NCBI GenBank assembly: GCA_028718985.1
Contig: JAQUKQ010000013.1
Span: 1 to 41,836, forward strand
Length of the DNA stretch: 41,836 bases
From: Desulfobulbaceae bacterium
Lineage (GTDB): Bacteria; Desulfobacterota; Desulfobulbia; Desulfobulbales; VMSU01
Direction: 5' to 3'
The notes under the pieces: generated by a model
The model's input: only the letters and a program-made list of their open reading frames with translations
Told to the model about the DNA's origin: nothing
Database searches by the model: none
Translations under genes and position numbers: made by a program
In this document: positions 1-41,836 of the stretch, in pieces
Position numbering within the stretch: the first letter of the stretch is position 1
How the letters are laid out: each line of letters opens with the position of its first letter

Positions 1-551
1 ACCAGTCGCCAACGCCGCCCCAAATCGATCTTGTTGATTTACCCGAAGTCTTGGCCGCTGCCAGCAAATTGTATCCAAGTCTTGAAGATTGGCAGGGTAT
101 TACCTTTGTCGAGGCCGATTTTCGAGTCATTTCCTTAGCGAAGCGCTACGGCTTAATTGTCCTGAGTAATTTTCTGCACGTCTATGGAGAGAACGAGGCG
201 GAAGAGTTGCTCTGTAAGGCGGCATCCCTCTTACAGGAGGGAGGTCTCTTGCTCATTCATGACTATTTCCCAGACCGTCAGGTACCCTCGCTTGCCAAAG
301 GTGCGCTTTATGATTTGGCGATGATGTTGAACACCTATAACGGCAGATGTCATACCAGTTCAACTCTTCGCCGGTGGTTGCAGAAGTGTTCGCTGCCGAA
401 GGGGCAGATGCTCGATTTATCGACTGATTCTTCACTACTGATAACGGTTCGCGGCACACCGAGGGTATCCGATATCATCCTGTCCGCCCTTACAGCTGCT
501 AGACCTTTTGCGGCCACTGCGAAGACATTTCGGCATGGAAACCCGCCCTGA
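1..551 (+). CDS. SAM-dependent O-methyltransferase, 5' end outside window
   Basis: Open from the window edge in frame 3, so the N-terminus is missing. The visible part is the C-terminal Rossmann half of a dimeric O-methyltransferase of the hydroxyindole/caffeate type: VDLPEVL (SAM ribose-binding acidic loop), ITFVEADF, then LSNFLHVYGENEAEELL followed by LLQEGGLLLIHDYFPD, the usual post-motif strand-helix pattern. Family-like sequence ends near LLITVR (about base 450). The last 30 or so residues look like read-through into unrelated sequence, so the natural C-terminus may be replaced. A radical SAM scrap and cobU follow. A methyltransferase next to a radical SAM gene and a cobalamin gene recalls BzaC of anaerobic 5,6-dimethylbenzimidazole synthesis, but that name is inference. 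Other small-molecule O-methyltransferases fit equally well by sequence. Confidence 0.7.
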   Translation, partial: QSPTPPQIDLVDLPEVLAAASKLYPSLEDWQGITFVEADFRVISLAKRYGLIVLSNFLHVYGENEAEELLCKAASLLQEGGLLLIHDYFPDRQVPSLAKGALYDLAMMLNTYNGRCHTSSTLRRWLQKCSLPKGQMLDLSTDSSLLITVRGTPRVSDIILSALTAARPFAATAKTFRHGNPP

Positions 552-717
552 CGACTTGGATGAGGAGGTTATCGAATGCCTGGCAGAGGCCGGGATGAAC
601 TCGCTCTTGCTCGGTATCGAAAGTGGGTCTCCTGATGTGCTTAATCGTCTGGCCAAAGGATCATCACTCTCTGTGAGCGAGGGGGCTATAAAACGCCCCA
701 ACAGGCCTGTGTCATGA
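484..717 (+). pseudogene. Internal fragment of a radical SAM protein
   Basis: In frame 1, overlapping the methyltransferase tail, the translation reads LLRPLRRHFGMETRPDDLD then EEVIECLAEAGMNSLLLGIE and SGSPDVLNRLAKG. This is the typical mid-barrel region of B12-binding-type radical SAM enzymes: the ETRPD strand, the 'L..AG...L.IGIESG' strand and the following helix. The CX3CX2C cluster motif that should lie about 80 residues upstream is absent, and the frame closes about 25 residues later at 717, so only roughly 65 of several hundred residues remain. There is no room for the rest before cobU. The piece therefore looks like a deletion remnant or an assembly join, not a working enzyme. BzaD/BzaE-like ancestry is possible given cobU next door but cannot be shown from this fragment. 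Confidence 0.6.
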
Positions 718-782
718 AAGACGCTATCTCTTTAGAAATTCAAAAGGTTCTTGCTGAGAGTAATTGTCATGGGCACATGATG

Positions 783-1328
783 TCAGGCCGGACTCTGCTT
801 CAGGAAAAGGGGTAAGCCGCAGGAGAAGAAGATCACCTCGTCTGCCACCTTGGCGATGATCTGATTACAGCGACCACTTAAGTCACGAAATTTGCGAGCC
901 GAGGCATGCTCCGGCACGATACCGCAGCCCACCTCGTTAGTAACAAAAATGACCGTGCCAGAACGATTACGGCAGGCGGCAATAAGCTGCTCGACACGTT
1001 CGGTTATTGCCTTCTCATCAATTTGTGGGTAGGCATACATGAGATTGCTGATCCATAAGGTCAGGCAGTCGATGAGCATGGTTTCTACCTGCAGGTTGCC
1101 TTCCAGCACGCTCTTCAGATCAACTTCCTCCTCTATGGTCAGCCAGTCAGCCCCTAAACGGTCTTGGCGATGTCGTTCAACCCGTATCAGCATCTCCTCG
1201 TCGTCGCCGGTAGGGGCAGGGCAGGTGGCAATAAAGGCCTTGCTGCCAGGGAGCGACTCCGCAAAATTTTGCGCGTAAGCACTCTTGCCGCTCCTCGCAC
1301 CGCCAGTTGCTAGAATGATTTTTGCCAT
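783..1328 (-). CDS. cobU: Adenosylcobinamide kinase / adenosylcobinamide-phosphate guanylyltransferase
   Basis: Bifunctional cytoplasmic enzyme of late cobalamin assembly: it phosphorylates adenosylcobinamide and transfers GMP to give adenosylcobinamide-GDP, the acceptor for the lower ligand. The 181-residue product starts with MAKIIL and a P-loop GGARSGKS (residues 9-16). RVERHRQDR contains the histidine (about H53) matching the guanylylated histidine of the family. CLTLWISNL and FVTNEVGCGIVPEH are further family blocks. I chose the ATG at 1328 because the P-loop then sits at the usual distance and GAGG lies eight bases upstream; an upstream in-frame start (1364) adds 12 residues with no support. 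It is the last gene of the minus-strand group that starts with the lytic transglycosylase. No other cob gene is in the window. Confidence 0.93.
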   Translation of the reverse strand: MAKIILATGGARSGKSAYAQNFAESLPGSKAFIATCPAPTGDDEEMLIRVERHRQDRLGADWLTIEEEVDLKSVLEGNLQVETMLIDCLTLWISNLMYAYPQIDEKAITERVEQLIAACRNRSGTVIFVTNEVGCGIVPEHASARKFRDLSGRCNQIIAKVADEVIFFSCGLPLFLKQSPA

Positions 1329-1360
1329 GGAACGTCCTCGTTCATTTAGTGTCTTTTTAG

Positions 1361-1501
1361 TCACGGAAGGGGATTGACGGCAGCCAAAATGTCAGCTGTT
1401 TTCTTGACTGCGCTCTTGGTCAATAACGAATTATCATCAAGGACACTCGCGATGTCATCAATGAGGGCACAAAAAGTGGTGCCTGCCACACGGAACTCCA
1501 T
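1361..1501 (-). CDS. Possible 46-residue small protein
   Basis: Between the transglycosylase stop and cobU, the minus strand holds an open frame starting with ATG at 1501 and ending in TGA at 1361. The peptide begins MEFRVAGTTFCALIDD and ends DILAAVNPLP. It is acidic and helix-prone, with no membrane segment or recognisable family. It starts 13 bases after the transglycosylase stop and ends 32 bases before cobU, so it would fill the gap in the operon neatly. The ribosome binding site is poor: AGGA lies about 14 bases upstream. It may be a real small gene or a chance frame in a 185-base spacer. Confidence 0.25.
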   Translation of the reverse strand: MEFRVAGTTFCALIDDIASVLDDNSLLTKSAVKKTADILAAVNPLP

Positions 1502-1513
1502 TTGTTGCGTGGT

Positions 1514-2587
1514 TTATCCTGCATCCAGTCCTGGGATGCCGACCGCTTGAATGCGTCTGGCGTTGCCGGTTTCCTCATAACGAGGCAGCTGTTCTTCGGC
1601 TTTATAAAGGCGAAAGGCAAGGGCTGCTGTCAACACCCGGATGGGGTAATCACGGGGGAGGTTTTGCAGGTAGGGCTGAATGGTGACGAAATCCTTTGCC
1701 CCGTATTGGCGCATGATGGAGAGCAGCCCTCCATTCTTCGGGCCAATATTATAAGCAAGCAGAGCAAGGAAGAGGTCTCCCTGCATCTCTTCGAGGTAAT
1801 AGTGCCAGGTAGCGGCGGCGATGAGGGCATTATGTCTGGGATTGCGCCAATCAAGTTTTTGCCCTTCAAGGTGTTTACCAACATCTTGTAAAGCAGCCTT
1901 TGGAGGGGAGGTGATCTGAAAGAGGCCGCGTCCTCCGTCCTTGCTGTCGCGTGGCATAAAAGATGATTCCGTTGCGCCAAGACCAAGCAGGATCTCAGCA
2001 TCTACATGATAGATGTCGGCAGCTTCTTGAATGATCGCCTCATATGGTTTGGCTCGTTCGAGAAGTACCTGCATTTGAGTAAGATCGGAACGGCGGTAGG
2101 CGGCGTAGACTTGATGCGAGAGGGTGCTTGTTTCTGCTTGTCTTCTACCACCTACTAAGCTGCGCATCTGTTCCAGATTGTCGCGAAAACCCTCCCCGCT
2201 GGCAAGCCAAGAGACATACAGCGCAAGGACTGTGGCCATAAGGGCAGGAAGGGGGAGACGTGTCGATTGGATTATTGCGCAGTTGCGCATTCGTATCCAT
2301 AACCGCAAAGCCAGGTAAATAACCACGGTCAAGACCAACACTGCTCCGGCAAAGGGTACCAGGCTGCCCCACAAGTCAACCCCGGCAAAGCGCTCCGTCG
2401 CTCTGCCTAAGGTCGTAATGACAGCAACGAGCGCGATGATCCCAAGGGCGATGCACTCCACGAACAGCCAACATATTCGCTTGCCATGAGAGAGGGCCCT
2501 GTCGGCTAAGGCAGTTTTTTTGACGGTTTTAGATTTCGCCGTGGTCTTGCCAGGGGAACCTTTTTTTCTTGTCGACTGTTTGGCCAT
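1514..2587 (-). CDS. Membrane-anchored lytic transglycosylase (SLT family)
   Basis: Predicted 357-residue peptidoglycan lyase with an unusual front half. A lysine/threonine-rich cytoplasmic tail (about residues 1-35) precedes three hydrophobic segments (about 40-61, 76-97 and 112-129). A linker follows, then a C-terminal Slt/goose-lysozyme-like domain. The domain shows LLGLGATESSF with the catalytic glutamate at about residue 207, GGRGLFQI (the usual GLxQ block) and LALLAYNIGP matching the AYNxGP motif. With three spans and a cytoplasmic N-terminus, the catalytic domain would face the periplasm. I chose ATG 2587 (MAKQS) over the upstream in-frame start at 2620 because the longer form adds a non-conserved tail; the ribosome binding site is weak (GAG). 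The 46-codon frame and cobU follow on the same strand. The precise transglycosylase subfamily is not assignable by eye. Confidence 0.8.
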   Translation of the reverse strand: MAKQSTRKKGSPGKTTAKSKTVKKTALADRALSHGKRICWLFVECIALGIIALVAVITTLGRATERFAGVDLWGSLVPFAGAVLVLTVVIYLALRLWIRMRNCAIIQSTRLPLPALMATVLALYVSWLASGEGFRDNLEQMRSLVGGRRQAETSTLSHQVYAAYRRSDLTQMQVLLERAKPYEAIIQEAADIYHVDAEILLGLGATESSFMPRDSKDGGRGLFQITSPPKAALQDVGKHLEGQKLDWRNPRHNALIAAATWHYYLEEMQGDLFLALLAYNIGPKNGGLLSIMRQYGAKDFVTIQPYLQNLPRDYPIRVLTAALAFRLYKAEEQLPRYEETGNARRIQAVGIPGLDAG

Positions 2588-2975
2588 TATCTCTATGAGG
2601 TAACTATCCCGCCACACCACTTCTTGCCACTCATGTCGCTACCGGCGTGTAGGTTCTGATGATATTTTATGTGACATTGGGGCCTGTGATTTAAGAATGG
2701 TTCCATAGGAAAACCAGGCAAAATGTCCGGCCATAGTTATCCCTCAAAAAATCTTTGTCCACAGAAAATTGCGGACAGATAAAACAATATCGCGGCTGTT
2801 GTCATAAGAATGTAGGCTTTTAAGCGATATGATTTCTATTCTAGAACATTCCCAGTTGAAATTCATGCCCCATTGCCGTAAGGTTCGGCGAAGGGGTTAC
2901 GTGTGATGAAAACAGCATGTGAGTTGCCCCGATTACGTGCCTGCTAATTGAAAAACGTTTAGGGATCATACCGGA
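2588..2975. other. Intergenic region between divergent genes
   Basis: This 388-base spacer separates the minus-strand transglycosylase from the plus-strand histidine kinase and must hold promoters for both. I see an imperfect inverted repeat at 2756-2777 (TGTCCACA, six bases, TGCGGACA; seven of eight positions pair), which might be an operator. I could not pick out a convincing -35/-10 pair or a -24/-12 element, and no reading frame in it looks like a gene. Confidence 0.4.
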
Positions 2976-3755
2976 ATGGATTGGGAATCGGCTTTTTTTG
3001 CTCAGTATCAAGATGCCTGTGTCGGCAGACTGCTGCGGGGTGTTATTCATAATCTCAATGGGGTGAATCAGGCTTTTTCCTTGCAGGCCACGTTGTTTCA
3101 CACCATGTTCCTGCAGGCAGAAAAGATATTGCTAGACGCAGAGAGCCTCTGCCCGAGAACTGATTGTAGCCTGCTTTCCTTACGTGAACTGTTTCGGAAA
3201 AGGGTGGTGATGGTCAATCAGATGGAGGAGAAGGTCGAAACCAGCCAACGCATTGTCTCTCGAGTCTTGCCGTTGAGCCAACTCTATGAGTTAGAAGAGG
3301 GCAGGGCAGTCTCGTTGGCCACGATCGTTGAAATGGAACTTGAGATATTAGCGGCGGATAGTTTTTTCAAGCATCGGGTGACTAAATCGGTGCTCCTGTC
3401 AGATGATCTCCCTCTCTTCACGAAGCGTTTTCTTGAGCTGCATACTATTTGTTTTGTGCTGCTCGATAACGCAGCAAAGGCCATGCGAGACTTAGTTTCG
3501 CCAGCACTCTCCTTGACGGCAAGGCACACTGATGATTTTTTGGTCATTGAGGTGCGCGACTCGGGGCATGGTGTGTCGCAGGAACATGCCTCCCAGATTT
3601 TTGAACCGTTTTTCTCAACCAGAGAAGGCGCGTTGGGAGTTGGGCTCTTTCTGGCGAAAAAAACAGTTACAGACATGGGAGGGACTCTTCTGTACTCCAG
3701 TGTTCCCGGAGACACCTGCTTTACGGTGACACTCCCCCTTTCGTCGGTGCTTTGA
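2976..3755 (+). CDS. Soluble sensor histidine kinase without input domain
   Basis: 259 residues with no signal peptide or membrane span. The N-terminal 130 residues are helical and include RGVIHNLNG (about residues 20-28), which aligns with the H-box position of kinases with an HEL/HNLN-type motif, so H25 is the likely phosphorylated residue. The C-terminal half is a HATPase_c domain: N-box LLDNAAKA (about 159-166), G1 box DSGHGV (about 195-200), F-box FEPFFST (about 209-215) and G2 box GVGLFLAKK (about 222-230). AGGGA sits 11 bases before the ATG. It lies seven bases upstream of rsmI and is probably cotranscribed with it. No response regulator is adjacent; the only receiver protein in the window is the NtrC-like regulator at 17781. 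The signal it senses cannot be read from the sequence. Confidence 0.85.
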   Translation: MDWESAFFAQYQDACVGRLLRGVIHNLNGVNQAFSLQATLFHTMFLQAEKILLDAESLCPRTDCSLLSLRELFRKRVVMVNQMEEKVETSQRIVSRVLPLSQLYELEEGRAVSLATIVEMELEILAADSFFKHRVTKSVLLSDDLPLFTKRFLELHTICFVLLDNAAKAMRDLVSPALSLTARHTDDFLVIEVRDSGHGVSQEHASQIFEPFFSTREGALGVGLFLAKKTVTDMGGTLLYSSVPGDTCFTVTLPLSSVL

Positions 3756-3762
3756 GGGGCGA

Positions 3763-4641
3763 ATGTCCTTGTTGACTCTAACCGATAGTCGAAAACCACA
3801 ATCTGGCAGTGGGGTTCTCTATGTCGTTGCTACCCCGATAGGCAACCTGGAGGACATCACCATGCGGGCCTTACGAGTTTTGGCTGAGGTGTCGCTTATT
3901 GCCTGCGAGGATACCCGCCATACCCGCAAACTTCTCACCCACTTCGGGATCAACACCCCACAGACCAGTTACTATCGAGAAAAAGAGGCCGAGAAGACAA
4001 AAAAGATTATCGAGATGCTGCTTGCTGGCAGTGATGTCGCCTTGGTGTCCGATGCTGGGGTGCCCTGCATTTCTGACCCTGGTTTTATTTTGGTCAACGA
4101 AGCACAAACGCAAGGCATTGTTGTCACGCCAATTCCCGGGCCATCGGCCGTAACAACTGCTATCAGTATGGCTGGTGTCAAGGCCGATCATTTTTTGTTC
4201 TGCGGTTTCCTGCCAGCCAAGAAAGCAGAACGTAAAAAGGTGCTACAGTCACTTGTCGCACAATCGGCTCTTCTGGTTTTCTATGAGTCACCGCATCGCC
4301 TGCAGCAAAGTCTTGAAGACTGCCTTGCCGTTCTCGGTGACCGACTGATTGTGGTGTGCAAGGAGTTGACCAAGATCTATGAGCGTTGTCTGCGTGGTAC
4401 GATCTCCGAGGTGTTGACCGCGTTGGCGGCAGAGGAAATTCGCGGAGAATTCGTCGTCCTTGTGCAGGGGGCAGAAATCTTGGGGACCCCGATGGAAGAG
4501 CTTGATCTGCGCGGGTTACTCGAGTGGTATAAGACCGAATCTGGCTTGTCGCTTAAGGCCTCTGTGAGCAAAGTGTCATCAGATCTCAGCCTTTCAAGGT
4601 CAGTTGTCTATGGCGAGGCTTTGCACGTTTGGGGAAAATAG
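3763..4641 (+). CDS. rsmI: 16S rRNA (cytidine(1402)-2'-O)-methyltransferase
   Basis: Tetrapyrrole-methylase-fold enzyme that methylates the 2'-OH of C1402 in the ribosomal P site. The 292-residue length is normal. Visible family blocks are LYVVATPIGNLEDITMRAL near the N-terminus, ACEDTRHTRKLL, VALVSDAGVPCISDPG (glycine-rich SAM site), VTPIPGPSAV and FYESPHRL. The ATG at 3763 follows the kinase stop by seven bases, with GAGGGG overlapping that stop, so translation is probably coupled. A strong hairpin terminator follows within 20 bases, marking the end of this two-gene unit. Confidence 0.95.
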   Translation: MSLLTLTDSRKPQSGSGVLYVVATPIGNLEDITMRALRVLAEVSLIACEDTRHTRKLLTHFGINTPQTSYYREKEAEKTKKIIEMLLAGSDVALVSDAGVPCISDPGFILVNEAQTQGIVVTPIPGPSAVTTAISMAGVKADHFLFCGFLPAKKAERKKVLQSLVAQSALLVFYESPHRLQQSLEDCLAVLGDRLIVVCKELTKIYERCLRGTISEVLTALAAEEIRGEFVVLVQGAEILGTPMEELDLRGLLEWYKTESGLSLKASVSKVSSDLSLSRSVVYGEALHVWGK

Positions 4642-4660
4642 TGAAATTGATTTGTAGAGG

Positions 4661-4710
4661 CACACGCAAAAAAAGCCATGGCATAGTTGCCATGGCTTTT
4701 TTTGCGTGTG
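4661..4710 (+). terminator. Perfect 22-bp hairpin after rsmI
   Basis: Bases 4661-4682 and 4689-4710 are exact reverse complements around a six-base loop (ATAGTT). The stem carries an A-run on the left arm and seven T on the right arm after GCCATGGC. The inner GC-rich part followed by T-run acts as an intrinsic terminator on the plus strand, and by symmetry also on the minus strand. It lies 20 bases after the rsmI stop. Confidence 0.85.
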
Positions 4711-4840
4711 GGGCAATCGATTACCTGAAAATCGCCGTCCAGTTCTGACCCTCATCCTGTGTTAGGCCACAATTTCAGTTGTCAATTAGTCGTAAATAAA
4801 CTACTTTTCAAACCCTTATCATTCAACAGAGGCGGCGGCA

Positions 4841-5482
4841 GTGAAGGAAGTACAGGACTATTATTTCAAAAAAGCACAGAAAGAGGGCTACCCTGCTCGC
4901 TCAGTTTATAAGCTTGAAGAGGCAAATCTCAAGCATGGTTTTTTGAATCGGGGCGGAAGGGTTCTCGACATTGGGTGCTATCCTGGCAGCTGGTCGCTCT
5001 ATTCCGCCAAGATGGTTGGCCCTCAGGGTCTGGTGATTGGGGTCGACCTGCAAAACGGCAAGCGGCGGGTAGAAGATGGAAAGGCACGTATTGAGTTTAT
5101 CCGTGGTGATATCATGACCGATGAAACATCAGCGGCCATCACCGCCTTTGCTGCCGATTTCCATGTGGTGTTGAGTGACATGGCGCCTCAGACCACCGGG
5201 AATAAGTGGTCTGATCAACAGAAATCATTGGAACTGAGCAGACGGGCCTTTGATTTGGCCCGTAAGTTCTTGGCCAAAGACGGCGTTTTCTATTGTAAGG
5301 TTTTCGACGGTGAAGATTGCAAAGAGTTTTTTGATGAGGTGCGGCGATGTTTTCAGAAGGCGAAGATTGTCAAGCCTAAAAGCTCGAGGCAGGAGAGCCG
5401 TGAAATCTTTGTACTTGGCATGGGCTATAAGGGGAACTTAATTGGCGGGACACAAGTGGTTGACAAGAGCAATGACCGGTAA
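4841..5482 (+). CDS. rlmE: 23S rRNA (uridine(2552)-2'-O)-methyltransferase
   Basis: FtsJ/RrmJ-type SAM methyltransferase that modifies U2552 in the A loop late in 50S assembly. The 213-residue product has the family opening YPARSVYKLEE, the SAM loop VLDIGCYPGSWS (the common version is GAAPGGWS, so two positions differ), LSDMAP, YCKVFDGED and ESREIFVLG. These supply the expected catalytic K-D-K-E tetrad. The start is GTG at 4841, eight bases after AGAGG; no in-frame ATG lies nearby and the conserved N-terminus needs this start. It sits alone between the rsmI terminator and yebC. Confidence 0.93.
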   Translation: MKEVQDYYFKKAQKEGYPARSVYKLEEANLKHGFLNRGGRVLDIGCYPGSWSLYSAKMVGPQGLVIGVDLQNGKRRVEDGKARIEFIRGDIMTDETSAAITAFAADFHVVLSDMAPQTTGNKWSDQQKSLELSRRAFDLARKFLAKDGVFYCKVFDGEDCKEFFDEVRRCFQKAKIVKPKSSRQESREIFVLGMGYKGNLIGGTQVVDKSNDR

Positions 5483-5587
5483 TTTATAAACCGAAACGCT
5501 ACTGTTGCACGGTACAGGAGCTGTGCGGTGTAGCTTTTATAGAATACGATTTGACTTTTTTGATTCGATTACAGCAAGGAGAGAGAG

Positions 5588-6337
5588 ATGTCTGGACATT
5601 CAAAATGGAGTACCATCAAGCGAAAAAAAGGTGCTGTTGATGCTAAGCGCGGCAAGATATTTACCAAATTGATCAAAGAGATCATGGTTGCTGCCAAGAT
5701 GGGCGGTGGCGATCCTACAGGTAATCCCCGTCTGCGTTCTGCTGTTTTAGCCGCTAAGGCGGTTAATATGCCCAAGGACAATATCGATCGGGCAATCAAA
5801 AAAGGCACCGGTGGTCTTGATGGTGTCGTCTATGAAGAGATCCTTTATGAGGGTTATGGACCGAGCGGCGTGGCGGTGCTTGTTGATTGCATGACCGATA
5901 ACCGCAATCGTACCGTTTCAGAAGTGCGCTATGCCTTTAGCAAAAGCGGCGGTAATATGGGGGAGTCTGGCTGCGTCGGTTTCATGTTCGACAAGAAGGG
6001 TGTGATCATGGTGGATAAAGCCAACATCACTGAAGATAAATTGATGGAGTTGGCCTTGGATGCAGGAGCCGAGGATGTGATCGAAGAGGATGACATCTTC
6101 AAGATAACCACCTCACCGACGGATTTTGATGCGGTGAGCCAAGCTCTCGAGCAAGCGGAGGTTCCGATGGAGTCTTCCGCGATCGATATGATCCCGCAAA
6201 ACACTATTGAGATAACCGAAGAGAAGGTGGCCCGCCGTGTCCTCAACATGATTGAAATGCTGGAAGACAATGACGATGTCCAAAATGTTTATGCCAACTT
6301 CGATATCTCGGATGAGTTGATGGAGAGCATCTCCTGA
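5588..6337 (+). CDS. yebC: YebC/PmpR-TACO1 family protein
   Basis: 249 residues with the family opening [28 protein letters not shown] given here only in part as [11 protein letters not shown], then [33 protein letters not shown] and [14 protein letters not shown]. The family includes DNA-binding regulators and translation factors that relieve ribosome stalling on proline-rich or other difficult sequences; which applies here is unknown. The ATG follows AAGGAGAG. The gene opens the yebC-ruvC-ruvA-ruvB run, a common bacterial order. Its TGA stop at 6335-6337 overlaps the proposed CTG start of ruvC, so the two should be translationally coupled. Confidence 0.95.
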
Positions 6338-6849
6338 AGAGCCTCCCAACTCCCTCCGCTGGCACCTCACGTATCCTTGGCATTGATCCAGGTTCACGGA
6401 TTACCGGGTACGGAGTCGTTGAGCGGCAGGGCCATGTTGTCTCGTTTGTTGCCTGTGGGGTGATTAAATCGACTGCAACCTACTCCTTCCCTGATCGGCT
6501 CAAAGAGATTCACGATGGGGTCTTGGAGGTGATCGATTGCTATCAGCCAGGTTTAGCAGCAGTAGAAGATATCTTCTTTGCCAAGAATGCCAGCTCGGCT
6601 CTCAAACTTGGTCAGGCGCGCGGCGCTATTCTCATGGCACTGCTTAACAAGCATCTTATGGTGCGTGAATTCACGGCCAAGCAAGTCAAGCAGGCCGTTG
6701 CCGGTTACGGCCAGGCCAGTAAGGCCCAAGTGCAACACATGGTGCGTCTACTGCTTAACTTGTCGGCCTCGCCCAGTGAGGATGCCGCCGATGGTCTTGC
6801 CATTGCCCTCTGTTTGACCAATCACCTACGGGATGAACTTCTGCTATGA
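6334..6849 (+). CDS. ruvC: Holliday junction resolvase RuvC, apparent CTG start
   Basis: Nuclease that cuts Holliday junctions together with RuvAB. The frame encodes [19 protein letters not shown], the RuvC N-terminus with the first catalytic Asp, then [10 protein letters not shown] (catalytic Glu), KLGQARGA and [13 protein letters not shown] (catalytic Asp pair). The first ATG/GTG/TTG in frame is GTG 6460, which would delete 42 residues including the first catalytic Asp. The frame is bounded upstream by a stop at 6313-6315, and the only plausible initiator between them is CTG at 6334. It overlaps the yebC TGA as CTGA and has GGAG at 6322-6325, eight bases upstream. This gives 171 residues, the usual family length. 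It overlaps ruvA by ATGA. Confidence 0.88.
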
Positions 6850-7463
6850 TCGCTAGCTTGCGCGGCACGCTTATCTATATTGCAACCAATCGTGTAGTTA
6901 TCGAGGCTTGTGGGGTAGGTTACGATGTCGCCTTTTGTGCTTCCGGCTTGAAATACCTGCCGGAACTTGGCGACGAGGTCTTTCTGCACATCTACACCAA
7001 GGTCAGAGAGGATGCAATTGAACTCTTCGGCTTTGTCGACCCCCTCGAGAAGGATATGTTCATTGTTTTGCTCGGTGTGTCAGGCGTCGGGCCAAAGGTC
7101 GCTATGAACATCTTGGCTGTCGCTTCGCCAAGTGAAATTGCCCATGCCGTCATGGCCGATGATCTGCATCGATTGACGGCGTTACCAGGCATCGGCAAGA
7201 AGACGGCCGAACGACTCTGCCTGGAGCTGAAGGACAAGATCCAAGCCTTTGCAAATGAGGAGACGCCGGTTCATGAGTCACGGGCTGTAATTGATAAAGT
7301 TGACCAGGTAGCAAATGACGTGGTTTCTGCGCTTACCAATCTCGGCTATCCGCCGGCTCAGGCCAAAGAAGCCTTACGCCGCGTCCTGCAAGCCCAAGCC
7401 GAAGGTCAACCCGCTCCGCCGATTGAAGAGATCCTGCGCTTGACATTGAGGTCTTTGGCATGA
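6846..7463 (+). CDS. ruvA: Holliday junction branch migration protein RuvA
   Basis: 205-residue DNA-binding subunit that clamps the four-way junction and recruits RuvB. The N-terminal OB domain reads [12 protein letters not shown] with [15 protein letters not shown]. Two helix-hairpin-helix motifs follow: [16 protein letters not shown] and [21 protein letters not shown] flexible linker leads to domain III ([16 protein letters not shown]), which contacts RuvB. Start and stop overlap the neighbouring genes by four bases each (ATGA), so ruvC, ruvA and ruvB are one coupled operon. Confidence 0.96.
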
Positions 7464-8497
7464 AGCAGGAGGAGCGTATCGTCAGCTCGACGCCGCGACG
7501 TGATGACCTGGCGGTCGAAGTTTCACTGCGGCCCCAGACACTAGCTCAGTATATCGGCCAGGAACAGCTCAAGGACAACCTTAATATTGCCATCTCGGCA
7601 GCCCGCACCCGCAAAGAGTCGTTAGATCACATCCTCTTTCATGGTTTTCCAGGGCTTGGAAAGACTACTCTCGCCTACATTATCGCTCACGAAATGGGCG
7701 CCAATATCAAGGTCACCTCCGGTCCGGTTATTGAAAAGGCCGGCGACCTGGCTGCCATCCTGACCAGCCTGCAGGAGGGTGATGTTCTCTTTATTGATGA
7801 AATCCATCGCTTAAATCATGTCATAGAAGAGATTCTCTATCCCGCCATGGAGGATTTCCAGCTCGATCTGATGATTGGTCAAGGGCCGGGAGCTAAATCG
7901 GTGAAGATGAACCTCCCTCATTTTACCCTGGTTGGTGCCACCACCCGTACCGGACTCTTGACCCCTCCCTTGCGTGATCGTTTCGGTATCCTGCTTCGCT
8001 TAGAGTTTTACCAACCCCAAGAACTGGTGGCGATCGTCGAGCGATCGGCACGCATGCTCTCCATCCCGATGGAAAAAGATGGCGCAGCCGAACTTGGTCG
8101 TCGTTCACGCGGGACGCCAAGAATTGCTAATCGCCTGTTAAAACGGGTCAGGGATTATGCCCAGGTGAAGGCCGATGGCCGGATTACCCGAGAGGTGGCA
8201 AGGCAAGCCCTGGAACTTTTGAAGGTTGATGAGTTGGGATTAGATGATATGGACCGGCGGATTTTACTGACAATTATCGATAAATTTCAAGGTGGTCCTT
8301 TGGGTCTCGACACCTTGGCCACTTCGGTCTGCGAAGAGCGTAACACCTTGGAAGATGTCTACGAACCGTTTCTTATCCAGTCCGGCTTTTTGCTGCGCAC
8401 CCCTCGAGGGAGAATGGCAACTTCTGCTGCGTACGAACACTTTGGCAGGCCTTTTGCCGGAACGCCGCCGGCAGAGGTATTGGGGCTGTTTGATTGA
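7460..8497 (+). CDS. ruvB: Holliday junction branch migration helicase RuvB
   Basis: 345-residue AAA+ motor that pulls DNA through the RuvA-bound junction. Walker A is GFPGLGKTT (residues 62-70), where most RuvB proteins have GPPGLGKTT; lysine and threonine are intact. Walker B is [28 protein letters not shown] carries the sensor 1 and arginine-finger region, [16 protein letters not shown] is sensor 2, and [17 protein letters not shown] lies in the C-terminal winged-helix domain. The start ATG overlaps the ruvA stop. It is the last gene of the operon, and a weak hairpin follows at 8541. Confidence 0.97.
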
Positions 8498-8540
8498 GCG
8501 GGATGTACTGTTTGGAATAACCTGCGCACGCCTTACACGT

Positions 8541-8565
8541 AAAGTGCTTTGAAACGCTTTTTTTT
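8541..8565 (+). terminator. Possible weak terminator after ruvB
   Basis: AAAGTG pairs with CGCTTT (one G-T pair) around the loop CTTTGAAA and is followed by a run of T. The stem is only six pairs, so readthrough into panB is likely. Confidence 0.35.
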
Positions 8566-8601
8566 ACGGTTAGCAACCATATTTTTAAGAGGGGAGTTCC
8601 C

Positions 8602-9444
8602 ATGACCAAGAAACTGACCGTTGCCGAGATTCGGGCCATGAAAGCCACTGGTGAGAAAATCACCATGCTGACTGCCTATGATGCGAGCTTTGCAAGGCTC
8701 CTGGAAGTGGCAGGGATTGACATGCTGTTGGTGGGCGATTCTTTGGGAATGGTGCTACTTGGCTATGACTCTACCGTACCGGTCACCATGGACGAAATGA
8801 TTCATCATGCCAAAGCGGTCCGTCGAGGCGCTCCCTCTAGCTTGGTGGTAGGTGATATGCCTTTCATGTCCTATCAGGTTTCCATTCCCGATGCTATTGC
8901 TAATGCCGGGCGCTTCATGAAAGAGGCTGGGTGTGATGCGGTGAAATTAGAGGGCGGGCAGGAAGTCTGCCCGACAGTGAGCGCGCTGGTGCAGGCCGGC
9001 ATTCCGGTGATCGGTCATATCGGCCTGACCCCACAGACTGCCGGGCAACTAGGTGGCTATAAGGTACAAGGGAAGGATCTTGATTCGGCCCGTAAGCAGT
9101 TGGCTGATGCCCAAGCCTTGGAGGTGGCGGGGGTATTTGCCCTGGTGCTGGAGTGCGTCCCGGCGACGCTCGCCGAGATGATTACCAAGACGATCGGCAT
9201 TCCGACTATTGGCATTGGGGCTGGGGTTGGTTGTGATGGCCAGGTGTTGGTCACCCACGATATGTTGGGTATGTTTGAGAAGCATATCCCTAGTTTTGTC
9301 AAAAAATACAGTCACCTCGCCACCCAGATTAAAGAGGCGGTGACCGACTACAAACACGAAGTCAAGACCAAGGCCTATCCTGATGTGGCTCACAGCTTCA
9401 CCATGAAGAGCGACGTCGTCGAGGCGTTGAAAGAGTCAATGTGA
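8602..9444 (+). CDS. panB: 3-methyl-2-oxobutanoate hydroxymethyltransferase
   Basis: Ketopantoate hydroxymethyltransferase, the first committed step of pantothenate and coenzyme A synthesis, using methylene-tetrahydrofolate. The 280-residue TIM-barrel protein shows ITMLTAYDASFARL, LLVGDSLGMVLLGYDST (metal and substrate site), VVGDMPFMSYQ, AVKLEGG, IGHIGLTPQ and IGIGAGVGCDGQVLV. GAGGGGAG lies upstream of the ATG at normal spacing. No panC or panD is next to it; the downstream ctpA gene is convergent. Confidence 0.96.
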   Translation: MTKKLTVAEIRAMKATGEKITMLTAYDASFARLLEVAGIDMLLVGDSLGMVLLGYDSTVPVTMDEMIHHAKAVRRGAPSSLVVGDMPFMSYQVSIPDAIANAGRFMKEAGCDAVKLEGGQEVCPTVSALVQAGIPVIGHIGLTPQTAGQLGGYKVQGKDLDSARKQLADAQALEVAGVFALVLECVPATLAEMITKTIGIPTIGIGAGVGCDGQVLVTHDMLGMFEKHIPSFVKKYSHLATQIKEAVTDYKHEVKTKAYPDVAHSFTMKSDVVEALKESM

Positions 9445-9527
9445 CATGCTGGCTATCTGTTTGCCATCTCCGTTTCGACTTCTGCTCCCGGGGTAAAAGC
9501 CGAAGGGTGTGGATCGAAAATCATTAA

Positions 9528-10970
9528 CTACTGCTTCAGACCGCCAAACAAGAGACCTCCCTTCAGCAGCAGCAGTGCGGTTTGCAGCTGATTGTCATTT
9601 TTCATCTGCTTTTCTAAATCACTCGCCTCTTTTTTCTTGCCCTCTTTGCTTTCACTACTCTCTTTACTGTCTTTCTCTTTCAACTCATTGCCATTTTTGA
9701 TGTGGTGGCTTAGGTCCTTCTCTTTGATCATTGACGGGTCTGAAAGGGCTGCGGTTTCATCTGGGATGGTTTGTAACGGCACAATCAGATCTGGGGTAAT
9801 GCCCTTAGCCTGGATCGAGGTGCCGTTCGGGGTGTAATAACGGGCGGTGGTAACCCGCAAGCCGGCACCATTACTCAAGGGGAAAATCGTCTGAACTGAA
9901 CCTTTACCGAAGGTCTGTTCGCCGAGGATCAAGGCCCGTTTATGATCCTGAAGGGCGCCGGCGACGATCTCGGAGGCCGAAGCGCTACCGCCATTAACCA
10001 AGACAACCATAGGAAAGTGGTATTCCGGCCCACCTGGATGAGCCAGGTATTCCATATTCTGCTCCTTGAGGCGGCCATTGGTGTAGACGATCATGCCCTG
10101 GCTCAAGAAGAGGTCGGAAATACTGACCGCCTGATCAAGCAGACCACCAGGATTATTTCTGAGGTCGAGGATGAGACCGGCTATTTTACCATTTTCTGCC
10201 ATTTTGTTGATCTCTGCGCGGGCATCGGCAGTGGTTTTAGCCTGAAAATTGGTAATTCGTATGTAAGCGTATCCAGGTTCAAGGAGCTTGGCCTTGACGC
10301 TATAAAGTGGAATTTCATCACGAACAAGGATGAACTCCTGCACCTCTGTCCAACCCTTACGGATAATGGATATCGTCACCTCGCTGCCCTTTGAACCACG
10401 CAAGAGATCCACAGCTTCAGCCAGACTCAAATCTTTGGTAAACTGGTTGTCGATTTTGATGATCCGATCACCTGCCTGTATCCCTTTCTTGAAGGCCGGG
10501 GTGCCCTCAATGGGGGAGACAATCACCAAGGCGCCATCTTTTTGGGTGATTTCGATACCAATGCCGCTGAAACTACCCTTGGTCTCAATCTGTAAATCCT
10601 TGAAGCTCTCCGGTTTCATGTAGGACGAGTGTGGATCAAGAACGTCTAACATCCCTTTGATTGCCCCTTGTACCACCTCTTCGGTGTCGATTTCCTGAAC
10701 GTAGTTGTTCTCCAAGATGCTCAAGACATTGGCAAAGGTCTCCAGGCTCTTATAGGTGTTTTGTTCTTTGGCCATGCCTTTCTCAGGCAAGAGGGAAAGC
10801 ATGGTACACAGAAGAAGAACCGTTGTTACTTTCCAGCGTCTGTTGATAACGGAACATGGATTGAGGAGCCGTAACAGTTTAGCTGTGCCGCAGACTATGG
10901 TGATAGAATTGCTGGGATAGCTACTGACCGTTTTGTTTGACGAATCATGAAAGGTTGAGGGTTGGGGCAT
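9528..10970 (-). CDS. ctpA: C-terminal processing peptidase (S41 family)
   Basis: Periplasmic serine protease of 480 residues. A positively charged stretch and hydrophobic segment (RRWKVTTVLLLCTMLSLL, about residues 45-62) suggest an N-terminal anchor or signal. A PDZ domain follows (GIGIEITQKDGALVIVSPIE onward), then LILDLRNNPGGLLD and the Ser-Lys dyad in NGGSASASEI (about S331) and GEQTFGKGSVQ (about K356). The charged tail is rich in Lys, Glu and Ser. I chose ATG 10970 because AAAGGA lies six bases upstream; a TTG at 11033 lacks one. It ends the ftsE-ftsX-envC-ctpA operon, and such proteases often trim cell-wall enzymes or their regulators. The real substrate is unknown. Confidence 0.92.
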   Translation of the reverse strand: MPQPSTFHDSSNKTVSSYPSNSITIVCGTAKLLRLLNPCSVINRRWKVTTVLLLCTMLSLLPEKGMAKEQNTYKSLETFANVLSILENNYVQEIDTEEVVQGAIKGMLDVLDPHSSYMKPESFKDLQIETKGSFSGIGIEITQKDGALVIVSPIEGTPAFKKGIQAGDRIIKIDNQFTKDLSLAEAVDLLRGSKGSEVTISIIRKGWTEVQEFILVRDEIPLYSVKAKLLEPGYAYIRITNFQAKTTADARAEINKMAENGKIAGLILDLRNNPGGLLDQAVSISDLFLSQGMIVYTNGRLKEQNMEYLAHPGGPEYHFPMVVLVNGGSASASEIVAGALQDHKRALILGEQTFGKGSVQTIFPLSNGAGLRVTTARYYTPNGTSIQAKGITPDLIVPLQTIPDETAALSDPSMIKEKDLSHHIKNGNELKEKDSKESSESKEGKKKEASDLEKQMKNDNQLQTALLLLKGGLLFGGLKQ

Positions 10971-11152
10971 GGTGTCCTTTGCGAATGAGAGATGATTGCG
11001 TGTTGAGCGGCAGTTGGAAGAGTGTTTTGCCAAATAAATATCTGAAGGTGGGTGACTGGGAAAACTTCCACTCAGAGGATCTTATTCTACCATGACTGCA
11101 CCAGGTCGACAATAGTGGCACAGACGAAACAAACATCTCCTGGCCTTCATGC

Positions 11153-12433
11153 TTATTGCTCGTTGGCGGCCTGTGTCTTAGTGGACTCCATTTGTTTGGA
11201 GTCCAGCCAGAGGAGTGGATCCACTGGGGTAGAACCATGGCGGATTTCGACGTGAAGACCTGGATTCACAAGGCCTGTTGGTTCTCCAAAGATACCGATG
11301 ATGTCCCCGGTGTTGACTTCGTCGTCCTTCTTGATGTCAAGTGAAGCAAGGCCAGAGACCAGGCTGTAGTACTGCTCGCCGTGGTCAATGATCACAAGTT
11401 TACCGTAGCCCGGCATCTCATCGGCATAAATGATGCGTCCCGCGTGCATGGCCACGACATCAGTTTGTGCCGGCAGAGCTAAATCGATACCATCCGCATG
11501 TAGTTCGTTGCCGAATTGGTCTTTGTAGAGGCCAAATACCCTGATGATCTGGCCCGGTGCAGGAGGCAGGATCTTGCCGCGGTGGGCGGAAAATTTTGTG
11601 GTCAGACTGCTGCTAGTTATTATTTTAGACTGAAAAGCCGTCTTTTTTTGCTTGCTATTCTTTATCTCAAGGGCACGTGCATTGTTAATGGTTTTGACAA
11701 GTTTTCCCGCCGCACTCTCAAGTTCTTTTAAGGCCTGACGATAGAGCTCTTGCTCGGCACGGGCCTGAGCGAGGAGGGCGTCTCGTTCACTGCGACTTTT
11801 GATGAGAGCCGCTTCCCCTGCCTGCATTTGCCCAATCAGGCCTTGCAGTTCTTCTTTAGCGCCGGTTAAATCCCCCTTTGCTTTGTCCAGCATGCGGATT
11901 TGTTCTCGGTACCCTTGCAAGACTTTCTGGTCATAACGAAAGAGTGCTTGGACATACTCTTGCAGATTCAGTAACTCACCGAGATTACTTGCCGAAAAAA
12001 GAGCGTTAATGATGCCGACTTCACCGGTTTGGTAAAAGGCTGCTAATCGTTTTTTGACGTGGTCGGCAATGCTCTCTTTTTGCCTTTGAATTTTCGTTGT
12101 CTCGGCTTCTTTTGTCTCAATGACGCCTTCCAGTCGGTGCAAATTGACATTCAAATCGCGCAGTGTCTCCTGCCCTTTTTCTATCTCGCTGGCAATTCGG
12201 TTTAATTCTTGTTCGAGGTTAAGCGCTTTAATTTTTGATTCTTCGATCATTTCCCTGTGTGATTCAATCTGCTTTTGCACCAGATTGAGTTGGCTGCTGC
12301 TTGACGATAAGGGCGTCTGTTGTGCCATAACCAGCATCGGACAGGCAAAGGACAAGGCCAAGGTGACGATGCCGCTCGTCTTGTTAACAAAGCCAAAAGG
12401 GGAAAAGCGAAGAGAAGAGGAGCAAAATGCCAT
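11153..12433 (-). CDS. envC: EnvC-like murein hydrolase activator with degenerate LytM domain
   Basis: 426-residue secreted protein. Residues 17-37 form a signal peptide ending ...PMLVMA before QQ. A long coiled coil fills about residues 45-260, and a LytM/M23 fold fills about 300-405. In the LytM fold HADGIDLA keeps an H-D pair, but the second metal motif, normally HxH, reads GLHVEIRH with glycine at the first position. The peptidase is therefore probably inactive, as in E. coli EnvC, which instead activates amidases when FtsEX pulls on its coiled coil. The adjacent ftsX, five bases upstream, supports this. No clear ribosome binding site precedes the ATG, so coupling to ftsX translation is likely. 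A 182-base gap separates it from ctpA. Confidence 0.88.
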   Translation of the reverse strand: MAFCSSSLRFSPFGFVNKTSGIVTLALSFACPMLVMAQQTPLSSSSSQLNLVQKQIESHREMIEESKIKALNLEQELNRIASEIEKGQETLRDLNVNLHRLEGVIETKEAETTKIQRQKESIADHVKKRLAAFYQTGEVGIINALFSASNLGELLNLQEYVQALFRYDQKVLQGYREQIRMLDKAKGDLTGAKEELQGLIGQMQAGEAALIKSRSERDALLAQARAEQELYRQALKELESAAGKLVKTINNARALEIKNSKQKKTAFQSKIITSSSLTTKFSAHRGKILPPAPGQIIRVFGLYKDQFGNELHADGIDLALPAQTDVVAMHAGRIIYADEMPGYGKLVIIDHGEQYYSLVSGLASLDIKKDDEVNTGDIIGIFGEPTGLVNPGLHVEIRHGSTPVDPLLWLDSKQMESTKTQAANEQ

Positions 12434-12438
12434 GCTGG

Positions 12439-13326
12439 TCAGACGCGGAGAAATTTGCGGATAGAGATTAAGCTGCCCACGGTACAGAGGAGGATACTGG
12501 CCGCAAAAATCATGACAACCATACTGGTTGGCAAAAAACTGAAGGCGACAATATCCAGCAGGCTTTGGCCGTTAAAGCGTCGTTGTACCCAGGAATAAAT
12601 AACGTGCAGGCAAAAGAGCCCGAGACCTGACCCAAGAATGCCTTGCATCAGGCCCTCCAGGAAAAGTGGAGCTTTGATGTAGAGCGACTCGGCACCAAGG
12701 AGCCGGAGGATTTCCAACTCTGTCTGTCGGGTAACCACCGTCAGTCGGATAGTGCTGGAAACCATAAATGTCGAGGTTAAAATCAGCAACCCGCCGCTCA
12801 AGTAGACAATCAGCCGAACCAGTTGGGTGAACCCTGCCAAACGTTCGATCCACTCCCTGCCATATTGCACCTTTTGGGCCCCGGGAAGGGTAGCCAGGAA
12901 GTCGGAGAACTGCTTGATGTTTCCTAAGGCGCTTAGATTTCTGGCCGGATAGACCTCAAGGGAGGGGGGGAGAAAGTCCGGCTTGAGATCGGTCAACAGG
13001 TCGCTGTCCGGGCCAAGTTGACTGCGTAGCTGTTGAAAGGCATCCTGCTGGGATTTAAAGACAACCTTTTCAACTGGAGCAAAGCTTTTTATCTGTTTTT
13101 CAAGGAGTGGCTTTTCGGTTGCGGAGGGTTCCTTGTCGAGGTAGACGATCAACTTAATATACTCGCCAAGTTGAACTCCTGAGCGCTGCAAGTTGAGAAA
13201 AACCAGGAAGAAGAAGGAGAAGATCAACACCGAGAGACTGACCGTAGTCAAAGTCATAACCTGGGAGCCGATAGTTTGGCTGAGGTTACGGACTGTTTGA
13301 GTAATGATAGCCATTGCTTTCATCAT
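12439..13326 (-). CDS. ftsX: Cell division protein FtsX
   Basis: 295-residue inner-membrane partner of FtsE. The first membrane span (VMTLTTVSLSVLIFSFFFLVFL, about 18-39) is followed by a periplasmic region of about 130 residues (LIVYLDKEPSATEKPLLE onward), which binds the coiled coil of EnvC. Three C-terminal spans follow, including LIVYLSGGLLILTSTFMVSS with the FtsX/MacB-type 'TIRLTVVTRQTELEILRLLGA' loop. The ATG overlaps the ftsE stop by four bases, with GGAGAA five bases upstream. The protein has no ATPase activity itself and transmits the FtsE nucleotide state to the periplasm. Confidence 0.94.
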   Translation of the reverse strand: MMKAMAIITQTVRNLSQTIGSQVMTLTTVSLSVLIFSFFFLVFLNLQRSGVQLGEYIKLIVYLDKEPSATEKPLLEKQIKSFAPVEKVVFKSQQDAFQQLRSQLGPDSDLLTDLKPDFLPPSLEVYPARNLSALGNIKQFSDFLATLPGAQKVQYGREWIERLAGFTQLVRLIVYLSGGLLILTSTFMVSSTIRLTVVTRQTELEILRLLGAESLYIKAPLFLEGLMQGILGSGLGLFCLHVIYSWVQRRFNGQSLLDIVAFSFLPTSMVVMIFAASILLCTVGSLISIRKFLRV

Positions 13327-14192
13327 GCTTCTCCTGACGTACTCTCGGCGGATAAGGGATCAGGCGAAACCCCATCTGCTTTTCCAGTGGACTTCTCACG
13401 AATAGGGGCATAGTTCGCAGGTCGCCTTCGTGCATCTGGCGCGCTCTGCAATCGCACCCTTTGACCGTCTGGCTTGTGATCAGAAACCTTGCTGAAAGTA
13501 TTTGCTGGGTGATGAGACTTGATTTTCCCTTGGGAGAGCTCAAGGACTTGGTGGGGTGAGTCTTGGTACAGCGAGAGGTCGTGGGTGGCGATGATTAGAG
13601 TCGTGCCAGCCCGTCGTAGTTGTTCAAACAGATCGACCACCAATTTGGTAGTGGTCGGATCGAGGTTACCGGTGGGCTCGTCGAGCAAAATGAGCGGCGG
13701 GTAATTGGCGGCGGCGCGGGCAATGGCGACTCGTTGCTGCTCGCCCCTGGAAAGTTTATCCACCCGAACGTCCTTCTTGGGCGTCAGGTTCAAGGAGTCA
13801 AGCAGGTAACTTATCCGATCGCGGATAGTCTTTGGCGGGGTGTAGGTCACCTCCATGGGCATGGCGATATTGTGGGCAACAGAGTGCCTGGGAAGAAGCT
13901 TGAAATCCTGATAGGCAACCCCCATCTGCTGGCGGATCGACTGGAGCTGGGTGGTAGAAGCACGGCTCAAGTCGTGCCCCGCAACCTCGACAATACCCTT
14001 GCTTGGGTGTTCAATGGCACAAATCAGTTTCAGGATGCTGCTCTTGCCGGCACCACTCATCCCGGTGAGGAAAAGGGTGTCGCCGGGCATGACAGAGAAA
14101 GAGAGATCGCGCAGGGCAATAACATCCGGCGGATAGATTTTACTGACTTTAGAAAAGTCGACAATGGGTGCTTTTGCGAGGATTCGTTCCAT
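13323..14192 (-). CDS. ftsE: Cell division ATP-binding protein FtsE with C-terminal extension
   Basis: ABC ATPase of the FtsEX complex. Walker A GMSGAGKSS, Q-loop region VAYQDFKLLPRHSV, signature LSRGEQQRVAIARA, Walker B LILLDEPTGNLD and switch IIATHD are intact. The conserved core ends near residue 227 (LELSQGKIKSHHP). About 60 further residues follow, rich in Pro, Arg, Lys and Ser with no predicted fold; standard FtsE is about 220-230 residues. The tail is in frame and leads directly into the overlapping ftsX start. Its role is unknown. The gene heads the operon; a possible promoter lies at 14272-14300. Confidence 0.93.
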   Translation of the reverse strand: MERILAKAPIVDFSKVSKIYPPDVIALRDLSFSVMPGDTLFLTGMSGAGKSSILKLICAIEHPSKGIVEVAGHDLSRASTTQLQSIRQQMGVAYQDFKLLPRHSVAHNIAMPMEVTYTPPKTIRDRISYLLDSLNLTPKKDVRVDKLSRGEQQRVAIARAAANYPPLILLDEPTGNLDPTTTKLVVDLFEQLRRAGTTLIIATHDLSLYQDSPHQVLELSQGKIKSHHPANTFSKVSDHKPDGQRVRLQSAPDARRRPANYAPIREKSTGKADGVSPDPLSAESTSGEA

Positions 14193-14271
14193 ATGTGGTC
14201 GCTGCTGGATAGTTACGGTTTCAAGAACAGATTCCTTCTTATATCAGAAGCAGGATAGTTACAAAAACGAT

Positions 14272-14300
14272 AACATACCCTCATAATGTTGAATCGTAAA
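14272..14300 (-). promoter_or_regulatory. Possible sigma-70 promoter of ftsE operon
   Basis: On the minus strand TTTACG (-35) and TATGTT (-10) are separated by 17 bases, each matching four of six consensus positions. It would give a leader of about 70 bases before the ftsE ATG. One of the two GGATAGTTAC repeats lies just downstream of it. This is pattern matching only. Confidence 0.3.
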
Positions 14301-14558
14301 CCGATAACCTGTTGATAGTATCAAAAGAGGGAAATGGGACGATACAAGCAAGAGAACAGGAACTGCCCGCGCCCAACCAATAAGGGATGGAGGACCGATG
14401 TTTGCCTGTCTTTTATTCCGGAAAACAGAGGAAAGGCTTGAAACCGTGTCGGCGGTTATGTAGAGTTTTCTGCTGATGCCGCAGTGCCTATCTCCTGCGT
14501 CACGACCTCTTTCCATGTTTTTTATGGATATTGTACTGGAAAGGGCGTATAAAATTGA

Positions 14559-14588
14559 TTGTCAATGCATATCCTTTGCTAAGCTAAT
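14559..14588 (+). promoter_or_regulatory. Possible sigma-70 promoter of the receiver-less sigma-54 activator
   Basis: TTGTCA (-35, five of six) and GCTAAT (-10, four of six) with an 18-base spacer, about 55 bases upstream of the ATG at 14643. No -24/-12 element was seen here, so the activator gene itself is probably not sigma-54 dependent. Confidence 0.3.
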
Positions 14589-14642
14589 AGAGGAATAATC
14601 TCTCACCTGTCACTTCAACCATCAAGCGCCGTTTACTCTTTT

Positions 14643-15644
14643 ATGACCGTAATGACCCCAAACAGCTATGCCGGAATTATTGGCAGTTGTGACATCATGC
14701 AGCGACTGTTCTCTCTAATCGCCAAGGTGACCGATACAGATACAACTATCCTGGTCCATGGTGAATCAGGGACCGGTAAGGAATTGATCGCTCGGGCCAT
14801 CCATTCGCAAGGTGCGCGGCGCAATAACCCCTTTGTGCCGATCAATTGTGGAGCAATCCCGGCTGAGCTTCTGGAAAGCGAGTTGTTCGGGCATGAGAAA
14901 GGTGCCTTTACCCATGCCATCCGTACGCGGCAGGGGCGTTTCGAATTGGCTGACAGCGGTACGGTGTTTCTGGATGAGATATCGGAGATGAGCCCCATGC
15001 TCCAGGTTAAGCTTCTCAGGGTACTGCAAGAGCGCCAATTTGAAAGGGTTGGCGGCACTCAGACCATCATCTCCGATTTTCGGGTTATCGCCGCTACCAA
15101 TCGTAATCTCGAGGAAGAGGTCAAGATCGGCAGGTTTAGGGAAGATTTGTATTATCGATTGAATGTCATTCCGATACAAGCACCGCCATTGCGGGATCGT
15201 TCGTCCGATATTGTGCCTCTGGTCGAGCATTTCATCCACTCGTTCAACGAGTCCAAAAATCGGCGGATTACCGGGATCTCACAGGACGCACTTGGCTCCC
15301 TACTGCGGTATTCATGGCCTGGCAATGTTAGAGAATTAGAGAACATTATCGAGAGGATGGTTATTCTGGCAGCGGGTAATGAAATCACATCGGCGGATTT
15401 GCCAGAAAAAATACTTCAAGCTAAGGGGGTTTGCCGGCAAGACGTGCTTGAAATTCCAGAGATGGGCTTTTTCCTGACTCAAGCGGTGGCGGATTATGAA
15501 AAAAAATTGATTGTGCAGGCCCTCAATCAGACCGATTGGGTAAAGAACCAGGCGGCCCAACTCATGAATGTCAATCGCACCACTTTAATTGAGAAAATGA
15601 AACGCTATGACCTGGTTAAGCCCCTGGTTACCATGACAGAATAA
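14643..15644 (+). CDS. Sigma-54-dependent activator without receiver domain
   Basis: 333-residue bacterial enhancer-binding protein with only the AAA+ and DNA-binding parts. Walker A is GESGTGKE (about residues 40-47), the sigma-54 contact loop reads GAFTHA where the classical form is GAFTGA, Walker B is GTVFLDEI, and [12 protein letters not shown] is the arginine-rich sensor region. The last 45 residues form a Fis-type helix-turn-helix (NQAAQLMNVNRTTLIEKMKRY). Without an N-terminal sensory or receiver domain it would be constitutively competent or controlled by a partner, like FlrA/FleQ-type flagellar master regulators that lack phosphorylation. It lies upstream of a TPR protein gene and an NtrC-type regulator and then the flagellar genes, so a flagellar role is a reasonable inference. 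Confidence 0.85.
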   Translation: MTVMTPNSYAGIIGSCDIMQRLFSLIAKVTDTDTTILVHGESGTGKELIARAIHSQGARRNNPFVPINCGAIPAELLESELFGHEKGAFTHAIRTRQGRFELADSGTVFLDEISEMSPMLQVKLLRVLQERQFERVGGTQTIISDFRVIAATNRNLEEEVKIGRFREDLYYRLNVIPIQAPPLRDRSSDIVPLVEHFIHSFNESKNRRITGISQDALGSLLRYSWPGNVRELENIIERMVILAAGNEITSADLPEKILQAKGVCRQDVLEIPEMGFFLTQAVADYEKKLIVQALNQTDWVKNQAAQLMNVNRTTLIEKMKRYDLVKPLVTMTE

Positions 15645-15691
15645 ATAATGAGGCACCTACCGTTAATATCTGTGGATGAGACCTGCTGATC

Positions 15692-17779
15692 ATGCGAACT
15701 TCGCGTAATTTCTTCAAGGCTTTTTTTGCTTGCCTGCTGTTGCTTGTGCCACTATTGACGATGCCAAGCCACCTGCAGGCGCAGGAAGGCAAGAAAGAAG
15801 ATAAGAAGGAGGGGCCTCCGCCTATCTCCGTCAAGCGACCATCCTTGGATATGATATGGTCGCATGCGCAAGAGATGCTGCAGCTTGGTGACAATCAGGA
15901 GGCAGCTCGTCTTTTGTATTTAGTGCAATACTATTATCCGGATAACAGCAAGGGGGAGTCTGCTCTATGGCAGGCAGCAAATCTGCAGAAAGAACTGGCC
16001 TTGACTGCAAAAAGTGCTGACTGGGATAAGGTGCTGGAACTGTTTCGACGCTACAAGAATTTTTATCCAAAGTCTCCCAGAGCAGCAGAGGCCTATTTCG
16101 AAATAGCCAAGACCTACCAGGCCATGCACTATTATCGTGAGGCTCAGTCTTACTTTAAACTCTTCATGAAGCGCTACCCAGATTCTCCTTTGGTGCTTCA
16201 GGCGATGCGCTGGTATCGGAATTCCTTGCTCAGGGCCGGTCATGGCGATGATGCAGAGGAAGTCTTTGCTTCATGGAGAGAGTCAACGGATGCCACTGTG
16301 CGGAGGATGGGAGAGGCTGGAACCGGTAATTTGAAATCAATCGCAGGGGATTATCAGGGGGCGTTGGCCATTTACCAGAAAATCCTGAGCGAGGCTCCAG
16401 ATTTCCAGATGGCCGATCCAGAGATCCTGCGCTATGCCGGAACCGCCAATATGCGTTTGGGCAAGAGTGAGGCCGGAAGGGAGCAGCTCTACCATTATTT
16501 GACTTTGGCAGGGATGGTTGGCGACCGAAGCGATGTCTTGCTTGAACTGGCAGAGAGCTATTTCGTCGTCGGCGATTACCAATCCGCTCATAAATTATAT
16601 CGACAGCTTATTGCTGAGGGCGGGGGAGATGATCGAGCTGTGATGCTGAGCAACATGCGCATTAGTCAGTATCTCGACGATCCGGAAATCACTGTGGCCA
16701 AATGGCAGCGCCATAACGATCTTAAAGACCGCGAAGGAGATCGGCCCTATCTGGCAGTTCTTGAAAAGCTATACCGCGATCCTATTGCTCAGGATGCTCG
16801 GTTTGGTATTTTCAGACGTTATCAAGCAAGGGGTGAACTCGATAAGGCCTATGAAGTGGGAAGAAATTTCTTGCGCAGTGCGGAGCCCGCTGTGACCGGC
16901 ACCGAACCGAGCAAGGAGGTGAGTCAAATTCTTCTCTATCTGGTAGAGTCCTTACTGAAAGAGAAAAAATATCAGCAGATTTATGACCTTTATGCAGGAG
17001 AATATAGACATATTAAGGGCCTGCCAAGCGCCAAGTTTCACGCAATGATGGGACAAGCGCTCGAAACCTTGAATCTCTATGAACCAGCAGCGGCTTTTTA
17101 CTACTTGGCTTTGAAGTGGCCCATGACCGATCAGGAGAAGACGGATCTCTATTTCCGTCGGGCTAAGGTGTACTTGTTGGCCAAGAATTATGAGGCATTA
17201 GATAGGCTTTTGACCCATTTGAGCACTGTTTATCAAGGGAAACCTGAGGCCGGAGAGGTGGCGAATTTCAGTGCCAAGCTAAGCGAGGCTCGGGGGCAAG
17301 TCGATAAGACTCAAGCCTTTTATGCTGAAACCTTGAAGCAACCTGCTCCCCCTGAAAAGCGCCTGGAATCTTCTGTTGCAGCTTTGGGGCTCATGGTGCG
17401 CGAGGGAAAGCTTGATGGTGCAGAAACTATTTTGGCAACTGGAATCGAGGGCGGTTGGCTTAACCCAGAGGCGCAACAGCGATGGTGGCTTCGCATTGCC
17501 GATGGCTGGCGTTTGAAAGAGGACTTTGCTAAAGCAGAAAGCGCCTACTCAAAGGGACTCTCAAAAGGGTTGCCGGAAAAAGGTGAGGTCGCTCAACAAA
17601 TCCATCTTTATTTGGGGGACGTACTATTTTCCTTGGGCAATCAGAAACGGGGGCTTACTCATTATCAAGCCGCTGCTCAGGGGGAGAATTCCCTGTGGAA
17701 GAAGATGGCGAACGAACGAATTACCCAGTACCAACTAGACACAGAGATGGCCGCTATGCGAAAGGGAGCGGCAGAATAA
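15692..17779 (+). CDS. Secreted tetratricopeptide-repeat protein
   Basis: 695 residues. A signal peptide (FFKAFFACLLLLVPLLTM, cleavage near HLQAQ at about residue 30) and a Lys/Glu linker precede TPR-like helical repeats over most of the remaining length. Examples are QLGDNQEAARLLYLVQYYYP, KVLELFRRYKNFYPKSPRAA, REAQSYFKLFMKRYPDSP and GDYQSAHKLYRQLIAEGG. The early repeats have the tyrosine-proline ends typical of BamD/YbgF-like periplasmic scaffolds. No enzyme motif is seen. It starts 47 bases after the receiver-less activator and ends one base before the NtrC-type regulator, so the three are probably one operon. Function unknown; a periplasmic scaffold or checkpoint for flagellar assembly is a guess from position. 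Confidence 0.75.
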   Translation: MRTSRNFFKAFFACLLLLVPLLTMPSHLQAQEGKKEDKKEGPPPISVKRPSLDMIWSHAQEMLQLGDNQEAARLLYLVQYYYPDNSKGESALWQAANLQKELALTAKSADWDKVLELFRRYKNFYPKSPRAAEAYFEIAKTYQAMHYYREAQSYFKLFMKRYPDSPLVLQAMRWYRNSLLRAGHGDDAEEVFASWRESTDATVRRMGEAGTGNLKSIAGDYQGALAIYQKILSEAPDFQMADPEILRYAGTANMRLGKSEAGREQLYHYLTLAGMVGDRSDVLLELAESYFVVGDYQSAHKLYRQLIAEGGGDDRAVMLSNMRISQYLDDPEITVAKWQRHNDLKDREGDRPYLAVLEKLYRDPIAQDARFGIFRRYQARGELDKAYEVGRNFLRSAEPAVTGTEPSKEVSQILLYLVESLLKEKKYQQIYDLYAGEYRHIKGLPSAKFHAMMGQALETLNLYEPAAAFYYLALKWPMTDQEKTDLYFRRAKVYLLAKNYEALDRLLTHLSTVYQGKPEAGEVANFSAKLSEARGQVDKTQAFYAETLKQPAPPEKRLESSVAALGLMVREGKLDGAETILATGIEGGWLNPEAQQRWWLRIADGWRLKEDFAKAESAYSKGLSKGLPEKGEVAQQIHLYLGDVLFSLGNQKRGLTHYQAAAQGENSLWKKMANERITQYQLDTEMAAMRKGAAE

Positions 17780-17780
17780 G

Positions 17781-19259
17781 ATGAATTCACATTCTTCACC
17801 CACAGACTTGAACCATTCCGGCAAGAAAATCTTGGTGGTCGATGATGAACAAGGGATCAGGGTCGATCTCTTTCAGGCCCTGACGAAGGTCGATTTAACG
17901 GCAAGCGTAGCCGAAAATGGACGGATGGCTTTGGATATCCTTAATCGACAAACAGTCGATCTGATTATCTCTGATATCAAGATGCCTGAAATGGACGGAC
18001 TTGAGCTGTTAAAGCAGGCTAAAATCCTTTGTCCGCTAGTGCCGGTGATTATCATGACTGGTTTTGCGACGGTGGATTCTGCTATCCATGCCATGCGCTT
18101 GGGCGCTTTTGATTATATCCTTAAGCCCTTCCCTATGGAGGTCATGCTGGAAACCGTGTCACGAGCTTTGGCATCTGGGCAGTTGTTGCACGGTGCCAGT
18201 GATGGTGCATTGCTGCTATCGAGCACGCTGACTCGACAGGTCAAGGAACAACGGGTCATTATCGGGCGAGACCCTGCTTGGCTTAAGGTGGTGGATAGGG
18301 CGAAGGCGGTTGCCTCGAGTACTGCCACGGTCCTGATTCTAGGTGAGTCTGGTACTGGCAAGGAGGTGTTGGCCCGCCTGCTGCACGAGGAGAGTGAACG
18401 TTGCAATGGCCCTTTTGTCGCTTTGAATTGCGCAGCCTTGCCGGATGGACTTCTGGAGAGCGAATTGTTCGGTCATGAGAAGGGCGCCTTTACTGGTGCG
18501 ATCAGTACTAAGAAAGGCAAGTTTGAATTGGCTGACGGTGGCACCTTGCTCCTTGATGAGATCGGTGAGGTACCTATTCATCTGCAGGCCAAGTTGCTGC
18601 GTGTTCTCCAGGAAGGAGAGGTGGATCGTTTGGGCGGTAAGGCCCCAGTGAAGTTCGATGCCCATGTTCTGGCGGCGACCAACTGTAATTTGAGTGAGGC
18701 TGTCGAGCAAGGGACCTTCCGCCAAGATCTGTTCTATCGCTTGAATGTTATCCCTTTACGCTTACCTGCGCTAAAAGAACGTCAAGAGGACATCTTGTTG
18801 CTGGCCGATTATTTTATCGGGCGCTATGCAAATCAGTACAAAAAACTGGCAAAATCACTCTCGTGTCGCTCCCGGCAGCGACTGCTTGATTATTCCTGGC
18901 CAGGAAATGTCCGTGAAATGGAAAATATGATAGAGCGTGCCGTCCTCTTGAGTCGAGGTTCCTCCATCGAGCCTTGGGACCTTTGGGATGAAGAGGAAGA
19001 GCCTGCGGACGTCGCAACTTTACCTTGCGATATCGAGGATGGACAGCCTGGGATTGTAAGCGCAGCGTCAGACAGGGCCATTTTTGCCGATGACAATGGC
19101 CGGATGGTGCCACTGAAAGAGGTAGAGCGTCAAATGATTCGTCAGGCCTTGCAACAAACCGACAATAATCGGACCCATGCCGCCAAGATATTAGGTATTA
19201 GCGTCCGGACATTACGCAATAAATTGAACGAATACCGTAGTCAAGGGATGGTGTTGTAG
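17781..19259 (+). CDS. NtrC-family response regulator (FlrC/FleR-like)
   Basis: 492 residues. The receiver domain has [12 protein letters not shown] and the phospho-accepting Asp in [13 protein letters not shown] (about D60), IIMTGFAT and FDYILKPF. The AAA+ domain has Walker A GESGTGKE, an intact GAFTGA loop, [10 protein letters not shown] and [12 protein letters not shown]. The C-terminal Fis-type helix-turn-helix reads [22 protein letters not shown]. It lies directly upstream of flgB, which has a sigma-54 promoter, so it probably switches on basal-body genes when phosphorylated, as FlrC, FleR and FlgR do. No cognate kinase is adjacent; the soluble kinase at 2976 is the only candidate here. 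Start ATG lies one base after the TPR gene stop. Confidence 0.9.
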
Positions 19260-19606
19260 CCCGCGGCCATCGTTTTTCGTGCCGTTTGCGGTGTGATTGC
19301 CCGTGCTTGTTTTATCGAAAGGCGCAATATCGCAAATAGCGTGTAAGCATCTCCGATAACCCCTTTAATCCCTCTCGTTCACAGGTGCAGACCCTCTGCA
19401 GCGTGGATTTTTCAGCGGGAGAATACGGCTGCACGGCACGCTGCTGCACATCTTTCATCCTCATTGCCAGTGCTCGCCATCTCTTCCTCCCCCCTGCCTG
19501 ACCTCTTCTTCTTTTTTTATTGTCTTTGATCTCACATGAAAAACGGCATCAATTTTGCAGTTTGTCATGACAGGTTGCAGAGTGATACCATTTCAGGAGG
19601 ATTCGT
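19260..19606. other. Regulatory region upstream of flgB
   Basis: 347 bases without a gene. It contains the sigma-54 promoter at 19544-19559, a pyrimidine-rich stretch around 19478-19525 and, further upstream (19434-19448), a second CGGCACG-like element whose spacing to GC is one base short. Binding sites for the upstream activators would be expected here; the short palindrome TGCAGACCCTCTGCA near 19386 is one candidate. Confidence 0.5.
19544..19559 (+). promoter_or_regulatory. Sigma-54 (-24/-12) promoter of flgB operon
   Basis: CGGCATCAATTTTGCA places GG at 19545-19546 and GC at 19557-19558, exactly the required 12-base offset, and TTTGCA matches the -12 box. Transcription would begin near 19570, about 37 bases before the flgB ATG, leaving room for its AGGAGG ribosome site. 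Two sigma-54 activators are encoded immediately upstream. Confidence 0.75.
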
Positions 19607-19996
19607 ATGCCATTTACCAATAAACTTTTCGGTGGGGTTGTGCAAAGCAGCCGTCTGGCCTTAGACGCTAGGATGGAGCGTCAGGGGCTTATCCAATCGA
19701 ATGTCGCCAATATAGAAACCCCCGGCTACAACGTGCAGGACTTTTCCTTTGCCGCGGTCATGAAAAATGCCATGTTGCAACGTGGCAAACTTGCTCAGAC
19801 CAATGAACGCCATCTTGGTCTTGACCCGGTAGCACTGAGCGAGAGCTTGGAGTTCAGCAACGAGAAGCGACCGGTTGATCTCGATGAAGAGATGCAGAAA
19901 CTAGCGGAAAATCAATTGATGTTTCAGGTCACCACCAAAATTTTAGGAAGTAAATTTGAGTCATTGAAACTTGCAATCGATGAGGGAGGGAAATAA
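19607..19996 (+). CDS. flgB: Flagellar basal-body rod protein FlgB
   Basis: 129-residue proximal rod subunit exported by the flagellar type III system. The N-terminus shows the rod signature ALDARMERQGLIQSNVANIETPGYN, and the C-terminal helix ends NQLMFQVTTKILGSKFESLKLAI. A strong AGGAGG lies seven bases before the ATG. It is the first gene behind the sigma-54 promoter and sits three bases before flgC. Confidence 0.95.
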   Translation: MPFTNKLFGGVVQSSRLALDARMERQGLIQSNVANIETPGYNVQDFSFAAVMKNAMLQRGKLAQTNERHLGLDPVALSESLEFSNEKRPVDLDEEMQKLAENQLMFQVTTKILGSKFESLKLAIDEGGK

Positions 19997-19999
19997 TCC

Positions 20000-20437
20000 A
20001 TGGACTTTTTAACCGCCATGAAGATCAGCGGTTCGGCTTTAAAGGCTGAGCGGACCAGAATCAATGTTGCCTCTATGAATTTAGCAAATGCGAATACCAC
20101 CCGTACTATCGAAGGTGGCCCGTATCGTGCAAAATCTGTCATCTTTGGCGCTAAGCCAGTGCAGGGCAATACCTTTCAACAGACCTATGATTCGGTAGAC
20201 AGTAAGCTGCGCAAGGTTGAGGTTGTTGAAGTGGTCGAAGACAAGGTGCCGTTTAAGGAGGTCTACGACCCTGCACATCCAGATGCCGATGCTAATGGTA
20301 TCGTCAAGATGCCAAATGTCAACACTGCTGAGCAGATGGTTGACCTGATGAGCGCGCGCCGAGATTTTGACGCCAATGTGACGGCCATGGATTCCATTAA
20401 GGCAATAGCATTACGCTCGCTTGAGATTAGTCGTTAA
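20000..20437 (+). CDS. flgC: Flagellar basal-body rod protein FlgC
   Basis: 145-residue proximal rod subunit. The N-terminal helix SGSALKAERTRINVASMNLANANT matches the rod/hook family, as does the C-terminal VDLMSARRDFDANVTAMDSIK. The middle section (PVQGNTFQQTYD, KVPFKEVYDPAHPDAD) is normal for FlgC. GGGAGGG upstream overlaps the flgB stop region. Confidence 0.95.
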   Translation: MDFLTAMKISGSALKAERTRINVASMNLANANTTRTIEGGPYRAKSVIFGAKPVQGNTFQQTYDSVDSKLRKVEVVEVVEDKVPFKEVYDPAHPDADANGIVKMPNVNTAEQMVDLMSARRDFDANVTAMDSIKAIALRSLEISR

Positions 20438-20518
20438 GGGAATTTTTAGGCAAAAACAGATCCGTTTAAAATAACCGGATCGAATCGTTAACAGCGATAA
20501 TCGACGAGAGGGGTGATC

Positions 20519-20809
20519 ATGAAGGCAATAGGGCTCAATCCAATCCAGCTTAGCAGTAGTCCAGCATTCAAGGCGAAAGAGGCACAGGGCACGGGTTTCG
20601 GTGATATCCTGCAAGAGTCTATTGCTGCGGTCAATCAAAAGGCACAGGAGTCAGCTACGCTCAGTGAAGGGTTGGTCAGCGGCCAACACTCCAATATCCA
20701 TGAGACGATGATTGCTATGGAGGAGAGTAGTATATCCTTTCGGATGCTGGCTAAAGTTCAGAATAAGGTGATCAACGCCTATAATGAGATCATGCGCCTT
20801 CAATTGTAA
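20519..20809 (+). CDS. fliE: Flagellar hook-basal body protein FliE
   Basis: 96-residue protein that joins the MS ring to the rod and is needed to open export of rod proteins. The C-terminal pattern SNIHETMIAMEESSISFRML then AKVQNKVINAYNEIMRLQL is characteristic. I chose ATG 20519 since AGAGGGG ends five bases upstream; a GTG two codons earlier overlaps that ribosome site. A weak hairpin (GATCCGTTT with AACCGGATC, one mismatch, no T-run) lies in the 81-base gap after flgC and is more likely an mRNA stability element than a terminator. Confidence 0.93.
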   Translation: MKAIGLNPIQLSSSPAFKAKEAQGTGFGDILQESIAAVNQKAQESATLSEGLVSGQHSNIHETMIAMEESSISFRMLAKVQNKVINAYNEIMRLQL

Positions 20810-20896
20810 GATATATGTTTTTATCGGTAGGCTGCTTTCTTTGTAACAGCCTGTCCCCTGTCTCCCTTATCTTGTTTCCTTATAAAGAGGCATTTC

Positions 20897-22510
20897 ATGG
20901 CAAGCCCTAAAGAGATGTTGCAACAGATGTTGTCGGTTACCAAGGACTTTACTGCCCTCCAAAAAATTATGGCGGTTGTTGTTGTGGTCGGTGTTATGGG
21001 CGGCATGTTGATGTTGACTGCAGGTGGTAAGGCCACGAGTTATCAGGTGTTATTTTCATCTCTCAATCAAGAAGATGCTGCGGAAGTTACCGCTAAACTG
21101 AAAGAACTGCTCATCCCTTATGAGTTGGATATGAACGGCACGGTAGTCAAGGTGCCGGCAGATAAGGTTCTCGACACCAGGTTGAGTTTGGCGGGCGAAG
21201 GTTTACCAAGAGGTGGCGGCATTGGCTTTGAGATTTTTGATAAAACCAGTTTTGGCACCACCGATTTTGTTCAAAAAATGAACTACCAGCGTGCCTTACA
21301 GGGGGAGCTAGCTAGGACGATTCGACAGTTTCAACAGGTTGCTGAGGCAAGGGTGCATATCGCCGCCCCTGCGGAGTCGGTATTTATTGAAGACCAAAAA
21401 CCACCCTCTGCTTCTGTCAGTGTTAAGTTGCGCGGCAACAACCAGCTTGAACAAAAACAGATTCAGGCTATCGTCAATTTAGTGGCAAGTGCGGTACAGG
21501 GTTTGACTGCAGAAAATATCACCGTGGTCGACACGGCTGGTCGACTTCTCTTCCGGAAACACGGAGGGGCAATTGGCCAGATGTCTGATAGTCAGCTTGA
21601 ATTTCAACAGAATACCGAAAAGTCCTTGCGCGACAAATTGGAAACCATGTTCGAACAGGTGGTTGGGGTAGGCAAGGCTATAGCACGGGTCTCAGTTGAA
21701 CTTGATTTTAACCAGACAGAAACAACGGAAGAGACCTTTGATCCTGAGGGGCAGGTTGTACGCAGTGAGCAATTACTTAACGAGGGAAACGCTCAGGCGG
21801 GTTCATCTCCTGAGGGCATCCCTGGGGTGAAAGGTAATCTCGCCACTTTTAATGAGGCTGGAGGAGGGGGCGCGAGTGGTGGTGGAAGTGGTTCGCGCAA
21901 TAATGTCACCCGAAACTATGAAGTCAGCAAGGTCGTCAAAAAAACAACCGGTGCCTCTGGCAAGATCAAGAGGCTGTCGGTTGCTGTGATGGTTGATGGC
22001 ACTTACGAGAAGAGTGTTGACAAGGACGGGGTGACAAACCTAAAATATGTACAGAGAAGCCCTGAAGACTTGAAGTGGTACGAGAAAATGGCAAAAAATG
22101 CTGTAGGTTTTGATGCCGATCGAGGCGATCAACTTGAAGTGGTCGGTACCAGTTTTGCGGTTTCGACGGAGCCTGAAATGAAGACAAACCCGATGGAGCG
22201 ATGGCAGCAGATTCTCGATCGCTTGGGTCAACCGATGATCTATCTGGTCATGGCGCTTTGTTTTGTGCTTTTTGTGGTACGACCATTTTTCCGGTTGCTT
22301 GCCAATAAACAATTGGAAGACCAACGTCAGTCGCTGCTTGCCAGTAAGCCTGGTGGGGGGCAAAAGCTGTCGGATGAGGGATTTCCTGAGGAGGATCTGT
22401 CTTTGAAGCCCATGGGCATGACAGACAGGGAGAAGATTTATAAACTTGCGCAGACAGACCCTGACCGGGCGGCAGACCTCGTTCGCCGCTGGTTAAGGCA
22501 AGAGGCATAA
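20897..22510 (+). CDS. fliF: Flagellar MS-ring protein FliF
   Basis: 537-residue inner-membrane ring protein. An N-terminal span (IMAVVVVVGVMGGMLMLTAG, about 24-43) precedes the ring-building motif region (YQVLFSSLNQEDAAEVTAKL; VPADKVLDTRLSLAGEGLPRG; GFEIFDKTSFGTTDFVQ) and a glycine/serine-rich stretch (about 320-335). A second span (MIYLVMALCFVLFVVRPFF, about 437-455) precedes the cytoplasmic tail (ADLVRRWLRQEA) that binds FliG. AGAGG precedes the ATG. It lies three bases before fliG. Confidence 0.97.
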   Translation: MASPKEMLQQMLSVTKDFTALQKIMAVVVVVGVMGGMLMLTAGGKATSYQVLFSSLNQEDAAEVTAKLKELLIPYELDMNGTVVKVPADKVLDTRLSLAGEGLPRGGGIGFEIFDKTSFGTTDFVQKMNYQRALQGELARTIRQFQQVAEARVHIAAPAESVFIEDQKPPSASVSVKLRGNNQLEQKQIQAIVNLVASAVQGLTAENITVVDTAGRLLFRKHGGAIGQMSDSQLEFQQNTEKSLRDKLETMFEQVVGVGKAIARVSVELDFNQTETTEETFDPEGQVVRSEQLLNEGNAQAGSSPEGIPGVKGNLATFNEAGGGGASGGGSGSRNNVTRNYEVSKVVKKTTGASGKIKRLSVAVMVDGTYEKSVDKDGVTNLKYVQRSPEDLKWYEKMAKNAVGFDADRGDQLEVVGTSFAVSTEPEMKTNPMERWQQILDRLGQPMIYLVMALCFVLFVVRPFFRLLANKQLEDQRQSLLASKPGGGQKLSDEGFPEEDLSLKPMGMTDREKIYKLAQTDPDRAADLVRRWLRQEA

Positions 22511-22513
22511 TCG

Positions 22514-23536
22514 ATGGCAAAAAGAGATAAGAGTGGTGACGACCAGCTCTCTGGGCCAGAAAAAGCGGCAATATTCTTATTGACGCTTGGCGAGGATTTC
22601 ACCGCCAAGGTGTTCCAACGCTTGGAAGAGGACGAGATCCGCGTGGTCGGTAAACAGATGGCCAAAATTGATCATGTTGAAAAAGATGATATCGCCAATC
22701 TTTTGCGGGAGTTCCGCTCCGATGAGGGTGGCGAGGGCTTGTACCTCTCTGGTGATGATCTTTTGGAATCGGCGCTCAAAAAGGCCCTGCAATCGGATAA
22801 AGCCAATTCCATTCTCGACGATATCCGCTCTGATTGGCGCTTGACTCTGTTCCAGAAGGCGAGAAAGCTTGATCCTCGCATCTTGGTCAATTTTCTTCGA
22901 AACGAACACCCACAAACTATCGCGCTGGTCATGGCAGTTCTTGAACAATCCCAAGCGGCAGTCATCTTAGGAGAGTTGAAAGAAGATCAGCGCATTGAGG
23001 TAATTATCCGGATGAGTGAATTAGATAAGGTCAGTCCGGAGATATTGGTTGAAATCGATCGAGTTCTGCAGGAAGAGCTTCTTGCTGTAGAGGGTGTTGA
23101 AGGTCAACGCTTAGGCGGCGTCGAGGTGGTGGCAGAGATTCTGAATACTGCCGATCGAGCCCTGGAGGCATCGATTCTTGAGGGTGTTGAAGAGCAGCGA
23201 GAGGAGTTAGCTGATGAGATTCGGCGTTTGATGTTTGTCTTCGACGACTTGATTGGTGTTGACGACCGTGGGGTTATGGCAATTCTGAAAGAGGTAAGCA
23301 CTGACGACCTGAAGTTAGCTCTGAAGACGGCAGCGGCAGACTTGCAAGAGAAGATATTCAAGAATATGTCGCAACGTGCTGTCGAGATGTTGAAGGAAGA
23401 CATGGAGATTATGGGGCCGACTCGCTTGAAGGATGTCGAAACCGCCCAGCAAGCTATCCTGAAGATCGCTAAGCGTCTTGAGCAAGAAGGTAAGATTCAG
23501 CTGTCAGCTGGAGGCGGTGACGATGAATTCGTCTAG
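22514..23536 (+). CDS. fliG: Flagellar motor switch protein FliG
   Basis: 340-residue C-ring protein that contacts the stator and sets torque direction. The N-terminal domain (GPEKAAIFLLTLGEDFTAKV) binds FliF, the middle domain carries the EHPQTIALVMAVLEQSQAA motif, and the C-terminal torque helix (STDDLKLALKTAAADLQEKI, then FKNMSQRAVEMLKEDMEIMG) keeps the charged Asp, Lys, Arg and Glu residues. The 3' end overlaps fliH by 14 bases. Confidence 0.97.
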   Translation: MAKRDKSGDDQLSGPEKAAIFLLTLGEDFTAKVFQRLEEDEIRVVGKQMAKIDHVEKDDIANLLREFRSDEGGEGLYLSGDDLLESALKKALQSDKANSILDDIRSDWRLTLFQKARKLDPRILVNFLRNEHPQTIALVMAVLEQSQAAVILGELKEDQRIEVIIRMSELDKVSPEILVEIDRVLQEELLAVEGVEGQRLGGVEVVAEILNTADRALEASILEGVEEQREELADEIRRLMFVFDDLIGVDDRGVMAILKEVSTDDLKLALKTAAADLQEKIFKNMSQRAVEMLKEDMEIMGPTRLKDVETAQQAILKIAKRLEQEGKIQLSAGGGDDEFV

Positions 23537-24284
23537 GGTGATTAAGTCCTCGCTGGGAGGGAGTGGTAATGCAATTTTTATCACGCGGCCGGGAGGAGGG
23601 GAGTCCGGCGGGGGAGGATTTCACTCCTTAGCTTCGTTATGGCAATCGGACGATGCGGAGCTGGTCTCTGCCCTTAGCACATTGGAGGAAGAAAAAAAAC
23701 TTTTGCAGCAAGCAGTTGAGGCGACGAAGGCCGAAACTGAAGAAATGCTGGCAGCCGCTCAGGAGCGAGTTGCACAGATAGAAAAAGATGCCTTCGACAA
23801 GGGATTTGCGGCAGGAAAAGCAGAATGTCTCGCCCAAGAGCAGGCGAAATTTGCCCAGATTGACACCTTGCTTGCCGAGATTGAACAAGACAGAAAGAAA
23901 CTTTATGCGCAGTACGAAACAGACATCCTCTCCTTAGTCAAGGCTATGGTGGACAGGGTTCTTTTCCATGAGGTGACGATCAATCCCAAGGCGATTGAAG
24001 TCTGCCTGAAGACTGCACTGGCCTATGTGGTAGAGAATTCGAGTCTCGTTATTCGCCTGCATGCTCAAGACCTTGTGCGCTTGAAGCAGGTGGCCATGGA
24101 GCGACCAGAACTCTTAGCTGGCTACAAGAAGATCGAACTTGTCGAAGACCCGTCGATTGCTCTCGGCGGCTGTCATATTGATACCGGCTTTGGCGAAATT
24201 GATGCTAGTCTTGAGTCCCGTAAGGAAAAGGTGTTCTTGGCCATTGATGCTGTTTTGCATAAGGCTGTCAGCGCAGCAAAATAA
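23523..24284 (+). CDS. fliH: Flagellar assembly protein FliH
   Basis: 253-residue regulator of the FliI export ATPase. The N-terminal segment is glycine-rich and poorly conserved; a coiled-coil region rich in Glu, Gln and Ala (about residues 55-125) includes FDKGFAAGKAE, the usual FliH motif. The C-terminal domain (VKAMVDRVLFHEVTINPKAI; VEDPSIALGGCHIDTGFGEID) matches the FliH/HrpE domain. I chose ATG 23523, inside the end of fliG, because GGAGG sits nine bases upstream; a start at 23478 would overlap fliG by 59 bases without a ribosome site. Confidence 0.92.
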   Translation: MNSSRVIKSSLGGSGNAIFITRPGGGESGGGGFHSLASLWQSDDAELVSALSTLEEEKKLLQQAVEATKAETEEMLAAAQERVAQIEKDAFDKGFAAGKAECLAQEQAKFAQIDTLLAEIEQDRKKLYAQYETDILSLVKAMVDRVLFHEVTINPKAIEVCLKTALAYVVENSSLVIRLHAQDLVRLKQVAMERPELLAGYKKIELVEDPSIALGGCHIDTGFGEIDASLESRKEKVFLAIDAVLHKAVSAAK

Positions 24285-24287
24285 CCG

Positions 24288-25598
24288 ATGAATATCCAAC
24301 ATTGCTTAAGCGCGGTCGAAGCGACTGACATGATATCTGTTCGTGGCAGGGTCAGCCAGGTCATTGGCATGGTGGTCGAAAGCCATGGCCCCGGCATCCC
24401 GGTGGGCAGTATCTGCGAGATAAGCACCTTTCGTGGTCAGAACAAGATTCCTGCCGAGGTCGTAGGCTTTCGGGAAGGACGGGTATTGCTGATGCCGCTT
24501 GGCGAGATGCGCGGAGTAGAGCCAGGCAGTGTCATTCAGCAAGTTGGCGGCCAAGCCTCTGTCCCAGTATCTCAGGCCATGCTCGGCCGCATCATCGACG
24601 GCTTAGGCAATCCGGTAGATGGCAAGGGTCCACTCCTCGCTGATTCGAGCTACCCCCTGTATGCTGAGCCGTTAAATCCGATGGAGCGCCAACGGATCAC
24701 TGAACCTGTCGATGTTGGGGTGCGCGCCATCAATGGCCTCTTAACCCTGGGCCGAGGGCAACGCATCGCAATCATGGCAGGTTCCGGGGTCGGAAAGAGT
24801 ACCTTGCTTGGTATGATTGCCAAGCACACGGCTGCCGACATCAGCGTAATCGCCCTAATCGGTGAGCGTGGCAGGGAGCTGAAGGATTTCATCGAACGGG
24901 ATCTGGGTCCAGAGGGCTTGGCCCGTTCTGTAGTGATTGTCGCCACATCTGATCAGCCTCCATTGGTGCGCATGAGGGGGGCATATCTCGCAACGGCTAT
25001 CGCCGAGTATTTTCGTGATTTGGGTCGTGACGTCATCATGATGATGGATTCGGTGACGCGGTTCGCCATGTCGAGTCGTGAGGTCGGCTTGGCTATCGGC
25101 GAGCCGCCAACCTCGAGGGGGTATACACCTTCGGTATTTTCTCAACTGCCAAAACTTCTCGAACGGGCTGGAACCTGTAAAGGGCAGGGGAGCATTACCG
25201 GAATTTATACTGTGTTAGTTGAAGGCGATGACATGAATGAACCTATTGCCGATGCAGTGCGTTCTATTGTTGACGGCCATATCGTCTTGTCACGCGATTT
25301 GGCGAGTCGCGGTCATTACCCGGCGATCGAAATCCTTGGCAGTATTAGCCGCTGCATGAGTGATGTCATGCCGAGGGATCACATGAATCGAGCACATCGT
25401 TTCCTGGAGACACTGGCGGTTTATCGGAAATCAGAGGATTTGATCAATATCGGCGCCTACGCTAAGGGCAGTAATCCGAAGATCGATAAATCCATCAGTA
25501 TGATTGACGGGCTAAATGCCTTCCTGAAACAACAGGTGGATGAAAAATTGTCTCTTGCTGAGAGCGGCAACGCCTTAAGCGCCTTGATGGGTGCCTAA
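24288..25598 (+). CDS. fliI: Flagellum-specific export ATPase FliI
   Basis: 436-residue F1-beta-like ATPase that energises flagellar protein export. Walker A is AGSGVGKSTLLG (about residues 164-175), followed by LIGERGRELKDF, Walker B VIMMMDSVTRFAMSSRE and PPTSRGYTPSVFSQLPKLLERAG. The C-terminal NPKIDKSISMIDGLNAFLKQ block is typical. The start lies three bases after the fliH stop. Confidence 0.97.
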   Translation: MNIQHCLSAVEATDMISVRGRVSQVIGMVVESHGPGIPVGSICEISTFRGQNKIPAEVVGFREGRVLLMPLGEMRGVEPGSVIQQVGGQASVPVSQAMLGRIIDGLGNPVDGKGPLLADSSYPLYAEPLNPMERQRITEPVDVGVRAINGLLTLGRGQRIAIMAGSGVGKSTLLGMIAKHTAADISVIALIGERGRELKDFIERDLGPEGLARSVVIVATSDQPPLVRMRGAYLATAIAEYFRDLGRDVIMMMDSVTRFAMSSREVGLAIGEPPTSRGYTPSVFSQLPKLLERAGTCKGQGSITGIYTVLVEGDDMNEPIADAVRSIVDGHIVLSRDLASRGHYPAIEILGSISRCMSDVMPRDHMNRAHRFLETLAVYRKSEDLINIGAYAKGSNPKIDKSISMIDGLNAFLKQQVDEKLSLAESGNALSALMGA

Positions 25599-25699
25599 AA
25601 CTGTTTGTCGTTTTGAGGGAGTGCTTCACGCTGGGTGTCTGCCCTCGGGATCATCGGCTGCACAACCACTCTTTATCGTTATCAAATTGAGCCTTCGAC

Positions 25700-26146
25700 A
25701 TGGCCTATCACTACAAACTGGAAACCCTGCTTTCGGTGCGCCGAAATTTTGAGGATCAGGCTCAACAGAAGTTGGCTCACGAGCTTTTTGTGCTGGCGAA
25801 CCATAAAAAATATCTTGCTGACTTGGAAGAACAGCGTTTAGCCTTGTTTGCGACGTTGGAAGTGAAAAAGCAACAAACCATGAGTGCTGCCATGTTCAGC
25901 TTCTATACCGAGGCGATTCATTTGAAGAATCGCCAGATTGCCTTTCAGCACAACGCAATTTTAGCCCAACAGGAGATGATTGAGACTGTGCGTGCCGATT
26001 TGATAGTGAAGGTCAAGGCCCGCAAAGTTGTTGAGCGGTTGAAAGAGAAAGATTTTGTTGTCTGGCGGCAGGAAGTGCTTCGCAAGGAGCAGATCGAGAG
26101 TGATGAACAAGCGGTGATGCGCTTTGGCAAGGAGGCAATACAATGA
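25700..26146 (+). CDS. fliJ: Flagellar export chaperone FliJ
   Basis: 148-residue, almost wholly coiled-coil protein. YHYKLETLLSVRRNFEDQAQ at the N-terminus is the FliJ signature, and the rest is Glu/Gln/Lys-rich helix. FliJ binds FliI and FlhA and couples export to the proton motive force. A 101-base gap separates it from fliI with no promoter I can recognise. Its stop overlaps the motE start by four bases (ATGA). Confidence 0.88.
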   Translation: MAYHYKLETLLSVRRNFEDQAQQKLAHELFVLANHKKYLADLEEQRLALFATLEVKKQQTMSAAMFSFYTEAIHLKNRQIAFQHNAILAQQEMIETVRADLIVKVKARKVVERLKEKDFVVWRQEVLRKEQIESDEQAVMRFGKEAIQ

Positions 26147-26646
26147 AGATAAAGATATTTTTTCTGATATTGGCAGCACTTGGGCTTTTAGCCAGCGGTG
26201 GTGCGGTGCTGCATGCCTTGGATAAACAACCTGTCAAGGCGATAACTCCTGAAGACGTTGCGAATGCCTTTAATATAAAAGAGAGAGAGGCAGCCGTCGT
26301 TGCCAAAGAAACAGAGATCAGCAAACGAGAACAGATGCAGGAACAGGTCAAAAAGGAGCTCGATGAAAAATTGGCCAAGTTGACCAGTTTGCAACAGGAG
26401 TTAAAAGACCAGTTGGCAGCCATTAAGGGAGCCCAAAGTCAGGAGTTTACGAACTTGGTAAAAATTTACAGTACTATGAGCGCCTCGAAGGTGGCACCTC
26501 TCTTAGACTCGATGGACGATCCGGCAGTTGTCAAAATCTTTCGGGCCATGAAGACCGATCAGGTCGCTAAAATCATACCAAAACTAAAACAGGAGAAGGC
26601 AGTTGCCGTCAGTCAGAGTCTTGGCATGATCGATACACAACTATAG
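26143..26646 (+). CDS. motE: MotE-like flagellar motility protein
   Basis: 167-residue protein with an N-terminal hydrophobic segment (IFFLILAALGLLASGGAVLHAL, about 5-26), a coiled coil (KETEISKREQMQEQVKKELD onward, about 55-95), and a C-terminal MgtE-N-like helical domain (VKIYSTMSASKVAPLLDSMD; AVVKIFRAMKTDQVAKIIPKL). This architecture and the position after fliJ match MotE, a periplasmic partner of the stator-stabilising protein MotC. Its C-terminal codon and stop (CTATAG) are shared with the convergent fabD gene. Confidence 0.75.
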   Translation: MKIKIFFLILAALGLLASGGAVLHALDKQPVKAITPEDVANAFNIKEREAAVVAKETEISKREQMQEQVKKELDEKLAKLTSLQQELKDQLAAIKGAQSQEFTNLVKIYSTMSASKVAPLLDSMDDPAVVKIFRAMKTDQVAKIIPKLKQEKAVAVSQSLGMIDTQL

Positions 26647-27582
26647 TTTATCCAGGCACTGGGCCAGTGTCTCCGGAGACTCAATCTGGAAACATCTGTG
26701 CCCACCGTCCTTGGGCAGAATCCGCTTCATCAGCCCTGTCAGTACTTTCTTGGGCCCAACTTCGATAAAGGTCCGCACCTGACGGTCCATAAGATTGTTG
26801 ATGATCTCGTACCAACGTACCATGGAGACAATCTGTTGCGCCATGATGGTACGAATGAGTTCCACATCCGTTTCGGTGTTGGCGGTGACATTGAAGAAAA
26901 TCGGCGTGCTTGGTGGGGAGAGGGTAACTCCGGCAAAAATCTCTGCGAATTCAGGTAAGGCAGAGGACATCAGCGGACTGTGATTGGCAATGCTCACATT
27001 GAGTGGTACTGCCTTACCTCCTTGGGCGGTGGCCAACTCGGTGGCCTGCTGCAGAGCGGCAGCACTGCCAGACAAGACAAGCTGCTGCTCTGAATTGTAG
27101 TTGGCGATGCTGATTGACTCTGGGCAAGCCAAGCTTGTCAAAATCTTCTGCACGTCAGACAGCCCTAGGCCAAGGATTGCGACCATGCCTCCTGGGTTTT
27201 TCTCTCCTGCCTGATTCATGATTCTGCCGCGATGGGCTACCATGCGCAGGGTGTCCTCAAGACTTAAGACGTTAGCGGCATGAAGTGCGGCATACTCGCC
27301 GAGGCTGTGTCCAGCTACGAAATCGACCGGAACCCCTGCTTTTTTTACTGCCTGCCAGCAGGCAAGGTTGACGGCGGTGATAGCAGGTTGCAGATTGACA
27401 GCCAAAGTCAAATTCTCAATCGGCCCCTCAAAGCAAAGTGTCTGTAAGTCCTTCCCGCAGATGGCGTCAGCCATCTCAAAAATAGTCATAGCCTCTGCAT
27501 CTGCCTTGGCAAACTCCCGACCCATACCAATAAACTGCGATCCCTGTCCAGGGAAGAGAACGGCGATTTTTTCTGTTGTCAT
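26641..27582 (-). CDS. fabD: Malonyl CoA-acyl carrier protein transacylase
   Basis: 313-residue enzyme that loads malonyl groups onto acyl carrier protein for fatty acid synthesis. AVLFPGQGSQFIGMG, the nucleophile elbow GHSLGEYAALHAAN (active-site Ser), VSIANHSPLM (active-site His) and FIEVGPKKVLTGLMKR are all present. It overlaps the lspA stop by four bases (ATGA), with AGGGAA upstream. No fabH, fabG or acpP lies next to it; it is the last gene of ileS-lspA-fabD. Confidence 0.96.
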   Translation of the reverse strand: MTTEKIAVLFPGQGSQFIGMGREFAKADAEAMTIFEMADAICGKDLQTLCFEGPIENLTLAVNLQPAITAVNLACWQAVKKAGVPVDFVAGHSLGEYAALHAANVLSLEDTLRMVAHRGRIMNQAGEKNPGGMVAILGLGLSDVQKILTSLACPESISIANYNSEQQLVLSGSAAALQQATELATAQGGKAVPLNVSIANHSPLMSSALPEFAEIFAGVTLSPPSTPIFFNVTANTETDVELIRTIMAQQIVSMVRWYEIINNLMDRQVRTFIEVGPKKVLTGLMKRILPKDGGHRCFQIESPETLAQCLDKL

Positions 27583-28094
27583 GTTTTCCCTATGCTGTTT
27601 TTTGGTGCGACTTCGCTCTTATTGTCATGACGAAATTGCACGAGATGGGCAATCAAGAATATCCCCACCCCAACTGTAATGGCCGAGTCTGCTATGTTGA
27701 AGGCTGGCCAGTGATATCCTTGCCAATAAACATCAAGAAAATCGACTACCGCACCAAGGCGCAGACGATCAATCAGGTTGCCTACTGCCCCACCAAAAAT
27801 CAGAGCAATAGACACCACAAAGTGTTTGCCCTCCTTTTGCATCTGTCGCAGAAGAAAGATCATCATGATCATGGCAACCAGTGCCACCCCGATGAAAAAA
27901 AAGTGACGCCAAGAACCATGGTCGCCATTCAAAAAGCCAAAGGCTGCTCCCCGGTTGGTGAGGTAGGTCAGATTGAACAATCCAGGGATGATCTCTCTGG
28001 ATTGAAACATATCAAAATTGCCAATAATCCAAAGCTTTGTTAACTGATCGCAGAGCACGACCAAAATGATGGTAATCGTTGCCAACATTGGCAT
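27579..28094 (-). CDS. lspA: Lipoprotein signal peptidase II
   Basis: 171-residue inner-membrane aspartic protease that cleaves prolipoprotein signal peptides. Four membrane spans are visible. The catalytic Asp residues lie in GNLIDRLRLGAVVDFLDV and FNIADSAITVGV, and NRGAAFGFL is the conserved N-terminal block. The C-terminus (QFRHDNKSEVAPKNSIGKT) is a short soluble tail. It starts immediately after the ileS stop, with no gap; ileS-lspA is a very common bacterial pair. Confidence 0.96.
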   Translation of the reverse strand: MPMLATITIILVVLCDQLTKLWIIGNFDMFQSREIIPGLFNLTYLTNRGAAFGFLNGDHGSWRHFFFIGVALVAMIMMIFLLRQMQKEGKHFVVSIALIFGGAVGNLIDRLRLGAVVDFLDVYWQGYHWPAFNIADSAITVGVGIFLIAHLVQFRHDNKSEVAPKNSIGKT

Positions 28095-30884
28095 TTATGC
28101 TCCCAACTCTTTCAAGACGTCTACGCAGCGGCCGCAGGCAGTCGGGTGCTTAGTGTCGTTGCCAACTGTGATACTCCGCGTCCAACATCGCTCGCACTTT
28201 TCGCCAGGCGCTGCAGTGACAGAGACAGACAATCCTGGAAGGTCGCTGATAAAGACGTCGCCGGTTAAGCTGTCGGCAAGCAGGAGTTCAGAGACAATCG
28301 AGATATTTTTCATTGTTGTCCAGTTGTTATGTAAAAAATCAGCTAACTCACCGGTTACGGCAAGCGTTACTTGTGCCTCAAGGGAATGGCCGATGATTTT
28401 TGCTGTGCGGGCAAGCTCCAAGGCACGGGTTAACTCACGTCGGATGCTAATCAGTCGCTCCCATTTTTTGTCAAGTTCAGGCTGGCGATGTTCTGGATGA
28501 GCTGCTGGGAAGGCGGCAATGGCGACATCAGTCTCTCGCTTAGTGTCAGCTGGCAGATGCTCCCAGGCTTCGGCGGCAGTAAAGGACAATACGGGTGCCA
28601 TCAGTCGTAAAATACCCTCCACCAAATCATAGAACACAGTCTGTGCGGCTCGTCGTTCAAGAGATTTTGGTGCGGCGGTGTAGAGCCGGTCTTTTTGGAT
28701 ATCCAGGTAGAAGGCACTCATGGTAACGGCGCAAAAATTCTGCAAACTTTGAAATATAATGTGAAACTCAAAGGTGTCGTAGGCGTTGATTATTTTAGCC
28801 CGAAGGCCTTCCAGTTGTGACAATGCCCATTGGTCGATTTCGCAAAGTGCTTTGTAATCTACCCGGTCTGTTGCTGGATCAAAATCATTCAAGTTGCTCA
28901 GCAAGTAACGGATGGTGTTGCGGATTTTGCGATAGGCATCTGAAATATGACTGAGAATCTTATCGGATATCTTGATGTCATCCCGATAATCTTCTGCTGC
29001 CACCCAAAGACGAAGGATCTCCGCCCCATTCTGCTTGATGATTTTTTCAGGTGCCACAACATTGCCGACACTTTTCGACATCTTGCGACCACGTTCATCA
29101 ACAACGAAACCATGGGTTAAGACACCGCGATAGGGAGCAACACCACGCGTCCCAGTAGATGCCAATAGCGAGCTCTGGAACCAGCCACGGTGCTGGTCGC
29201 TGCCTTCCAGATAGAGATCGGCTGGCGAGGAGAGCTCTTCTCTTTCCTCGAGGACCGCAGCATGGCTGGTGCCAGAGTCGAACCAGACATCAAGAATATC
29301 CTCCTCCTTGCTAAACTCAGATGCCCCGCATTTTCGGCAAACCGTTTCATCACCAAGAAATGCTGAAAGCTCACGGGAGTACCAGGCATCAGCACCCTCC
29401 TGCCGGAACAGGCTGTCGATGCGACTGTTGATCGCCTCGGTATTGTGCACGGCACCACACTTGGCGCACAAGATGGCGGTAATTGGCACCCCCCAGGCCC
29501 GTTGACGGGAGAGGCACCAGTCGGGGCGCGAGGCAACCATGCCGTAAATACGATCGAGGCCCCATCGCGGCGTCCAAGTCACTTGGCCAATGGCTGATAA
29601 GGCTTTGTCACGCAACCCGTTTTCTTCCATGGAGATAAACCACTGTTCGGTGGCCCGAAAAATTACCGGTTTTTTACAACGCCAACAATGTGGATAACTA
29701 TGTGAAACCTTGCCTTGACCAAGCATGAGCCCAGCCTGATTAAGGTTTTCGCAGATCAGTGGATTGGCTTCGTTTATCGTTAAACCAGCATAAACACCAG
29801 CCTCTTCGGTGAACACGCCGTGGCTATCGACTGGTGCTAAAATTTCGAGTCCATAGCGCAGTCCGGTAAGGTAATCTTCACGTCCATGACCAGGGGCAGT
29901 GTGGACGCAACCGGTGCCGGTATCTAAGGTGACATAGTCGGCCAATACCAACAACGAATCTCGGTCGATAAAGGGGTGACGGCATTTTTTTCCTTCAAGG
30001 ACACTAGCCGAGAAAGTTGTCAGTACTTCACCGTTCAGACCAAAATCAGCCAGCACCTTGGATGCCAACTCTTCGGCCATGATCAACACCTCGTCGTTGA
30101 CTTTAATTGCGGCGTAGATAAAATTTGGGTGCATGGCAACCGCCAGGTTTGCTGGCAAGGTCCATGGGGTAGTCGTCCAGATGACGACAGAGATCTTTTG
30201 TCCCTCTAAGCTGCTGGCAATTTCAGTCAGGTCTTCAAGGAGAGGAAATTTAACGTAGACCGAGTATGAGGTATGGTCTGCGTAGTCAACCTCGGCTTCA
30301 GCCAGCGCCGTGCTGCATGACGAACACCAGTGTACCGGTTTTTTGCTGCGCACGACGGCACCTGAGGTCAAGAAGCGGTTGAACTCTCGAGCGGTAGCGG
30401 CCTCATAACTATAATCGATGGTTAAGTAGGGGTGATGCCAATCTCCAAGCACGCCAAGTCGTTTAAACTCATCGGCCTGTGTCTTGACCCACTTGCTGGC
30501 GTATTGGCGGCAAGCACCACGGAAGGTCAATTTGTCAATCTCCCGTTTTTTGCCGCCTAACTCCTTGTCGACATTGTGTTCGATGGGTAGGCCATGGCAA
30601 TCCCAGCCCGGTACGAAGGGGCAATGAAATCCAGCCATGCGCTTGGAGCGGAGGATGATGTCTTTTAAGATCTTGTTTAAGGCATGACCGATATGGATGT
30701 GACCATTGGCGTAAGGGGGGCCGTCATGTAAGATATACATCGGTCTCCCCTGGGTGGCGGATTGAACCTTGGCGTAGAGGTCTTGTTCTTCCCATTTCTG
30801 CAAAAATTCAGGCTCCCGCTGGGCAAGGCTTGCCTTCATCTTAAATTTCGTATCGGGTAGGTTCAGGGTAGAACGGTAATCCAT
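28095..30884 (-). CDS. ileS: Isoleucyl-tRNA synthetase
   Basis: 929-residue class I synthetase. The HIGH motif lies in PYANGHIHIGHALNK (about residues 57-71), the editing domain includes TTPWTLPANLAVA and DTGTGCVHTAPGHG, KMSKSVGNVVAPE is the KMSKS loop (about 600), and the C-terminal zinc finger has CERCW and CGRC. AAAGGAG lies eight bases before the ATG. A mid-length leader of about 70 bases follows a possible promoter; no T-box structure was recognised. Confidence 0.97.
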   Translation of the reverse strand: MDYRSTLNLPDTKFKMKASLAQREPEFLQKWEEQDLYAKVQSATQGRPMYILHDGPPYANGHIHIGHALNKILKDIILRSKRMAGFHCPFVPGWDCHGLPIEHNVDKELGGKKREIDKLTFRGACRQYASKWVKTQADEFKRLGVLGDWHHPYLTIDYSYEAATAREFNRFLTSGAVVRSKKPVHWCSSCSTALAEAEVDYADHTSYSVYVKFPLLEDLTEIASSLEGQKISVVIWTTTPWTLPANLAVAMHPNFIYAAIKVNDEVLIMAEELASKVLADFGLNGEVLTTFSASVLEGKKCRHPFIDRDSLLVLADYVTLDTGTGCVHTAPGHGREDYLTGLRYGLEILAPVDSHGVFTEEAGVYAGLTINEANPLICENLNQAGLMLGQGKVSHSYPHCWRCKKPVIFRATEQWFISMEENGLRDKALSAIGQVTWTPRWGLDRIYGMVASRPDWCLSRQRAWGVPITAILCAKCGAVHNTEAINSRIDSLFRQEGADAWYSRELSAFLGDETVCRKCGASEFSKEEDILDVWFDSGTSHAAVLEEREELSSPADLYLEGSDQHRGWFQSSLLASTGTRGVAPYRGVLTHGFVVDERGRKMSKSVGNVVAPEKIIKQNGAEILRLWVAAEDYRDDIKISDKILSHISDAYRKIRNTIRYLLSNLNDFDPATDRVDYKALCEIDQWALSQLEGLRAKIINAYDTFEFHIIFQSLQNFCAVTMSAFYLDIQKDRLYTAAPKSLERRAAQTVFYDLVEGILRLMAPVLSFTAAEAWEHLPADTKRETDVAIAAFPAAHPEHRQPELDKKWERLISIRRELTRALELARTAKIIGHSLEAQVTLAVTGELADFLHNNWTTMKNISIVSELLLADSLTGDVFISDLPGLSVSVTAAPGEKCERCWTRSITVGNDTKHPTACGRCVDVLKELGA

Positions 30885-31179
30885 GGTTAAACTCCTTTGT
30901 ATGCGAAACTGCTGACAGCTTTGCTAAACAATTGTCTGAGGGTCAAAGAAAACTGCATAAAATACCAATTACCGGACAAGTTGCAAGGCTAAATTTGTTG
31001 TTTTTATTTATGAGCGTTGTGGATATAGTGGAAGTAGTTTCATCTCGCCGTTTGTCGACTGAAAAGGCTGTTGGCCCCATGACGTAAGTCACCTCCTGTA
31101 CAGTCGGTTTTTTTTGGTCTTTGTCTGATGGGAACGCTATCTCAGGGATTTTTTGCAAACCTTATCTAGGGAGAAAAAC
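30885..31179. other. Divergent intergenic region between ileS and cooC
   Basis: 295 bases with no gene. A possible minus-strand promoter for ileS is listed at 30959-30986. On the cooC side there is a run of eight T near 31110 and a ribosome site (AGGGAGA) for cooC, but no promoter I can defend. Confidence 0.4.
30959..30986 (-). promoter_or_regulatory. Possible sigma-70 promoter of ileS-lspA-fabD
   Basis: Minus strand TTGCAA (-35, four of six) and TATTTT (-10, four of six) separated by 16 bases. It would start transcription about 70 bases before ileS. Weak, visual match only. Confidence 0.28.
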
Positions 31180-31935
31180 ATGCCGAAAGTCATCGCTTTG
31201 GCAGGGAAGGGAGGTACCGGTAAAACCACTACCTCCGCCTTGCTGCTTAAGTATCTACTGGACAAAAAGAAGACGCCAGTGCTTCTGGTTGATGCCGATC
31301 CAAATGCTAACCTCAATGAATTGCTCGGCCTACAGGTTGGTTTGACGATTGGACAGGTCAGAAAGGAGATGAAGGGAGAGATCCCTGCTCACATCAGTCG
31401 CGATCAGTTCATGGAGATGAAGATGCACCAGTCGTTGATCGAAGAGAGTGGTTTCGACCTGATGGTCATGGGGCAACCGGATGGGCCGGGATGTTATTGT
31501 GCCGCTAACCAGTTCTTGGCGATGGCCATGGATCATCTGGCCGATAACTATCAATACATCTTGGTCGATAATGAGGCCGGGATGGAGCATTTGAGCCGTT
31601 TAAACCTTACCAGCATCGATCATTTGTTAGTCCTATCCGATCCTTCGGCCCGCGGGGTAATGACTGCAGGACGTATTGCAGATATTGTCAAGCCCTTAAA
31701 TCTTAAGGTTCATGAAAAGTGGTTGATTGTCAACCGTGCACCTAACCCTGTTCCGCCGACACTCATGGATAAAATTGAACAGACGGTACTTAATGCTCAG
31801 TTGCCTCTGGCCGGCATCTTTCATTCAAGTGATGATCTTATCCAGCAAGAGTTGTCCGGAAATTCCTATCTTGCCCTTGACTCTGATCTGCCAATCATCC
31901 AGGAGGCCTATGCCGTTTTCGATAAAATCTTGTAG
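31180..31935 (+). CDS. cooC: CooC-type nickel-insertion ATPase
   Basis: 251-residue SIMIBI/MinD-type ATPase. The deviant Walker A is GKGGTGKTTT (residues 9-18), the switch region is LVDADPNANL, and PDGPGCYCAANQF holds a CxC pair at C105 and C107. This matches the metal-binding, dimer-bridging cysteines of CooC, which helps insert nickel into carbon monoxide dehydrogenase. LVDNEAGMEHLSR is a further family block. I chose ATG 31180 (AGGGAGA upstream). No CooS/AcsA-type dehydrogenase gene is in the window, so the target enzyme must be encoded elsewhere. A related MinD/CooC-like ATPase for another metalloenzyme remains possible. Confidence 0.85.
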   Translation: MPKVIALAGKGGTGKTTTSALLLKYLLDKKKTPVLLVDADPNANLNELLGLQVGLTIGQVRKEMKGEIPAHISRDQFMEMKMHQSLIEESGFDLMVMGQPDGPGCYCAANQFLAMAMDHLADNYQYILVDNEAGMEHLSRLNLTSIDHLLVLSDPSARGVMTAGRIADIVKPLNLKVHEKWLIVNRAPNPVPPTLMDKIEQTVLNAQLPLAGIFHSSDDLIQQELSGNSYLALDSDLPIIQEAYAVFDKIL

Positions 31936-32183
31936 TTGCGCACCAACTAATATGCTGATGTGCGGGACTGGTTTCTCGCTTAGCGTAACTTTTAGGATCC
32001 GTTCAGAGATGCCTTTCTATTCTCGCCTCAACCGTACTGCTCACCATAGTTTTTAGCTGATCAGAATGGCCCTTCCATTTCTGCCAGCGGCTTGGGAATT
32101 ACGTATGTGCCCAAAGGCCTATCCCCCCACACCCCTCAGCCAGATTCCCTAACGGCAACTCTTGCCTATTCTTCGGTTCTTCT

Positions 32184-32201
32184 CCTGGTGATATCACTAG
32201 G
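32184..32201. promoter_or_regulatory. Near-perfect 18-base palindrome, possible operator
   Basis: CCTGGTGATATCACTAGG is a palindrome with one mismatched pair. It lies about 160 bases upstream of the sigma-54 promoter of fliK, a distance usual for enhancer sites of NtrC-family activators. No T-run follows, so it is not a terminator. Confidence 0.35.
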
Positions 32202-32354
32202 AACTTTCTGCCTGGCCACACGCTAACGGCCGACTATCATGAAAGTTTCTCTGGCTTACTCCTGCAAGTCTCTTGAATTGTAACCTCCATAACCGTCTTT
32301 AATAACGGGTGTTTTTCGTTGTTAATCCGTGCCCGCCGAGTCTTTACTCAAACT

Positions 32355-32369
32355 TGGCACATGTGTTGC
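32355..32369 (+). promoter_or_regulatory. Sigma-54 (-24/-12) promoter of fliK-flgD-flgE
   Basis: TGGCACATGTGTTGC matches the consensus TGGCAC-N5-TTGC at every fixed position with exact spacing. Transcription would begin near 32381, about 65 bases before the fliK start. Confidence 0.85.
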
Positions 32370-32446
32370 TCTAATGGAGGGGCAGATAGAACTGTGTGCT
32401 CGACGAGAAAGTTTGCAATCGAAAAACATACAAACGAGGATATCCC

Positions 32447-34309
32447 GTGGCTAATATTTTGATGTCTCCCTCCATAACACAGATTTTGCCAGGTTCCGGG
32501 GCAGCAAGTAAGGCCCAAGTTCCTGTTGGCAAAGACGCCTCGTTCACTCAGCACCTGCAGCGTGAACTTAAGAATGAGAGGAGTGATAAGGAGTCATTAT
32601 TTGCGACTCAATCGGCAAAGTCGATGCGTTCTAAGCAAGAGAATAAAGAACTGGAGGACAAAACGCCTCTTACGATCGAAGCCTTGCTCCAGCAACTTAT
32701 GGGCACGCTGAATGACATGGCTCAAAAGCCTGGTAAAGCCGTAGAGGCAGGGGAGTGGACGTTTCAATTGCAGGACTTGGGTCTCTTAGAAAAGCTTGCT
32801 GCCCAAGCCGGTATGGATGCTACCGGCCTCGATGCACTTAGAAAACAGATGAAAGAGGCCGGCGGACTCCCTTTGAGCGATCTTTTTACCGCCCTTGCTG
32901 AAAACTTCAAAAAATTAGATGCGGCCACGCAGGTAACTGTACCAGAAACCTCCCTCCCCTTGCTTGAGACCTTTCTGAGTAAGCTTGGAGTCGCTCCGGA
33001 AACTATTAAAGCACTCGACAGTAAAGGGGTGAATGGTGCCGATCAACTCGACTTGATAGCCTATCTGGATGCGTTACGGGGCGTATCATCACAGGTAGGA
33101 GACACGAGCGTTGAAACAAGTGGTTTGTCATTGCCTAACGATTCTTTACAAGTTGAAGGCACGATTGCTACGGCAAATGATTTGACTGAAACAAAACAAA
33201 ATAAAACTTTTCTCTTGAGCGACTGGGATCTTGAACAACTTTCTGCAATGCTTACGGAAGCAGGAGTTCCAGCCGCAGAGATTGAAAAGATGTTCCCAGA
33301 AAAAATGCCTCTGTGGCAAAAGGCATTGACGGATCTTCCCCCAGAGCAGGTTGATGCCCCCGTCGAGATGAGCCTAAAGCGTTTAACTGAGCTTTTACAA
33401 CAGGCGGTAGCCGCAGTCGATGAGGCGCGGCCCAAAGCCAATCCAATAGGTTTTATCAGTGATTTAGACACAGTCTTAAGTCAAGCTGGTTTCAAAAGTA
33501 GTGATGTTTGTTGGAGCCCGGTTGTTCAGGGGACGGTAAAGGCCGCTTTTGATGAGCTGCAGAAGATGGTTGATCAGGCAAAGGGTTTGAAAGAAAAGTT
33601 TAGTGAGACTATGGATCGAAATGATGTCATCGATGCTGAGTGGCAGATGAGTGATGATGACGTACAGACCTTTGCCGCTACAACCGAACAAGATAACGAG
33701 TTGCCCGATGGAAATGGAAGTGCCTCTGTTGGCAAGCAAGATATCCTGGGCGTAGAAAATGATGGCATGGCTGAAAAAGGTACCCTTTTCGGAGGGGGCG
33801 AGGCAAAGATGACTGCCCCGGTGCCGGGGGAAAATGCCGTCAAAGTACAAGTGCCTCGCCTGCACTTTGCCCCAGAGTTACAGCAACTTACCGTCGACCA
33901 GATTTCACAGGGGGTGCTTCGTGCGTTACGCAATAACGAGCATCACCTGACCCTTACCCTGTACCCGAAGGAGCTTGGGGAAGTTAAAGTTGATCTTCAG
34001 GTACGAGGGGGACATTTGTCGGCGTCTTTTGTTATGGAAAATCAAAAGGTAAAAGAGGCGATGGAGTCCAACATGGAAGAGTTCAAGGATAATCTTGAAC
34101 GACGAGGCTTCTCTCTAGGCTCTATGTCTGTTTCAGTCGACCAACAAAATCAGTCAAGCGATAGTGGTCAACGATTTGCCGCCGCCTGGGAGAAAATAAA
34201 AACACAACAAGGCAAAGAGAGTGTAGCCGTCCCAGGCGTTAGCCCACTCGGATTTATTCGTGGAGAACAAACGACCTTACGGCAGGGCAGTATCAGCCTA
34301 TTTGTATAA
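32447..34309 (+). CDS. fliK: Flagellar hook-length control protein FliK
   Basis: 620-residue exported molecular ruler that also switches export from hook to filament proteins. The N-terminal two thirds are low-conservation helical sequence rich in Glu, Leu, Lys and Ala. The C-terminal Flg_hook domain (about residues 490-580) shows LRNNEHHLTLTLYPKELGEV then KVDLQVRGGHLSASFVME, FKDNLERRGFSLGSMSV, the family's diagnostic block. I chose GTG 32447 because GAGGA lies six bases upstream and it falls downstream of the predicted transcription start with a normal leader; ATG 32462 is the alternative. It is followed by flgD after 12 bases. Confidence 0.88.
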   Translation: MANILMSPSITQILPGSGAASKAQVPVGKDASFTQHLQRELKNERSDKESLFATQSAKSMRSKQENKELEDKTPLTIEALLQQLMGTLNDMAQKPGKAVEAGEWTFQLQDLGLLEKLAAQAGMDATGLDALRKQMKEAGGLPLSDLFTALAENFKKLDAATQVTVPETSLPLLETFLSKLGVAPETIKALDSKGVNGADQLDLIAYLDALRGVSSQVGDTSVETSGLSLPNDSLQVEGTIATANDLTETKQNKTFLLSDWDLEQLSAMLTEAGVPAAEIEKMFPEKMPLWQKALTDLPPEQVDAPVEMSLKRLTELLQQAVAAVDEARPKANPIGFISDLDTVLSQAGFKSSDVCWSPVVQGTVKAAFDELQKMVDQAKGLKEKFSETMDRNDVIDAEWQMSDDDVQTFAATTEQDNELPDGNGSASVGKQDILGVENDGMAEKGTLFGGGEAKMTAPVPGENAVKVQVPRLHFAPELQQLTVDQISQGVLRALRNNEHHLTLTLYPKELGEVKVDLQVRGGHLSASFVMENQKVKEAMESNMEEFKDNLERRGFSLGSMSVSVDQQNQSSDSGQRFAAAWEKIKTQQGKESVAVPGVSPLGFIRGEQTTLRQGSISLFV

Positions 34310-34321
34310 AGGAGGAGATGG

Positions 34322-34987
34322 ATGGCAGTTTCAGGAATCAGCAGCAATAGTGCCGGCCTTGTACAACCTGAAGGTGTGGTTGGCAAGAAGGATTTGAAGA
34401 CGGATGATTTTTTGAAGCTGTTCATCACCCAGCTCCAGTATCAGGACCCAATGAAGCCCATGGATAGCTATGAGATGGCCTCCCAACTAGCGCAGTTCAG
34501 CAATATGGAAGCAACCTCCAAAATGAGTGACAACATGGAGAAGCTGCTTGATTATCAAACTTCGCAAAATAATTTGCAACTCATGTCTTTGTTGGGGAAT
34601 CAGGTACAGGTCGTGGGTAATGCCATGGGTGTTATCGATGGCAAGGCGAGTGCAACTGATTTCATTATGAATGATGTGCCTCGCGGCACTATGAAGGTTA
34701 CAATTCTTAACGAGGCGAATCAACCGGTGTCACAACAGGACATTGCCAGCCATGGTGCAGGGAACTACGAAATCGAGTGGGACGGCATGGATTCGAATGG
34801 TAAACCGGTGGAGGATGGTCTCTATCACTATGAGGTTAAGGCGTATAATCTGGCAGGAGAGGAGCTCGCAGTAGAGTATCGTAGCACAGGCAAGGTGACG
34901 GACATCAGGTATGAGAATAACGCGGCAACTTTAACTCTCGATGGTCAGATTGTGGCCGGGGTTGGGGCTGTGGTCAAGGTTAAGTAG
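34322..34987 (+). CDS. flgD: Flagellar hook assembly protein FlgD
   Basis: 221-residue hook cap protein. The N-terminal FlgD block (LKTDDFLKLFITQLQYQDPM; MASQLAQFSNMEATSKM) is followed by a FlgD Ig-like/tudor region (WDGMDSNGKPVEDGLYHYEV) and the C-terminal tail VTDIRYENNAATLTLDGQIV. A strong AAAGGAGGAG precedes the ATG. It lies between fliK and flgE, the usual partner order. Confidence 0.95.
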   Translation: MAVSGISSNSAGLVQPEGVVGKKDLKTDDFLKLFITQLQYQDPMKPMDSYEMASQLAQFSNMEATSKMSDNMEKLLDYQTSQNNLQLMSLLGNQVQVVGNAMGVIDGKASATDFIMNDVPRGTMKVTILNEANQPVSQQDIASHGAGNYEIEWDGMDSNGKPVEDGLYHYEVKAYNLAGEELAVEYRSTGKVTDIRYENNAATLTLDGQIVAGVGAVVKVK

Positions 34988-34990
34988 ATA

Positions 34991-35048
34991 AAGACGTTAA
35001 ATGAAAAAGTGCCGACAGAAGAGTTTTTAATCTTATATAAAACGTCTT
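34991..35048. repeat. 8-bp inverted repeat between flgD and flgE
   Basis: AAGACGTT (34991-34998) and AACGTCTT (35041-35048) are exact reverse complements separated by 42 bases, just upstream of the flgE ribosome site (AGGGGG, 35055). In mRNA they could close a large loop in the flgE leader. Such a short stem around a 42-base loop may also arise by chance. Confidence 0.3.
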
Positions 35049-35064
35049 AATTTAGGGGGATACA

Positions 35065-37404
35065 ATGTCTATTTCAAGTTCATTATACGCAGGAATCAGC
35101 GGTTTAAGCACCATGGGCGAGTCGATGGGCGTGCTGGGTGATAACGTAGCAAATGTCAACACTGTGGCCTTTAAGTCCAGTCGGTCTACCTTTCAGGATA
35201 TTCTATCGCAATCTGTTTCAACCGCCTCCGGTGGGGCGCAGGTCGGCCGTGGCGTGACCTTAAGCACAATCAGCAGCCTTTTTGCCCAAGGTTCTTTTGA
35301 AAGCTCCTCCTCGCCAACCGATATGGCGATCGGCGGCCAAGGTTTTTTTATGCTAAGAGCCCCTGATAATGCAGCAGCGGATATGTATACACGAGCTGGT
35401 GAATTTGGTTTTGACCAGAATGGCAACTTGATTAATCCTGCCGGCTACTATACCCAGGGTTGGACGATCGATTCGGCTACCGGTGAGAGACAAGGAACGA
35501 TCGGAGATATTAACATTGGCAAAAACACACCACCAGTAACGACGACGAAGGTTGATGTTATTGTTAACCTCGACTCCAGAAAACTTAACGAAGTTAATGA
35601 GGATAGATTATTTAACAGTTGGAACGCTACAAATCTCGCCGCCGCTAATCCGACAGATCCAATCGATTCCAATAAATATGATTACACGACGGCCGTAAAA
35701 ATTTACGACGCAAAAGGGGCCAGTCATGACTTGAGTGTCTATTATGATCGTACAACTGTTGATAATCAATGGGAGTTCCTAGTAACCTGTGACCCGACTG
35801 AGGATTTGAGAGTTCTCAACACAACAGAGCAGGCTATTTACAACCCGGACACTCGCTACAATTATTTAAATCACAAAGGTGCTGGGGCCCTTATGTATGG
35901 AACGATTCAATTTGATACCTCGGGGAATATCAGTCAGATTGATGGCTATAAGGTTCCTCCTGATGGCAAAGTTGATCCGAGCCTGGCCGAGAATCGACTG
36001 TATTTGGAGGCCGGGACATCGTATTTTCAAATGCCAGCCAATTTCACCGGGGATACAAGGACAAATGACTTAATCAGTATTAATTTTGGCAGTAGATATG
36101 AGAGTGTGGTCACACCCATCCATCAAGTTCTCGTCAGTGACAATGGCGCCCGAGTGAATGGAGCAGGAGGGGATCTCTCCGGTTATATTACATCGGCAAC
36201 CAAATGGGCGGACGTGGCGGATGCGAGTGGTAAGTTGCTCGCAAATGGAGATACTTTTACCTATTCTGGATACCAGAATACATCTGTCCCCATTGGGCCA
36301 ATCACTTATACGATTGATACGACGAAGGATGTCCAGGATTTTTTGACCCAAATTGGATTAGATTTTAAGTGTACAGCTACTATTGACTCACAGGGCAGGT
36401 TGCGATTATCCGACAACACAATTGGTGACTCAAGTATGTTTGTAACACAATTTTCACATACTACAGCGAGTGGTGCCGATCCATTTGGCTCGCAAGTTAA
36501 CATTACAACATCGAAAAAAATGGTGGTCTCTACTGGCAGGGCCGTCAGTGCAGCAGGAACCACCACACCTATAACGGCGGCTACTCTTCTCTCAAGTGTG
36601 TATGCCGTAGGAAATGCGACACCACTTGCCACAGGGGACCAAATTGATTTCACCTATGGAGCAAGCAGCACTCCCTACTCGTACACTGTTCCCAATACGG
36701 GCGCCACACCTCCGCCAACCGTACAGGATATGTTAAATGACATCGAAGCAAACATGAAGTGTTCTGCATCGATTGATGCCGCTGGGCGACTGGTTCTAAC
36801 CGATTGGGTGGCCGATACCGTGGCCACTCCAAGTACCTTAGCTGCCACTATTACTAGTTATAATGGTGGACCAAATATTTTCGGAGCTGCTGCCGCTTTT
36901 GATGCCATCCCAGCTGACGTCAATACTGAAGATGGCAGTCAGCAGGGTGATGTTGTCACCACAAGTCAGGCTCCTGAGGCATTAGCAACAACCCAATATG
37001 CCAACAGCTCGACCACCATCTTTCAAGATCAAGATGGTTTCGCCTCGGGTTTTCTGCAATCGGTTTCGACTGATGTCGATGGTGTAATCACCGGCCATTA
37101 TTCTAATGGTCAGGTCTTGAAGAAAGCACAGGTCGCCTTGGCTAGTTTCAGTAACCTGGGAGGTCTACGAAAAGAGGGAGGAAACATTTTTAAAGAGACC
37201 ACCGACTCTGGTGCCCCGGTAACCGGCACCCCAGGCACCAACGGCTTAGGCTCTATTGCCCCTAACGCCCTGGAGCAATCTAATGTTGATTTGGGGACGG
37301 AGTTCGTTAAATTGATTACCGTGCAACGAGGTTTTCAGGCCAATTCTAAGATTATTACCACCGTCGATGACATGCTGAATGAGTTGATTAATATTAAGAG
37401 ATAG
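35065..37404 (+). CDS. flgE: Flagellar hook protein FlgE, long form with duplicated domain
   Basis: 779 residues, nearly twice the enterobacterial FlgE (about 400). The N-terminal rod/hook helix (SSSLYAGISGLSTMGESMGV; LGDNVANVNTVAFKSSRSTF) and C-terminal helix (VDLGTEFVKLITVQRGFQAN; SKIITTVDDMLNELINIK) form the D0 core, and SSSPTDMAIGGQGFFML plus YTRAGEFGFDQNGNL are classical FlgE blocks. Two similar modules fill the middle: about residues 383-476 and 505-608, sharing NGDTFTYSG / GDQIDFTYG, 'VQDFL...MKC/FKC.A.ID..GRL.L.D' and a following loop. They look like a tandem duplication of a surface domain. Hook lattice residues lie in the terminal helices, so the extra domains should decorate the hook surface. 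A terminator follows. Confidence 0.93.
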   Translation: MSISSSLYAGISGLSTMGESMGVLGDNVANVNTVAFKSSRSTFQDILSQSVSTASGGAQVGRGVTLSTISSLFAQGSFESSSSPTDMAIGGQGFFMLRAPDNAAADMYTRAGEFGFDQNGNLINPAGYYTQGWTIDSATGERQGTIGDINIGKNTPPVTTTKVDVIVNLDSRKLNEVNEDRLFNSWNATNLAAANPTDPIDSNKYDYTTAVKIYDAKGASHDLSVYYDRTTVDNQWEFLVTCDPTEDLRVLNTTEQAIYNPDTRYNYLNHKGAGALMYGTIQFDTSGNISQIDGYKVPPDGKVDPSLAENRLYLEAGTSYFQMPANFTGDTRTNDLISINFGSRYESVVTPIHQVLVSDNGARVNGAGGDLSGYITSATKWADVADASGKLLANGDTFTYSGYQNTSVPIGPITYTIDTTKDVQDFLTQIGLDFKCTATIDSQGRLRLSDNTIGDSSMFVTQFSHTTASGADPFGSQVNITTSKKMVVSTGRAVSAAGTTTPITAATLLSSVYAVGNATPLATGDQIDFTYGASSTPYSYTVPNTGATPPPTVQDMLNDIEANMKCSASIDAAGRLVLTDWVADTVATPSTLAATITSYNGGPNIFGAAAAFDAIPADVNTEDGSQQGDVVTTSQAPEALATTQYANSSTTIFQDQDGFASGFLQSVSTDVDGVITGHYSNGQVLKKAQVALASFSNLGGLRKEGGNIFKETTDSGAPVTGTPGTNGLGSIAPNALEQSNVDLGTEFVKLITVQRGFQANSKIITTVDDMLNELINIKR

Positions 37405-37430
37405 CTGAGAGGCGCAGTTAACTTTGTCAA

Positions 37431-37467
37431 CAACAGGTCTTAATCCGAATGAGATTAAGACCTGTTG
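37431..37467 (+). terminator. Strong terminator after flgE
   Basis: A perfect 14-bp stem (37431-37444 with 37454-37467) with a nine-base loop is followed by TCTTTT. It closes the fliK-flgD-flgE unit and separates it from the convergent ABC exporter genes. Confidence 0.85.
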
Positions 37468-37503
37468 TCTTTTGCTACTCAGAAATTGATGTGGGTGAAA
37501 ATT

Positions 37504-38703
37504 TTACTCCGCCCGCAGGGCCTCAACCGGAGGTAAGCTTGCTGCGTTGTTTGCTGGCAAGACCCCGGCTCCAAGACCTACCAGTACGGCAATGAGTTCC
37601 GCTGCGGCAACAAAGCCCCACGAAGTATGAATCGGAAGAGCTGGAACCAAGAGTGCGAGTCCTAAGGCACAACCTACTCCTAGAATAAGGCCAGCAAGCC
37701 CGCCCAGCAGTGACAGGGTAATAGCCTCTCCCAAGAAAAGAAGCCGAACGAGTTGCCTGCTGGCACCTAAGGCGCACAAAAGGCCTATCTCTGCCCGCCG
37801 CTCATTGACAGCAATGGTCATGATCGTGAAAATTCCCACCCCGCCGACCACCAATGAGATACCGCCGAGGGCACCGACGGCGATGGTCAGGATGTTGAGC
37901 ACAGAGCCCAGGGTCTCAAGCATCTGTTCCTGAGTAGTGATGGTAAAGTCCTCACTGCCATGACGTTTTTTTAGCATCTTGCTGGCCGCGATCGTGATTG
38001 ATTCAGCACTATGATCCTTGTCGTAGAGGAGATCAATCTCCATAAGACTTTCGCGATTGAACATCGACATCGCCTTGGCAATGGGTAGATAGACCGCATC
38101 ATCAAGGTCAAAACCAAGCATCTGGCCCTTGCTCTCCATCCCGCCGATCACCCGATAGACCTCCCCGCCAATGCGCAGTCGCTTACCCAAGAATGGCTCT
38201 TGCTTGAAAAGTTCTTTACGGAGACGACTACCCAGCACGGCATAGGGACGGGCGTTACGAGGAGGATCATTGGGTAGGAAGTGCCCAGCGGCAACGGAGA
38301 GTTGCCAGACCTCTGGTGTGTCAGATCCAACCCCAAAAACAGTGGTTCGACGTTGGCGCTTGCCCGCTTCAACCGCTGCGTTGCCCTGAATGACCGGTTG
38401 GCTCTTGATAACTCCAGGGAGCATGGACAAGGCATCGGCGTCATCGATGCTTAAGGGCCGCACGTTGCTGATGACTGCTCCAGAAACCCCTAAGGTAGAT
38501 TTTTTACCGGGATTGATGGCGATTAGATTGGTACCGAATTGAGTAAACTCAGACAAGACAAAGCGGTGCAAACCCTCGCCAAGAGAGGTGAGAAGCACGA
38601 CCGCGCTGATGCCTACAGCGATTCCAAGTGCAGTCAAGAAGCTGCGTAACGGCTGTTCACGAACCGAAAGGAAGGTGATTAGGAAAAAATCATTCAGCCG
38701 CAC
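37504..38703 (-). CDS. MacB-like ABC transporter permease (second)
   Basis: 399-residue permease of the FtsX/MacB fold. An N-terminal span (SFLTALGIAVGISAVVLLTSLG, about 21-42) and a periplasmic MacB_PCD domain (residues about 45-255; TPEVWQLSVAAGHFL, YAVLGSRLRKELF, LRIGGEVYRVIGGM) precede three C-terminal spans with the FtsX motif GIFTIMTIAVNERRAEIGLLCALGA and the last span near LIAVLVGLGAGVLPANNAA. It has no ATPase domain of its own. The start is GTG 38703, nine bases after AGGAGA, which overlaps the preceding permease stop. It probably pairs with that permease as a heterodimer driven by the ATPase at 39946. Confidence 0.88.
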   Translation of the reverse strand: MRLNDFFLITFLSVREQPLRSFLTALGIAVGISAVVLLTSLGEGLHRFVLSEFTQFGTNLIAINPGKKSTLGVSGAVISNVRPLSIDDADALSMLPGVIKSQPVIQGNAAVEAGKRQRRTTVFGVGSDTPEVWQLSVAAGHFLPNDPPRNARPYAVLGSRLRKELFKQEPFLGKRLRIGGEVYRVIGGMESKGQMLGFDLDDAVYLPIAKAMSMFNRESLMEIDLLYDKDHSAESITIAASKMLKKRHGSEDFTITTQEQMLETLGSVLNILTIAVGALGGISLVVGGVGIFTIMTIAVNERRAEIGLLCALGASRQLVRLLFLGEAITLSLLGGLAGLILGVGCALGLALLVPALPIHTSWGFVAAAELIAVLVGLGAGVLPANNAASLPPVEALRAE

Positions 38704-38709
38704 AGCGTG

Positions 38710-39912
38710 TCATCTCCTTGATAATGCATAGGCAGCTCCAAGGTCTGCAGCCTTTTGGGCGGGAAGGATTCCAAAGAGAAGGCCTGTGGACAGAGCTACG
38801 GTGAAAGCAACAATTGAGGACCACGGTGCAAAGAAGATAGGGAATTGCGGCAAGAACCACGCAAGCAATCGGAGGATACTGCCTCCCAAACCAAGACCAC
38901 AAAGGGCGCCAGCCATAGAGATTGCCCCTGCCTCGGTCAAGAAAAGATAGACAATCTGCCTCTTTGGTGCTCCCAGGGCCTTAAGCAGGCCAATTTCTGC
39001 GCGTCGGCTGGAGACTGCCACCAGCATGACGTTCATGATGATGATACCGGCGACAATCAGGCTGATTGTCGCAATACCAGCAACCGTCAAGGTCATCGCC
39101 TTGAAAATTTTATCAAAGGTGGCAAGGATTGCGTCTTGGGTGATGACGGTAATGTCGTCTTCACCATCGTGCCTGGCGCGTATAGTTCGTATGATTGCCT
39201 CTTTGGCTTTGGCAATCTCTGCCTCACTCTCTGCCTCGACGACAATACGAAACAGAGAAGAGGTGTCAAAAAGGGCTTGAGCCGAGGCAATAGGGATGAT
39301 CGCCATGTCGGCAAGATCATCGCCTAGGGAACTTGCTTTCGGCCGCATGACGCCAATCACTTGAAAACGGTAATCGCCAATACGAATCTTCTGGCCTAAG
39401 GCGTTATCGTTACCGAAGAGCTCACTCTTTACCTTGGAGCCAAGCACGCATACAGCCTGAAAACGATTATCATTTGCTGGCCATATGACACCTTGGCCGA
39501 TTTCCATGCGTCGTATGGCAAAAATGTCACGACTGGCTCCAAGGATTGTCACCTCACGTTCTTTTTGCCGATGAGACACGGGCGCTGCACCGACAACCAG
39601 AGGTGAAAAGCGGCGAACAACAGCGATACGTGCGAGGGTTTCGGCGTCATCAATAGTCAGATCTCTTGGGGTGATACCCAACAGGGGCGGGGGGCCACCC
39701 ACGGTTTCAGAACGACCGGGAAGAACGATGAGTAAATTGCTGCCAAGAGAGGAAAATTGATTGCTGACATACTGCCTGGCACTTTCGCCGAGGGAAACAA
39801 GCAGCACCACGGAGGCAACGCCAATTGACACCGCCAAAAGCATGAGGGCTGTTCTCCCACGATTGCCAATGGCGGCAAAAACGCTAAAGGTGAACATGTC
39901 GCTTATTCTCAT
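38710..39912 (-). CDS. MacB-like ABC transporter permease (first)
   Basis: 400-residue FtsX/MacB-fold permease. The first span (ALMLLAVSIGVASVVLLVSLG, about 23-43) is followed by a periplasmic domain (IAVVRRFSPLVVGAAPVSHR; ICVLGSK-like block VCVLGSKVKSELFG; IRIGDYRFQVIGVM), three spans, and the FtsX motif AVSSRRAEIGLLKALGAPKR. It resembles the following permease in design but differs clearly in sequence. A 33-base gap separates it from the ATPase gene; no strong ribosome site is visible, and an internal ATG (39897) is a possible alternative start. Confidence 0.88.
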   Translation of the reverse strand: MRISDMFTFSVFAAIGNRGRTALMLLAVSIGVASVVLLVSLGESARQYVSNQFSSLGSNLLIVLPGRSETVGGPPPLLGITPRDLTIDDAETLARIAVVRRFSPLVVGAAPVSHRQKEREVTILGASRDIFAIRRMEIGQGVIWPANDNRFQAVCVLGSKVKSELFGNDNALGQKIRIGDYRFQVIGVMRPKASSLGDDLADMAIIPIASAQALFDTSSLFRIVVEAESEAEIAKAKEAIIRTIRARHDGEDDITVITQDAILATFDKIFKAMTLTVAGIATISLIVAGIIIMNVMLVAVSSRRAEIGLLKALGAPKRQIVYLFLTEAGAISMAGALCGLGLGGSILRLLAWFLPQFPIFFAPWSSIVAFTVALSTGLLFGILPAQKAADLGAAYALSRR

Positions 39913-39945
39913 GAGATCACTCTGGTGGGCTAGGCATAGGTTCCA

Positions 39946-40623
39946 CTAACGATGACGGCTGTCACTCTCGATACGGCCATCTGCCATGCGGATGATACGA
40001 GATGCCCTGGCACCAATTGCGTGATCATGAGTAACCATGATCACAGTTATGCCCAGGCGATTGAGCTCTTCCAAGATATTGATCACTTCGCTCCCGGAGC
40101 TACTGTCCAGATTACCTGTCGGTTCATCGGCGAGAATAATCTTTGGTTCCATGATCGTTGCCCGGGCAATGGCTACACGCTGACGTTGTCCTCCTGAAAG
40201 TTGAGCGGGGCGATGGCGAGCACGATCACGCAAACCGAAGGCGGCAAGAGCATCTGTTACCTTTTGTTTACGAAGAGAGGGTGCAACACCTGCCAAGGTT
40301 AATGGTAGTTCGACATTCTCAAAAGCTGTCAGGCGTGGAATCAGATGAAAGAACTGAAAAACGAAGCCGATTTGATGACGTCTGACCTCAGCCAAATGGT
40401 CTTCGTCAAGCTCCGAGACTCGTTGCGAGTCGAGCTGGTAGACTCCGCTATCTGGCCGATCGAGAAGACCCAAGATGTTGAGCAGGGTCGATTTCCCTGA
40501 ACCAGATGAGCCCATGATAGCAACATACTCGCCTGTTGCAACGTCAAAGGAAATCTGACGCAAGGCGTGCACCTCTTCGTCTCCAACCAAGAAGACTCGC
40601 TCGATGTTTAGCAGTTCGATCAA
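39946..40623 (-). CDS. ABC transporter ATP-binding protein (LolD/MacB type)
   Basis: 225-residue ABC ATPase. Walker A GSSGSGKST, Q-loop VFQFFHLIPRLTA, signature LSGGQRQRVAIARA, Walker B IILADEPTGNLD and switch VMVTHD are intact. It belongs to the LolD/MacB/FtsE class, which drives FtsX-fold permeases mechanically instead of moving substrate across the membrane channel. The ATG overlaps the membrane-fusion-protein stop by four bases. Confidence 0.93.
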   Translation of the reverse strand: MIELLNIERVFLVGDEEVHALRQISFDVATGEYVAIMGSSGSGKSTLLNILGLLDRPDSGVYQLDSQRVSELDEDHLAEVRRHQIGFVFQFFHLIPRLTAFENVELPLTLAGVAPSLRKQKVTDALAAFGLRDRARHRPAQLSGGQRQRVAIARATIMEPKIILADEPTGNLDSSSGSEVINILEELNRLGITVIMVTHDHAIGARASRIIRMADGRIESDSRHR

Positions 40624-41777
40624 GGATCCTCTCCGCGTGTTGCATCGGCCAAGTCTTTGACCCCGGCTTGATCAGTCGATAAAACCACCTGCTCGCCAGC
40701 ACGCAAACCACTAAGCACCTCCGTTACCTCCCAATTGGCAAGGCCGGTACTGATTTTTCTTTCGTGCAATCGTTGATCCTGTGGGTCAAAGACAAAAACC
40801 TTACTGCCATCCAACACTGCCTGACTCGGGATGCGAAGAACATTGGCACGACTGTCGATGACAATTTCCACATCGGCGCTGTAACCGGCCAGGAAATTTT
40901 CGGTCCCCGCATAGGAGTCAAAAGACACCTCCACCTGAACTGTACGGGCCTGTTTTTCACGATCCAAGACGTAGGGGTCGATCTGTCGTACCTGGCCGTT
41001 GAAAATTCGTTCACCAAAGGCATCAAGCGTCACTCTGGTTTTCATGCCAAGCTTGATGGCCTCGGCATCAACTTCATCAATGGGTGCGCTGACATAAAAA
41101 CAACTGGTGTCGAGTAGGATGACAACTGGCAGGGTTGGGATGCCAGGTGGAGATGGGGTGACGTACTCATTCAGTTCACCGTTGACTTCGGCCACGATAC
41201 CGGCAAAGGGGGCGAGGAGTCGTGTCCGTTCGAGCTCTGCGGCAAGAACCTGCAAGCGATCTTGACTGGTCGCCACATCGGCCAAGGCTGTGGTATATTC
41301 TGCCTGATGAATGGCAAGTGAAGTCTTGGCCGAGTCCAGGTCTTGTGCGGAATTCAAGGCTTTATCATGTAATGTTTGTAAGCGTTCGGCATCGCGCCTG
41401 GCCTTTTCCATCTGATACTTAGAGGCGACAGAACGGGCTGCTGCGGCGCGACCTTCACTTTTGCTGAGCTCAATTTGGGCGAGAAGGTCGCTATTCCAAA
41501 GCTCGACAAGCAGCGTGTTGGCCGCAACCTGGTCACCTTTTTTGACCGGCAACAGGCTAATTTGCCCACCCGCGCCAGGAGAGAGATCGGCTTGGCGACA
41601 GGCCTTGATCGTGCCTGCCCTTGTATTAGCCACCAGTTTTTCTACTAAACCGGACTCCACAGCTTTCACGACAACATGGACTGGTTGTGGGCGTAGTCTA
41701 CTCCAAACGGCAAACCCTATAACAGAAAGAGTGACGAGGAGAAGAAACCAACGTAAAATTCGAGCAAAGGATACCAT
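40620..41777 (-). CDS. MacA-like periplasmic membrane fusion protein
   Basis: 385 residues. An N-terminal span (ILRWFLLLVTLSVIGFAVW, about 6-24) anchors it, then a biotinyl/lipoyl-like region (LSPGAGGQISLLPVKKGDQV), an alpha-hairpin coiled coil (KARRDAERLQTLHDKALNSA onward, about 125-195), the second half of the lipoyl domain (LLAPFAGIVAEVNGELNEYV) and beta-barrel/MP domains (RVTLDAFGERIFNGQVRQID). It lacks a lipobox. I chose ATG 41777, eight bases after GAGG; an open frame continues to the window edge, so a longer start outside the window cannot be excluded. It should link the two permeases to an outer-membrane TolC-type protein, not seen in this window. Confidence 0.88.
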   Translation of the reverse strand: MVSFARILRWFLLLVTLSVIGFAVWSRLRPQPVHVVVKAVESGLVEKLVANTRAGTIKACRQADLSPGAGGQISLLPVKKGDQVAANTLLVELWNSDLLAQIELSKSEGRAAAARSVASKYQMEKARRDAERLQTLHDKALNSAQDLDSAKTSLAIHQAEYTTALADVATSQDRLQVLAAELERTRLLAPFAGIVAEVNGELNEYVTPSPPGIPTLPVVILLDTSCFYVSAPIDEVDAEAIKLGMKTRVTLDAFGERIFNGQVRQIDPYVLDREKQARTVQVEVSFDSYAGTENFLAGYSADVEIVIDSRANVLRIPSQAVLDGSKVFVFDPQDQRLHERKISTGLANWEVTEVLSGLRAGEQVVLSTDQAGVKDLADATRGEDP

Positions 41778-41836
41778 ACGTTTTGCCTCGAGAAACTTGG
41801 GATGATGACGAGAAACCAACTGCGAACTCAACAAGC

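Follow-up and report, generated by a model that had tools for sequence, protein, structure and literature searches.

A secreted tetratricopeptide protein encoded beside flgB in Desulfobulbales, a probable E-ring-bound spoke of the flagellar motor

Between the genes for two sigma-54 regulators, and upstream of genes for the flagellar basal body, a 41,836-nucleotide stretch of Desulfobulbaceae DNA (hereafter 'the window') encodes a 695-residue protein with tetratricopeptide repeats (TPRs) that probably serves as a structural part of the flagellar motor. The reading that we favor, to which we assign a probability of about 0.7, is that this protein is a periplasmic TPR spoke bound to the E-ring and supporting the stators, a component of the PflA/MotC/MotK/FlcB kind that lacks the β-sandwich of PflA. 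It would bind FlgY in the E-ring, take up a position in the motor and, by analogy with these proteins, support the stators. An earlier note on the same DNA had proposed a periplasmic flagellar component, and this proposal is supported both by the flagella-bound distribution of the protein and by its conserved neighborhood. The window derives from an assembly of 3.35 Mb in 225 contigs that is 94% complete.

The gene for the proposed E-ring spoke or stator scaffold (15692..17779, + strand) is an open reading frame of 695 codons with an ATG start. It begins 47 bases after a gene for a 333-residue receiver-less sigma-54 activator (EBP; 14643..15644, +), in which Pfam recognizes the sigma-54 activation domain, the lid and a Fis-type helix-turn-helix (HTH) domain. 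It ends one base before a gene for an NtrC-type response regulator (17781..19259, +), which has receiver, AAA and HTH domains according to Pfam. The basal-body genes flgB, flgC, fliE, fliF, fliG, fliH, fliI and fliJ (19607..26146, +) were assigned from profiles and conserved order: fliG and fliJ are named by NCBIfam, fliE, fliF, fliH and fliI by Pfam, and flgB (which has no Pfam match) and flgC by sequence and gene order. A candidate gene for the E-ring protein FlgY/MotE is located at 26143..26646 (+). The earlier note had described the same arrangement, including both intergenic distances, the signal peptide, the TPRs and the placement upstream of basal-body genes, and all of these details were reproduced.

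A weak sigma-54-like −24/−12 site with two mismatches (GG-N10-GC; 19544..19559, +) is located 47 bases upstream of flgB. A scan of the window yielded 25 sigma-54-like matches versus 26.4 expected by chance, and therefore position alone favors this site. A perfect sigma-54 consensus (TGGCACN5TTGCT) is present at 32355-32370, 25 bases upstream of a fliK-like gene at 32396. Adjoining the flagellar regulators is a divergent block (9528-14192, −) that encodes FtsE, FtsX, an M23/EnvC-like protein and a C-terminal processing protease, and its FtsE is present in 28 of 37 loci of the order.

The TPRs are spread along the chain, as evident from Pfam (TPR_14, E 2e-13; TPR_19, E 8.6e-10) and NCBIfam matches, and those near the N-terminus resemble the repeats of YbgF and BamD. 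The earlier note had recognized this resemblance, and NCBIfam bears it out with a YbgF-like match at E 4.6e-13 and a BamD-like match at E 6.5e-08, both well below the curated cut-offs (49.8 bits versus 90.1, and 32.3 bits versus 81.4, respectively). The CpoB model yields 20.4 bits versus a curated cut-off of 383. Membership in the BamD or YbgF/CpoB families was rejected because every one of these curated NCBIfam cut-offs is missed, and none of the curated Pfam or NCBIfam families names the 695-residue protein.

The N-terminus is hydrophobic with an AxA-like end, and it reads as a cleavable signal peptide of about residues 1-30 (15692..15781, +), with predicted cleavage between the A of HLQA and the Q that follows. 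The homologues listed also have a hydrophobic N-terminus, a property that served as one criterion when their start codons were picked. The protein is thus predicted to be exported by Sec.

A model generated with AlphaFold2 from a 24-sequence alignment (mean pLDDT 90) has a signal helix at residues 5-22, disorder from 24 to 46, and nothing but helices from 52 to 694. This predicted solenoid comprises 34 helices, one of which has only four residues, and no strands. Conservation peaks at about residues 447-491. A Foldseek search of 350,542 PDB chains places chain K of entry 9hmf at rank 2 (E 6.3e-11). This entry is an alpha-carbon model of the periplasmic scaffold of the C. jejuni motor, and its chain K has 773 residues, which is the length given for mature C. 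jejuni PflA (residues 16-788) in PMC11392913. We therefore infer that chain K is PflA. The match has a TM score of 0.35 by query length and an rmsd of 19 Å, and its neighbors in the list are mostly eukaryotic TPR proteins with comparable E-values. A separate structural comparison (VIA) lists 50 matches that include OGT, BBSome, LGN, BamD and YbgF, and 9hmf is not among these, an absence that weighs neither way; residues 47-297 match BamD and YbgF, among others. Given the generic TPR proteins that surround 9hmf_K and the generic folds reported by VIA, the fold by itself is insufficient to fix the identity of the protein, as TPR solenoids resemble one another. When profiles were compared with the PDB, the motor scaffold was not among the 60 of 139 matches listed for the window's family (A1-type), and none of the 56 matches to a second, diverged family (A2-type, described below), all of which were checked, is named as a motor scaffold. 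TPR sequences diverge fast.

An initial contig scan with the window protein as a single query gave no match. Strong homologues were found in 38 of the 58 genomes of the order Desulfobulbales that were searched (counting the source genome), and a restriction of the protein to the window's genus was thus rejected. Wider regions were examined for 36 of the 37 other genomes, and one genome with a 3,972-base contig (G047, L013) was left out of the tabulation. Searches of these 36 genomes by tblastn with the window genes revealed the activator gene upstream in 36, the NtrC-type gene downstream in 35, and then flgB in 34. One flgB miss (G032) is a contig that stops before flgB. Another genome (G010) is a real exception, in which 3.3 kb past the TPR gene contain no NtrC-type gene and fliG is carried on another contig. 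In this genome (L066, 10488-13813), the NtrC-type gene is replaced by two signal-bearing open reading frames of 612 and 350 codons, the second of which reads as lipoprotein-like.

In 15 of the 37 loci of the order, the TPR gene and the NtrC-type gene are separated by a histidine kinase gene. A PAS-type kinase gene is found at this place in L041 (which is among the 15), L042, L043, L045, L058 and others, which represent other families of the order. The lineage of the window lacks it there, with none at 17779-17781, and the absence of this intervening gene results in the one-base gap. Outside the order, 20 regions chosen from the best matches in the phylum, a biased set, were examined, and in 17 of them an NtrC-type gene follows the TPR gene. 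The arrangement activator-TPR-NtrC-flgB, whose conservation the earlier note had proposed to look at, is found repeatedly in Desulfobulbales and elsewhere in the phylum, and chance therefore does not explain the position of the TPR gene next to the flagellar genes.

For a broader view of the phylum, we took about every third genome, in handle order, from the 137 that have FliG and lie outside the order, which gave a sample of 40. Loci were considered assessable if they included at least 4 kb upstream of flgB or if the TPR gene was visible, which left 33. Genomes G196, G218, G253, G328, G332, G344 and G360 were dropped because they had less than 4 kb upstream of flgB or because flgB was outside the stretch, and G377 was kept because its TPR gene was seen even though flgB was unrecognized. 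Both the TPR gene and FlgY are present in 24 of the 33 loci, FlgY without the TPR gene in four, neither in five, and the TPR gene without FlgY in none (Fisher p 5e-4, a value that ignores relatedness and is drawn from small numbers with related genomes included). FlgY matches in all 24 TPR loci have E-values of 1.6e-11 or better. Some TPR calls are weak, such as G221, with 21 bits, and G284, with an over-long reading frame of 2256 codons. Among the five genomes with neither, the only genome-wide FlgY match is one at 8.5e-4 (G202), and in all five the NtrC-type gene is found directly upstream of flgB. The presence of the TPR gene therefore tracks FlgY better than it tracks the regulators, as is expected of a spoke and not of a regulatory checkpoint.

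The four genomes with FlgY and no recognized TPR gene beside flgB are G238, G266, G301 and G355. At the place of the TPR gene, G238 carries an open reading frame of 434 codons with a signal-like start and a weak TPR signal. In G301 and G355, which belong to one family, flgB and the gene for a 434-residue FlgY-like protein (L194, 9108-10412; L195, 9937-11241) are on different contigs.

The five loci that lack both genes bear on an alternative in which the protein, instead of being a stator scaffold, would act as a platform or chaperone in the assembly of the rod or the P-ring or in the passage of the basal body through peptidoglycan. Such a function would be in keeping with the closeness of the gene to flgB and flgC, with the BamD/YbgF-like repeats at the N-terminus, and with the adjoining divergent genes for FtsEX, the M23 protein and the C-terminal protease. 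However, all five loci keep flgB, flgC, fliE, fliF and fliG, and so the rod can apparently be built without the TPR protein. The pattern of presence likewise follows the E-ring protein, and we consider a platform or chaperone function unlikely.

The A1-type is missing from nine genomes of the order that have FliG. In the eight of these whose region reaches flgB, a different TPR protein of approximately 800 residues with a signal-like start, the A2-type, is encoded directly before flgB. This second type occurs in three families of the order, where its gene directly precedes flgB and has no full-length NtrC-type gene as a neighbor. It carries an extra N-terminal region that is not identified by Pfam. 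The profiles of the two types can be aligned over 549 columns, as far as the C-terminus of each (probability 99.4, E 2.4e-21); this is no more than suggestive of a relationship, as TPR profiles align easily. In loci of the three families with the A2-type (L070-L078), FlgB is 28-34% identical to that of the window, versus 44-82% in A1-type loci of the order. The pairing of a diverged flagellar set with the A2-type looks as though the flagellar system had been swapped in its entirety.

Among 192 genomes of the class, 59 carry the A1-type with FliG, 81 carry the A2-type with FliG, three have FliG without a TPR type, 48 have none of these, and no genome has both types. The single A2-type genome without FliG (G144) is 84% complete. 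Calls of the A1-type are separated by a wide gap, with best matches per genome of at least 549 bits in those called and at most 48.6 bits in the rest. Exactly one TPR type is present in 140 of the 143 FliG-positive genomes, versus 1 of the 49 FliG-negative genomes, a group that includes incomplete MAGs. The occurrence of homologues in non-flagellated genomes or away from flagellar loci, which the earlier note had named as grounds for refutation, is not borne out, as all 59 A1-type genomes in the class have FliG and the gene neighborhood is conserved.

The exceptions among FliG-positive genomes are G164, in which a cut A2-type C-terminus is present at the start of a contig, and two genomes of one genus (G086 and G128) that have no FlhA match. 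Around fliG, G086 carries genes for the activator, fliF, fliG and fliM (L150, 9098-15623), and G128 carries the activator gene, a shortened fliG and fliM (L151, 7804-12043). The genes flgB, flgC, fliE, fliH and fliI were not found in these stretches, and the two loci look like a remnant of the switch and rotor ring without the rod or export gate.

The proposed partner of the spoke has a comparable distribution. As translated, the product of 26143-26646 contains a signal or transmembrane segment, a coiled coil and an MgtE_N-like domain. It scores 26.8 bits with the Pfam MgtE_N model (cut-off 25.9) and matches a model of the FlbB collar with an E-value of 6.4e-06, under the cut-off of that model. 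The same architecture is described for the FlgY/MotE/FlbB E-ring protein (PMC13023049; PMC11870540). Of the 140 class genomes that have FliG and a TPR type, 135 contain the family built on this product (A5), and in the five misses the contigs stop no later than the point where the gene would be expected. Four of the misses have FliG on the downstream side at no more than 2.3 kb from the contig start, and in the fifth (G106) the contig ends at 6,640, which is 2.9 kb past FliG. The A5 family is also present in G164 and G144, and it is absent from G086 and G128.

The earlier note had treated the pairing with two regulators as the key to function and had suggested a checkpoint, in which the periplasmic protein would sense the progress of the basal body and signal to the sigma-54 regulators, either directly or via a kinase, so that late flagellar genes are turned on. 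The order activator-TPR-[kinase]-NtrC-flgB is indeed persistent in Desulfobulbales and in many loci of the phylum, and the kinase gene that intervenes in 15 of 37 loci of the order would offer a route for such a signal. However, the six A2-type loci with long upstream sequence have the activator gene several kb away and no full-length NtrC-type neighbor, and the five phylum loci without the TPR gene and FlgY retain the NtrC-type gene. These two observations weigh against the pairing as the key feature and against the checkpoint as well. In addition, two genomes of genus g44 keep the activator gene without either TPR type or FlgY, and the kinases examined, as read from their sequences, begin with a PAS-like region and have no obvious periplasmic domain. 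We therefore regard a checkpoint function as improbable. That the protein is a general envelope TPR protein of the CpoB/YbgF/BamD type, located in a flagellar locus by accident, would accord with its sub-threshold YbgF and BamD matches and with the appearance of both among the structural matches of residues 47-297, but it is very improbable given the missed curated cut-offs and the presence of FliG in 140 of the 141 class genomes with either TPR type, versus 3 of the 51 without.

If the protein is an E-ring-bound spoke, as we favor, it would leave the cytoplasm via Sec by means of its putative signal peptide, and its mature chain is predicted to fold as a rod-like superhelix of approximately 16 to 17 helix pairs. 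The spoke would then bind the FlgY/MotE-type E-ring around the MS-ring, as suggested by the nearby partner gene and by the co-occurrence of the two, and its outer end may position or stabilize the MotAB stators in the manner of PflA, MotC, MotK and FlcB. The two adjoining sigma-54 regulators most likely merely share an operon with the spoke, as would befit early-class genes. Since the window protein has no β-sandwich, a rim of the PflB type is not expected, and the motor is predicted to have a plain E-ring and spoke with no PflB rim.

A more elaborate proposal joins these points, and we offer it tentatively, as it is rather doubtful in its entirety. Desulfobacterota motors may have a minimal two-part periplasmic scaffold, composed of an E-ring with one TPR spoke and lacking a PflB rim. 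The class would possess two deeply diverged and mutually exclusive forms of this spoke, with or without the extra N-terminal region, that have been swapped along with the entire set of flagellar genes. For the form in the window, placement of the gene within the sigma-54 control operon would couple production of the scaffold to that of the regulators, and assembly of the spoke might in turn feed back on transcription.

The analysis adds several points to what has been described. The TPR proteins can be aligned as a family whose gene position is largely constant within one phylum, and a single class has two mutually exclusive TPR types, with joint absence of the TPR gene and FlgY in several lineages. 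The pairing of E-ring and spoke thus becomes testable in culturable relatives, such as Desulfurivibrio, and the lineages without both the TPR gene and FlgY can serve as natural controls. A flagellar NtrC-type regulator of Desulfovibrio has been described, in passages that leave the TPR gene unmentioned (PMC3333781). In titles, abstract openings and passages of the open-access literature, we found no description of the activator-TPR-NtrC-flgB order or of this TPR gene, and our search of that literature returned no paper on a tetratricopeptide protein in the flagellar motor of Desulfobacterota.

Among known proteins, YbgF/CpoB and BamD share the type of TPR found in the N-terminal repeats of the window protein, which differs from them in being approximately 2.5 to 3 times the length of the CpoB and BamD models and in having a distribution linked to flagella. 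The Bdellovibrio protein WP_011165745.1, for which a small motor ring has been proposed (PMC5758724), is similar in that it has a signal sequence and a long TPR region and is encoded in a flagellar operon. As described there, it differs from the window protein in that its TPRs extend over approximately 1000 residues and that it has a transmembrane helix. MotC of Sinorhizobium meliloti and MotK of Cereibacter sphaeroides are likewise periplasmic TPR proteins that are paired with MotE/FlgY and tied to rotation (PMC13023049; PMC10954123). Rotation depends on MotK and MotE, which interact with MotB2 (PMC10954123), and a motor role is reported for PflA, MotK and MotE (PMC12222027; PMC10954123; PMC13023049). 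By their descriptions, neither MotC nor the window protein has an AMIN domain, whereas MotK has one. The gene contexts of MotC and MotK differ from that of the window gene, and the A2-type relatives of the window protein have the extra N-terminal region to which Pfam assigns no family. PflB has an antiparallel β pair in its TPR domain, which the strandless model of the window protein lacks, and it also has a transmembrane motif.

The closest comparison is with PflA of C. jejuni and H. pylori. PflA spokes contact the FlgY E-ring and hold PflB via an N-terminal β-sandwich (PMC12222027; PMC11870540), and this domain is missing from the AlphaFold2 model of the window protein. Sequence similarity to PflA was not detected among the PDB profile matches listed, and the window gene differs in its location between sigma-54 regulators beside flgB. 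The similarities are that both proteins appear to be exported by Sec, that a flexible linker is followed by a long TPR superhelix (residues 169-788 with 16 predicted TPRs in C. jejuni PflA, and 52-694 in the window protein), that FlgY is encoded in the same genome, and that both are tied to flagella; the chain at Foldseek rank 2 is also a scaffold chain of a length that fits PflA. A 2025 preprint (PMC11870540), presumably the study to which PMC13023049 refers as Feng et al. 2026, regards TPR proteins encoded close to flagellar genes as possible homologues of PflA in approximately 52% of flagellated species, reports FlgY in 66%, and proposes that E-ring and spokes are ancient motor parts. Because sequences drift fast, the TPR part was guessed there from nearness to flagellar genes. 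The statement in the earlier note that this is not a known flagellar protein thus holds with regard to curated families, none of which names it, but not with regard to its kind, which that preprint had already proposed. The window protein exemplifies that proposal.
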